Shown here piece by piece: positions 1 to 64,000 of a DNA stretch of 64,000 nt. The notes under the pieces are model-generated. The model saw nothing but the letters and a program-made list of their open reading frames with translations, did no database searches and was not told the origin of the DNA. Position 1 is the first letter of the stretch. Each line of letters begins with the position of its first letter. The DNA is from Hevea brasiliensis (lineage: Eukaryota > Streptophyta > Magnoliopsida > Malpighiales > Euphorbiaceae): assembly GCF_030052815.1 (NCBI RefSeq), contig NC_079501.1:78202979-78266978 (forward strand). Reading direction: 5' to 3'. The position numbers and the translations under genes are program-made.

Positions 1-1387
1 GTTTCTTCAGCAAAAATGTGCCATTATAAGCCTAGTTTCATGTCCAATTGGCCAAACACCAATTGGACCAACACAGCCCAAGTTATGGCAGTGCAAGTGA
101 CTGAATTTTCAGTCCCTCTGCACTCTTGTCCTAGGGCAGCCTACAACTTCACTTTGCAATCCTATTTTTCAGTCCATAATATGGTCAACTTACCTAAAAT
201 GGTCACTAATTGACCATTAAAATGTGCTCTAACAATTTCATAAGCCAAATCAATTTTCACTCCCCCAACACCCTAGCTTCACCTTATGTTTTCTACAAGA
301 TGCCTTAGTTAGCATATCAATTTATTATCCTTGTGTATATGTATCTTAAACATCATTTCTAATCCACTCTAAGTCCAACAAAACCCTCATTTCTATTCCT
401 TCAATATGGCTGCCAAAATTCATGGCATTCATACACATGGGTTTGGTTCATTTATTCCACAATTTCTTACCTATTACACATCTCTAACATGGAATTAATG
501 TGTTTTAAATAAATATGTGCACTAACCTTGAATGGAGCCACTTCTAAGACTTCAAAACTTCACTTTCTTCCTTTCTTTTTTCTGTCCAAAGCTTGCTCTA
601 GGTGTGAGGACCAAGTTTTATGAAGGCATATAGGGGTTTTATGGTGTAATTGGCTAGGTTTTGGAGCTTGGGTGAGTGCATCAATGGAGGGAGATGGGGA
701 GAAGTCACGTTTTGGTGAAGAAGAAGAAGAATAGCTGCTGTAATTTTTGGTTATTTGGTCTTCATTTAGTCTCTTTATTAGTTAGTCAAATGATGGCTTA
801 ATTGTGATTGGTCATAATTTATAAATGACATCATCAAGATGTCATAAATGAGCTTTTCTTTAATTTTTCTTTTCTTTTCTTCACTACTCAATTTCAATTT
901 AATTTCTAGTAATGTTTATTCATATTTTATGTCATATTAATTATTTACTTAACTGGACAAGTCGGCCAAAAATCACCTCTGAAGGCGAAATGACCAAAAT
1001 GCCCTCCGTTTGGCTTAACGGGTCAAAATTGTCTGTACCGATTGAAAAATTTTTCTAAATATTTTCTTGGCATTTTAATGCCATAGGAACCTCAATGACC
1101 CTTCTCTGGAGTCCCAAAAATTATTTTATAATTTTTCCCCCGGGTCTAGGGCTCCTCGTTGCGAGAACCGCAACTTCCCTCTGGTTACCCATCGCTTGGG
1201 CACCGGCTCATTCGACTTGGTTGTATTTTATTTCTAAAATTTTTCCTAAATTTTTCTTATTAATATTTGAGTTAATTATGGTTCTTTACCTTAGTTTAAA
1301 TATTTTTCCGGACGTTCTAGCTGTCCGGACCGACACTGGTCACGGGAACAGTAGACTGTGCGGAATTGCTACAGTGAGGGTGTTACA
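1..1387 (+). mobile_element. Ty3/gypsy-type LTR, 3' part (copy 1)
   Basis: Non-coding LTR sequence entering from the left edge and ending in the terminus GGGTGTTACA. It is homologous along its length to the right half (about 39349-40933) of the solo LTR at 37204-40933. Shared features include the block near 20-80 with two copies of an 'ccaattgg' motif and the GC-richer block 1140-1210 followed by 'agctgtccgga'. No polyprotein coding is visible. The small ORFs here are chance frames. It is probably a solo LTR whose 5' half lies outside the window. Confidence 0.75.
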
Positions 1388-2343
1388 AGACATATACATG
1401 AGTTTCCATTCATTTAATTCACAAAACCTTACTCACTTTAAGTCTTTAACATGGATTAAAAGAGATTTAAGTGTAAATAGGCACTAACCTTGAATAGGGC
1501 AGAATTTCAAACTACCCAAACTCCTTCTTTCTTCTTCTTTTGGCTGCCTAGAGGTTACTCAAGTTGCTAGGTTAATTTTTTATGAAGCTAGGTTATGATT
1601 TTGTTGGGTAGAAATTGGTGAATCAAGCTTTGAAAAGCTTGAATATACTTAGCTATGGAAGAAGAGGTTCACGTCCAAATGAAGAAGAAGAACCAGAAAA
1701 TTTGTTTCTTCATTTGTCATTTTTCTCTTTTTAAAGAGTCTTTATTGTGTTGTTGAATGGTGATTAGTGGAGGGCACTTAAATGACATCATGGTGATGTC
1801 ATAATTAAGCCTTTAAGTCATTTTCTTTTTCTTTCTTTTCTATTCATTTTTAATTTAATTTTTAGCAATATTTATTCATATTTTAGATCATAATAATTAT
1901 TTACTCAACTGGACAAGTCGGCCAAAAATCACCTCTGAAGGCGAAATGACCAAAATGCCCTCCGTTTGGCTTAACGGGTCAAAATTGTCTGTACTGATTG
2001 AAAAATTTTTCTAAATATTTTCTTGGCATTCTAATGCCATAGGAACCTCAATGACCCTTCTCTGGAGTCCCAATAATTATTTTATGAATTTTTCCCCGGG
2101 TCTAAGGCTCCTCGTTGCGAGAACCGCAACTTCCCTCTGGTTACCCATCGCTTGGGCACCGGCTCGTTTAACTTGGTTGTATTTTATTTCTAAAATTTTT
2201 ACTAAATTTTTCTTATTAATATTTGAGTTAATTATGGTCCCTCACTTTAGTTTAAATATTTTTCCGAACGTTCTAGCTGTCCAGACCGACACCGGTCACC
2301 GGAACAGTAGAATGTACGGAGTTGCTACCGGGAGGGTGTTACA
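1388..2343 (+). mobile_element. Ty3/gypsy-type LTR, 3' end (copy 2), directly abutting copy 1
   Basis: Starts immediately after the terminal CA of copy 1 and is homologous to about 427-1387 of copy 1, including the near-identical block 1907-2100 versus 952-1140. It ends in the same GGGAGGGTGTTACA-like terminus. Because it begins in the middle of the LTR exactly at the end of copy 1, the simplest reading is that copy 1 is a solo LTR inserted into this older, related LTR. The missing 5' part would then lie left of the window. Confidence 0.72.
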
Positions 2344-2535
2344 CATTTACTCTATTAATAGAGATTAAGGGTAAAGTTGACAAAAAAATAATTAATACTT
2401 TCTTGATTTTCTAAAGTAACGAACCATTTAAAAAAAAAAAAAAAAAAGAAAATTGTGTAAAGTGACAGATAATATGTAAAGGAGGAAGTATCATTTAAGA
2501 GGTTGACTAGAAAAACCTTTCTTTTTTTTTTTGTT

Positions 2536-3205
2536 TGATAACTGATTAAGTCAAATTATATAGACATTTAAGGTTAACATTCATTGCATTTTATTTGCAT
2601 TTAGTCTTTTTTTGTGTTTATTTTTATGTGTTTTTATTATTATTTTAGAAAACATGTTAATCTAACTCAATTCATTGATTTTTATATTTTATGAGGTGTT
2701 TTTATATGGTTCTAGAATCAAATATGAGTTTGAAAGAGATTTAGAGGTCAAAAAGTGAAGAATACAGGGCCAGAAGCAGTACACGGGCCATGTAACCTAC
2801 CCCATGTAACCTCTTAGATCCCGTGCAACTCTCTAGACTGAAGAAAACTTGAAAAGCAAAGTGGCAGAAAGTTACACAGGGCGTGTATCACTACACGGGC
2901 CGTGTATCACTACACGGGCCGTGTAAAGTCCCCTGACAGCAATTCTGATGCGACTTTTCTTGCTTCCAACACGACCCGGATGGACTCCTAATGCTTCTAG
3001 GACTCTGAAATTAGGGTTTTTACACCAGATATAAATATAACAAGTTAAGAATTGAAGGAGAGAGCCCATTTACATTCAAGGATGCACATCAACCTCAAGG
3101 GAGGTAAGGGAGAAACAAGATCTGCAAGATTGCTAGAAGGGATTTTCAGCTGAAGTTCCAAAAGTCTAAGGCTGCAACTCTCCTTCTAGGTTCTTTCACT
3201 CTATT
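2536..3205 (+). mobile_element. Partial gypsy LTR (5' half) of a collapsed element
   Basis: Homologous to the first ~650 bases of the LTR at 3246-4694 and, on the opposite strand, to the LTRs of the element at 5175-9435. Shared marks are the 'aaattatatagacattta' start, GC-rich palindromes of the type acacgggccgtgt (2893-2925), and the block 2960-3020. It stops at 3205, in mid-LTR, where it joins an internal purine-tract remnant. The 5' limit is approximate because the first ~20 bases differ between copies. Confidence 0.68.
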
Positions 3206-3245
3206 AACTTTTGAGGATAAGCAAAGATTTGAGTTTGGGGGTATT
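3206..3245 (+). other. Internal remnant with polypurine tract
   Basis: Forty bases between two LTR copies. They contain a purine run (3221-3241, 'gcaaagatttgagtttgggg') directly before the second LTR. The same purine-rich stretch lies next to the 3' LTR of the element at 5175-9435 (minus strand, about 6546-6580). It is therefore the polypurine tract that primes plus-strand synthesis. The rest of the internal region has been deleted. Confidence 0.6.
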
Positions 3246-4694
3246 TGATTGCATTAAATTATATAGACATTTAAGGTTAACATTCATTGCATTTTGTTAA
3301 GCATTTAGTCTCCTTTTATGTTTATTTTTATATTTTTTTATTATTATTTTAGAAAACATGTTAATCTAACTCAATTCATTGATTTTTATATTTTATCAGG
3401 TGTTTTTATGTGGTTTTAGAATCAAAGACGAGTTTGGAAGAGATTTGTAGGTCAAAACGTGAAGAATACAAGGCTAGAAGCAGTATACGGGTCGTGTAAC
3501 CTACCCCGTGTAACTTCCTAGACCAGTGAAACTCTCTGGATTGAAGAAAACATGAAAAATGAAGTGGCAGAAAGTTACACGGGGAGTGTATAACTAGACG
3601 GCCCGTGTAAAGTCCCCTGACAGCAATTTTGATGCGACTTTTCTCGCTTCCAACTCGACCCGGATGAACTCCTAATGCTTCTAGGACTCTGAAATTAGGG
3701 TTTTTATACCAGATATAAATACAACAAGTCAAAAATTAAAAGAGGGAAGAGAATTTACATTCAAGAGCCAATTTACATTTAATGATGCACATCAAACTCA
3801 ATAGAGGCAAGAGAGAAACAATATCTGCAAGATTTCTAAAAGGGATTTTTAGTTGAAGTTCCAAAAGTCCAAGGCTGCAACTCTCCTTCTGAGTTCTTTT
3901 ACTCTATTTTCTTCTCATGACTTCTCTTTATCTTTTTATAAACTTAATTGTAAAACTCACCATGGGTGAGTAGGTTTTTTATTCTAGGGTTAAGGTGTAG
4001 CACTCTCAATTTCATTATGGATCTGGTTTAATTTTATTTAATACATTGGGTATTTTATTCTTTGATTCAATCTCTTGTATTCTTAATGCATGCTATGTGT
4101 TGGTACCCACTTAGTATTGATTACAGATACTAATTGAAGAACTAAAAGGTGAAGATTGATATTAGAAAATAGAGATTTTGAACCTAGGAAATCTGACCTA
4201 GAGATAGGCTGATGACCTTTATGGAGTTCCAAAATTAATCATAGATCTCAAAAGGGTTTTGATTAGGACTAATCACCAACGAAAGTAGGGTTTGGCTCTA
4301 ATTGAAGTACACCTTAGATACCTTGAGAGAGGATCTAGGATACCTTAGAATTAATTTCCATTAAAGTAATAATCTCCCATTTATTGAATGAATTAGATTG
4401 ATTCCATAATTGATTAAAGTGTGAACCCCTAACTTTGGGTTGTTTTCATCCATTGCTATTTTAGTTTCGATAATTGTTTTAGACTTTATTTCTTTTAGTT
4501 TAGATTTAATTATTATTTCTCTATACAATTTGATCGCCTATATAATTAAAATTACTATAGTTTGGTACTCAACACGGTCCTCGTGGGAACGATACTCTAC
4601 TCATCACTTTATTACTTATTAGTGATCCGTGCACTTGCGGTTGTTGTAAAACCAGTAAATAATAACCATAAGTAAAAGCTTCTTTTTATAAACA
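3246..4694 (+). mobile_element. Gypsy (Athila-like style) LTR, 3' LTR of the collapsed element
   Basis: Full-length LTR starting TGATTGCATT next to the purine tract and homologous, in inverted orientation, to 5175-6545 and 8151-9435. It contains acacgggc/gcccgtgt palindromes, a pyrimidine-rich stretch at 3900-3945, and the typical 3' block at 4567-4640 (ggtactcaacacggtcctcg, then cacttgcggttgttgtaaaa). The ORF at 4440-4622 is a chance hydrophobic frame inside it. The exact 3' end (about 4655-4694) is uncertain because this copy differs from the minus-strand element there. Confidence 0.68.
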
Positions 4695-5174
4695 AACAAT
4701 TCTCTTTTTAATGGATTTTTTTGGCAAATCATAGCTTGAGATTCTAATATATGAGTTGGACACAAATTGTGGTAGGATCCTCAAATATACAATACTCCTA
4801 TACAAACTCCTTTTCATGGATGAAATTGTTCACACCACCCTCTACTCAATGTAAGAAGGGAGGGGATAAGATTATAAATTATATACTGTAGAATTGAAAT
4901 AAAGAAATCAAAGAAGCAATAATTCATCCTGATATGCTTTGTCATTAAAATGATGTTTCATTCAAAATTTTAGATCATAAAATGAAAATTAACAAACTGA
5001 TTTGTCTAAATGGAGAGAAAATAGAGGCCGAAAGCATATTGACCTCTCTATACATTGCCTCGCTTCATATAAAATGGGATTGGCTGGTTTTTAAACACAA
5101 AATATCTAATAGTCATAAACACTGTTGCTTGATTTCCAGACGAGAGGAAAATTTTTTGTTGTTTGCTAGTTTCC
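4695..5174. other. No gene recognised; flank of the gag-only element
   Basis: Moderately AT-rich sequence that continues, across the insertion at 5175-9435, into 9441 onward. A short ORF at 4982-5224 runs into the LTR and matches nothing I recognise. The last five bases, TTTCC (5170-5174), are one half of the target-site duplication. Confidence 0.5.
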
Positions 5175-6545
5175 TGTTTGCATGTTTTAAAACAACCGCA
5201 AGTGCACAGATTGCTAACAAGTAATAAAGTGATAAGTAGAGTATCGTTCCCACGAAGACTGTGTTGAGTACCAAACTATAGCGATTTTAATTATCTAGAC
5301 GATTGAATTGTATAGAAATAATAATTAAATCTAAATTAAAAGAAACAAAGTCTAAAACAATTAACAAAACTTGAATATTAATGGATAAAAGCATTCTAGA
5401 GCTGGGGGTTCACACTTCAATTAATTATAGAATCAATCTAGTTCATTCAATAAATGAGAGATTATTACTTTGATGGAAATTAATCCGATATTATTTTAAA
5501 TCCTCTCTCAAGGCACTCAAGGTGTATTTTAATTAACATAAACCCTACTTTCGTGGTGATTAAATTAATTAAACTCTTTAAGATCTTTTATTAATTTTGA
5601 AACTCCACAAAAGTTATCAGCCTATCTCTAGGTCAGATTTCTTAGGTTCAAAATCTTGATTTTCTAGTACTAATTTTCACATTTCAATTCTTCAATTAGT
5701 ATCTTAGATCATAGCTAGGTAGGTACTAACCATAGTATGCATTAAGAACACAAGAGATTAAATCAAAGAACAAAACCCCTAATATATTAAATAAATTAAA
5801 TTAAGAGTGCTACACCCTAACCCTAGAATAAAGAGACTACTCACACATGATGAGTTTTACAATTAAGTTTATAAAAAAATAAAGAGAAGACATGAGAAGA
5901 AAATAGAGTGAAAGAATCCAGAAAGAGAGTTGCAGCCTTGGACTTTTGAAACTTCAACTGAAAATCCCTTCTAGCAATCTTGCAGATCTTGTTTCTCCCT
6001 TGCCTCCCTTGAAGTTGATGTGCATCCTTGAATGTAAATTGGCTCCTCTTCTCAATTCTTGACTTGTTATATTTATATCTGGTGTAAAAACCCTAATTTC
6101 AGAGTCCTAGAAGCATTAGGAGTCTATCTGGGTCAGGTTGGAAGCAAGAAAAATCGCATCAGAATTGTTGTCATGGGACTTTACATAGGCAGTGTAGTGA
6201 TACACGCCTCGTGTAACTTTCTGTCACTTCATTTTTCAAGTTTTATTTAGTCCAGAGAGTTGCACAGGGTCCAAGAAGTTACATGAGACAGGTTACACAT
6301 CCCGTGTACTATTTCTGGCCCTGTATTCTTCACGTTTTGACCTTTAAATCTCTTTCAAACTCATCTTTGATTCTAGAACCACATAAAAATACCTGATAAA
6401 ATATAAAAATTAATGAATTGAGTTGGATTAATATGTTTACTAAAATAATAAAGAAAACACATAAAAATAAACATAAAATGAGACTAAATGCTAACAAAAT
6501 GCAATGAATGTTAATCTTAAATGTCTATATAATTTGATGTAATCA
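5175..6545 (-). repeat. 3' LTR of gag-only gypsy element
   Basis: 1371-bp terminal repeat. The minus-strand start TGATTACATC adjoins a purine-rich tract (about 6546-6580 read in reverse). The minus-strand end ATGCAAACA is at 5175. It differs from the 5' LTR by substitutions and small indels. Confidence 0.85.
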
Positions 6546-7100
6546 AATACTCTCAAACTCAAACATTTGCTTATCCTCAAGCAAAATAAAACTTTATAAA
6601 AGCTCATGGATACTTAGAAATATAACAAAAAACTTAATTTACACATAATTAGACGCTCTTCAACCTTCATACCAATTCTCACTTTTAAAGCGTAGGGACC
6701 TAAATAGTTGCCCACTAGAACCTCACTACCTTTGTGGTGCTTCAACTAATTATTCCTCTATGCAAGACCATTAATAAGTCACAAATAACCTGTTTTATCA
6801 AGATAGACTTGAGAAACACTTACTCCCCCAAATTGCCTCTATTGTGGATAATTGTGATGAAGTTTGATTTAATTCCAACTCTATAGGCATATCTCAATTT
6901 CCTATCTCCACTAATGTAGCATACACCTTCAAGTTTGAGAGGGTGATAAAACAAAAGAAATAAACAAATGCAAAATTTAAAACTTGGGTTGCCTTCCGAG
7001 AAGCGCTAATTTAAGGTCTTAAGCTTGACCCCTTTTAGAATTGCTTATCAAAAAGCGATTTTCGCCCATAGTAGTTGTCATGTAACACTACATATGGGTC

Positions 7101-7460
7101 TTAATTTGTGGTAGCCTCAAGATTGGCAAGATTTGGGATAAGATTGCACATAGCATGAACAACACATAGTTTAGAATGATATGCTTGGGAAAAGAATTGC
7201 TTTAGCTCATGGAGGACATGTGATGATTTAGGAGGTGTCCATGATAGAAAAGGGTCTTCTAGTGGTGTATGTGTAAACATCATTAATGAGCTTAAGTTGA
7301 TAGTCTTGTCAATTTCTTTATCTACCACCTTCACCTCTGATTTGTCTTCATGTAAGCACTCTTCCAATGACCCACCAACAATAAAGGAGTTGTTTTCTTC
7401 AACTTTAGGTTCAATTTCTTTTTCAAGTAACTCCTGCTCTTGTGGAAACTCTATTAACAA
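7101..7460 (-). pseudogene. Acidic gag-downstream ORF of the gypsy element
   Basis: An open frame of 119 residues, Glu/Lys-rich in its first half (runs such as LLEKEIEPKVEENN), lying downstream of the gag fragment in the same element. I recognise no catalytic domain. In TR-GAG/Athila-like elements, acidic low-complexity sequence often follows the gag core. Stops upstream (7461-7717) separate it from the gag frame. It is most likely a decayed part of the same gag polyprotein, not an independent gene. Confidence 0.45.
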
Positions 7461-7717
7461 GTCATCTTCATAGGAATTTTGTTCTTGAGATTCAACTTCT
7501 TTTATAGGTTCAAATTCCTATGAAGCTTCTTTATTCTCCCAACTTTGTTCATATGATTCCACCTTATAAAGTGATAGCTCATTGTTTACCATTAGATTGT
7601 TAAAATTTTCCAATGGAGCTACTGCCTCTTCAAGTCCTACTCTATTCTTTACAGCTCGAATGATTGGTGTGAAATATTAGGATGATAGGTGTATTGGGGA
7701 TATTGGTGGCTCCAACC

Positions 7718-8026
7718 TTACAGTGAAGGATCCCAATGCCAATGGTAATCAAAATCTGCCATGTCATTCAACAAGTGAATGGCATCATCATGGTTTATTT
7801 GAAGAACATGATCACCGGTAGTCCAAGCTTCATAATCTATCCAATTCCTTGTCACTTCATCCAGACCATTATAGAAATTGAGAGTGAGTTCATAATTTGA
7901 AAGACCATGACTGGCAAATTGCTCTACCAATTCATTGAATCTTCTCCGAGCATTGTAAAATGGTTCATTGTGTTGCTGAATAAAACTTGTGAAGATTTGT
8001 TGATGAAACGTCTCAAAGTACCTCAC
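7718..8026 (-). pseudogene. Retrotransposon gag core fragment
   Basis: A 102-residue frame next to the primer site of the 5175-9435 element. It shows the retrotransposon gag core pattern: EPFYNARRRFNELVEQFASHG followed by a 'LNFYNGLDEVTRNWID' segment and a 'AIHLLNDMA' helix, spaced as in plant gypsy gag proteins. Gag packages the RNA and forms the virus-like particle. It lacks the rest of the capsid region and any zinc knuckle, so it is a fragment. It belongs to the same minus-strand element as the ORF at 7101-7460. Confidence 0.65.
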
Positions 8027-8124
8027 AAGAAAATCAAGTAAAAATAAAATGAGACAAAATAAATTATAAAAGAAATAAGAATATTTAGAGTAATTAAATC
8101 ACAAATCGTTCAATATCAAGTATT

Positions 8125-8144
8125 GGTCCCCGGCAACGGTGTCA
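8125..8144 (-). other. Primer binding site, tRNA-Asp type
   Basis: On the minus strand this reads TGACACCGTTGCCGGGGA, six bases after the LTR end. It matches the tRNA-Asp-type site of Athila-like elements (TGGCGCCGTTGCCGGGGA) except for two changes near the start. It fixes the element's orientation and marks the 5' LTR as 8151-9435. Confidence 0.8.
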
Positions 8145-8150
8145 AAAACT

Positions 8151-9435
8151 TGTTTGCATATTTTACAACCACCGCAAGTGTAAGGATCTCTAACAAGTAA
8201 TAAAGTGATGAATAGAGTATCGTTTCCACGAAGGCCGTATTGAGTACCAACCTATAGCGATTTTAATTATCTAGACGATCAAATTGTATAGAAATAATAA
8301 TTAAATCTAAATTGAAAGAAACAAAGTCTAAAACAATTAACAAAACTTGAATATTAACGGATAAAAGCATTCTAGAGCTAAGCGTTCACACTTCAATCAA
8401 TTATAGAATCAATCTAATTCATTCAATAAATTGGAGATTATTACTTTGATGAAAATTAATCCGATATTATCTTAAATCCTCTCTCAAGGCGCTCATTAAT
8501 TAACCTAAACCCTACTTTCATGGTGATTAAATTAATTAAAACCCTTTAAGATCTTTGATTAATTTTGAAACTCTACAAAGGTCATCAGCCTATCTCTAAG
8601 TCAGATTTCCTAGATTCAAAATCTTGATTTTCTAATACTAATCTTCGTCTTTCAGTTCTTCAATTAGTATCTTAGATCATAGCTAGGTGGGTACCAACAC
8701 ATAGCATGCATTAAGAACACAAGAGATTGAATCATAGAACAAAACCCCCAATATATTAAATAAAATCAAATCATATCCATAATTAAATTAAGAGTGCTAC
8801 ACCCTAACCATAGAATAAAGAGACTACTCACACATTATGAGTTTTACAATCAAGTTTATAAAAAGATAAAGAGAAGACATGAGAAGAAAATAGAGTAAAA
8901 GAATCCAGAAAGAGTGTTGCAGCCTTGGACTTTTGGAACTTCAGCTGAAAATCTCCTTTAGCAATCTTGCAGATATTGTTTCTCCCTTGCCTCCCTTGAA
9001 GTTGATGTGCATCCTTGAATGTAAATTGGCTCCTCTTCTCAATTCTTGACTTGTTATATTTGTATCTAGTGTAAAAACCCTAATTTCAGAGTGCTAGAAG
9101 CATTAGGGGTCCATCCGGGTAGGATTGGAAGCAAGAAGAGCTGTATCAGAATTGTTGTTAGGGGACTTTACACAGGCCGTGTAGTGATACACGTCCCATG
9201 TAACTTTCTACCACTTCGTTTTTCAAGTTTTCTTCACCTTTTGACATCTAAATCTCTTCCAAACTCATCTTTGATTCTAGAACCACATAAAAATACCTGA
9301 TAAAATATAAAAATCAGTGAATTGAGTTAGATTAACATATTTTCTAAAATAATAATGAAAACACATAAAAATAAATATAAAATGAGACTAAATGCTAATA
9401 AAATGCAATGAATGTTATATAACTTGATGTAATCA
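8151..9435 (-). repeat. 5' LTR of gag-only gypsy element
   Basis: 1285-bp terminal repeat matching 5175-6545. It is shorter because of internal deletions, including about 15 bases near the plus-strand right end, just before GATGTAATCA. The adjacent TTTCC (9436-9440) is the right target-site duplication. Confidence 0.85.
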
Positions 9436-9437
9436 TT

Positions 9438-9602
9438 TCCTGTCATTTGACAAATGGTAAAGGGAAAATTTTTCCTTTTGTTCAAAAATTTTCCTTTCCT
9501 GCTAGCTTTGCTGATGGAAATTGACTTTCCCTCCAAGACTTCAAAAATAAAATCTGCATTCCTCTCAATAACAAACTTAATTTTTTCTCTTATAAATTCA
9601 GC
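9438..9602 (-). other. Possible isolated exon of unknown gene
   Basis: On the minus strand a good acceptor (tttttatgcgcag) precedes an open stretch beginning AEFIREKIKFVIERNADFIF. It ends at the gag-only element: with that insertion removed, the frame would stop one codon later. I do not recognise the family. It could be a relic exon cut by the retrotransposon, or chance. Confidence 0.2.
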
Positions 9603-10429
9603 CTGCGCATAAAAACTAAATCCATGAGAAGACAAATCATTGCTCAGTGTCCCATTCGAATTCTAATGCAAAGATAAACCACAAAAAGCCAAATTCTGTT
9701 CAAAAAATTATGCAATAAAGCTGCCTGCAAGACCATATCTCTCTCTCTTTCTCTTACACACATACTAGCCTTCAATAACATGCATGTATGTGAGCAAATT
9801 ATTCGTACACTTGTGATCAATTAATAAAAAAGGGCATAACATATTTTCTCTTAATTTTTAATTTTTAGCAATCATTATTATATTTTATACTTTAAATCTA
9901 TGGTGATAAGAAAAAGTTCTAAATTCATTTGCTCACAAATTTTGTCTTCTTTCATGGCATCCTAAAAGGTTTTACACCTGTAAAATTAATCATATATAAG
10001 TAAATAAATACATATACTCCAAATCCTTGCCGTCTCCTCTCTTCCTTTTCTTCTCTTTTATATTTCATCAAACTTGTTAGTTCTAGACTATTGTCAGTCT
10101 TTTTCATAAGCCATTGATGGTCCTTCTTTTTCTTTTCTTTTCATTAAAATGTTGTTAAACTAATACATATCGTCTAGATTTGAAAATAGCAGAGGTATTA
10201 GTAATTATAGTTAAACCTCACCCCTAGTTTTAAATAATTCAAGCAGTCTAGCATCAAAATCAAACCAACCACTAATACAAGAGAGAAATAGAAAGTCACA
10301 TAGAGAGAATAATAAGCAATTGTTTAACTTCCTAATTCCCCTTGCCAGAAGTATTTGCAAGTCCACCAAATGGAGAAACTTGGTAAGGACGCTTCCAGAT
10401 CCTCATTTTCAGGTTGATAGCCTATTCAG
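9603..10429. other. Intergenic, no gene recognised
   Basis: AT-rich DNA downstream of the TNL gene, with CT-rich low-complexity stretches (about 9737-9766 and 10020-10075). I see no convincing ORF or RNA gene. Confidence 0.5.
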
Positions 10430-10502
10430 TTAGCCTCTTTCATATATTGTCCTATTCATAGCAATAGTCTCGTCCGATTTTTGATCCCTATACTTTGTCC
10501 AC
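10430..10502 (-). CDS. TNL exon 6: short C-terminal tail
   Basis: The acceptor tttgttctttaacag lies 185 bases after the exon 5 donor. Splicing gives a glutamine codon at the junction and 23 further residues (WTKYRDQKSDE..., ending YERG) before TAA at 10432-10430. The excellent splice signals and phase support it. If it is not spliced, the protein ends one codon after the donor and differs only in its tail. Confidence 0.5.
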
Positions 10503-10687
10503 CTGTTAAAGAACAAAAGGAAATGGAATGATTTTATTTTTATTCTATTTTACATCAAAACTAATCTTCCAGATTCCCTTTTTTTTTCATAATTAATTTC
10601 CTTTCATAGATAGTAAAACACACAGAATTCATAGATAATGAACCACGACAAAGACCTGAAGAAAAGCAATGGTGTAAGAGTGCTTAC

Positions 10688-11331
10688 TGCAAAAATTCCT
10701 TATCCATGATGGGAGTTCCTGTATCATTCACTGTTATTTCTTGGTTGCTCTTCATTGTTAACAATCGAGGACGAGATCGTAAGAACCTTCTATGATGTCT
10801 GGATGAGGCATAAGAAACGATTGCTAGATCATCTGATTGTGAGCCATGGTCTTTAGCCTGGTAAAGCAAGTGGATGCCACACTTTTTTACATTAATTCCA
10901 AAACCCAAGTCAATAGAAAATTCCACTTCATCCCCTTCTTCCAACTCATCCTTAAATCGCCAACCCGCATCATATTGATCAGTTCCCCTCTTATGATTAT
11001 CAAATATCCAATAGCACAACCAACTGATATCTTGCTCAACATCTCTTGAAAAGAAGGTGATATGAGGATCATAGATCCATTCAAACAGTTTGGTTTTATT
11101 AGTGATCGTGAGAAGAGGACAAGTGTAACAAGATTTCTGTTTTGTTAGGAGGTCCGTTTGATATCTTCCCCATGCGTAAGTAGCATATGTAACAACTCCA
11201 ATGATGGTTGAACCTGGATCAAGTCGAGGCACGTGAAAGGATACAATATTGCCTTTATGTAGATCGCCGAACCACATTGGAATCTCATTTCCTGGTAGGA
11301 AGATGCTGTATAAGCCCCTCTCAGAAAGAGC
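10688..11331 (-). CDS. TNL exon 5: C-terminal C-JID / post-LRR domain
   Basis: Starts after the acceptor gactttcttagcag with ALSERGLYSIFLPGNEIP, the hallmark start of the C-terminal jelly-roll/Ig-like (C-JID, post-LRR) domain that contacts effectors in TNL structures such as RPP1 and ROQ1. It continues FHVPRL, GVVTYATYAW, then the WIFDNHKRG ... GDEVEFSID strands and the closing KKCGIHLLY segment, all in the family order. The frame is open for 214 codons. It could end at its own TAA (10684-10686), but a strong donor (GCA|GTAAGC) just before that stop joins in frame to a short last exon. Exon 4 and exon 5 join phase 0. Confidence 0.85.
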
Positions 11332-11576
11332 CTGCTAAGAAAGTCAAAGTCAGGAAAAGTGAAAGAGAAATGTAAGCAAATTTGGACAAGTTCTGATTCA
11401 AGTGAAAAACATAAAATGGGACGTAGAATAGAACTTCCCTCTAAAAACATGACATTGGGGAATTGTTATTAAAATGGTTTAGTGAACAGGTGGCTTTATG
11501 AATCAAGGTATTGGTAAGAAAGTGTAACATCCCAAAATTTTAATTTAGCAAATTTTTATTTTTGGGATACTATTAA

Positions 11577-12312
11577 TGTTGTGCATCATGGAAGCGTCTA
11601 AACTGCAAAGAAATAAAACAAACACACAAAACACCAATATTTACGTGGTTCACCCTCTCAACATAGGGCTACATTCACGGATATGCAATCTTCCACTATC
11701 AATAATAAATAAATCATCATTACAAGCTCATAACTCTACTACCCATCAACCCAATTACACTCAAGAGAATCAATACTACATCAACCTGCTCATAGAAAAT
11801 ATATTAGTTAGTCTCTCTCAGTCTTCTCTAGATATAATCCAATATATTTACTATTACAACACTTGTGGTGCCTTCAACTATTATATGAGCAAGAGTCCTC
11901 TCACCAATGGACAAGAATCCCTTCTTCTTGAATTCTGTCCTTTATCCACCTTAGGCCAAAGCCTCTCTTCACTGCAATGGGCAAAAGCCCCTCATCAATG
12001 GGCAGAGCCAAATCCGCAGCAATTAGTAAAGCCCTCTCTACAATGGGCGACAGCCTCATTCCATGAGCTGAAAGCCACTGTCTTCAATGGGCAAAAGCCA
12101 AATAATCTTTTCCATCATTCTCCTATTTATAGTGTTAATTCCCTCAATCCTGATCTGATTAGGAGTCCTACTCAATTTAGGTTTAACACTAAAATAGGAG
12201 TTCTACTCTATATAGGAAATATTCCTCTATCCTATTGAGGAATATTTCTCTCACTCAAATTAGGAAAAGATCTATCCAAATTTTACTAGGATTTTGAGTC
12301 ATAATTCTAACA
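11577..12312. mobile_element. Copia-type solo LTR nested in the intronic gypsy LTR
   Basis: Begins TGTTGTGCAT and ends TTCTAACA, and is flanked by the perfect 5-bp duplication ATTAA (11572-11576 and 12313-12317). It contains the 'tttacgtggttcacc' block common in plant copia LTRs and a local run of gggcaaaagcc repeats (about 11975-12110). The 220-residue ORF at 11576-12238 is a chance frame through this LTR. Orientation cannot be set without internal sequence. Confidence 0.75.
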
Positions 12313-12488
12313 ATTAAGCAGGTTCTATTTAATTTTGAGTAAGAGATTAATAAGGGTCTTTATAAATTTAATTTCAGTTTATGCCAAAATATTTGGTTAA
12401 TTAAGTTGACTAATAGCTTTAGAATTTAATTGGATTAAATTTTTAGTGATTGGTTATATTAGGTTTGATATTGTAGAAAATTCTAGGG

Positions 12489-12490
12489 AG

Positions 12491-12540
<50 letters not shown>
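12489..12540. repeat. (AAT)n microsatellite
   Basis: A pure ATA/AAT trinucleotide run of about 17 units inside the intronic solo LTR, probably polymorphic. Confidence 0.95.
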
Positions 12541-12541
<1 letters not shown>

Positions 12542-14593
12542 GGTAGATAATTTTTTATGGGCTAGAAATCACTGCTAAACTTCAATTTCTGGCTCACTAA
12601 AATTAGGTAATATCTTTAGATTCACAAATGATGAATTATCAGTTAGAATTGTTGGTTTTTGGAGACTGAGTTTGTGTATAACTGTATAATTTTGGTTAAG
12701 TTAGAAGATTCTTTGTGCTTGAGAAATTATATGGTAAGGTTTGAAGCATATTGGTGAAATTAGAATTTAATTTCAAGTGGTATATTATTAGGGGAATAAA
12801 ATTTTAAGGATGTATTAGATAGCGGATATTCATAGTTTTATAAGAATATAGATTTAATAAATTAAAATGAAGCTTAATATTGTCAGTTGATTGAAAATGA
12901 ATATATACATATATGTGTATGTTGATATATTATTGAAATTATAAATGATATTGAAATTATAAATGATAGTGTTATTATGATTAAGTGGTAAAAAAATGGA
13001 AGTGCATCAATTCATGTGATGTTTTGCATTTTCTAGATCGATCTTGTTAAATGGCTAATTATGAGGAGTTGTGTCCTAAAGGTTGGAGACAATTTCATAT
13101 TTTGTAGTGATATTTGAGGGCAGAATATGCTTTTTATATATTATATTTGAAATTGTACAGTAGAGGTTGAAATAAATAAAAATAGGTAAGTGATTAAGGA
13201 GATAAAGAATAAGACGTATAATTAAATTAGATGAATGTTAAGCTGGAACTATTTTAGTAATATTCATTATGTTAACATTTTGGCTTTTAAGAAGAATCAG
13301 TTAATGACTGAGTCTCTGGATTATTGTCATGGAGCTGTTAGTTTAGGAACAAGAATTGGTTGTAGGATGAATTCATGTGTGTGAAGGTTATTTTGGATTC
13401 ATTGAACTGCCAATTCCGAATTGTCATCCGAGTCACGTTTGTGAATTTAAAACGAATGCTAAGTTTGTTATTTATTGTGAACTGTTAATTTTTAGCAAGG
13501 GGAATCTCTCAGTTACAGGATAGATGTTGCTGGATTTTCGTTAAATATTTTGATAATTAGATTAATATGCTAATTTAATTTGTGTTGAGATTCTTAGAAT
13601 AAAAACTTGATTTCTATTTAAACTCTGTGTTAAATAAGTGAAAGTGGGTAGACTAAGTGATAAGTTTGAGTTAGCTAGCATATAAAGTTATTCTTTTATA
13701 AGGTTATTAGCTTCATAAATACTTAATTGGGGAAAAAAAATAGTTAAGTATTAGATGGTCATGAATGTAATGTTAAATTTTAGTATGATGGTTGAATGTG
13801 AATGGTTGAGAATATTATATATATACATATACTAATACTATGATTGAGATTATATGCTCAATATATTTCATTTGTTTTAAATTTAGAACAGTTTGAACAG
13901 TTAATCAAATATTTATTTTAAGAACTACGTGGGTTTGATTTCCCATTTAATAGGGGTACGTAGGCAACTTGAGGCAAATTGAATTTTACCTCAAGCCCAA
14001 CCCGAACTTTTTCTAAATAAAATTTCAATTGAATTTTTCATTATCTACTTTGAGTTTTGTTCTTCATTCTGTTGTTTTTTACTATTAAGAAATTTTGTTA
14101 TATAAAATGATTTATTTAATCCTGCTTTACTTATTTTATTGCTAATTTTGGATTGTGAATATGTTTGAATTATGATACCTTAGCAATAACAGATTGATTC
14201 ATAATAATATTAGAGGAGTGGGCATTAGTTGTTTAAGTAATTCAGCTAGATTATTGGTCAGCCTTTTCTTAAATTTCTGAGGGGTGTGACAGAGAGAAGA
14301 AATGTTGCATGCATTTAAACACACAAGAAAACTAAAAATAATCAACTACTTTAACCTGCCCATTCTCAAATCAACTTAATCATTCTCTGCAGATTCCTTA
14401 GATACCTAGATGTAATCTGCGTTGTGGCTTTCTTTTCCTAGAAAATAAACTGCATTTAAGACCAACTTGCTCTGCCTAAAGCATAACCCAAAAAAGCACA
14501 AAGTGAAATAAATAAACTAACTTAGTTAATAATTAAATTAAGGAAATTTGCAGCACGCTCTAACAAAAACGGAGAAAGGGAGGCAGGCAGTAC

Positions 14594-15941
14594 CTGCGGT
14601 GGACACATCGCATTAGCTGCTACAAGATTGTCAATTTTGCGGACAGAATAGTTTGTAACTGATTCCTGGATGAATGAGCTATTGCTTCCAAGAAGTTTTC
14701 CAGCAATATCAACTTCTAACGGTTCCAAGTTGAAAAAGCCTTCAATTCCTTTTAAATTCACGCAACCTTTGACCTCCAGAGCTGATTCCCCATGAAAATT
14801 TGTTAGATTAATACTTTCCAATGACAAACAATCGTTAGCATACAAACCTTTTACACTTGACTGAAGTTGGGGTATAGATCGAAGCCCTTTGCATGAATTT
14901 AAATGAAGCTTTCCAAGATTAGGAAGGCTACTGATACTAGCTGGAAAGCTTGTGAAACCATTGCCACATAATTTCAGCACGTTCAAAGAAGACAAGCCTC
15001 GAAAAGCATGGGGAATTATACCATCTAATATGTTACAATATCTGATATCCAACTCTTTTAAAGAAAAAGGTTAAATGCTGATGATCTGAGGACAGTTTTC
15101 GGGTGAAAAGATAAGAGGACATTCACATAAAGACAAAATTTCAAGATTTTTCATATTTCTAATTGTTTCAGGTAGGATGTTTATTCCAGTTCCATCAAGA
15201 TTAAGAACAACCAAGGATTTCAACTCCCCCAGGTCCTCAGGCAGTTCCTTGAGTTTTGAGCAGCCTGACATGTTTAACTCCTTCAGTGATCTTAGACCAA
15301 AAATTTTGGCAGGGAAATTCTTAAGATTCTTGCAATCTTGCAAATTCCAGAAAACAAGGGAATTAAAATGTCCAGTGGATTCTGGCAAATCATCAAGTTT
15401 TGAGCAGCCTGACATGTCTAGCTTCTCAAGTGAGTTTAGATCACCAATGCTCCCTGGAAGACTCTTAAGGTTCTCGCAATCATGCAAATTCAATGAAATG
15501 AGGCATGTTAGAAATCCAGTGGACTCGGGCAACTGCTCAAGTTTGGAGCAGCCTGACATGTTTAGCTCCTGAAGTGATTTTAGATTGCCAATGCTTCCTG
15601 GAAGGTTCTGAAGTTTCTCACAGTTTTGCAAATTCAACAGAATAAGGTGAGTTAGAAGTCCAATGGACTCGGGCATCTCTTCAAGTTTTGAGCAGCCCGA
15701 CATATTTAGCTTCTCCAGCGTTCTTAGACCACCAACACTTCCTGGAAGATTCCCAAGGCTCTTGCAATCTTGAAAATTCAGGAAAACAAGATTAGTGAGA
15801 AGTCCAATGGTGTCACCAACCCTTTCCAATCTAATGCAATCTTTCAGCATCAATTTCTGAAGATTTTGGCAACCTTCAAAGTCTGGGATCTCAATAAGCT
15901 TGTGAGTGGTTAAGATTAAGCAATTTCAGCTTCTTTAGAGA
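14594..15941 (-). pseudogene. TNL exon 4: LRR domain, frameshift plus stop
   Basis: Begins SLKKLKLLNLNHS at the acceptor ctgttgcag. After that histidine-serine, one base is extra (or two are missing) around 15902, so the phase-0 frame ends at TGA 15893-15891. The family-typical continuation, KLIEIPDF and then NLQKLMLKDC, lies in the next frame. It carries about ten LRRs of ~24 residues in LNMSGCSKLEELPES / LNLQDCxxLxxLPGSIG style, up to PLIFSPENCPQIISI. TAA follows at 15073-15071, and then the same frame resumes with PFSLKELDIRYC and runs to the CCGCAG|GTACTG donor. Exon length is 1348, one more than a multiple of three, as expected for a single 1-base lesion. Confidence 0.85.
15195..15770 (-). 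repeat. 144-bp tandem repeat inside the LRR exon
   Basis: The plus-strand string cagcc[t/c]gaca recurs at 15261, 15405, 15549 and 15693, exactly 144 bases apart. Each period encodes two 24-residue LRRs, one of SGCSKL type and one of L-DC/QNC type. Four copies are clear and flanking copies are more diverged. This indicates growth of the LRR domain by duplication of repeat pairs. Confidence 0.85.
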
Positions 15942-16032
15942 CTGCAACAGATGAAATAGTTAAAAATGTATCAGTTTCTGAAAACGACAAAATAAGTTAT
16001 TCACACATAAATTAAATGATATCTTAATCTAC

Positions 16033-16308
16033 CTTTCCTGCCTCCACAAAATGTTTCAGACTGCTATATCGCATATCAAGAATAATCAGATTTTCCAGAC
16101 TGAGATCGAATGGTATAGATTCCAAAGGAAATTCACGCCAACACAACCATCTTAACTTGTTAGAAATATGCTTGTAGTCTCCTGCCAGGTGTATATAGTT
16201 GAGTTGAAGCAGTCTTAGCATTTTCATCTTTTTGAATGTTTTGGTACTCGATGAGTACTGTTTTAATCCTGGCATGTTCAGAACAAGGCCTTCAACTGCT
16301 CTTGTACC
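16033..16308 (-). CDS. TNL exon 3: NB-ARC to LRR linker and first LRRs
   Basis: Ninety-two codons, phase 0 at both ends. It begins GTRAVEGLVLN, the standard start of this exon in TNLs (GTxAVEGI-type), and continues into MLRLLQLNYIHLAGDYKHIS and LRWLCWREFPLESIPFD, the first degenerate LRRs. The acceptor is tctttaacag and the donor GGAAAG|GTAGAT. No damage is seen. Confidence 0.87.
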
Positions 16309-16397
16309 CTGTTAAAGAGGAGCAATTCATCACGTGTCTGGAGAAAGACAACATATAAACATGCATATTCAACGGGGGAACTGTGAACTTTTCCTAC

Positions 16398-17493
16398 CTT
16401 TTTATTTGTTAAAACATCAATTACATCTTCATGATGCCATAATCTACTACGTTCTCCAGGATCTACAACATGCTCTTTCCGTACGATTTCTCTTCCCATG
16501 TCCCGAAGCAAATCATGCATCGACATCTTGTTATTAGAGCCAACTTTTACTAGACACCTCCTCATCAGAGAATTAATGCCGTTAACCGGAAAGAAGCCGC
16601 ATTCTTCCAGTATGCTTATGACATAGTCCTTATCATACCCAGTGAAGAAACATGCAATATCAAGAAATATGAACTTTTCAAAATCACCAAGAGAATCATA
16701 ACTTATTTTAAACTTGCTGTGAATATCTTCATTGGCAATCACTTTCAGTTTTTCCAACCTGCTATTCCACACATCAACACTTTGGCCACTCAAAAAAGAA
16801 CCCAGAACTTCAAGAGCTAGAGGAATTCCCCCGCAATAGTGAACCATTTTTTTAGCACAAGCCATGTAGGCTTCAGTGGGATGGTTTTTGCCAAAGGCAT
16901 GTAAACTTAGGAGCTGAAGAGAATCATTGTCACCCATTTTGTTAACCTCATACTGCCAATACATCTCACATGGTTTTAGGAAATCCTTCATTCTAGTAGT
17001 TATAATCACTCTACTCCCAGGAGAAAACCAATCACATTTTCCTAGTATTTTATTTATTTGATCCTGTTTATCAACATCATCCAATACAAGAAGAACCATT
17101 TTGTTATGTGGTTTTTGTATGATCAAATTCAGTCCTATTTCGGGATTATATATCTTTTCATGTTTTTTTTTAGAGGTCTCAGTCAGAAGTTGCCTTTGTA
17201 AGTAGGGTATACCCTTGAAATGGGCAGCTTCTCTAACATTTTCAAGGAAGCAGCTGCTTTCAAATGTCTGGAACAGACAATTATAAACCTCTTTTGCAAT
17301 GGTTGACTTACCTATACCTCCCATCCCATATATCCCAACTATGCGTATGTCTTCTAACTCGTTAGCCATCAAAGAAATCATCCCTTCCGCTCGAGATTGT
17401 AAACCAATTGGGTGGATGGCAACATTGAGCATTGTTCGATTTAGTCTTCTTGAAATCTCTTCAACGATATGATCAATATTTTTTGCCTCATGC
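16398..17493 (-). CDS. TNL exon 2: NB-ARC domain
   Basis: Encodes about residues 161-526. Motifs appear in the right order: P-loop GMGGIGKST (about 217-225), RNBS-A-like FLENVRE, kinase-2 VLLVLDDVD (about 295-303, with the D-D pair), RNBS-B GSRVIITTR, GLPL as GGIPLALEVLG, RNBS-C/D-like FLDIACFF, and the MHD motif MHDLLRDMG near residue 490. The final W-type TNL tryptophan position after kinase-2 is replaced by a Q/I stretch (DKQDQINKIL). The acceptor is ttgacttgcag and the donor AAAAAG|GTAGGA. All nucleotide-binding motifs look functional, in contrast to the damaged LRR exon. Confidence 0.9.
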
Positions 17494-17805
17494 CTGCAAG
17501 TCAAAAAGTTGAAGTGGATATTATATAATACATAATAGTTAAACCAATAATAATGGTATCATCACACAAACAAGAGATCATAAGTTTGAAATTTTATAAA
17601 TCTTATATTACCTTCAAAAACCTCCATACACACAAAATTTGGGGTTTTCGTTTTATTTTTAATTGGATTATTACAAAATGCAACACAGATGTATAGTAAG
17701 ACGTTCTAAATCTATTCTTATCAAAGGACTAAAAATGCTAAAAAAATAATTAAAGAAAATAGTAACAGATCGAAGCATATATAGTTAGATCTATGACGGA
17801 TGTAC

Positions 17806-18287
17806 CCATCCAAGCGCTTTGGTAGATCAAGACCCTTCAAGGTGGAAACTTGTCGGAGAGCATCCTTCCACTTCTGTAGGACATCTTCCTTGAAATGCTT
17901 TTCATGCTCCACAAATGCTTCTTTATAGCTTCCTTGGATCTCTTCAACATGAGATGTATCTACATCATAAAAAATTGGCCAGACATCATCTGCTTTTTTA
18001 TACTTTAGGATTTGGACAAGCTCTTCCAGACACCAAGTAGAAGAGGCATAGTCTTTTGAGAGAAGGACTAGTGAAAATTTCGACTGCTGGATACCATTTA
18101 GGCATGCTGCTCCAATTTTCTCTGTGTCTTCCATCTTTTCCTCCTCTACATAAGCGTTGATTCCACTCCGACGCAAAACAGCGTAGAGGTGGCCAGTGAA
18201 GCCTTTCATTACATCCTTCCCTCTGAAACTCAAGAACACATCGTAAGTACTGCAAAATGAAGTAACGAAAATGGAGGTTGAAGCCAT
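17806..18287 (-). CDS. TNL exon 1: TIR domain
   Basis: Encodes residues 1-160 from the ATG at 18287, ending at a GG|GTACAT donor. The TIR core starts at about residue 14 with YDVFLSFRG. The alpha-C segment SSTWCLEEL keeps the glutamate that is catalytic in plant TIR NADases. FYDVD is present with DP changed to DT. The BB-loop region reads EEEKMEDTEKIG where most TNLs have a D-E-LERGEEI-like stretch, so the usual loop glycine is missing. The alpha-A 'SH' pair is GH (FTGHLY). These changes could weaken self-association or catalysis, but that is inference. The intron is phase 2 and rejoins as a glycine codon. Confidence 0.88.
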
Positions 18288-18324
18288 GGAATATTGGAAG
18301 AGATTGATTAGCTTTGCTGTCTTT

Positions 18325-18571
18325 CACATTTGTCAATCTTAGAATTATAGAAATTATACTTACAACTTCAAGTCAGGATTCTCTGGAGCGCATTAATGTC
18401 ACATCACTCGATTGAATAATGTCAACTTACTACAGAGAATGCGGAATTTGTTGGAAATTAAACTTAATTCGGCCCAAGCCAAAGTCCATTAAATTTGAGC
18501 CCATTTTCTAGAAGCTGAGTGCAGATTTTTCTACCCAGACGTTTCATGCAAGCCATGCACCAAAAAGTCAA
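18325..18571 (-). promoter_or_regulatory. Candidate TNL promoter region
   Basis: On the minus strand a TATAAT-like box (18353-18358) lies about 66 bases before the ATG. A TTGACT W-box (18566-18571) and two further TTGACA cores (about 18331 and 18420) lie upstream. W-boxes bind WRKY factors and are common at immune-receptor promoters. Short motifs like these also occur by chance. Confidence 0.25.
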
Positions 18572-19000
18572 AGAAGATTGCATTATCGTTCAAACTATGT
18601 TTAGCTCCAGAAGTTGTCCCGAAGATTGGATAAATTACCACCACAAGTGCTGAGAAAAAAAATATACACGCTAGATGTTTCTCAACCGGCATACAAGCAA
18701 CCATAAAATAGGCCTAAATTAATTTTTCTCGTGATTTGAGATTTACCTAGCTACCAGTCTTCAAGTACTATTAAACATGCAACTTTGATTGGCAGATTAT
18801 AAATTGAACGCCCTTTCTAAATTAAAAAGGCACAAGAAAATGCCAAAAATGTTTCTTTCCAGTCAGACTGACATGTCAAGCAAAGCAGATCAAAGAAACG
18901 CCAACTTTATCTATTGAATTTGATTGTTTCTAAAATTACCAAGATTTTATACCTAATGTCTTGGCCTTTGAGCTATAATTTTTCCATATGCAAATTAATG

Positions 19001-19053
<53 letters not shown>

Positions 19054-20034
19054 TTTCAATTTGTCTCTAAAATTAATTTCATAATTTAATTAACAACTAT
19101 TTTAAATTTATGACATGTTTAGGTTAACATTTGACAAACATGACAAACAGATAATAGTATTCAATACAACTAGTATCTTAATCTAGCAGTAAGGTATGGT
19201 TGCCAGAATTTAAATTTTACCTATGTTAATATTCCTCTCCTTCAATATTAGTATTGAATACAAAAGAACTGTATTCATAATGAAATTTTAAATTAAACGA
19301 TTTCAATCGCAGTTGATTTTGGATTAAATCAGCCATTTACAACGAGATCAATTTTTCTGATCTATCAAATATTAGGTTAAATTCACTATAAATAATTATA
19401 AAATTTAATTTTAGATTAACTTAGACCTTGGTTGTCAAATCTGACCCAGCCTTCAAATCGGTGAAAGGCAAAGATTCATAGGTTTAAGATTCAATTGGTG
19501 CAGTGTATATACGCACATAAATATATTATATTATATATATGTATGTTAAAAATATACTGACAATAGTAATATTTATTAAGTTTTATCAATATATTACAGA
19601 AATATCTCAAATTAAGTTTTGATATTTTAATTTTTTGTTAAAAAATTTAAAATAATAAAATTTTAATATTTATAATAAAATAAATAATTAAAAATAATAT
19701 TTCAAATGAAAACAAATTTATTTTTTATGATAATAAAATTATAAAATCTTTGATGCAATTTATATTTAATAAAATTAAATAATTGTAGTTGTTGAATTTA
19801 TGCAATAGAATTCTTATTAAATCATTTTAATCCACCGCATTACGCTGTGCTAAATCCTCTTCCCTTCAGCAGGGAAAATTACAATAAATATTGACACGTA
19901 TAGGTAAAGAAAGCTGTTTGCCGCCTTCTTTTTCAATTCTTAATTTCTAAAATCCTACACTCTACCTGGACGAAAGATGAATTACATTTTAATAATCCTA
20001 TCATTGACTATCCACTAAATCAAAAAAAGTACCG
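18572..20034. other. Intergenic, no gene recognised
   Basis: AT-rich DNA upstream of the TNL gene. It includes a (TA)n run at 19005-19048 and very AT-rich stretches at 19510-19740. No open frame of note in either direction. Confidence 0.55.
19005..19048. repeat. (TA)n microsatellite
   Basis: About 22 uninterrupted TA units. Confidence 0.95.
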
Positions 20035-20037
20035 ACC

Positions 20038-20140
20038 TGTTGAGCTCCTCAGATCACCAATGCTTTCTTAGAAGGTTGTAAAGATTGCAATCTTGCACAT
20101 TGAGAGAAAGAAGATGGATGAGATGAACCAATTTATCAAA
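20038..20140 (-). pseudogene. TNL LRR relic
   Basis: About 100 bases that align with the LRR exon of the neighbouring gene. 'gagctcctcagatcaccaat' followed by 'gctt.ctagaaggtt' and 'cttgcacattgagag' parallels 15563-15650 (gctcctgaagtgattttaga, gcttcctggaaggtt). On the minus strand it encodes parts of an LN-x-DC / GSIG-type LRR with breaks. It suggests that a second TNL copy once lay here. Confidence 0.6.
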
Positions 20141-21386
20141 CTTCTAAATTTACGTATTTCTTTTCCCCTTTGTAAATTATAATATACTATATAATTAAAA
20201 GAGGACAGATTTTTATTATTTTTAAGAACAGTCAAAATATAATTTTATCCTTTTTTTTTTTTTTCTTTTCTTTGCACCGAAGGCAAAGCAGACAGAAAAA
20301 ATCGCATTAACTAAACACATTTTTATATTTATTTGTTTTCGCCTTTTTTTTTCTTTTCTTTTGGCTTTTGTTGTCTGCAAACTTACAGTAGGAGTAACCT
20401 TGCTATTTTACTGGCTTTTTTTTTCCTTTTTATTTTTTTATATTTTTCCTTTTGCTTTTATTTTTTTATGATTTTTTAATATTATTTACAACATCCATCC
20501 AGTACCTACTTCCCATGACTCTCCATATGTCACACTCCACTTGCAAACACCTTTTTTTCATTTAGTTTTTTTTTCTTAAATCATTTTAGTTTGACAATAA
20601 CTACAATATTATTTCTAAAATGTTTTTATTTCTATAAATTTTTTTAAAATTATTTATTCTTTTCGTATAAAACTTACTCACTTTTTTCCATTTTCCAATT
20701 TTTTTAATTTTAATTTATTTTAAATCCTCAACTACTTAAATATAATTTATATAATAATTAAAATTATTTTTTTAAATTATTTTTTATATTCATTTAATTG
20801 TTTATTTAATATTTAATTATTATATTTATGCTAATTATTATTTTTAAATAGTAACACTATCTATTTTATTTTTGTTTTATTTTATTTTTTTTAATAGATT
20901 TACACTAATTATTACTACAACAGTTTAAAAAAAAAGTGTTGGCACTGTTCATCTATCAAACTCACGCTTTTTTTAATCAAAGCCCTAATATTACTATTAA
21001 TTTTTTTATAAAAGTAATTTTATTAATATTAATTTATTTCTAGCTATTATATGTTCATATTCTATTTTTTTATATTAATTTTTAAATTATTTAGCTCTGA
21101 TTATGATTCAAATTTAAAACGTCATAGTTTTAAATAAAACTCTAGAACCGTTAACTCTTATTAATTTTTCTAATTTTAAGTTATTAAAATATTTTATTTT
21201 TAAACTTATTGCATATTTACATAAAAGAAAAGATAATGTAATTTCAAAAATTTTAATATAATTCAAATAAAACATAATTAAATTACAAATTGACTTAAAA
21301 ATATTTTTATTTTTTTATAAATAAATATTTTATCAGCATAAATTTAAAAAGTACAATCTTTTAATTTATAAAAAGTTAAAAATAAT

Positions 21387-21424
21387 CTATATTATTATTA
21401 TTATTATTGTTATTATTATTATTA
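21387..21424. repeat. (ATT)n microsatellite
   Basis: A TTA/ATT trinucleotide run with one interruption (ttgtta). Confidence 0.9.
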
Positions 21425-21609
21425 AAAAGTGACGCAAGTTATAACATTACATAATTAGTTTCACACACACACATACTTACAATTGCTCAATCTTTATTAG
21501 GAACCTTTGTTTTTCCTTTTCCTTCTTATTTCAATTAGTTCAACCATCTTATTTTCTATAATTTTTGTGTTATAATATCTAATGTTAAAATATATATGAT
21601 CTCTAGAAG

Positions 21610-21611
<2 letters not shown>

Positions 21612-21650
<39 letters not shown>
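21612..21650. repeat. (AT)n microsatellite
   Basis: About 19 AT units. Confidence 0.95.
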
Positions 21651-21653
<3 letters not shown>

Positions 21654-21970
21654 AGAAATGAAAATAGTTAAATAAATTTTACAATAATTTATAAATAAGA
21701 ATTTTATTTAATATATGTAATTTTATTTATTTATAACACCATAAAAGTTTTGACAATAAAAAATTATATCCGCAGCAACGCGCGCGGGGTATTTGCAGCT
21801 TGTAATATAATTATTATATATAACTAAAACAAACAATCCAAGAAACATTAAAAGGGCAATTTTATCCTTTTTATTTTTATTCCTTTTCATTTTTATTTTG
21901 AATATATATATATATTCAAATTATTTCCTTTTTTAAATTTTGATTTCAATTTTAATTGTTAGGGCTTATA

Positions 21971-23775
21971 TGTTCATCACAAATAGAATTCATAAAATGT
22001 ATAAATGAGAAAGGAAAATTATTTTGAATACAATGGTAAATGTGAACCATTGTTTTAAATTGTGATCAATATGAATAACATAATGAATGAATAAATGAAC
22101 CATATTAATATATGAATGAGACATTAGTTCTCATTATTGTAGAAAGGAAAAGTAGTTTGTGTACAATGATATAAATGGATAATTGATGTGAATTGTAATC
22201 ATATATATGATCAAATGAATGTATGCATTATAATTGAAAATTATTATGAAATAATAAAGTCATAAAACACAATATATTAATAGTTAATGATATTATGTGT
22301 CCTTATATTGCTTAGACATATGTGTCAGATTGGACAGTTTGGCATGCTAATAAGGTATTGTTTTAGCAGTACTGCGAAAGGCTTTATGCCTATATTCATG
22401 GCTTTATACCCATATTCATGATTTTATGCCCGCACTCATGACTTTATGCTCGCACTCATGACTTTTATGTCTGATTATGTGATATCATGGCTTTTTAGCC
22501 ATACTGACAGCGTATGTGGTTGACGTTCTGCGTCCCATGGTATGACGGCCCGAGGCACCGCAATATCCAGTGCCAATGACCAGTTATCCAGTTTAGTCAG
22601 CCTATCATAGATTACTTGGACAGTCTAATTTATTAAAATAAGTTATGAATATTAGCAATTAAAAATGCTAGAAAGTAAATAAATGAGAAGAAGTTCCGAA
22701 ATAAATTAGATTAGCTCCAAAAATTTGTTCCTTAGAATGATATGAAATAAATTAAATTAGTTCTAAAAATTTTAAATATTACGAAATGATTGTAAACAAC
22801 TTAGAAAGTATCAAAGAAGTGATAAAAAAACTGGTAGAAGAATTATAACTTAAATAATATTACAAATGTGATTTTCATAAGAAAAGTATATATTTTAGAT
22901 TTATTTGTATATTATATAAATGATTATTGTAAACTTATGAAAGAAGTGATTCTAGAGAGCAACATAAAAAAATAAAAAAAAATGTACTACATAAATGACA
23001 AAAGAAAATGTATTGTATAGAAAATTTCATATGAACCGAGTAAAATTCTTGAATATAGAAAATATGCTCTAATTATTTTTATTTATTATATTATTTTCTT
23101 ATTATATTATTGCACCACTAAGCAGCAATGCTTAGCGCGATGGATTTGTTTCCTCGCGCAGGTACAAAAGTTAAAGCCCAGCGAATACCAAACAGAGATT
23201 TTGGAGTTCTGATCTGCAGATTGTTCAAGGTTATCACCTCCTCAGCAATGCATGTAGATAGGCCCCATATAAATCATATTATGTATTTTGTACATTATAA
23301 TTAGTTATTATTTGCAATGTAAACTATGAATTGTATGTTGAAATATAGATTATGGAACTGTAATTAATTTGTAGATCATGTAAATTATGAATTTATGTAA
23401 TCAGTCTGTAAATCATGTAAATTAATGAAACTTAAGAATTTATATATATAAATTGTGCATGAATGAAAATGCATGGAAATGAATATGAAATTGAGATATA
23501 TGAATGAGATGTGAATTATGAATGATTATGAGAATAATTAATGAGATTTTTATTGTAAAATATTCTTGAAATTTTCAAACAGATGAATAGTAAAACACAT
23601 CAAACGATAATAAAATAGGGAAAATTCCGTTAGTTTCTTCGTCGAAAAATAATCGATATTAAATATAACGAGAACAAAATTTTTAAAGAAATAAAGTAAG
23701 ATAAGTTAGGGTGCTCCGGCACTGAATGTAGCCCGCCTTGCTCGGCTACACTGTAGTCAGGTGAGGGGTGTTACA
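21971..23775 (+). mobile_element. Gypsy (Tekay/Del-style) LTR, solo or truncated
   Basis: Ends in GAGGGGTGTTACA at 23775. It contains a 20-bp tandem repeat (22380-22470), the block 'gacggcccgaggcaccgc' and 'caccactaagcagcaatgct' (23104-23123), all typical of plant chromovirus LTRs. It abuts the retroelement array with only GGC between them. The left limit is a guess: the first TG (tgttcatcac) after a composition change. No matching target duplication was found, so the left part may be rearranged. Confidence 0.55.
22380..22470 (+). repeat. 20-bp tandem repeat, about 4.5 copies
   Basis: Units of the type ggctttatgcctatattcat repeat with substitutions inside the gypsy LTR. Confidence 0.85.
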
Positions 23776-23778
23776 GGC

Positions 23779-24658
23779 TGACTTATGGTGGGCACTAATT
23801 CTTCAAAATTCGTGGGTCTATAATATGGTACTATTTATTCACTTGAAAGCCCATAATGAGGAGATTTTAGTGTTTCTAATGACTTTTATGTTCCTATATG
23901 GGTTGGGAGTCAACTTGGTATATTTGACCACCAAATATTCTCCAAGATCTTCAAAGATTATGGCCAGCAATAATATGGATGAATTTTGACTTGTCAACTC
24001 AGAATAGAATCTTGAGAGATTATTACCATCTTGGAAGATCTTGGCTAGCACTTTATTACTTAGGAATCTTTTACTTTTCTTTCCTATTTCTATTAGGATT
24101 TATTCTAGATTTGTATTTTTTTAATTCCTAATTAGTTTCTTTGTAATTTTTCTCTTTAGTTTTTTATCTTTACCTATAAATAGGCTCACATATGTAATGC
24201 TTAAACACAATTCAGAGATTTCAGACACTTTAGAGAATGAAGAGAAAAGCTTAGCATAAGTGCTACCAAATTTCAATTCTTATCAATCTAGTTTGATTGT
24301 GGCGAATTACTTGACTTATCACGAAAATCCTTGTGTGGCATCTACATTTGAAGATTGGGTTCTTTGTGGCTTTCTGAACTTATCAAAGAATTTATCTCTT
24401 CTACTTATCCTTTTATCTTTCTTGTTTTGTTCTTAGTTTCAGTTCATATACATCAAAACCACAAAAAGATTTTCTTTTATCATTTCCTTTTTTACTTTAA
24501 GTTAAAATCTAACACAATTGAATTCTTATATTTTGAGTGTTCTTGCTTGATTTTTATTTATTTCCTATTTGTTTAACGTTAGTTTTCTTGTTTCTTTCTC
24601 TTGAATTTTCTTTTGTTCAATTCAATTGAGTTATTTCCTACCTCACCAAGGCAAATTA
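23779..24658 (+). repeat. Array LTR 1
   Basis: Starts TGACTTATGG; its end has decayed to GGCAAATTA. It has a TATA box TATAAATAG at 24175-24183. The following primer site is mutated (TGGTATTAGAGC, 24662-24673). Confidence 0.85.
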
Positions 24659-25690
24659 GTTTGGTATTAGAGCTTAGGTGGTAGCACTTTGTGATCTTCA
24701 GAGTGCAAACACGTGAGGGAGTGTGTGAATTGAGTGTTTTATGTATACATAAAAAAAAAAAATGTTTGCAACAGGTTGTCAAGATGTGTTGTCACAACTT
24801 CACAACATCATTCAAGCTTCGGACAGAATGACTAGGCTGTGCAAATTGAAACAAGGTGACAAGTGTGTGGAAGAATATTTGGTGGAGTTCGTTGGATGTT
24901 ATGATTGTCAAGAGCCTCAACAGCAAGCAATTGCGAGATTTCTTACAGGTTTGAGGGATAATATTGCAGGATTAGTTGAATTGCAGCAGTTTGATTCTTT
25001 GGATGAATTAATTCAACTTGCATATGAGGCGGAATGGCAATGTGTGCGTGATACCAAATCAGCTTCTACATCATCAAATTCCAACCTAAAAGTGGAGACA
25101 AGCTTGCAACCTATTCAAGAAGAAATTGAGAACAAGCATGAAGTAGTCTTGATGGAGAAGGACCAAAATGACCTCACAGAAGAAATTGTTGTGCATGCTA
25201 ATGAGGGAGAATTACTATCCTTGGATTCCATAGCACAAGATAATGAGCCTGAGGAGTTAGTGACTTTATCACTAACAATTCCGAATGAAATTTCATTGTC
25301 TTTATCAGGTTCGAAGAGGTGCAAGTCAAGGTACCAAAAGTGTTTGGCACTTTTGTTACTCTACCCCAAAGAGATCATTTTATGTCCAAACAAATGATGA
25401 ACCAAGCATTAAGAAGAGTGGACCTTTCAAATGTTGTTCTTAATGTCCTTGGCAAGGATTTGAGGACAAATCCTTTTCAAGAAGGGTATGATGTGCCTAC
25501 AAAGGGGTCAAGAATTTTCATCAATTTTAGAACCTTGAAGCATGTTCATCATAAGCATGTAAGATGGAAGGAACATGGGAAACTATTTCATTATGATTGC
25601 ATGGGCTTAGTGATAGCAAAAGAGTTAAGCCTATTTGGAGTTAAGAAAATTAGGCCCAAATGGAGCACACTATTGGGGCATATATTGGGC
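24659..25690 (+). pseudogene. Array internal 1: gag remnant, longest uninterrupted gag part
   Basis: Frame 24762-25397 (211 residues) contains KQGDKCVEEYLVEF and, after QEPQQQ, an IARFLTGLRDNIAGLVELQ segment followed by LDELIQLAYEAEWQ. This is the C-terminal half of the chromovirus-type gypsy gag core. A seven-base difference from the other units at about 25310 shifts the frame. The rest continues in 25319-25693 with KVFGTFVTLPQRDHFMSKQM and DLRTNPFQEGYDVP, which resembles the last residues of gypsy polyproteins. Only this unit keeps the EPQ codons and lacks the amber stop seen in units 2-4. Confidence 0.65.
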
Positions 25691-26610
25691 TGACTTATGG
25701 TGGGCATTAATTCTTCAAAATTCGTGGGTCTATAATATGGTACTATTTATTCACTTTTGGAAGCCCATAATGAGGAGATTTTAGTGTTTCTGATGACTTT
25801 TATGTTCCTATATGGGTTGGGAGTCAATTTGGCATATTTGACCACCAAATATTCTCCAAGATCTTCAAAGATTATGGCCAGTAATAATATGGACGAATTT
25901 TGTCTTGTCAACTCAGAATAGAATCTTGAGAGATTATTACCATCTTGGAAGATCTTGGCTAGCACTTTATTACTTAGGAATCTTTTACTTTTCTTTTCCT
26001 ATTTCTATTAGGATTTATTCCATATCTATATTTCTTTTTTTCCTAATTAGTTTCTTTATAATTTTCCTCTTTAGTTTCTTATCTTTGCCTATAAATAGGC
26101 TCACATATGTAATGCTTAAAACACAATTCAGAGATTTCAGACACTTCAGAGAATGAAGAGAAAAGCTTAGCATAAGTGCTATCAAATTTCAATTCTTATC
26201 ACTCTAGTTTGATTGTGGCGAATTACTTGACTTATCACAAGGTTCCTTGTGTGGCGTCTACCTTTGAAGATCGGGTTCTTTGTGGCGTTATGAACTTATC
26301 AAAGAATTTCCCTCTTCTACTTATCCTTTTATCTTTCTTGTTTTGTTCTTAGTTTTAGTTCATATACATCAAAATCACAAAAAAAGATTTTCTTTTATCA
26401 TTTCCTTTTTTACTTTGTTGCAAGTAAAACCAAAAAATACCAAAAGAGTTAAAATCTGACACAATTGAATTCTTGTATTTTGAGTGTTCTTGCTTGATTT
26501 TTATTTATTTCCTATTTGTTTAACATTAGTTTTCTTGTTTCTTTCTCTTAATTCAAATTTTCTTTTGTTCAATTCAATTGAGTTATTTCCTCCCTCACCA
26601 AGGCACATCA
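25691..26610 (+). repeat. Array LTR 2
   Basis: Complete LTR, TGACTTATGG to GGCACATCA, with TATAAATAG at 26090-26098. An intact primer site TGGTATCAGAGC follows at 26614-26625. Confidence 0.87.
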
Positions 26611-27648
26611 GTTTGGTATCAGAGCTTAGGTGGTAGCATTTTGTGATCTTCAGAGTGCAAACACGTGAGGGGATGTGTGAATTGAGTGTTTTATGTATAC
26701 ATACAAAAAAAAAAAATTGTTTGCAACAGGTTATGAAGGTGTTGCCACAACTTCACAACATCATTCAAGCTTCGGACAGAATGACTAGGCTGTGCAAATT
26801 GAAACAAGGTGACAAGTGTGTGGAAGAATATTTGGTGGAGTTCGTTGGATGCTATGATTGTCAATAGCAAGCAATTGCGAGATTTCTTATAGGTTTGAGG
26901 GATGATATTGCAGGATCAGTTGAATTGCAGCAGTTTGATTCTTTGGATGAATTAATTCGACTTGCATATGAGGCGAAATGGCAATGTGTGCGTGATACCA
27001 AATTAGTTTCTACATCATCAAATTCCAACCTAAAAGTCAAGACAAGCTTGCAACCTGTTCAAGAAGAAATTGAGAACAAGCATGGAGTAGTCTTAATGGA
27101 GAAGGAGCAAAATGACCTCACGGAAGAAATTGTTGTGTATGTATGCTGATGAAGGAGGATTACTATCCTTGGATTCTATAGCACAAGATAATGAGCCTGA
27201 GGAGTTAATGACTTTATCACTAACAATTCCCAATGAAATTTCATTATCTTTGTTAAATTGCAGGTTCAAAGAGGTGCAAGTCCAGGTACCAAAAGTGTTT
27301 GGCACTTTTGTTACTCTACCCCAAAGAGATCATTTTATGTCCAAACAAATGATGAACCGAGCATTAAGAGGAGTGGACCTTTCAGATGTTGTTCTTAATG
27401 TCCTTGGCGAGGATTTGAGGACAAATCCTTTTCAAGAAGGGGGGTATGATGTGCCTACAAGGGGGTAAAGAGTTTTCATCAATTTTAGAACCTTGAAGCA
27501 TGTTCATCATAAGCATGTAAGATGGAAAGAACATAGGAAACTATTTCATTATGATTGCATGGGCTTGGTGAAAGCAAAAGAGTTAAACCTATTTGGAGTT
27601 AAGAAAATTAGGCCCAAATGGAGCATACTATTGGGGCATATATTGGGC
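26611..27648 (+). pseudogene. Array internal 2: broken gag/polyprotein-tail remnant
   Basis: Same content as internal 1, but the gag core is cut by a TAG after GCYDCQ (about 26863) where nine bases are missing. A further frame change lies near 27135 (an extra 'tatg'), and a stop follows DVPTRG (about 27466). Open pieces lie at 26643-26867, 26895-27149 and 27112-27468. Confidence 0.65.
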
Positions 27649-28565
27649 TGACTTATGGTGGGCATTAATTCTTCAAAATTCGTGGGTCTATAATATGATA
27701 CTATTTATTCACTTTTGGAAGCCCATAATGAGGAGATTTTAGTGTTTCTAATGACTTTTATGTTCCTATATGGGTTGGGAGTCAATTTGGCATATTTGAC
27801 CATCAAATATTCTCCAAGATCTTAAGATTATGGCCAGCAATAATATGGACGAATTTTGGCTTGTCAACTCAGAATAGAATCTTGAGAGATTATTACCATC
27901 TTGGAAGATCTTGGCTAGCACTTTATTACTTAGAAATCTTTTACTTTTCTTTTCCTATTTCTATTAGGATTTATTCCAAATCTATATTTCTTTATTTCCT
28001 AATTAATTTCTTTGTAATTTCCCTCTTTAGTTTCTTATCTTTGCCTATAAATAGGCTCACATAGGTAATGCTTAAACACAATTAAGAGATTTCAGACACT
28101 TCAGAGAATGAAGAGAAAAGCTTAGCATAAGTGCTACCAAATTTCAATTCTTATCAATCTAGTTTGATTGTGGCGAATTACTTGACTTATCACAAGGTTC
28201 CTTGTGTGGCGTCTACCTTTGAAGATCGGGTTCTTTGTGGCGTTATGAACTTATCAAAGAATTTCTCTCTTCTACTTATCCTTTTATCTTTCTTGTTTTG
28301 TTCTTAGTTTCAGTTCATATACATCAAAATCACAAAAAAAGATTTTCTTTTAACATTTCCTTTTTTACTTTGTTGCAAGTAAAACTAGAAAATACAAAAA
28401 GAGTTAAAATCTGACACAATTGAATTCTTGTATTTTGAGTGTTCTTGCTTGATTTTTATTTATTTCCTATTTGTTTAACGTTAGTTTTCTTGTTTCTTTC
28501 TCTTAATTTGAATTTTCTTTTGTTCAATTCAATTGAGTTATTTCCTCCCTCACAAAGGCACATCA
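27649..28565 (+). repeat. Array LTR 3
   Basis: Complete LTR with TATAAATAG at 28046-28054. An intact primer site follows at 28569-28580. Confidence 0.87.
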
Positions 28566-29602
28566 GTTTGGTATCAGAGCTTAGGTGGTAGCATTTTGTG
28601 ATCTTCAGAGTGCAAACACGTGAGGGGGTGTGTGAATTGAGTGTTTTATGTATACATACAAAAAAAAAAAAATTATTTGCAACAGGTTATGAAGATGTGT
28701 TGTCACAACTTCACAACATCATTCAAGCTTCGGACAGAATGACTAGGCTGTGCAAATTGAAACAAGGTGACAAGTGTGTGGAAGAATATTTGGTGGAGTT
28801 CGTTGGATGCTATGATTGTCAATAGCAAGCAATTGCGAGATTTCTTATGGGTTTGAGGGATGATATTGCAGGATTAGTTGAATTGCCGCAGTTTGATTCT
28901 TTGGATGAATTAATTCAACTTGCACATGAGGCAGAATGGCAATGTGTGCGTGATACCAAATTAGCTTCTACATCATCAAATTCCAACCTAAAAGTGGAGA
29001 CAAGCTTGCAACCTATTCAAGAAGAAATTGAGAACAAGCATGGAGTAGTCTTAATGGAGAAGGAGCAAAATGACCTCACGGAAGAAATTGTTGTGTATGC
29101 TGATGAGGGACGATTACTATCCTTGGATTCTATAGCACAAGATAATGAGCCTGAGGAGTTAATGACTTTATCACTAACAATTCCCAATGAAATTTCATTA
29201 TCTTTGTTAAATTGCAGGTTCAAAGAGGTGCAAGTCCAGGTACCAAAAGTGTTTGGCACTTTTGTTACTCTACCCCAAAGAGATCATTTTATGTCCAAAC
29301 AAATGATGAACCGAGCATTAAGAGGAGTGGACCTTTCAGATGTTGTTCTTAGTGTCCTTGGCGAGGATTTGAGGAAAAATCCTTTTCAAGAAGGGGGGTA
29401 TGATGTGCCTGCAAGAGGGTCAAGAATTTTCATCAATTTTAGAACCTTGAAGCATGTTCATCATAAGCATGTAAGATGGAAAGAACATGGGAAACTATTT
29501 CATTATGATTGCATGGGCTTGGTGAAAGCAAAAGAGTTAAACCTATTTGGAGTTAAGAAAATTAGGCCCAAATGGAGCATACTATTGGGGCATATATTGG
29601 GC
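28566..29602 (+). pseudogene. Array internal 3: gag/polyprotein-tail fusion, longest frame (252 aa)
   Basis: Two pieces: 28598-28825, ending at the shared amber stop, and 28847-29605, which stays open through the gag tail (LRDDIAGLVELPQF), an acidic spacer (NDLTEEIVVYADEG, AQDNEPEEL), the VFGTFVTLPQRDHF block and the DLRKNPFQEGGYDVP tail, up to the next LTR. It is the best-preserved copy of the second half. The join between gag and tail has no protease, RT or integrase between them, which marks a large internal deletion in the founder. Confidence 0.68.
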
Positions 29603-30516
29603 TGACTTATGGTGGGCATTAATTCTTCAAAATTCGTGGGTCTATAATATTGTAATATTTATTCACTTTTGGAAGCCCATAATGAGGAGATTTTAGTGTT
29701 TCTAATGACTTTTATGTTCCTATATGGGTTGTGAGTCAATTTGGCATATTTGCCCATCAAATATTCTCCAAGATCTTCAAAGATTATGTCCAGCAATAAT
29801 ATGGACGAATTTTGAGTTGTCAACTCAGAACAAAATCTTGAGAGATTATTACCATCTTGAAAGATCTTGGCTAGCACTTTACTAATTAGGAATCTTTGAG
29901 TTTTCTTTTCTTATTTTTGTTAGGTTTATTAAATATCTGTATTTCTTAATTTACTAATTAGTTTCTTTGTAACTTTCTTCTTTAGTTTCTTATCTTTGCC
30001 TATAAATAGACTCACATATGTAATCTTTGAAACACAATTCGAGATTTGGACACTTCAGAGAATGAAGAGAAAAGCTTAGCATAAGTGCTATCAAATTTCA
30101 ATTCTTATCAATCTAATTTGATTATGGTGAATTACTTGACTCATCAAAAGGTTCCTTGTGTGCCATCTAACTTTGAAGATTGGGTTCTTTGCGATGTTCT
30201 GAACTTATCAAAGAATTTCTCTCTTCTACTTATCCTTTTATCTTTCTTGTTTTATTCTTAGTTTCAATTCATAGACATCAAAAGTACAAAAGTATTTTCT
30301 TTTATCCTTTCCTTTTGCTTTGTTGCAAGTTAAACAAGAAAATTCCAAAAGAGTTACAATCTGACATAATTCAATTCTTGTGTTTTGAGTATTCTTGCAT
30401 GATTTTCACTTATTTCCTATTTGTCTATTGTTAGTTTTCTTATTTCTTTCTCTTGATTCAAATTTCCTTTTTGTTCAATTCGATTGAGTAATTTCTTCCC
30501 TCATTAAGGCACATCA
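29603..30516 (+). repeat. Array LTR 4 (most diverged)
   Basis: TGACTTATGG to GGCACATCA, with TATAAATAG at 30001-30009. It has visibly more substitutions than LTRs 2, 3 and 5. The primer site TGGTATCAGAGC at 30520-30531 is intact. Confidence 0.85.
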
Positions 30517-31539
30517 ATTTGGTATCAGAGCCTAGGTGATAGCATTTTGTGATCTTCTTAGTGAAAACAGGTGAGGGGTTGGGTTAATGGAGTGTTTTAG
30601 GTATCCATACAAAAAAAAAATTATTTGCAATAGGTTATGAAGATGTGTTGTCACAACTTCACAACATCATTCAAGCTTCGAACAGAATGACTAGGCTATA
30701 CAAATTGAGATAAGGTGACAAATGTGTAGAAGAATATCTAATGGAGTTCGTTGGATGCTATGATTGTCAATAGCAAGCAATTGTGAGATTTCTTATGGGT
30801 TTGAGGGATGATATTGCAGGATTAGTTGAATTGCATGATTTGATTCTTTGGATGAATTAATGCAACTTGCACATGAGGCGGAATGACAATGTGTGCGTGA
30901 TACCAAATTAGCTTCTACATCATCAAATTCCAACCTAAAAGTGGAGACAAGCTTGCAACCTATTCAAGAAGAAATTGAGAACAAGCATGGAGTAGTCTTA
31001 ATGGAGAAGGAGCAAAATGACCTCACAGAAGAAATTGTTGTGTATGCTGATGAGGGAGGATTACTATCCTTGGATTCTATAGCACAAGATAGTGAGCCTG
31101 AGGAGTTAATGACTTTATCACTAACAATTAACAAAGAAATTTCATTAAATTAGTTAAATTGAATGTTAAAAGAGGTGCAAGTCCAGGTACCAAAAGTGTT
31201 TGGCACTTTTGTTACTCTACCCCAAAGAGATCATTTTATGTCCAAACAAATGATGAACTGAGCATTAAGAGGAGTGGACCTTTCAGATGTTGTTCTTAGT
31301 GTCCTTGGCGAGGATTTGAGGACAAATCCTTTTCAAGAAGGGGGGTATGATGTGCCTACAAGGGGGTAAAGAGTTTTCATCAATTTTAAAACCTTGAAGC
31401 ATGTTCATCATAAGCAAGTAAGATGGAAAGAACATGGGAAACTATTTCATCATGATTGCATGGGCTTGGTGAAAGCAAAAGAGTTAAACCTATTTGGAGT
31501 TAAGAAAATTAGGCCCAAATATTGGGGCATATATTGGGC
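30517..31539 (+). pseudogene. Array internal 4: degraded gag/polyprotein-tail remnant
   Basis: Carries the same amber stop after YDCQ (about 30768) plus more stops: a TAA after 'aaattgaga' near 30710, a TGA at 30886-30888, a TAG near 31151 and a TGA near 31258. The longest open piece is 30893-31153. Its 3' end lacks 'ggagcacacta' before the LTR. Confidence 0.63.
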
Positions 31540-32455
31540 TAACTTATGGTGGGCATTAATTCTTCAAAATTCGTGGGTCTATAATATGGTAATATTTATT
31601 CACTTTTGGAAGCCCATAATGAGGAGATTTTAGTGTTTCTAATGACTTTTATGTTCCTATATGGGTTGGGAGTCAATTTGGCATATTTGACCATCAAATA
31701 TTCTCAAGATCTTCAAAGATTATGTCCAGCAATAATATGGACGAATTTTGACTTGTCAACTCAGAATAAAATCTTGAGAGATTATTACCATCTTGGAAGA
31801 TCTTGGCTAGCACTTTATTACTTAGAAATCTTTTACTTTTCTTTTCCTATTTCTATTAGGATTTATTCGGATCTATATTTCTTTATTTTCTAATTAGTTT
31901 CTTTGTAATTTTCCTCTTTAGTTTCTTATCTTTGCCTATAAATAGGCTCACATATGTAATGCTTAAACACAATTCAGAGATTTCAGACACTTCAGAGAAT
32001 GAAGAGAAAAGCATAGCATAAGTGCTACCAAATTTCAATTCTTATCAATCTAGTTTGATTGTGGCGAATTACTTGACTTATCACAAGGTTTCTTGTGTGG
32101 CGTCTACCTTTGAAGATCGGGTTCTTTGTGGCATTATGAACTTATCAAAGAATTTCTCTCTTCTACTTATCCTTTTATCTTTCTTATTTTGTTCTTTGTT
32201 TGATTCATATACATCAAAACCACAAAAAAGATTTTCTTTTATCATTTCCTTTTTTTACTTTGTTGCAAGTAAAGCCAGAAAATAACAAAAGAGTTAAAAT
32301 CTGACACAATTGAATTCTTGTATTTTGAGTGTTCTTGCTTGATTTTTATTTATTTTCTATTTGTTTAACGTTAGTTTTCTTATTTCTTTCTCTTAATTCG
32401 AATTTTCTTTTGTTCAATTCAATTGAGTTATTTCCTCCCTCACCAAGGCACATCA
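31540..32455 (+). repeat. Array LTR 5 (right end of array)
   Basis: Starts TAACTTATGG (G to A in the terminal TG), has TATAAATAG at 31937-31945, and ends GGCACATCA at 32455. The next bases are not a primer site but unrelated sequence (actattaataac), so this is the outer LTR. Confidence 0.87.
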
Positions 32456-32977
32456 ACTATTAATAACACTAGCATACTTAGTTCAAGAAGCTACTCTACT
32501 AGAATTTTCAGTAAATTTATAAGAAATATCATATGGAGTATTTGCTTCTCTCAATATAATGAGATTTGACAAAGAGCAAAACCTCTACTATGTTTTTGCT
32601 GGATAGTTTAGGCAGATCCTTCCAGGATAAAAGTCAAAATAGAATTCTAGACAATAATTTTAGAATTCTCTCAAGAGTTAATTAAAGAATAATAATGTTG
32701 ATTGTAGGTAGAAATGAAGAGAAGAGATAAAAGAGAAAATTTAATAGATGTTTATTCCAAACAATAATTTATAAAATATTTGCATCTCTTTGAACATATA
32801 CAATAGTTCACTTTGTATTTACTAGAACAATTATATCTATTTACTTACACCTTCTATAACAAAAATAACAGTTCACTTCGCATTTCTTAGAACAATTATG
32901 TTTGTTCACTTATACCTTTCAGAATAGATGCAACCGTTTACTTTGTATCTCTTAGAACAATTACATTTAATCATTTA
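32456..32977 (-). mobile_element. Old copia element D: 3' LTR, part 1 (split by Copia-A)
   Basis: This sequence resumes at 46462 after Copia-A; ATTTA at 32973-32977 and 46462-46466 is the target duplication. It contains 75-80-bp tandem units of the 'gttcactttgtatttcttag' type (32805 onward) that continue beyond Copia-A. The beginning of this LTR is not visible; it adjoins the array directly. Confidence 0.6.
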
Positions 32978-35050
32978 TGAAGGAGCGGAAGCATGTTGGT
33001 AGGTGAATTAGAACATTGAATTCAAAAATTTTCTTCTAGGGTTTCAGGCATCATGCCACAACCATTATGTGCCTAATTAATTTCAATGTTCAATTACATA
33101 TTAACACACTTTTAATATGCATTAGGATCTACATTTGCCATTTAAGATTTTTGAATTAACGAATTTATTTATTAGAACCCTAGATTAAAAGAATAATATG
33201 TGCACTAACCTTTTGATGCACTGTAGAAGTAATTGGTACCTTTGTGAAGCACCTAGGACCCCAAGTGTTATCCCTCTAGCTTATCCACACCAAGATCACC
33301 AATAGGCAGCCCCTTATCTTGCTTCTCAAGCCTTAGCAACCAATTATAAATTGGTTGTAGATGTATAGGGCGTTAGAAATAATTTATAGCAATTTTAATT
33401 CAAAGGAATTTGGGCAATTCTCTTTGAATTGATGAGAAAAGATGAAGAGGAGATGAGAGAGACCAAGGTGGTGGCACCTTTGAGAAAATAAAAGTGTATA
33501 TATTTCTTCTTTTCTTTTCCCTTTTATAATTAGGTCATCGCTTAAAACCCTTGCCACATGTCATCACCTCATTGCATCTTATTTAAATTGAATTAATAAC
33601 ATTAAACCAAGTGTCAAAGCTAAACTTAATCTTGACTTTGATCATCTTACATGATAGAAAGACAAATGGCAAGCTTATGTGATGCCATGTGTCACCATCT
33701 CATGGTGCCACATGTCACCCTGTGAAATGACCAAATTACCCTTGTGTTGTAATTTTGAGTTCTCAACCCAAAATTATTATTTCTCCTCTTCTAATCAATT
33801 TATATCAAATATAAATTAATTAATTAATCTCTATTAATTAATTTCTCATAATTAAATTCATATTTAAACACTTTAAATATAAATTTAACTTGTACTATAC
33901 ATCTAATAACCTAGATTTGGTTTCAAGCCATGCTAGGGACTTTGCAATTTTATTGTAAACCAAACCTATTTAATTAATCAATTAAACTCTTTAATTAATC
34001 AATTAAATCACATTTAACTTGGTGATTATCTTGTGTATGTGTGTGACTCACTAGGCTCATCACTAATTGGCAATGAGATATGATATCAACTCTTAATATC
34101 ATCAGAACTCTTTCTTACCATAAATGATTTCTCTAAATCATTTTAAGCACCTCATAGACCATGGTTAACACCTAGCATAGTATGCCATGGCCACCCAATC
34201 GATAATAAGGAATACCTTAAATGAATCTATAATTATATGTTACCATGCACTAGAATCTCTGTTACAAAATTTCAATTCTAGCTAGAGTTATGGTTAATGT
34301 CAAACCCCATTTGTTATGAATATTATGTTCTCTTTTAATTCCAGTTCTTAATTAATAAGATTTTCTTATCAAAAACTCTTTTCTGATTAAATTTATGCAT
34401 CTGGCAGAATTAACATTAAGAATAATTAAATGAATATAGGATTTTATCCTATTTACTTAGGGTATGATTCCATCTTGATCAACACCTACCTCTATATATA
34501 ACTAGTAAGAGCCAACACATGCCAATATACCCATACACAGTACAAGTATGAAAGCAGTATCAAACTCAAACCACTTATATACAAGATAATCGTGTTATCT
34601 AGGTCTAAAGATTATATGCACTGATATGATTTATGACAATGCATTGAAAAGAGTAAAATCCACATGCTTGTCATAAGTGTCACTGGTTCGACCTACTTAT
34701 CATGTATAAGTGCCTATCATGATTGTTATATGGCATGAGACTCACCATTCTATCTTATTTATATCTCATATAAATACCTTGGGAACAAACATAATTACAA
34801 TTTTTCTGCATAAGTCATGTCCTTATTGTGAAGTATCCTCGATTGTGAACCAATTTATGATACTTTGTGCTAGAAATACTGTCACTCATATTCTTAACAA
34901 CTTAAGAATAAAATTTCTAACAAAATATCAATGGACCTTTTCTATTACACATAAATACATTATGTAAACGAAAAAGTGAAATTGCTTTTTATTAATAAAA
35001 TATGTACTAGATACATACAAAATGATATGCTCTAGGGCATACTACTAACA
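32978..35050 (-). repeat. Copia-A 3' LTR
   Basis: 2073 bp. The minus-strand start TGTTAGTAGTATGCCC is preceded by the purine-rich tract tggctctagtgctagtggga (35073-35051 read in reverse). The ORF at 34710-34967 and its counterparts in the other LTRs are chance frames. Confidence 0.88.
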
Positions 35051-35204
35051 ATCTCCCACTAGCACTAGAGCCATTCATTACATAATCTTAGACCCATCTT
35101 TTTAAGATGTCGGTCTAACTGAGCTTGTGACATAGGCTTAGTGAATGGATCAGCTGGATTTTCAGCTGATGCTATTTTCTGCATGGCTATATCGCCTCAC
35201 CCAA

Positions 35205-35537
35205 CTATCTTTCTGATAATGTGGTAGTGCCTTTCTTTGTGTTTGGATTTCTGGTGAGATCGAGGTTCCTTATCCAAATAGCCTCTTTTGCAGCATCTGA
35301 TGCAGCAATATACTCGGCCTCTGTAATGGAATCTGCAGTCGAACTCTGGTTGGAACTCTTCCAACTGACTGCACCTCCATTACAAATGAACACAAAACTA
35401 GAGGTAGACTTTCTATCATTGATATCTGATTGAAAATCAAAATCAGTGTAACCATCTAATTGCAATTCACCACCTCCATAAATCAAGAATAAATCCTTAG
35501 TTCTTCTCAAGTGCTTAAGGATATTCTTGACAGCTAT
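35205..35537 (-). pseudogene. Copia-A RNase H, internally deleted
   Basis: Copia RNase H with DGYTDFDFQSDINDRKSTSS, GGAVSWKSSNQS and TEAEYIAASDAAKEAIWI. It then jumps directly to a shifted RNLDLTRNPN, where Copia-B and Copia-C carry about 28 more residues (including PLHCDNN) before the same KEPRSHQKSKH-coding bases. A deletion of about 85 bp removes the catalytic D-N segment and shifts the frame. A stop at 35538-35540 (TGG to TAG) separates it from RT. Confidence 0.75.
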
Positions 35538-36737
35538 TCAGTGTTCCAAACCTAGATTGGATTGAAACCTACTAATCAAACTAACAGCATATGCGATATC
35601 CGGTCTAGTACACAATATTGCATACATTAAACTTCTAATAGCTGAAGCATATGGAATCCTGGCCATTTTATCTCTTTCTTCTGGTGTCTTTGGAGACATC
35701 TCTTTAGAAAGGAGGATACCAAGTCTCATTGGTAACAATCCTCTCTTGGATTCAAGCATGTTAAACCTCTTTAACACCTTTTCTAAGTATAGACTTTGGG
35801 ATAAACCAATTATTCTTTTCTCTCTATCTCTATAGATGCAAATTCCAAGAATATAGGTTACCTCCCCTAAGTCTTTCATGGAGAATGTATTTGACAACCA
35901 TACCTTTACAATTGTCAACATACTAATGTCATTACTCATTAATAAAATGTCATCCACATATAAGACAAGGAAAGTGACAATATTATCACTAACCTTCTTA
36001 TATATGCATGGTTCATCCTTATTTTTTATGAAACCAAATGACTTAATAGCTTCATTAAAATGGATGTTCCAACTCCTCAAAGCTTGTTTTAACCTATAAA
36101 TGGATCGCTTTAGCTTGCACACCTTGGAACCATCTTGGGATTCAAAACCCCTAGGTTGTTCCATGAAAATGTTTTCATCAATGTATCCATTAAGAAAAGC
36201 TGTTTCGATATCCATCTACCAAATCTCGTAATCATAGTATGCAGCTATTGCTAATAAAATCCTAATTGATTTAAGCATGGCAACAAGCGAGAAAGTCTCC
36301 TCATAGTCGATTCCTTGCCTTTGGCGAAACCCTTTCGCAACTAGCCTTGCTTTATAGGTCTCTACCTTTCAATTAGAACTAATTTTCTTCTTGAAAATCT
36401 ATTTATTCCCTACAGGTACAATACCTTCAGGTGGGTCAACAAGATCCCAAACTTGGTTCTTATGCATGAACTCAATTTCAGATTTCATAGCTTCAATCCA
36501 TTTTCAAGAGTCTATATCTGATATAGCTTTGTCATAGGTAAGTGGATAATCTCCATGATCTACTTCTTCATGAATAAACAACTCTTGTTCATCTTCATGA
36601 ACAAAACCATATCTCATTGGTGGGTGAGATATCCTGGTTGATCTGCGAGGAATTACTCTAGATGTTTCATTAACAGGTGTAGGTTGACTAGATGGATCTA
36701 TATCCATTTGATCTGTTGGTTGGTCAGAATTCTCCAA
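35538..36737 (-). pseudogene. Copia-A reverse transcriptase
   Basis: The RT part reads AFLNGYIDENIFMEQPRGF, KLKRSIYRLKQALRSWN and the catalytic FLVLYVDDILLM (about 35955). Upstream, a linker (ENSDQPTDQMDIDPSSQ) and the start of RT are interrupted by several stops, for example TAG before MDIETAF at about 36216. RT copies the element RNA into DNA, but this copy cannot make a whole enzyme. Confidence 0.8.
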
Positions 36738-36782
36738 TTCTAACTCTATTTGCCTTCCTTTGCCTCCTTCTTGAATAAACTG

Positions 36783-37203
36783 TTATTCAAGAAATATGGC
36801 ATCTCTGCTGACCACAACCTTTTGTGATGTTGGCAAATAAAAATAATGTACAAAACATTTTTTTCGATATCCAACAAATCGACCTTTCTCTGATCTAGTT
36901 TCTAACTTATCAGTGTTCAGCTTTTTGATATAAGCTCGATAATCCCAAATCTTAACATGTTTAAGACTCAGTTTTCTTCCATGCCATATCTCATAAGGTG
37001 TGGAAGAAATTAATTTTGATGGAATCTGATTCAGAATATACAAAGCTGATTCTAATGCAAATCTCCAAAAGGAGACTGGCATATCAGTATAGCTCATCAT
37101 ACTACGTACCATATCTAATAGGGTACGATTTCTCCTTTCAGATACACCATTCAGCTTTGTTGTTCCTGGAGGAGTCAGCTAGGAAGTAATGCCATGCTCT
37201 TTC
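36783..37203 (-). pseudogene. Copia-A integrase, C-terminal part
   Basis: Reads MVRSMMSYTDMPVSFWRFAL, then IPSKLISSTPYEIWHGRK and SEKGRFVGY, the standard copia integrase C-terminal region. It starts at the insertion point of the gypsy solo LTR (CTTTC at 37199-37203) and ends at a stop before the RT linker. Confidence 0.78.
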
Positions 37204-40200
37204 TGTCACACCCTACCCCTCCGTAAGGCATGACATGATCCCGTAGTATACCCAATGAATTACCAAACTTTGTCTACTGATAACCTATTAAATACACTAC
37301 AAGGGATTTTAAACCTTTTCTTACTTCTTTTTACAGTGGTGAGCACTATTGACAGGTGTTAAAAATTTTCTTTTAATAAAGTGAAACCAAATAACAATTT
37401 AAAGTATTAATAATTTTTGTAAAAATTTTGACAGGGTGCCATCTGTATTTTGAATAAAACAGTTCTTTAAAAACCTGTAACAAGCACTTCCAATATATTT
37501 CTCAATCCCAAACTCCAATAAATTTGCTCAGCACAATAAATTTCTCAACATTATCAATTCAGTTCAACAATTAATTTTCCAGTATTTCCAAAAGCTGAGA
37601 TAAGATAAATATACCACAATATTTTTACAAGCCAAAATGATTTACAATTTTAGCTTATAACTGCTCAAGACCAAGTACAATACATATATACAGTGCAAAC
37701 ACATTACAACAAAAACTACAAAATATGGTATACTCAATATACCTGGTGAAATCTCAAAATATAGCACAAGCAATGAAAAAGCTATCGCTATATACTCTGC
37801 TGCTCTGTCCATCCGTCTACCTGCGACAGCAATGAAAAAGCTATCGCTGAGTAAAATTTACTCAGTAGTGCACAATAACAATTTAAAATGTGGTATATAA
37901 AACTTTTATTGATAATTTACAATTCAAATAATTCACAATTTCCTGTCACAATTTTCAAAGCTCGTATAACACAAATTTGATCAAACGATTGAATAACACA
38001 GTATTGCCAATCAATAACACAACTTAGGTCATGACAGAAACTTTTCCAAATATGCCGTGTTGTACACCACGACAAGGCATACTCACATCATTAATCGAAA
38101 TCAATGAGGGAGGTGGCTAGTTAGCTAATGAGTACACATCTATACTCACCTCAGACTGACAAGTCAAAAAGGGAGGAATATAGTCATACTCACCCCATAA
38201 ATGGAGGAGGAAAGTAGTCATACTCACCCCATAAATGGAGGAGAAAAATAGTCATACTCACCCCATGGAGGAGGAAAATGTCATACTCACCCCATAAATG
38301 GAGGAGAAAAATAGTAATATTGTCATGCCAAGTATGAATCAAAATAATTCCAAATCACAATATTTAAACATTTCATACAAATCAAAAATCATATTTTTAC
38401 TCAAAATTTCCATTTGCAAAGTAGGCAACACAATAATTCTCAAATAAAATTCCCAAAGCCAAAACAATAAAAAATTATTCATAACTCATTTCTCCAAATA
38501 AATTTTCTGGTAAAAGTAGTGAATATAAAAATATTGTGCATGCACCTCGATAAATGCCTCTTGGCCCTGACTCAGTGTTCCTTATGCTTCTCAATATCCT
38601 TTTCAACTGAAACACACAATTTAAAGTGCTTTAGTACTCAATGAACTTGTTTCTAACAATAAAATCCAATATTTAAATTTTCTTGGTACTATTCCCTTCA
38701 ATTCATTTCATTAGTCAACCTATAATGTTGACTCTTGATGCACTCTAAGTGAGTCAATTCTAATGTTACCAATATGTCACATTTTATAGCCCTTTAGTGT
38801 TGGTATATGTTATCAATTTCATTTCCAAGTGTATTGCATTTTATTGCAATTTACCGGATTTCAGTATACTATTTTGACCTAGCCGGATGACCTAGTTTCC
38901 TCAATTTTCGGGTTCCGATCCAAACTACAAACTTGTAGGTCTATGTCTTATTGCACGCGGGACAAAATTTCAGGTCATTCTGAGTTGTGTAGACCAAGAT
39001 ATGGTCAATTTACCAATGCTGGACAGAATGCACTAAAATGGTAGGCTTAGGTCATTTTTAGGTCATTTTCATTTTGGTCAGTTTTAGTATCCAAACTTGT
39101 GCAAGCCATTTGGCTTGGTTCTGGCTATTTCTGGGCTTTGGTGTCTTCATAAGAATTGTAGATCTATGTCTAAAATATTCATGGTAAAAATTTCAGGCCA
39201 TTTGGACCTGTTTTGAGTAAGTTATGGTCAAAACACTAACTACTGCCCAAATGGATAATTTTCAGGCTTTCAAGTCACTAATCCGGATTTGGTCATTTTT
39301 CAAGTCACCTTCTAGGCAGAATTTAGGTAAGCTTCCTTCATGAAATTTGGCACATTTTGTGCCTAGTTTCACCTCCAATTGGTCTCATACCAATTGGAGT
39401 CACACACTTAAGGTTCTAAGCTAAAATATACACTGCCCTACTACACATTCTTCATCACTTATCAATTGCACATTCTATACTTACTAAGCTAACTCTTTCA
39501 TGCCAATTCTGTTTTGTACCATACCATTAACACACTTAACAACACATTTTGGTCATTTTTGGATAGCTTGTAACCATTCTCAACATACACATTATAACTC
39601 AGAATTTTCCAAAGTCCATTTATATAATTTAACCACATGAACATACCCCATTTACATATCCAATTCCAATCTATTATACACATATACATGCTGCCACCAT
39701 AAACAACATAATTCAATAAACCAAACCATGAAACAACATATTTCTAACCACACTTTAAAGTTGCCAATTCACCTCATGGAAAATATCTCCTTCAAATTGC
39801 TTTCAAGCTTCCAAAATCAAGTGCACCATTACACATGCTCTTAATATACATTGTCTAAATCATTTCTATACACATAAACACTTACATCAACATCTTAAAC
39901 TATCATTAACAAGTAAAAACAAACTAAATATGCTGAGTTCCAATGGCTACCGAAATGTTGTACCACCATTAAATCATCAAACTTCAAAACTTCTTCCATA
40001 AAACAACTCACCACAACATCCACTCAAAGTTTAATGAAACAAGAATGGAAAATACACACTTACCACCTTTGAAGCTTGATCAAAACTTCACTAAACCTCC
40101 TTAAAATTGCTACCAAAATCTTCCTTGGAAGGCGAGGATTAACTTTAAAGAAGGGACTTAGTGGAAAGGATGGCTCAAAGTGGGTTGCATGGAGCTTGGA

Positions 40201-40933
40201 AGATTTTGGCTATGGAGTTTTTCTCCCAAGGGACTTTAGCTGGTTGGCTCCAGGAAGCAGATGAAGGAATCTGCTGCCACAAATCTGATTAATGATCCAC
40301 TTTGAAGATATTAGTGGAGCACTAAGATAATTTTTAATATTTGTTTAATCAAAATTTTCATAATTCCCACATTTAACCTCTTTTCTTTCACTATTTAAAT
40401 TATGGGCCACCATTTTAATTTTCATGGTATTTTCAAAGTTTAATATTATTTATTTTTAATGGACATTTAGGTCAAAAGGCAACTTGGAGTGTCAATTGAC
40501 CACAATACCCCTATTCGGGTTGCTTTTCAGCCTTTTCGGTAACACCGATTTTCATAAGTTTCTCGATTTTTTGTTTTTTCTTTGTACTAATTATTTAATT
40601 TTTCTTTGACATTTCTAATATCATTTATTTTTCAATAGATGTTTATTTAAGTCTCAAAAATATTTTCTAGAGTTCCTCACGGTCCAAGGCTAGTCAACGG
40701 CCCACGCCGCAACTTCGCGGTGCGGTTACCCATCGGTACGGTTTTATTCGTTTAGCTTAGTTCCATTTTCTATCTTTTATTTTTCCTTTATTTTTTTTGT
40801 ATCTTCCTCTATTGTATTTCACTACCTTATATCTCCACACTAATATTTAAATATAATTCCAAGCATCCTAGCTGTCCGGACAAACACTGTCATCGGAACA
40901 GTAGAACGCACTACCGAATATAGGGGTGTTACA
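37204..40933 (+). mobile_element. Gypsy solo LTR (3.7 kb) inserted in Copia-A integrase
   Basis: Begins TGTCACACCCT and ends GGGGTGTTACA. CTTTC directly before (37199-37203) and after (40934-40938) is a perfect 5-bp target duplication. Removing the insert plus one CTTTC restores the same reading order as in Copia-C at 57530. There is no coding capacity and no second LTR. The right half is homologous to 1-1387. The same-strand call follows from that homology. Confidence 0.88.
38184..38312 (+). repeat. About 32-bp tandem repeat in the solo LTR
   Basis: Four copies of a 'gtcatactcaccccataaat' plus 'ggaggag' unit, one of them shortened. Confidence 0.88.
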
Positions 40934-40938
40934 CTTTC

Positions 40939-41629
40939 AAGTATTCATCAAATTCAGTACTCAAGTATTCACCTCCTCGATTTGATCGAAGAGTTTTCAT
41001 ACTTTTTTCTGTTTGATTTTCTACTTCAGATTTAAATTCTTTGAACTTTTCAAAGGATTCATGTTTATATTTTATCAAATATAATACCCAAACCTTGATT
41101 TATCATCAGTAAAGGTAATAAAGTAATGAAAACCGCCTCTAGCCATTTCCTTAAATGGATCACATACATCACTATGTATTAGCTCCAAAATATTTTCAGC
41201 TCTTAGTCCTTGTCTAACAAAGGGTGATCTAGTCATTTTGCCTTGAAGGCAAGATTCATAAGTTGAAGTAGGTTCAGAACCCAATGAGGATAAAATCCTC
41301 ATTTTCTCCAGCTTTGCAATCCTATCTTCCGCAACATGACTTAATCTTAAGTGCCAAAGATATTTTGAACTTGAGTTGATTTTCATCATGGCATTACATT
41401 CATTTAGATTGATTGCATTCAATTTGTGTTTATCATTATTATCCAAATAATAAAGACCATCATGCATAAAACCCGAGCTAACATATTTATTTCCAAAATA
41501 AATATTATAAACATCATTTGTGAACTGAAATTCATAACCATTTCTAGTCAAACTAGATATTGAAATGATGTTCTTAAAAGCATCAGGTATATACAAAATA
41601 TTATTTAAACACAAAATATGTCCACACAT
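40939..41629 (-). pseudogene. Copia-A GAG-pre-integrase and integrase N-terminal part
   Basis: Includes the LCLNNILYIPDAFKNIISIS start, the zinc-type WHLRLSHVAEDRIAKLEKM and YESCLQGKM segment (the first cysteine is Tyr; Copia-C has CESC), then the catalytic core start IHSDVCDPF and YFITFTDDKSRFGY. Past 41075 the frame shifts and runs to the solo-LTR insertion at 40938. Confidence 0.78.
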
Positions 41630-41639
41630 ATAAAAATAT

Positions 41640-41840
41640 TTAGATCCTGTGGCTAAAGCTTAAACAGTTGAGCCATCGCCAATCCAGAGTCTAACATCTC
41701 GAGCATGCAAGCTACTACTGTTTGCTAGTTCCTGCATATCATAAGAAATGTGAGAACTGGTACTAGTATCTAAAACCCAAGCTGTAGATGAACTGTGAGT
41801 ATCATCAGCATCTAAATAACAAGATATAGACATGCCTTCT
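41640..41840 (-). pseudogene. Copia-A aspartic protease remnant
   Basis: The minus-strand frame around 41790-41660 gives AWVLDTSTSSHISYDMQELA, then RLWIGDGSTV and a stop. Copia proteases have D-T-G-A-S/T-S-H-I here; the active aspartate is kept but Gly-Ala is Ser-Thr. The protease cleaves the Gag-Pol polyprotein; this copy is dead. Confidence 0.6.
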
Positions 41841-41879
41841 GAAGGTGTATCCTTCTTGTCCTTCAGAGAAGCAAAATAC

Positions 41880-42688
41880 TCTAGGCGGTTCCTTTTCTAG
41901 TGCCCATCCTTCTGGCAGTGGAAACACTTTCCTTTGCCTCCACAGCTTTGGTCTTCCCCTTCTGTTTGGTTATCTTCTTGGAAGGTTTAGGAATTTGAGG
42001 TTTCTTATTCTTATTGCCCTTCTTCTTTTTGGACTTTCCAACATAAGAAGAAGATGCAATCAAAGCCACCTCTTTTCCTTTATTGCCCGGCATATGCTTT
42101 TGGGCAATAACTAGCATGTTAAGTAAACTAGCCAAGGTGTATTCCTGCTTAGTCATATGAAAATTTTGTGAATGACTCAGGAAGAGACTGAAGGATCAAA
42201 TCCATTTGTAGTTGGAAATCCATGTGAAAGTCAAGATGTTCCAGCTGCTCTATAAGCCGAATCATCTTGTGGATATGATCCCCAATATTCTGTCCCTCAG
42301 ACATCCTCATTCGAAATAGTTGTCTAGATATCTCATATCTGGCATTCCTGCTATGCTCACCAGACAACTCTTATAGGTGAAGGAGGATCTCACTTGCATT
42401 CTGCATGTTCTCATGCTACTTCTGTAACTCATTACTCATGGAAACAAGCATGTAACACTTGGCTCTCATATCATGCTCCTTCCACTTGTTCAAAGTTTCA
42501 TGTTCCTCTTAAGTGGCCTCTGGAGGTAAGGGACCAGGAACCTTTGAGTCTAGAACATATCCAATACGTTCTAGGTTCAGGACAAGTTTTAAATTTCTTA
42601 GCCAATCAGAAAGATTAGGTCCTGTCAACCTATTGTGATCAAGTATGCTCGCAAGGATATTGGATGATGGTGGTTGTTGTGTGCTCAT
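41880..42688 (-). pseudogene. Copia-A gag (UBN2/copia-type), broken
   Basis: Starts at the ATG at 42688 (MSTQQPPSSNILAS) and parallels the intact gag of Copia-C. It is interrupted by stops (for example near 42510, 42420 and 42375) and a shift near 42160. The preserved part reads RYEISRQLFRMRMSEGQNIG. The Lys-rich tail is present, and the CCHC knuckle is damaged: the Trp codon is now TAG and the last Cys is Arg. Confidence 0.72.
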
Positions 42689-44341
42689 TATTATCAGAAA
42701 ATTAACTGCAGAAAATAACTAGATTAATGAGTAAATGTATCAAGTAATTAACCAAAATGATTAACTTGGCGAATCCTACACTTCCAAAATAGGAAACGGA
42801 AATCCTGGTTGGATGGATTTCTAGTGGGTGATTGAATTCTTATAGTTTTATTGATCATCCTCAGGCACATCCATTATTGGAATTACAATAAACTATAAGT
42901 GAACAACTCCTTGCCCATCACATCTCTTGTGAGGTTCAATCATTTATCCAGCCCCTAATGCTCAAAATCTTAGGCACATCCAGTATTGATTTATCTTGTA
43001 TTAGTTAAGTTGATCCCATTAAGCTAGTAAACATGCAAATAAATTTAATGTCCTCAGGCACATCCATTATTGGCCATCAACTTATTTACATATTTACAAC
43101 ATCTCATGCTTAACAATTATTCTTAAGAAAATCTCTTAAATTAAATGCATCACATGCAAATATTTAAAATTTCTTAAAAAAATTGCCTTAATAGAGGGCC
43201 CATGATATAATTACATTAATTATACCATTTCCAACTTAATCATTTGTTTGGAAGATTTAGTGGTCGGCTTAATTACTATTATGGTCTCACTTTGCACATT
43301 ATCCATTTAGCATGCATGTATCATATACTTACATACATTCCCATACATCTCATGCATGCATGAATACTCAAATAATATGGCACGATCATGGACTTTCTAA
43401 GGGATTCAATTCTGAGCCACCAAGAATTGAATCAGGGCATTCCTAGGTGCATTTCATTCATTCATTTTACAAGAGTTGCTGAATGAATACATAATCAACA
43501 CTTGATCTTGAATTCCTCTCACTATCCCCCAATGCTCTTGACCTCTTTAATCTTCTTGCAATCCAATTACATTGTAATCCTTGGCATACCAAGGAGAATT
43601 TACGAGAATATGGACTTTAAAGTCCTCAAATAAATGAAATTACAACCCAAAATTATTATAACATTTATAATACATGCTACCAAAATAAAATTAATTATTT
43701 TACAACCCAAAAAAAAATAAAAGAAATAAATTCAATCACATTGGTCTTTTGTTGTCCATGATCATCCATCATGCATATTACTATTTAACAATTAAATAAA
43801 ACATACATACTAAAATTAAATTGAATATCTCATATTCAACTACAAAATTTAGATTTGAATCTCATTCAAATGAATTTAAAAATTCAGATTTGAATCACAT
43901 TCAAAAAAATTTAAAAATTCAAATTTGAATCACATTCAAATAAATTTAAAAATTTCAGATTTGAATCACATTCAAATAAATTTAAAAATTCAGATTTGAA
44001 TCTCATTCAAACAAATTTAAAAATTCATATTTGAATCTCATTCAAACAAATTTAAAAATTTAGATTTGAATCTCATTCAAACAAATTTAATTGTGTGATT
44101 AAAATTCCTAATTAAATAATTTAATTAGTCATGGGCATAATTATGGGCATCAAAACATACAACAATTGCACAATTAAAGTCCAACAACCATGCGCACACT
44201 TGGAGTGCACAAACCATGCGCACCATTGAGCAAGAACATGATGCCGCCACCTTTGTTGGTCCAACCAGCAATGAATCAATCAAATTTTGATCAAATAACA
44301 CAATTAAATCTCATATTAAACAATATAAATGGTAAATATAG
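42689..44341 (-). other. Copia-A 5' leader (primer site to gag)
   Basis: Non-coding leader between the primer site and gag. It holds several copies of a 'cctcaggcacatccattatt' motif (42860-43070) and a ~35-bp tandem array (43845-44095). Matching leader sequence is in Copia-C at 59287-61058. Confidence 0.7.
43845..44095 (-). repeat. About 35-bp tandem repeat in Copia-A leader
   Basis: About seven units of the 'cagatttgaatcacattcaa' plus 'aaatttaaaaatt' type. Confidence 0.9.
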
Positions 44342-44355
44342 TGGCTCTGATACCA
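44342..44355 (-). other. Copia-A primer binding site (tRNA-iMet)
   Basis: TGGTATCAGAGCCA on the minus strand, two bases inside the 5' LTR. It matches the initiator-tRNA type used by copia elements. Confidence 0.9.
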
Positions 44356-44357
44356 AT

Positions 44358-46461
44358 TGAAGGAGCAGAAGCATGTTGGTAGGTGAATTAGAACATTGAA
44401 TTCAAAAATTTTCTTCTAGAGTTTCATGCATCATGCCACATCCTTTATGTGCCTAATTAATTTCAATGTTAAATTATATATTAAAACACTTTTAATATGC
44501 ATTAGGATCTACATTTGCCATTTAATATTTTTGAATTAACAAATTTATTCATTAGAACCCTAGATTAAAGGAATAATAGTGTACTAACCTTTTGATACAT
44601 TGTAGATGTAATTGGTACCTTTGTGAAGCACCTAGGACCCCAAGTGTTATCCCTCTAGCTTGTCCACACCAAGATCACCAATGGGTAGCCCCTTATCTTG
44701 CTTCTCAAGCCTTGGCAACCAATTATAAATTGGGGATTTGCCTTTAGAGAGGTTGTAGATGTGTATAGGACACTAGAAATAATTTCTAGCAATTTTAATT
44801 CAAAGGAATTTGGGCAATTCTCTTTGAATTGATGAGAAAATATGAAGAGGAGATGGGAGAGACCAAGGTGCTGCACCTTTGAGAAAATAAGAGTGTATAT
44901 GTTTTTTCTTTTCTTTTCCCTTTTATAATTAGGTAATCACTTAAAACCCTTGCCACATCTCATCACCTCATTACATCTTATTTAAATTGACTTAATCACA
45001 TTAAGCCAAGTGTCAAAGCTAGACTTAATCTTGACTTTGATCATCCTACATGATAGAAAAACAAATGGCAAGCTTATGTGGTGCCATGTGTTACCATTTC
45101 ATGGTGCCAAATATCAACCTGTGAAATGACCAAATTACCCTTGTGTTGTAATTTTGAGTTCTCAACCCAAAATCATTATTTCTCCTCTTCTAATCAATTT
45201 ATATCAAATATAAATTAATTAATTAATCTCTATTAATTAATTTCTCATAATTAAAATCATATTTAAACATTTTAAATATAAATTTAACTTGTACTATACA
45301 TCAAATAACCTAGATTTAATTTCAAGCCATTCTAGGGACTTTCCAATTTTATTGCTAACCAAACTTATTTAATTAATCAATTAAACTCTTTAATTAATCA
45401 ATTAAATCATATTTAACTTGGTGATTATCTTGTGTATGTGTGTGACTCACTAGGCTCATCATTAATTGGCAATGAGACATGATATCAACTCTTAATATCA
45501 TCAGAACTCTTTCTTACCATAAATGATTTCTCTAAATCATTTTATGCACCTCATAGACCATTGTTAACACCTAGCATAGCATGCCGTGGCCACCCAATCA
45601 GTAATAAGGAATACCTTAAATGAACCTATAATCATATGTTACCATGCACTAGAATCTCTCTGTTACAAAATCCCAATTCCAGCTGAAGTCATGGTTAATG
45701 TCAAACCCCATTTGCTATGAACATTATGTTCTCTTTTAATTCCAGTTCTTGATTAATAAGATTTTCTTATCAGAAACTCTTTTCTGATTAAATCTGTCTG
45801 TCCTGGCCAGGAACTTGAAACATTAAGAATAATTAAATGAACATAGGATTTTATTCCTATTTACTTAGGGTAACAGATTCCATCTTGATCAACACCTACC
45901 TCTATATATAACTAGTAGGAGCCAACACATGCCAATATACCCATACACAGTACAAGTATGAAAGCAGTATCAAACTCAAGCCACCTATATACAAGATAAC
46001 TGTGCTATCTCAAGTATAAAGATTATATGCACTGATATGATTTATGACAATGCATTGACAAGAGTAAACTCCATGTGCTTGTCATAAATGTCACTGGTTC
46101 GGCCTACTTATCATGTATAAGTGCCTATCATATTTGTTATATGGTATGAGACTCACCATTCCATCTTATTTATATCTCATATAAATAACTTGGGAACAAA
46201 CATGAATACAATCTTACTGGATAAGTCATGTCCTTATTGTGAAGTATTCCCGATTGTGAACCAATTTATGATGCTTTGTGCTAGAAATACTGTCACTCAT
46301 ATTCTTAACAACTTAAGCATAGAATTTCTAACAAAATATCAATAGACCTTTTCTGTTACACATAAATACATTATGTAAATGAAAAAGTGAAATTGCCTTT
46401 TATTAATAAAATATGTACTAGATACATATAAAATGATATCCTCTAGAGCGTACTACTAACA
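44358..46461 (-). repeat. Copia-A 5' LTR
   Basis: 2104 bp, TGAAGGAGC to CTACTAACA on the plus strand. The right flank ATTTA (46462-46466) is the second half of the target duplication. Confidence 0.88.
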
Positions 46462-46649
46462 ATTTATACCTTTTAGAACAGATATAATAGTTCACTTTGT
46501 ATTTCTTAGAATAATTACATCAGTTCACTTATACCTCTTAAAATAGATATAACTATTGGTAATAAACAATTTGTTTTGATGCCTTTTAATGAATAAACAG
46601 AACTCTTTCAATATGGGATAACTTTTTCTATCACTAAGTATTTCTAACA
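46462..46649 (-). mobile_element. Old copia element D: 3' LTR, part 2
   Basis: Continues the tandem 'gttcactttgtatttcttag' units from before Copia-A. On the minus strand it starts TGTTAGAAATAC at 46649, next to a purine tract (46650-46664, ccccctctttg read in reverse). Confidence 0.62.
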
Positions 46650-46730
46650 ATATCCCCCTCTTTGTTAATGATAGACACAATCAATATGAATTAAGATTTA
46701 TGCATACAAAATATGTCTTTCGACTTATAT

Positions 46731-47435
46731 ACATTAACATATTCACTGTGAGCTTTAGCACCATATAATAGCTTTGTATTTGTTCCAATTATAAGCATGT
46801 CATTAACATAAAGACAAATTGTCACACCAAAAACTTCTTCAATGTGCAAGTATTTTTGAATCTATTTAAGAGAAAAATCTTATATGGTATGCAATAATTT
46901 CTTCCTATAAATATTCAAACTAGGAGTAAGTTTTGCTATTATCCCAACTATTTGCAATAATTCAAGAACTACCACTTTCAAATCCTTAAGCTTTGAAATA
47001 AGGATATGTAACTCATGGACTTGATCCATAACAGATACATTATCAACCATTTGAAATTCAAAATGTTTCATGATAAGAAATTTATCCACAACTTATTTTT
47101 CTCTATTGTATTTGAACTTTAGTGAATTCCAAATATCCTTTGGAGACTTGGCAGAGGTAAATATATCATATAACCTATCTAATAAATTTTTTAGAATATG
47201 ACCACTGCATAGCAATACATCTTCTTCATACTATTTCCCGATCTACTTTCACTTATTTAGAATCTTCTGGTGTTGGTTGCAAAAAAATAGGTAGACTTGG
47301 ATTAAATATATAATAAAACTTTAATATAGTAAGTAAGAATAGCATCTTATCTTTCTAGTAAACATAATTAGTTTCATCAAAATGATTTAGTTTCATGAAC
47401 TCTTGATTCATCACAAAAATAGCTTTAGACTCCAT
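46731..47435 (-). pseudogene. Old copia element D: RT scrap joined to gag remnant
   Basis: The minus-strand bases around 46795-46830 encode FGVTICLYVND, the RT catalytic strand with YVDD changed to YVND. A gag fragment follows to the right: 46880-47089 has VSVMDQVHELHILISKL and IIAKLTPS, the UBN2 gag pattern. The gag start is the ATG at 47435 (MESKAIFVMN, then KLNHFDETNYVY and a stop). RT lies next to gag with protease, integrase and most of RT missing, so a large deletion has fused the two ends. Confidence 0.6.
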
Positions 47436-48705
47436 TACGATTAATATCTTAAAATTATTGAGTTAATGGGTGTTAAATAGGCTTTGAGGCATGATGAATC
47501 ACTATCTTTAAGGTATTAATTGCTCCCGCTAGATTGTTGCAAGGTTATGGCAATATACCTGCAGGATATAATAAAGCCTAAAATCTGCAGATAGCAACTT
47601 TTGAAGATTTTCCTTAAGCACTATTTGTATGAAACAGATTTTAGAGAGACTAGAAGAGAAGAAAAAGAAAAAGAGGTAGTATATATGATTTGAACAACTC
47701 ATCCATATTTATGGAAAATGAAAAATCCTTGCATCTTTTTTAAACAGAGATATTTATCTATTTCCAACAAACATGATTATTTAGTTTAAATCAGTACATC
47801 TTCCAACATGTATGACTACATCTGTTTATTAATAGACACATCTACTTGTTAACAAATACATTTGTTTATAATTTATTTATGAAAATTGAAATAATACGCA
47901 TACGTACCAAGTGCCATCATAGAATAATATATATATTTTTAAGTATACATAATTTTATATATTTTATTCTTTCCACTTCTTCCTTTTCTTGTATTTTAAC
48001 AATGTGAGAATTCTTTTTCTTTTTACTATCTAACATACAAGCTATTTATAACTATTAGAAAAATCAATATGGCCCTAACCATATTAGATTAAGTATATTA
48101 ACCCATAACCAACCTCGTTTCACTAGTCCATATTTAATCACATGTTATCCACAAATTAAAAATAAATTTCATAGTCTAAATGTACCTAGATTGTAGATAA
48201 TTAATTCCCAAAGAAATTATAAAGAATAAAGCATCTGATGACAGCACCTTGATCGGACCAAAATCACACAATGGAAAAAAAAAACACCAACACAGAACCA
48301 TAGAGAAAAGACCTTTTTCCTCTCCTTTATATTGCTGAGATTATGCCAAAGAATGCAAATCTTTTTTTTTTTTTTTGCACTTTTTCTTTGGTTTATATAT
48401 AACTCTATTATCCTATTTGGTGTCAACTTATATTATCCTATTGTAATACTTCACATAGCAGAAGTAGAGAGAATTGCTAATTCTCATTCCAATAAGAAAT
48501 CTACTTATAATGGGCTCTTATAACAATAAAGTTTTAAGCCTTATATTTTGGGCTTACTTAAATAGAGCCCATCATGGGGGTTCATGCCTTCATCTCCCAC
48601 TCACTCATGATGGGATTAGCTTTCTTTCTCAGTTACTGCAATATTCATACTTAACAAATAGACTGTATGACCGTACACACTTCAAGAGCTGAAGTGCTAT
48701 ATGTC
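47436..48705. other. No gene recognised; probably decayed 5' LTR of element D and flank
   Basis: AT-rich sequence to the right of the element D gag start. Its base composition and 'acatctgtttatt' repeats (47750-47880) recall the D LTR, but I cannot define termini. 48241-48705 contains an A-run (48273-48282) and a T-run (48363-48377) and short chance ORFs. Confidence 0.4.
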
Positions 48706-49634
48706 TGTTAGGATAATGTAATTCCTCGAATGGTAGAAATGGAATAGATGTAGTATATAGTACCTTAGATCATTATATCACATTACATCTCTTCTGATCT
48801 CATTAGATGTATTTTGAGTTCATAATTATGTCATATCCATTGATGAACATTATTGACCGATTTATGAACACAAACTTAATATGATAGTACTGAATGATCT
48901 TCCTCTTCTCCCGATGCTCTCAACTTTAATTTAACTTGCTTTTCTAGGAATGCCCCACCAGGCTATATCTTTCATAGTCCTTTGGTAACACCCTAAGATA
49001 TCAAACATTAAACTAACTCTCAAGTAACAAATCGAAGTCATGAGGGTATGGACAAAACTTACTCATAATCTTTTAAGGTCTCACACAATTATAAGTAGAG
49101 ATCTTCACTTGTATTTCCCTCATTGGACACTAGCACATATGAGACATGTGGTATAAATCACATGTTACACGATCAACTCGTTTCTCATGGAGCACATGCC
49201 TTTGCTCTAGATACTGTACATATGATAATTTAGGCACTCATAATTCCCAAATTTGAGTTCCCTTATCTACTCTGTTTATTCAGAACTCACATTTGGCATT
49301 TAAGATAGATAATGTGACTTATTCATATGATGTCAATGCACTTATTACAATGACCCAATGATCTCAACTTTTTGAGATGACTTTGCATGTTATAAGTTTT
49401 GAGATCTCAATATTATCTCACAGATAATATAAAACTTCATACTGTCTCATCTTCATTTTCTCTTTACTCAATGAAGGCGACTGCCTGTGTGAGAATGCTA
49501 GTCTTTTTATCTATTCGACATACTACTTATAAAAAAAAATATATGTCCTTAAACATAAATAAAAATATGTATGTATATTGTGCAACAAATTAGAATTAGG
49601 TGCTAATAACATTACCATAATAATGTGTCTTACA
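48706..49634 (-). mobile_element. Old copia element E: 3' LTR
   Basis: The plus-strand start TGTTAGGATAATG gives a minus-strand end in CCTAACA. The other end is near 49634-49640 (cttaca or tgaaca). It sits directly downstream of the RNase H stop at 49664, where a 3' LTR is expected. Limits are approximate on the right. Confidence 0.55.
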
Positions 49635-49663
49635 TGAACATAAAAAAAAATGTACTAACACAT

Positions 49664-50245
49664 TTAACATCCATGCAATCCTAATGATTTTGCATGTCTA
49701 TAGAAAACATCTTTTGTTACAGGCTTAGTAAATTGATTTGCTATCATTTCATGCGTAGAAATATACTGCATGTTCACTTTTTTGTGTGCAACCATATCTT
49801 TAACAAAGTTGTACTCAATGTTAATGTGTTTGGTTTTTCCATGATACAAGAGATCTTTTATATAAGCTATTGCTACTTGACTATCACAATAAATAGTTAC
49901 AGGTTTAATAGCACTGTTAGACAATCCCAAGTGTACCAAAAATTGCTTTAACCAAATAGTTTCTTGCACAGTACCTAAAAATGCTACGAACTCGGCTTTC
50001 ATTATTGATAGAGCTATACATGATTGTTTCTTACTACACTAACATATGGCTCCATTATTTAGTAAGAAGGCATAACTAGAGTTAGATTTTCTCGTCTTAA
50101 TCACCTTCCCAATTAGCATTTGTATAGCCTTTCAATTGCAAAACACTTCCTTAATAACACAGTGAGTAATCAATTATGCCTTTAAGATACCTTAATATAC
50201 TTTTTATTGCTTTCCAATGTGCTTGCCCATGATTGAATTGATATC
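49664..50245 (-). pseudogene. Old copia element E: RT/RNase H 3' end
   Basis: The open part 49664-50002 reads AEFVAFLGTVQETIWLKQFL, then CDSQVAIAYIKD, YHGKTKHINIEYNFVKDMV and HEMIANQFTKPV. This is the copia RNase H C-terminus with the catalytic D of CDSQ. Upstream (50003-50245) the frame continues with stops (HWKAIKSILRYLKG, YTNANWEGD) until it is cut by the LTR of Copia-B at 50246. It is a different copia lineage from A, B and C (CDSQVAI versus CDNNRAVI). Confidence 0.72.
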
Positions 50246-52351
50246 TGAAGGAGTGGAAGCATAAAAAACACAAGTTTATATCATTGAATTCAAAATTTTT
50301 TCAGCTAGGGTCACATGCATCATGTAAGATTCATTTTTATCTATTTGATTTCAATGATAAACAACATATTAAAACCTTTTTAATATATTTTTGGATCTAC
50401 ATTTGCCATTTAAGATTTTAGAATTAATCAAATTAATTTTAAGAACCCTATATTAGATCAAGAACAAGTGCACTAACCTCATGATGCACTGCAATGTGTT
50501 TGGCACCTTTGGGATGCGTCTTTAGGACACCAGATTTTGTCCCTCTAGCTTGTCCACACTAAGATCACCTATGGCAGCCCTTGAACAGCTTCTAAAGCTT
50601 TTTCTATGAATTAGAAAATCAAGTTTTGCCTTTTAAGAGATTACAGATGTAAACAGGACACTAGAAACAATTTCTAGTATTTTTAATTCAAGAGATTGAT
50701 GGCTAATCTCTTTGAATTGATGAGAGATGAAGAAGAAGAGAGGAGAGATGTTCTTTGGGTGGCTGCACCAAAGAAGAACAGCAGCCCACACGTTTTACTC
50801 TTTCATAACAACACTTATATAGCTAGGTTAACACTTAAAACCCTTACTACATGTCACCTTCTGATTGGCTTTAGGTTTAATTGACCCAATCACATTGTGC
50901 CAAGTGTCAAACCTATATTTAATCTTGATTTTAATGATCATGCATGATTAAAAGACATATTACAAGCTTATGTGTAGTGCCATGTGTCACCATCTCATGG
51001 TGCCACATGTCATCCTATGAAATAACTAAAATACTTCTGTGTCTTAATTTTGAGTTCTCAACCCAAAATAATTATTTCTCTTCTTCTAATCAATTTATAT
51101 CAAATATAAATAAATTAATTAATCTCTATTAATTAATTTTCTCATTAATTAAATTCATATTTAAACACTTTAAATATAAATTTAACTTATACTATACATC
51201 CAATAACCTAGATTTGGTTTCAAGCCATGCTAGGGACTTTGCAATCTAATTGCAAACTAAACCTATTTAATTAATCAATTGAACTCTTTAATTAATTAAT
51301 TAAATCATATTTAATTTGGTGATTACTTGTGTCTGTGTGTGACTTACTAGGCTCATCACTAATTGACAATGAGACATGATATCAACTCTTAACATCATCA
51401 GAACTCTTTCTTACCATAAATGATTTATCTAAATCATTTTATGCACCTCATAGACCATGGTTAACACCTAGCATAGCATGCCATGGCCACCCAGTCAGTA
51501 ATAAGGTTTACCTTAAATGAACCTATAATCATATGTTACCATGCACTAGAATCTCTCTGTTACAAAATCCTAACTCAAGCTGGAGTCATGGTTTATGTCA
51601 AACCCCATTTGTTATGAATATTATGTTCTCTTTTAATTCCATTTCTTGATTAAAAAGATTTTCTCATCAGAAACTCTTTTTTGATTAAATCTATCTATCC
51701 TGGCCAGGAACTTGAAACATCAAGAATAATTAAATGAACATAGGATTTTATCCCTATTTACTTAGAGGAACAGATTCCATCTTGATCAACACCTACCTCC
51801 ATATATAACTAGTAGGAGCCAACACATGCCCATATACCCATACATAGTACAAGTATGAAAGTAGTATCAAACTCAAACCACCTATATATAAGATAACTGT
51901 GCTATCTCAGGTCTAAAGATTATATGCACTGATATGATTTATGATAATGTATTGACAAGAGTAAACTCCATGTGCTTGTCATAAATGTCACTGGTTCGGC
52001 CTATTTATAATGTATAAGTGCCTATCATGTTTGTTATATGGCATGAGACTCACCATTCCATCTTATTAATATCTCATATAAATAACTTGGGAACAAACAT
52101 AAATATAATCTTACTGGATAAGTCATGCCCTTATTGTGAAGTATCCTCGATTGTGAACCTATTTATGATACTTTGTGCTAGAAGTACTGTCACTCATATT
52201 CTTAACAACTTAAGAATATAACAAAATATCAATGGACCTTTTCTATTATACATAAATATATTATGTAAACGTAAAAGTGAAAATGCCTTTTATTAATAAA
52301 AGATGTACAAAATACATACTCAATGATATGCTCTAGGGCATACTACTAACA
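50246..52351 (-). repeat. Copia-B 3' LTR
   Basis: 2106 bp, same family as the Copia-C LTRs and closer to them than to Copia-A (cacaagttta block near the left end). Confidence 0.87.
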
Positions 52352-52479
52352 ATCTCCCACTAGCACTAGAGCCATTCATTACAATATCTTAGACCCATCT
52401 TCTTAAGATGTCGGTCTAGCTGAGTCTGTGACATAGGCTTAGTGAATGGATGAGCTGGATTTTCAGCTGATGCTATTTT

Positions 52480-53194
52480 CTACATGGCTACATCGCTTCG
52501 TCCAACTATTTCTCTGATAATGTGGTAGCGCCTTTCTATGTGTTTGGATTTCTGGTGAGACCGGGGTTCCTTAGCCTGTATGACTGCTCTATTGTTGTCA
52601 CAGTGAAGTGGAACTGCTGACTCAATGGAAGGAACTACTGCAAGTTCTGTCATGAACTTCTTTATCCAAACAGCTTCCTTTGCAGCATTTGATGCAGTAA
52701 TATACTCAGCCTCGGTAGTGGAATCTGCAATCGTACTCTGTTTGGAACTCTTCCAACTGATTACACCTCTATTACAAATGAACATGTATCCAGAGGTAGA
52801 CTTTCTATCATTGACATCTGATTGGAAATCAAAATCATTATAACCATTCAATTGCAAGTCTCCACCTCCATATATCAAGAATAAATCCTTAGTTCTTCTT
52901 AAGTGCTTAAGGATATTCTTGACAGCTATCCAGTGTTCCAAACCTAGATTGGATTGATACTTGCTAGTCAAACTAACAGCATATGCGATATCCGGCCTAG
53001 TACACAACATTGCATACATCAAACTTCCAATAGCCGAAGCATATGGAATCCTAGCCATTTTATCTCTTTCTTCAAGTGTCTTTGGAGACATCTCTTTAGA
53101 AAGGTGGATACCATGTCTCACTGGCAACAATCCTCTCTTGGAATCAAGCATGTTAAACCTCTTTAACACCTTTTCCAAGTATAGACTTTGGGAT
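52480..53194 (-). pseudogene. Copia-B RT C-terminus and RNase H
   Basis: Reads SQSLYLEKVLKRFNMLDSKR, then ARIPYASAIGSLMYAMLCTR (RT/RNase H connection), DRKSTSGYMFICN, TEAEYITASNAAKEAVWIKK, PLHCDNNRAVIQ and SKHIERRYHIIREIV. A TAG (52480-52482) where Copia-C has a Gln codon (AMQK) truncates it. The rest is in frame. The N-terminal RT is at 63183-63795. Confidence 0.82.
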
Positions 53195-55301
53195 TGAAGG
53201 AACGAAAGCGTGAAAAACACAAGTTTATACCATTGAATTTAAAAATTTTCACCTAGGGTCACATGCATCATGCAAAATTTATTTTTATCTATTTGATTTC
53301 AATGATAAACAACATATTAAAACTCTTTAAATATGTTTTTGGATCTGTATTTGTCATTTAAGATTTTAAAATTAATCAGATTAATTTTAGAACCCTAGAT
53401 TAAATCAAGAACGATTACACTAACCTCTTGATGCACTGCAGCGTGTCTGCGCCTTTGAGATTCGTCTTCAGGACACCAGATGTTGTCCCTCTAGCTTGTC
53501 CACACCAAGAACACCTATGGCAGCCCTTGAACAGCTTCTAAAGCTTTTTCTATTAATTAGAAATTCAAGTTCTGTCTTTTAAGAGATTAGAGATGTAAAC
53601 AGGACACTAGAAACAATTTCTAGTGTTCTTAATTCAAGAGATTGATGGCTAATCTCTTTGAATTGATGAGAGATGAAGAAGAATAGATGAAAAGCCTCAA
53701 AGTGGCGTGACAAAGGAGAGGAGTGGCTGCTAGTTGCTTTTTCTTTTCATAACAACACTTAAATAGCTAGGTTAACAAATTAAACCCTTGCCACATGTCA
53801 CCCTTTAATTAGCTCTAGGTTTAAGTGACCCAATCACATTGTGCCAAGTGTCAAACCTATATTTAATCTTGATTTTAATCATCTTACATGATTAAAAAAC
53901 ATTTGGAAAGCTTATGTGTAATCCCATGTGTCACCATCTCATGGTGCCACGTGTCACACTGTGAAATGACTAAAATGCCCCTGTGTCTTAATTTTGAGTT
54001 CTTAACCCAAAATAATTATTTTTCTTCTTCTAATCAATTTATATCAAATATAAATTAATTAATTAATCTCTATTAATTAATTTGTCATTAATTAAATTCA
54101 TATTTAAACACTTTAAATATAAATTTAACTTATACTATACATCCAATAATCTAGATTTGGTTTCAAGTCATGCTAGGGACTTTGCAATTTAATTGTAAAC
54201 CAAACCTATTTAATTAATCAATTAAACTCTTTAATTAATTAATTAAATCATATTTAAATATGTGATAACTTGTGTATATGTGTGACTTACTAGGCTCATC
54301 ACTAATTAGCAATGAGACATGATATCAACTCTTAATATCATCAGAACTCTTTCTTACCATAAATGATTTCTCTAAATCATTTTATGAACCTCATAGGCCA
54401 TGGTTAACACCTAGCATAGCATGCTATGGCCACCCAATTAGTAATAAGGTTTACTTTAAATGAACCTATAATCATATGTTACCATGCACTAGAATCTCTC
54501 TGTTACAAAATCCCAACTCAAGCTGGAGTCATGGTTTATGTCAAACTCCATTTGCTATGAATATTATGTTCTCTTTTAATTCCAGTTCTTGATTAAAAAG
54601 ATTTTCTCATCAGAAACTCTTTTCTGAATAAATCTATCTGTCCTGGCCAGGAACTTGAAACATCAAGAACAATTAAATGAACATAGGATTTTATCTCTAT
54701 TTACTTAGAGGAACAGATTCCATCTTGATCAACACCTACCTCCATATATAACTAGTAGGAGCCAACACATGCCCATATACCCATACATAGTACAAGTATG
54801 AAAGCGAGATCAAACTCAAACTACCTATATACAAGATAAGCTGCTATCTCAGGTCTAAAGATTATATGCACTGATATAATTTATGACAAAATATTGATAA
54901 GAGTAAACTCCATGTGCTTGTCATAAGTGTCACTGGTTCGGCCTACTTATCATTTATAAGTGCCTATCATGTTTGTTATATGGCTTGAGACTCACCATTC
55001 CATCTTATTTATATCTCATATAAATAACTTGGGAACAAACATGAATACAATCTTTCTGGATAAGTCATGTCCTTATTATGAAGTATCCTCGATTATGAAC
55101 CTATTTATGATACTTTGTGCTAGAAATATTGTCACTCATATTCTTAACAACTTAAGAATAATATTTCTAACAAAATATCAATGGACCTTTTCTATTACAC
55201 ATAAATATATTATGTAAATGGAAAAGTGGAAATGCCTTTTATTAATAAAAATATGTACAAGATACATACTAAATGATATGCTCTAGGGCATACTACTAAT
55301 A
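53195..55301 (-). repeat. Copia-C 3' LTR
   Basis: 2107 bp, TGAAGGAACG to CTACTAATA (terminal AACA changed to AATA). The purine tract adjoins at 55302. A few scrambled bases occur near 54805-54845 relative to the 5' LTR. Confidence 0.9.
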
Positions 55302-55315
55302 ATCTCCCACTAGCA

Positions 55316-56035
55316 CTAGAGCCATTCATTACAATATCTTAGACCTATCTTCTCAAGATGTCGGTCTAACTGAGTCTGTGACATAGGCTTAGTGAATGGA
55401 TCAGCTGGATTTTCAGCTGATGCTATTTTCTGCATGGCTACATCACCTCGCCCAACTATTTCTCTGATAATGTGATAGCGCCTTTCTACGTGTTTGGATT
55501 TCTGGTGAGACCTTGGTTCCTTAGCCTGTATGACTGCTCCATTATTGTCACAGTGTAGTGGAACTGCTGACTCAATGGAAGGAACTACTGTAAGTTCTAT
55601 CACGAACTTCTTTATCCAAGCGACTTCCTTTGCGACATCGATGCGACAATATACTCGACCTCGTAGTGGAATCTATAGTCGTGCTCTATTTGAAACTCTT
55701 CCAACTGACTGCACCCCCATTACAAATGAACACATATCCAGAGGTAGACTTTCTATCATCGATATCTGATTGGAAATCAGAATCAGTATAACCATCCAAT
55801 TGCAAGTCTCCACCTCCATAAATCAAGAATAAATCCTTAGTTCTTCTCAAGTACTTAAGGATATTCTTGTGACTATCGATGTTCCAAACACGGATTGGAT
55901 TGATACCGCTAGTCAAACTAACGAGATATGCGATATCCGCCTAGTACACAACATTGCATACATTGAACTTCCAATAGCCAAGCATATGGAATCTGGCCAT
56001 CTTATCTCTTTCTTGGTGTCTTTGGAGACATCTCT
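55316..56035 (-). pseudogene. Copia-C RNase H region, indel-ridden
   Basis: The C-terminal piece 55316-55603 (MIELTVVPSIESAVPLHCDN, then SKHVERRYHII and ADPFTKPM) and the N-terminal piece 55686-55916 (YTDSDFQSDIDDRKSTSGY, GGAVSWKS) are each clean. The bases at about 55610-55690 and 55870-56070 differ from Copia-B by many 1-3-base indels, so the frame is lost. It should degrade the RNA strand of the hybrid; this copy as written cannot. Confidence 0.75.
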
Positions 56036-57070
56036 TTAGAAAGGTGGATACCATGTCTCCTTTGGTAACAATCCTCTCTTGGAATCAAGCATGTTAAACC
56101 TCTTTAACACCTTTTCCAAGTATAGACTTTGAGATAAACCAATTATTCTTTTTGCTCTATCTCTATAGATGCGAATCCCAAGAATATAGGTTGCCTCCCC
56201 TAAGTCTTTCATGGAGAATGTATTTGACATCCATACCTTTATAGTCGTCAACATACCTGTGTCATTACCCATCAATAGTATGTCATCCACATATAAGACA
56301 AGGAAAGTGATAGCACTGTCACTAACCTTCTTATATACACATGGCTCATCCTCATTTTTGATAAAACCAAAGGATTTAATGGCTTCATCAAAACGGATGT
56401 TCCAACTTCTCGAAGCTTGTTTCAACCCATAAATGGATCGCTTTAGCTTGCATACCTTGGAACCATCTTGGGATTCAAAACCCCTAGGTTGTTCCATGAA
56501 AATGTTTTCTTCAATGTATCCATTGAGAAAAGCTATTTTGACATCCATCTGCCAAATCTCATAATCATAGTATGCAGCTATTGCTAATAAAATCCTAATT
56601 GATTTAAGCATGGCAACAGGTGAGAAAGTCTCCTCAAAGTCGATTCCTTGCCTTTGGCGAAACCCTTTCGCTACTAGCCTTGCCTTATAGGTCTCTACCT
56701 TTCCATCAGAACTAATTTTCTTCTTGAAAACCCATTTGTTCCCTATAGGTACAATACCTTCAGGTGGGTCAACAAGATCCCAAACTTGATTCTTATACAT
56801 GGAATCAATTTCGGATTTCATAGCATCAATCCATTTTGAAGAGTCTATATCTGATATAGCTTCTTCATAGGTAAGTGGATCATCTCCATGATCTACTTCT
56901 TCATGAGTAGACAACTCTTGTTCTTCTCCATGAAGAAAACCATATCTCACTGGTGGATGAGATACCCTGGTTGTTCTACGAGGAACAGCTGTAGATGTTT
57001 CATCAACGGGTATAGGTTGACTAGATGGATCTATATCCATCTGATCTATTGGTTGGTCAGAATTCTCCAA
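56036..57070 (-). CDS. Copia-C reverse transcriptase (open frame)
   Basis: A 344-residue open segment. The linker (ENSDQPIDQMDIDPSSQ) is followed by [85 protein letters not shown] and the catalytic LYVDDILLMGND. It ends when the frame is lost just after KRGLLP. It is separated from integrase by a TGA at 57089-57091 where Copia-A has GGA. RT makes cDNA in the virus-like particle. Part of the polyprotein, not an independent gene. Confidence 0.82.
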   Translation of the reverse strand: MENSDQPIDQMDIDPSSQPIPVDETSTAVPRRTTRVSHPPVRYGFLHGEEQELSTHEEVDHGDDPLTYEEAISDIDSSKWIDAMKSEIDSMYKNQVWDLVDPPEGIVPIGNKWVFKKKISSDGKVETYKARLVAKGFRQRQGIDFEETFSPVAMLKSIRILLAIAAYYDYEIWQMDVKIAFLNGYIEENIFMEQPRGFESQDGSKVCKLKRSIYGLKQASRSWNIRFDEAIKSFGFIKNEDEPCVYKKVSDSAITFLVLYVDDILLMGNDTGMLTTIKVWMSNTFSMKDLGEATYILGIRIYRDRAKRIIGLSQSLYLEKVLKRFNMLDSKRGLLPKETWYPPF

Positions 57071-57088
57071 TTCTAACTCTATTTGCCT

Positions 57089-58228
57089 TCATTTGCCTCC
57101 TTCTTGAATAAACTGTTGTTCAAGAAATGTGGCATCTCTACTTATCACAACCTTTTGTGAAGTAGGCAAATAAAAATAATATCCAAAACTATCTTTTGGA
57201 TATCCAATAAATCGACCTTTTTCTGATCTGGTCTCCAATTTATCAGTGTTCAGCTTTTTGATATAAGCTGGACAACCCCAAATCTTAATATGCTTATGAC
57301 TTGGTTTTCTTCCATGCCACATCTCATAAGGTGTGGAAGAAACTAATTTTGATGGAATCCTATTCAGAATATACAAAGCTGATTCTAATGCAAATCCCCA
57401 AAAGAAGATTGGCATATCAGTATAGCTCATCATACTACGTACCATATCCAATAGGGTACGATTTCTCCTTTCAGATACACCATTCAGCTATGGCATTCCT
57501 GGACGAGTCAGCTGAGAAACAATGCCATGCTCTCTCAAGTATTCATCAAATTCAGTACTCAAATATTCACCTCCACAATCTGATCGAAGAGCTTTAATAT
57601 TCTTTCCTGTTTCATTTTCTACTTCAGATTTAAATTCCTTAAACTTTTCAAAGGATTCATGTTTGTATTTCATAAAATACAAATACCCAAAGCTTGATTT
57701 ATCATCAGTAAAGGTAATAAAATAATGAAAACCCCCTCTAGCCATTTCTTTAAATGGACCACATACATCACTATGTATTAGCTCCAAAATATTTTTAACT
57801 CTTAGCCCTTGTCCAACAAAGGGTGATCTAGTCATTTTGCCCTGAAGGCATGATTCACAAGTTGGAGTAGGCTCAGAGCCCAATGAGGATAGAATCCCCA
57901 TTTTCTCCAGTTTTGCAATCCTATCTTCTGCAACATGACATAACCTTAAGTGCCAAATATATTTTGAACTTGAGTTGGTTTTCACCATGGCATTGCATTC
58001 TTTTAGATCACTTGCATTCAATTTTTGTTTTTCATTATTATCCAAATAATAAAGACCATCATTCATATAACCCGAACCAACATATTTATTTCCAAAATAA
58101 ATATTGTAAACATCATATGTGAACTGAAATTCATAGCCATTTCTAGTCAAACTAGATATAGAAATGATGTTCTTAAAAGCATCAGGTACATATAAAATAT
58201 TATCCAAACACAAAACATGTCCAAACAT
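57089..58228 (-). pseudogene. Copia-C integrase (with GAG-pre-integrase), one internal stop
   Basis: 58228-57491 and 57451-57089 share one frame, split by TAG at 57488-57490 where CAG (Gln of PGMPQLNG) is expected. It contains the zinc-binding WHLRLCHVAEDR and CESCLQGK, the core ELIHSDVCGPF, FTDDKSSFGY and RSDCGGEYLSTEFDEYL (D, D, E catalytic set), then FWGFALESALYILNR and the chromosomal-side C-terminal region. Apart from the one stop it is intact. Integrase joins the cDNA ends to the 5-bp staggered target. Confidence 0.82.
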
Positions 58229-58485
58229 GTAAAAGATTTAGATCCTATGGCTAAAGCTTCAACAGTTGACCATTGCCAATCCGGACTCTAATATCTTGAG
58301 AACACAAGTGCTCTTTGTTTGCTAGTTCTGCATATCATTAGAAATGTGAGAACGGCACCAAGATCTAAAACCCAAGCTGTAGATGAACTATGAGTATCAT
58401 CGAATCTAAATAACAAGATATGGACATACCTTCCAAGGTGTATCCTTCTTGTCCTTTAGAGAAGCAAGATACTGGGCGGTTCCTT
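58229..58485 (-). pseudogene. Copia-C protease region, indel cluster
   Basis: Corresponds to Copia-A 41630-41880. 'tgggttttagat' (WVLD) and part of the flap are recognisable, but roughly ten small indels relative to Copia-A destroy the frame within ~250 bases, including the bases after the active-site Asp. Gag on one side and integrase on the other are clean. Confidence 0.6.
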
Positions 58486-59286
58486 TCAGTGCCCATCCTT
58501 CTGGCAGTGGAAACACTTTCCTTTGCCTCCATAAGCTTTAGTCTTCCTTTTCTGTTTAGCTATTTTCTTGGAAGGACCAGGAATCTGAGGTTTCTTTTTC
58601 TTATTGCCCTTCTTCTTGTTGGACTTTCCAGCAGAAGAAGATGCAACCAATGCTACCTCTTTTCCTTTATTGCCTGGCATATTCTTTTGGGCAATAGCCA
58701 GCATGTTGAGTAAACCAGCTAAGGTGCATTCCTGTTTAGTCATATGGAAATTTGTCACAAAATTCCCAAAAGACTCAGGAAGGGACTGAAGGATCAAATC
58801 CGTCTGTAGTTGGAAATCCATGTTGAAGTCAAGATGTTCCAACTGCTCAATCAGCCGAATCATCTTGTGGACATGATCTCCAACATTTTGTCCCTCAGAC
58901 ATCCTCATACGGAATAGCTGGCTAGATATCTCATACCTGGCATTCCTGCTGTGCTCACCATACAACTCTTGTAGGTGAAGGAGGATCTCACTCGCACTCT
59001 TCATGTTCTCATGTTGCTTCTGTAACTCATTACTCATGAAAGCAAGCATGTAACACTTAGCTCTCATATCATGCTCCTTCCACTTGTCCAAAGTTTCATG
59101 TTCCTCTTGTGTGGCCTCTGGAGGTAAGGGACCAGGAACATTTGAATCTAGAACATATCCTATATGTTCAAGGTTCAGGACAAGTTTCAAATTTCTTAGC
59201 CAATCAGACAGATTAGGTCCTGTCAACCTATTGTGATCAAGTATACTTGCAAGGATATTGGATGGTGGTGGTTGTTTTGTGCTCAT
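58486..59286 (-). CDS. Copia-C gag (UBN2-type)
   Basis: 266-residue open frame from ATG at 59286 (MSTKQPPPSNILASILDHNR). It has the copia gag core: LTGPNLSDWLRNLKLVL, DKWKEHDMRAKCYMLAFM, SSQLFRMRMSEGQNVGDHV, LIEQLEHLDF and LILQSLPESF, then a Lys-rich basic linker and the start of a CCHC zinc knuckle (KCFHCQKDGH). The frame ends at a TGA inside the knuckle, where a Trp codon is expected. Gag forms the particle and binds RNA. It is the best-preserved coding unit of the nest. Confidence 0.85.
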   Translation of the reverse strand: MSTKQPPPSNILASILDHNRLTGPNLSDWLRNLKLVLNLEHIGYVLDSNVPGPLPPEATQEEHETLDKWKEHDMRAKCYMLAFMSNELQKQHENMKSASEILLHLQELYGEHSRNARYEISSQLFRMRMSEGQNVGDHVHKMIRLIEQLEHLDFNMDFQLQTDLILQSLPESFGNFVTNFHMTKQECTLAGLLNMLAIAQKNMPGNKGKEVALVASSSAGKSNKKKGNKKKKPQIPGPSKKIAKQKRKTKAYGGKGKCFHCQKDGH

Positions 59287-61058
59287 TTTTATTAGAAAAT
59301 TAATTGCAAAAAATAACCAGATTAATTAGTAAATGTATCATGTAATTAACCAAAATGATTATAGTCTTTTAATCAAATTGGTCCTCCACTAACTTAGCGA
59401 ATCCTACACTTCCAAAGCAGAAAACGGAAATCCTAGTTGGATGGATTTCTAGTGGGTGATTGAATTCTTATAATTCTATTGATCATCCTCAGGTACATCC
59501 ATTATTGGAATTACAATAAACTATAAGTGAGCAACTCCTTGTCCATCACATCTCATGTGAGGTTCAATCCTTTACCTATCCCCTAATGCTCAAAATCTCA
59601 GGTACATCCATTATTGACTTATCTTGCATTAGTTAAATTGATCCCATTGAGCCAGTAATTATGCAAATAATTTTATTGTCCTCAGGTACATCCAATATTG
59701 GCCACTAAACCATTTACATATTTACAACATCTCATGCTTAACAATTATTCTTAAGAAAATCTCTTAAATTAATTGCATCTTATGCAACTATTTAAAATTT
59801 CTTAAAATAATTGCCCCAATGGAGGGCCTATGTTATAATTACTTTAATTATAGCATTTCCAACTTAATCATTTGTTTGAAAGATTTTATGGTCATTCTAA
59901 TTACTATTAAGATCTTACTTTGCACATTATCCAATTAGCATGCATATATTATATAATAGCATACATTCCCATACATCTCATGCATTCATGGATAAGCAAT
60001 AAATATGGTATGATCATGGACTTTCTAAGGGATTCAATTCTGAGCCACCAAGAATTGAATCAAGGCATTCCTAGGTGCATTTCATTCATTCATTTTACAA
60101 GAGTTGCTGAAGGAGTACATAATCAACACTTGATCTTGAATTCCTCCCACTGGTCCCACCAATGCTCTTGACCTCCTTGAACTTCTTGCAATCCAATATT
60201 ACATAGTAATCCTTGGCATACCAAGGCGAATTTACAAGAACTTAAATAAATGAAATTACAACCCAAAAATTATTACAAACTTAATAATACATGCCCAAAA
60301 TAAATTAAAATAAATTAATTAATTTACAATCCCAAAGAAACATAAAAGAAATAAATCCAATCACATTGGTCTTTTATAGTCCATGATCATCCATCATGCA
60401 TATCACTATTTAACAATTAAATAAAACATACATACTTAAATTAAATTGAATATCTCATATTCAACTTAAAAATCCAGATTTGAATATGATTCAAATAAAT
60501 TTAAAAATTCAGATTTGAATCTCATTCAAATAAATTTAAAAATTCATATTTGAATCACATTCAAACAACTTTAAAAATTCAGATTTGAATCACATTCAAA
60601 CATTTTTTTAAAAAAAATCAGATTTGAATCACATTCAAACATTTTTTAAAAAAACAGATCTAAATTTTATTAAATCAATTTTAAAAAATCAGATTTAAAT
60701 ATGATTCAAACAACTTTAAAAATTCAGATTTGAATCACATTCAAACAACTTTTAAAATTCAGATTTGAATCGCATTCAAACAATTTTTAAAATTCTGATT
60801 TGAATCATAATTTAATTCTGTGATTAAAAATCCCAATTAAATATTTTAATTAGTCATATGATGAACCTTTCATCATGCAACAATTGCAGAATTTAATAAC
60901 AACCATGCGCACCATGATCTTCCCAAGCCATGCACACCATGTTGGAGTTCATCAAGCATGCCGCCACACCTCTTGATCCAACCAGCAATGGATCAATCAT
61001 CTCATGATCAAATCACACAATTAAATCATATAATCAACAATCTAAATGGCAAATATAG
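59287..61058 (-). other. Copia-C 5' leader (primer site to gag)
   Basis: Non-coding. It contains repeated 'cctcaggtacatccattatt' motifs (59486-59700) and a ~35-bp tandem array (60466-60810). The small ORF at 59920-60171 is chance. Confidence 0.75.
60466..60810 (-). repeat. About 35-bp tandem repeat in Copia-C leader
   Basis: Nine or ten units of the 'cagatttgaatcacattcaa' plus A/T-rich spacer type, with variable spacer length. Homologous to 43845-44095. Confidence 0.9.
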
Positions 61059-61072
61059 TGGCTCTGATACCA
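61059..61072 (-). other. Copia-C primer binding site (tRNA-iMet)
   Basis: TGGTATCAGAGCCA on the minus strand, two bases inside the 5' LTR. Confidence 0.92.
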
Positions 61073-61074
61073 AT

Positions 61075-63182
61075 TGAAGGAACGGAAGCGTAAAAAACAC
61101 AAGTTTATACCATTGAATTCAAAAATTTTCACCTAAGGTCACATGCATCATGCAAGATTTATTTTTATCTATTTGATTTCAATGATAAACAACATATTAA
61201 AACTCTTTTAACATGTTTTTGAATCTTTATTTTCCATTTAAGATTTTAAAATTAATTAGATTAATTTTAGAACCCTAGATTAAATCAAGAACGATTACAC
61301 TAACCTCTTGATGCATTGCAGCGTGTCTGCGCCTTTGAGATTCGTCTTCAGGACACCAGATGTTGTCCCTCTAGCTTGTCCACACCAAGAACACCTATGG
61401 TAGCCCTTGAACAGTTTCTAAAGCTTTTTCTATTAATTAGAAATTCAAGTTCTGCCTTTTAATAGATTAGAGATGTAAACAGGACACTAGAAACAATTTC
61501 TAGTGTTCTTAATTCAAGAGATTGATGGATAATCTCTTTGAATTAATGAGAGATGAAGAAGAATAGATGAAAAGCCTCAAAGTGGCGTGACAAAGGAGAG
61601 GAGTGGCTGCTAGTTGCTTTTTCTTTTCATAACAACACTTAAATAGCTAGGTTAACACATTAAACCCTTGCCACATGTCACCCTTTGATTAGCTATAGGT
61701 TTAAGTGACCCAATCACATTGTGCCAAGTGTCAAACCTATATTTAATCTTGATTTTAATCATCTTACATGATTAAAAAACATTTGGCAAGCTTATGTGTA
61801 ATCCCATGTGTCACCATCTCATGGTGCCACGTGTCACACTGTGAAATGACTAAAATGCCCCTGTGTCTTAATTTTGAGTTCTTAACCCAAAATAATTATT
61901 TTTCTTCTTCTAATCAATTTATATCAAATATAAATAAATTAATTAATCTCTATTAATTAATTTTTCATTAATTAAATTCATATTTAAACACTTTAAATAT
62001 AAATTTAACTTATACTATACATCCAATAATCTAGATTTGGTTTCAAGTCATGCTAGGGACTTTGCAATTTAATTGCAAACCAAACCTATTTAATTAATCA
62101 ATTAAACTCTTTAATTAATTAATTAAATCATATTTAAATAGATGATAACTTGTGTATGTGTGTGACTTACTAGGCTCATCACTAATTAGCAATGAGACAT
62201 GATATCAACTCTTAATATCATCAGAACTCTTTCTTACCATAAATGATTTCTCTAAATCATTTTATGAACCTCATAGACCATGGTTAACACCTAGCATAGC
62301 ATGCCATGGCCACCCAATTAGTAATAAGGTTTACCTTAAATGAACTTATAATCATATGTTACCATGCACTAGAATCTCTCTGTTACAAAATCCCAACTCA
62401 AGTTAGAGTCATGGTTTATGTCAAACTCCATTTGCTATGAATATTATGTTCTCTTTTAATTCCAGTTCTTGATTAAAAAGATTTTCTCATCAGAAACTCT
62501 TTTCTGAATAAACCTATATGTCCTGGCCAGGAACTTGAAACATCAAGAACAATTAAATGAACATAGGATTTTATCTCTATTTACTTAGAGGAACAGATTC
62601 CATCTTGATCAACACTTACCTCCATATATAACTAGTAGGAGCCAACACATGCCCATATACCCATACATAGTACAAGTATGAAAGCAGTATCAAACTCAAA
62701 CTACCTATATACAAGATAACTGTGCTATCTCAGGTCTAAAGATTATATGCACTGATATGATTTGTGACAAAACATTGACAAGAGTAAACTCCATGTGCTT
62801 GTCATAAGTGTCACTGGTTCGGCCTACTTAACATTTATAAGTGCCTATCATGTTTGTTATATGGCATGAGACTCACCATTCCATCTTATTTATATCTCAT
62901 ATAAATAACTTGGGAACAAACATGAATACAATCTTTCTGGATAAGTCTTGTCCTTATTATGAAGTATCCTTGATTGTGAACCTATTTATGATACTTTGTG
63001 CTTGAAATATTGTCACTCATATTCTTAACAACTTAAGAATAATATTTATAACAAAATATCAATGGACCTTTTCTATTACACATAAATATATTATGTAAAC
63101 GGAAAAGTGGAAATGCCTTTTATTAATAAAAATATGTACAAGATACATACTAAATGATATGCTCTAGGGCATACTACTAACA
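61075..63182 (-). repeat. Copia-C 5' LTR
   Basis: 2108 bp, TGAAGGAACGG to CTACTAACA; near-identical to 53195-55301. GGGAT follows at 63183-63187. Confidence 0.92.
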
Positions 63183-63795
63183 GGGATAAACCAATTATTC
63201 TTTTCGCTCTATCTTTATAGATGCGAATCCTAAGAATATAGGTTGCCTCCCCTAAGTCTTTCATGAAGAATGTATTTGATAACCATACTTTTACAGTTGT
63301 TAACATACCTGTGTGATTACCCATCAACAAAATGTCATCCACATATAAGACAAGAAAATTGACAACACTATCACTAACCTTCTTATATACACATGGCTCA
63401 TCCTCATTTTTGATAAAACCAAATGACTTAATGGCTTCATCAAAGCGGATGTTCCAACTCCTCGAATCTTGTTTCAACCCATAAATGGATCGCTTTAGCT
63501 TGCATACCTTGGAACCATCTTTGGGATTCAAAACCCCTATGTTGTTCCATGAAAATGTTTTCTTCAATGTATCCATTGAGAAAAGCTGTTTTGACATCCA
63601 TATGCCAAATCTCATAATCATAGTATGCAGCTATTGCTAATAGAATCCTAATTGATTTAAGCATGGCAATAGGCGAGAAAGTCTCCTCATAGTCGATTCC
63701 TTGCCTTTGGCGAAACCCTTTCGCTACTAACCTTGCCTTATAGGTCTCTACTTTTCCATCAAAACCAATTTTCTTCTTGAAAACCCATTTGTTCC
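63183..63795 (-). pseudogene. Copia-B reverse transcriptase, N-terminal part
   Basis: Continues the RT that is cut at 53194. It reads [55 protein letters not shown], then a +1 shift near 63530 and SIYGLKQDSRSWN and LYVDDILLMGN. At 63795 (gttcc) homology to Copia-A/C stops abruptly and foreign sequence begins. Confidence 0.82.
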
Positions 63796-64000
63796 GTAAC
63801 ATCCTCCTTGCACCAATTCTGTATGTTCTGTTGCTCTAGGGACCTAATATCAGTCCAGGCAAGTCAGGATGTCTGGAACTACACTTCGGTGATAGCGAAC
63901 AGACATATAATGATGAAATAAATAAAAAGAAAATGCAAGAAAAATTAAAGAAAAATAAAAGAGAGAAAATAAAACTAGGTTAAACGAGTCGACACCGTAG
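63796..64000. mobile_element. Start of another insertion in Copia-B (gypsy LTR-like)
   Basis: Begins (c)GTAACATCC, close to the TGTAACATCCC start of the LTR at 11523, exactly where Copia-B's RT is interrupted. The rest is outside the window. Confidence 0.45.

Follow-up and report, generated by a model that had tools for sequence, protein, structure and literature searches.

A five-LTR tandem array of an apparently non-autonomous retroelement in Hevea brasiliensis and its probable growth by unequal crossing over

Structure of the array

The window, a stretch of 64,000 nucleotides of Hevea brasiliensis DNA, carries at 23776-32455 an array of five long terminal repeats (LTRs) and four internal segments, all in + orientation. 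Repeat finding and self-BLAST within the window confirmed the description in an earlier note of five LTRs and four internal regions in one orientation at steps of about 1.9 kb. The period is 1.91-1.96 kb, with repeated starts spaced by 1912, 1958, 1954 and 1937 bp, and identity between units, computed with first boundaries that were later dropped, is 90.3-97.5% across about 1.9 kb, well above chance. The array opens with LTR1 (23776-24658), which is 5'-truncated and begins at LTR position 200. Internal segment 1 (24659-25488) contains a primer site at 24662-24673 and a gag-like open reading frame (ORF) at 24762-25397. LTR2 (25489-26610) starts with TGATGTGCC on the 3' side of a polypurine tract and ends in CACATCA, and is followed by internal segment 2 (26611-27446; primer site 26614-26625), LTR3 (27447-28565), internal segment 3 (28566-29400; primer site 28569-28580), LTR4 (29401-30516) and internal segment 4 (30517-31347; primer site 30520-30531). 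The array closes with the 3' LTR, LTR5 (31348-32455), which has the natural end CACATCA, followed by ACTAT as the right flank.

The primer site, TGGTATCAGAGC, which we take to be of tRNA-iMet type, is exact after LTR2-4 and has one mismatch after LTR1. It was not found after LTR5 in the window, as had been noted before, which is normal for a 3' LTR. Each inner LTR directly adjoins a polypurine tract on one side and a primer site on the other, with no target-site duplications. This alternating layout, with an LTR at both ends (the first truncated) and a single orientation, is that of an LTR-sharing tandem array.

The element boundaries had to be revised. An LTR start at GCTGACTTATGG, with an internal part of about 1 kb, was dropped, given that in family copies at other sites whose ends are complete the LTR begins with TGATGTGCC, preceded by a G-rich polypurine tract. 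This start lies about 200 bp further upstream than the earlier placement. The LTR is therefore about 1.12 kb and the internal segments are 830-836 bp. The K values below use the corrected boundaries, apart from that for LTR1-LTR5 in the window (0.055), which was computed with the first ones.

On the left, LTR1 lacks its first 199 bp, and a TGTTACA LTR-type end adjoins it there, with the exact junction at 23775|23776. The foreign LTR-type pieces at 21955-23775 (no strand assigned), which end in GGGGTGTTACA and are presumably Del/Tekay-like, adjoin and truncate LTR1; matches at 21955-22588, 23045-23296 and 23690-23775 are to a 4.4-kb insertion that interrupts a family array on contig C13. Because the 5' side of LTR1 is cut off by this foreign end, the left border is not the original element end, and that end is lost. 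The right border is the original end. Target-site duplications of 5 bp are present in two single copies of the family (AAACT at L018 and TGTTT at L028).

Kind of element

The earlier proposal of a non-autonomous retroelement is supported, and the window element is apparently a non-autonomous LTR element. Between primer site and polypurine tract, the 0.83-kb internal part is free of pol domains, with no pol match by Pfam in the four ORFs scanned; one ORF is gag-like, and the others gave nothing or matches at E 0.11-0.17. The gag-like ORF has a match to Ty3_capsid at E=0.0011 and one to Retrotrans_gag at E=0.0015, neither of which reaches the Pfam cut-off, and its frame terminates early in units 2 and 3. 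The element is probably of Ty3/gypsy type, as the weak Ty3_capsid match suggests. A protein search with this ORF gave 296 candidates, none at E <= 0.001, and no match to the window element was found in viral contigs. Terminal-repeat elements of the TRIM kind are very short, with short LTRs and without coding capacity, and TR-GAG elements are non-autonomous with a recognisable GAG domain; with an LTR of 1.12 kb and a gag-like fragment, the window element is not a TRIM.

A second copy and the ages of the units

The array is present on two contigs: all four units recur on C195, a collinear contig. Trees were built from pieces with more than about 700 bp of internal part or more than about 780 bp of LTR; they do not include the C209 units or several other loci, among them those on C6, C16, C7 (80.6 Mb), C13 (33.3 Mb) and C17 (21.8 and 56.8 Mb). 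In the tree of 38 internal segments, the window and C195 segments form one clade (100/100), and each window unit is sister to its own C195 counterpart. The ten window and C195 LTRs likewise form one clade (100/99) in the LTR tree of 53 rows, where the order R1|R2|R3|R4,R5 follows position with weak forks (89/80 and 81/51). The units thus share a common ancestry.

Their ages are stepped. In C195, which is free of a divergent patch found in unit 4 of the window and has a small patch of its own in unit 2, K is 0.046-0.056 between internal segment 1 and the others, 0.027-0.037 between segment 2 and segments 3 and 4, and 0.015 between segments 3 and 4. Segments 3 and 4 differ at 12/833 positions and segments 1 and 3 at 36/819 (Fisher p=0.0004; the two pairs have segment 3 in common). 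Informative sites that divide the units into two groups fit the positional order at 5/6 internal sites, with one against, and at 5/8 LTR sites. The three contradicting LTR sites are one of type 14|235, where all five LTRs are present, and two of type 24|35, which lie 5 bp apart in a stretch absent from LTR1. The tree and the site patterns argue for one insertion, followed by stepwise duplication that would have nested the units roughly by position. The first duplication (K of about 0.05) and the split between LTR1 and LTR5 (0.050 in C195, 0.055 in the window) are of the same age, so a dimer was possibly present at integration.

The divergent patch, about 1 kb long (29860-30837, + strand), runs from within LTR4 into the first part of internal segment 4 and holds 91 of the 117 differences between the window and C195 arrays. 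With 40 of 229 candidates scored, its best match outside itself is the C195 counterpart (90%), then units of the same array (87-89%); conversion of unit 4 by another copy was considered and is not proven, no close donor having been found among those scored. Other rows of the family share the variant states of the patch at a frequency no higher than that of ordinary private changes (LTR: 46/73 in the patch versus 21/33 in LTR1; internal: 10/32 in the patch versus 29/34 in unit 1). The ratio of transitions to transversions in LTR4 plus internal segment 4 (58:47) rejects both random base error (p=6e-6) and in-place decay (p=3e-6). Primer sites of GAGCCT type were tried as the mark of a donor subfamily; two examples (L045, L046) match the array element in short stretches only.

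Related arrays in the same genome

Crossing over can be read directly at sister loci. On contig C12, three inner LTRs are hybrid, first of the downstream-LTR type and then of the upstream-LTR type. Sites at which all three inner LTRs agree and are unlike the 3' LTR number 0/485 before LTR column 510 and 29/577 after it (p=2e-8). Beyond that column, 83/84 cells of the inner LTRs are of 5'-LTR type. This is the pattern predicted for unequal crossing over between LTRs. A second copy of the C12 locus has one unit rather than four, with flanks 98.3% identical over 2.2 kb and 98.2% over 5.6 kb. On C13, an LTR between two neighbours is downstream-like and then upstream-like; one switch in the predicted direction fits 82/101 sites, which none of 20,000 shuffles reached. 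In the window's own inner LTRs a switch is not resolvable, given the few sites and the truncated LTR1. The unequal LTR recombination proposed earlier is therefore consistent with the window and evident in the hybrid LTRs of C12 and C13. The expectation that copy number varies was borne out between homologous loci elsewhere (four units versus one at C12), and structures on C13 and C209 differ, but the window and C195 copies both have four.

Arrays had also been thought uncommon at this length, a view at odds with published arrays of five, seven and thirteen LTRs and with the clustering of 24/58 examined family-type primer sites; the window array, the matching array on C195 and a single 595-bp pair, less than a full unit, are part of this count. 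The tree places neighbouring units on C18 in separate clades, so clusters of independent insertions occur in the family; the relation of those on C5 was not settled by the tree.

LTRs joined directly to each other are rare, with one such join on C8, two on C13 and one on C209, where an array of the family runs into the contig end. The spacer is always GTTTA, equal to the GTT that precedes the primer site after an LTR plus the TA that separates an LTR from the polypurine tract before it. This matches the expected product of two ligated cDNA ends. The C13 hybrid LTR sits between two of these joints, suggesting that the joint itself was duplicated. The C209 join connects distinct elements, with K across it of 0.097-0.119 for LTRs and 0.131-0.148 for internal parts. 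It is conceivable, though we would not favour it, that family arrays grow in two linked steps, in which end-joined unintegrated cDNAs enter the genome and leave LTR-GTTTA-LTR joints, and unequal crossing over between LTRs then duplicates ordinary units together with the joint. If so, integrated joints of the two-LTR type would preserve cDNA concatemers as a fossil record in the genome.

Origin of the window array

The array probably derives from a single insertion that grew in situ through unequal crossing over. The starting insertion would have been about 3.1 kb: an LTR of 1.12 kb at either end and, between them, 0.83 kb with primer site, gag-like fragment and polypurine tract. Mispaired LTRs would then have undergone unequal crossing over, probably in three rounds, to give the four internal segments now flanked by five LTRs. 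The left LTR may afterwards have received a foreign LTR and the sequence to its left been lost, together with the original end on that side and any units that lay beyond.

A less likely origin is a tandem made during reverse transcription or by joining or recombination of extrachromosomal cDNA, which then integrated as a whole multimer, or the addition of cDNA to a copy already in place. The GTTTA joins on C8, C13 and C209 match ligated cDNA ends, and that on C209 ties together clearly different elements, but none of the inner joints in the window is of this kind, its units form one clade, and their stepped ages disfavour integration of all four at once. Serial nested insertion, one element entering the LTR of another, has precedent in the C18 neighbours and in the many family copies adjoined by foreign LTR ends, but is largely refuted here by the single clade and by inner joints that run exactly from polypurine tract to LTR to primer site, with no additional target-site duplications or split LTRs. 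Assembly duplication of one LTR-internal-LTR element is equally improbable: transversion-rich differences in some array units resemble base-level assembly error and the C209 array reaches a contig end, but the C195 internal segments differ by K 0.015-0.056, and unit-specific substitutions and indels recur on C195, which belongs to the same assembly and so is not fully independent.

Comparison with known systems

Tandem LTR elements are frequent in plants, and such arrays may seed satellite-like DNA and mislead assemblies. Yeast Ty1 forms multimeric arrays by cDNA recombination; these share with the window tandem units with common LTRs but draw on cDNA, whereas chromosomal exchange is favoured here. 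Enlargement in place by crossing over between LTRs can be set against retrotransposition from sequence alone, because arrays of this family have outer LTRs diverged enough to read crossovers site by site and homologous loci differ in unit number.

Five-LTR, four-internal arrays are already published, and the window array is a further case of this type. The TA-TRIMs, which are non-autonomous and common in plants, include the maize Zma-SMART L5I4 with this very layout (PMC4717578). Its units are far shorter, the whole spanning 862 bp, than those of the window, with their 1.12-kb LTR and gag-like fragment, and it has a target-site duplication where the left end of the window array is truncated (PMC4717578). 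Wukong arrays reach 7 LTRs (PMC4528315) and Cassandra arrays 13 LTRs with 12 internal domains (PMC7215508); both are LTR-internal arrays like the window's, but both are TRIMs. Cassandra moreover has 5S sequences and units reported without differences (PMC7215508), whereas the internal segments of the array described here differ by K 0.015-0.056 in its C195 copy. The tandem LTR-retrotransposons of rice, Arabidopsis, almond and cotton also share LTRs and are attributed to one insertion; they are gypsy-enriched in rice and Arabidopsis, and their structure varies between haplotypes (PMC11899658). In that 2025 survey, integrase-independent tandem formation is described for yeast, and the choice between recombination and multimer insertion is left undecided (PMC11899658); the hybrid LTRs at the sister loci of the window array support recombination.

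Structure of the array and its element

The array occupies positions 23776-32455 on the + strand of the window, where five LTRs (LTR1-LTR5) alternate with four internal segments at a repeat spacing of 1.91-1.96 kb, the units being 90.3-97.5% identical to one another. The architecture described in an earlier note, five LTRs and four internal segments on one strand at regular spacing, was correct. The LTR start given there has been moved: in the 1.88-Gb assembled genome, which holds the window on contig C9, family copies elsewhere begin about 200 bp earlier, with TGATGTGCC, and end in CACATCA. Two such copies carry clean 5-bp target-site duplications, AAACT (locus L018) and TGTTT (L028), and in the window TGATGTGCC lies right behind a purine tract that ends in a G run and TA. 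With the corrected ends, complete LTRs measure 1.11-1.12 kb and internal parts 830-836 bp.

The internal part contains a primer site and, in unit 1, a gag-like ORF of 211 aa with matches to Ty3_capsid (E=0.0011) and Retrotrans_gag (E=0.0015), each falling below the Pfam cut-offs; none of the four ORFs scanned with Pfam matched pol. The element looks non-autonomous, and its assignment to Ty3/gypsy is a weak one. A 9-bp deletion absent from unit 1 is common to units 2-4, and the gag-like frame of units 2 and 3 stops there.

LTR1 begins only at LTR position 200, abutted by GGGGTGTTACA, an end that is part of a foreign LTR-type sequence. An array on contig C13 has a 4.4-kb insertion of the same foreign type, bounded by AATTC as a 5-bp duplication when read by eye, and parts of the window within 21955-23775 match this insertion. 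Since the foreign end adjoins LTR1 and no array remnants were found within the window left of the foreign sequence by methods including self-comparison, the array has a secondary left end, and the present unit count need not be original. Many truncated family copies adjoin ends of foreign LTR type, TGTAACACC / GGTGTTACA or variants of these, which suggests that nesting within the family may be frequent.

Neighbouring features

A TIR-NBS-LRR disease-resistance-type gene lies at 15074-18323 on the - strand, with TIR, NB-ARC and LRR domains in three Pfam-scanned ORFs; it is about 5 kb from the array and has a 144-bp tandem repeat in its LRR part. To its left, 822-9417 holds direct and inverted repeats of 84-93% identity. 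A different element, of copia type (RVT_2 and copia gag by Pfam), forms a second LTR-sharing tandem on the - strand from 50246 to 63798 and beyond, in the order LTR-internal-LTR-internal-LTR-partial internal-LTR, and runs as far as the retrieved sequence goes, to about 72.0 kb when counted in window coordinates. Another copy of it occupies 32978-46463 on the - strand, bounded on each side by LTR sequence and carrying a primer site at 44344-44355.

The collinear contig C195

Contig C195 is collinear with window positions 13278-42773 at 97.9% identity and carries all five LTRs and all four internal segments as well. Differences number 222 of 10450 sites in the left flank, 85 of 10281 in the right flank and 117 of 8671 in the array; of the last, 8 fall in 31130-31164, 18 elsewhere, and 91 in about 1 kb of unit 4 (29860-30837), most of the remaining array being nearly identical. 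This divergent patch is present on C9 and absent from C195, and no donor for it was found among the best 40 of 229 candidates. In a tree of 38 internal segments, each unit of the window pairs as sister with its equally numbered counterpart on C195, so the four units are older than the split of the C9 and C195 copies, be these alleles or a duplication. The case that the earlier note had set against its array, an assembly duplication of a single element, fits poorly with four units on C195 that are each sister to a counterpart, both contigs coming from one assembly. Differences in several array units are transversion-rich (for example 9:17 and 3:9 on contig C12 vs 24:9 for window LTR1), a hint of base-level assembly errors there.

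Other arrays of the family

The earlier note had proposed a genome search for other arrays of this unit, and such arrays exist, among them one of five LTRs and four internal segments on C12, a larger one on C13 and one on C209. A 28-base pattern joining LTR end and primer site occurs at 153 places in the genome (control 0), 100 of which were listed and used for the cluster count. Forty-two of the 100 were dropped for a GCCT or GCAT ending, one GCCT place, window unit 4, being kept; two fetched examples of GCCT-type places proved to be a different element. A same-strand neighbour lies within 4.5 kb at 24 of the 58 kept places, among the matches listed, and these 24 include three in the window, three on C195 and two C7 sites spaced by 595 bp, which do not make a full unit. 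Because C9/C195 and C13/C209 are homologous pairs, independent arrays are fewer than the clustered sites imply.

Similarity searches scored the best 31 of 365, 40 of 229 and 40 of 240 candidates. In the internal-segment tree, adjacent units on C18 fall in separate clades and the relation of those on C5 is not settled; these neighbours would speak against a simple growth story. Further tandem rearrangements of the family are repeated deleted LTRs at one locus (L022) and, at another (L033), repeats of about 300 bp spanning the LTR-internal boundary.

Crossover at the C12 locus

The C12 array lies at 65.19 Mb; at 90.43 Mb, a second copy of its locus consists of a single internal segment between two LTRs. 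The copies share the same truncated first LTR and their flanks, at 98.3% over 2.2 kb on the left, where similarity stops, and 98.2% over 5.6 kb on the right, the stretch fetched. Divergence between the outer LTRs of the locus amounts to K 0.0645 in the one-unit copy. The three inner LTRs share differences from the 3' LTR at 0 of 485 sites in their first half and 29 of 577 in their second, which is of 5'-LTR type in 83 of 84 diagnostic cells. This polarity, 3'-LTR type and then 5'-LTR type, is what unequal crossover between LTRs has to give; the switch is placed only roughly because the 5' LTR itself lacks its first half. The four C12 units group apart from the one-unit copy in the tree (96/84, short branch), and expansion is weakly favoured over contraction at this locus.

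Direct LTR joints on C8, C13 and C209

The C13 array (62.51-62.53 Mb), broken by the foreign insertion, has two places where LTR is joined directly to LTR through the spacer GTTTA. The left flank of C209 is similar to that of C13 (94.7% across its first 2.9 kb, counting the LTR); the structure of C209 is different, has six internal segments and reaches the contig end. A single, more decayed joint occurs on C209 and an exact one on C8. A genome scan for the joint with up to 3 mismatches returned three places (reversed control 0), and a scan for exact LTR ends with any spacer of 0-25 bases returned the C8 joint only.

GTTTA reads as GTT, the triplet that separates the LTR end from the primer site, followed by TA, the two bases that separate the tract from the LTR start, and exactly this spacer would result from ligated ends of unintegrated linear cDNA. 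The joints may instead be of insertion origin: GTTTA is five bases long, like a target-site duplication, and flanks one C13 LTR on both sides. That LTR is of downstream-neighbour type first and upstream-neighbour type later: one switch in this direction fits 82 of 101 sites and the reverse 55 of 101 (0/20,000 shuffles; 5 sites with a third letter omitted). Given this switch, crossing over seems to have duplicated an LTR along with a joint. The outer ends of the whole C8 structure read CTTCA / CCTCA by eye, with one mismatch.

History of the window array

Window and C195 units form one clade in the trees of both internal segments and LTRs, which speaks for one insertion, after which the array would have been enlarged stepwise. 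Divergence steps were taken from C195, whose unit 4 is without the patch and whose unit 2 has a smaller one. Internal K is 0.046-0.056 between the first segment and the others, 0.027-0.037 between the second and the third or fourth, and 0.015 between the last two; LTR K is 0.049-0.053 for LTR1, 0.036-0.042 for LTR2 and 0.028-0.029 among LTR3-LTR5. Two-group informative sites agree with positional nesting at five of six internal and five of eight LTR sites, two of the three LTR misfits lying 5 bp apart within the stretch absent from LTR1. Stepwise growth accounts for these nested K steps and nested sites; a tetramer integrated all at once does not. If an often-used grass substitution rate, 1.3e-8 per site per year, also holds for this genome, the duplication steps would be roughly 2, 1.2 and 0.6 million years old.

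Comparison with known arrays

Among the literature matches listed, no title or abstract opening describes hybrid LTRs in tandem arrays or two-LTR joints in genomes. Wukong arrays have up to seven LTRs (PMC4528315), and tandem LTR elements of plants are common and polymorphic, their mechanism being left undecided (PMC11899658). The window array is ordinary in kind and well preserved, and its sister loci make it more informative on mechanism than most. In having five LTRs and four internal segments, it matches an array among the maize TA-TRIMs (PMC4717578).
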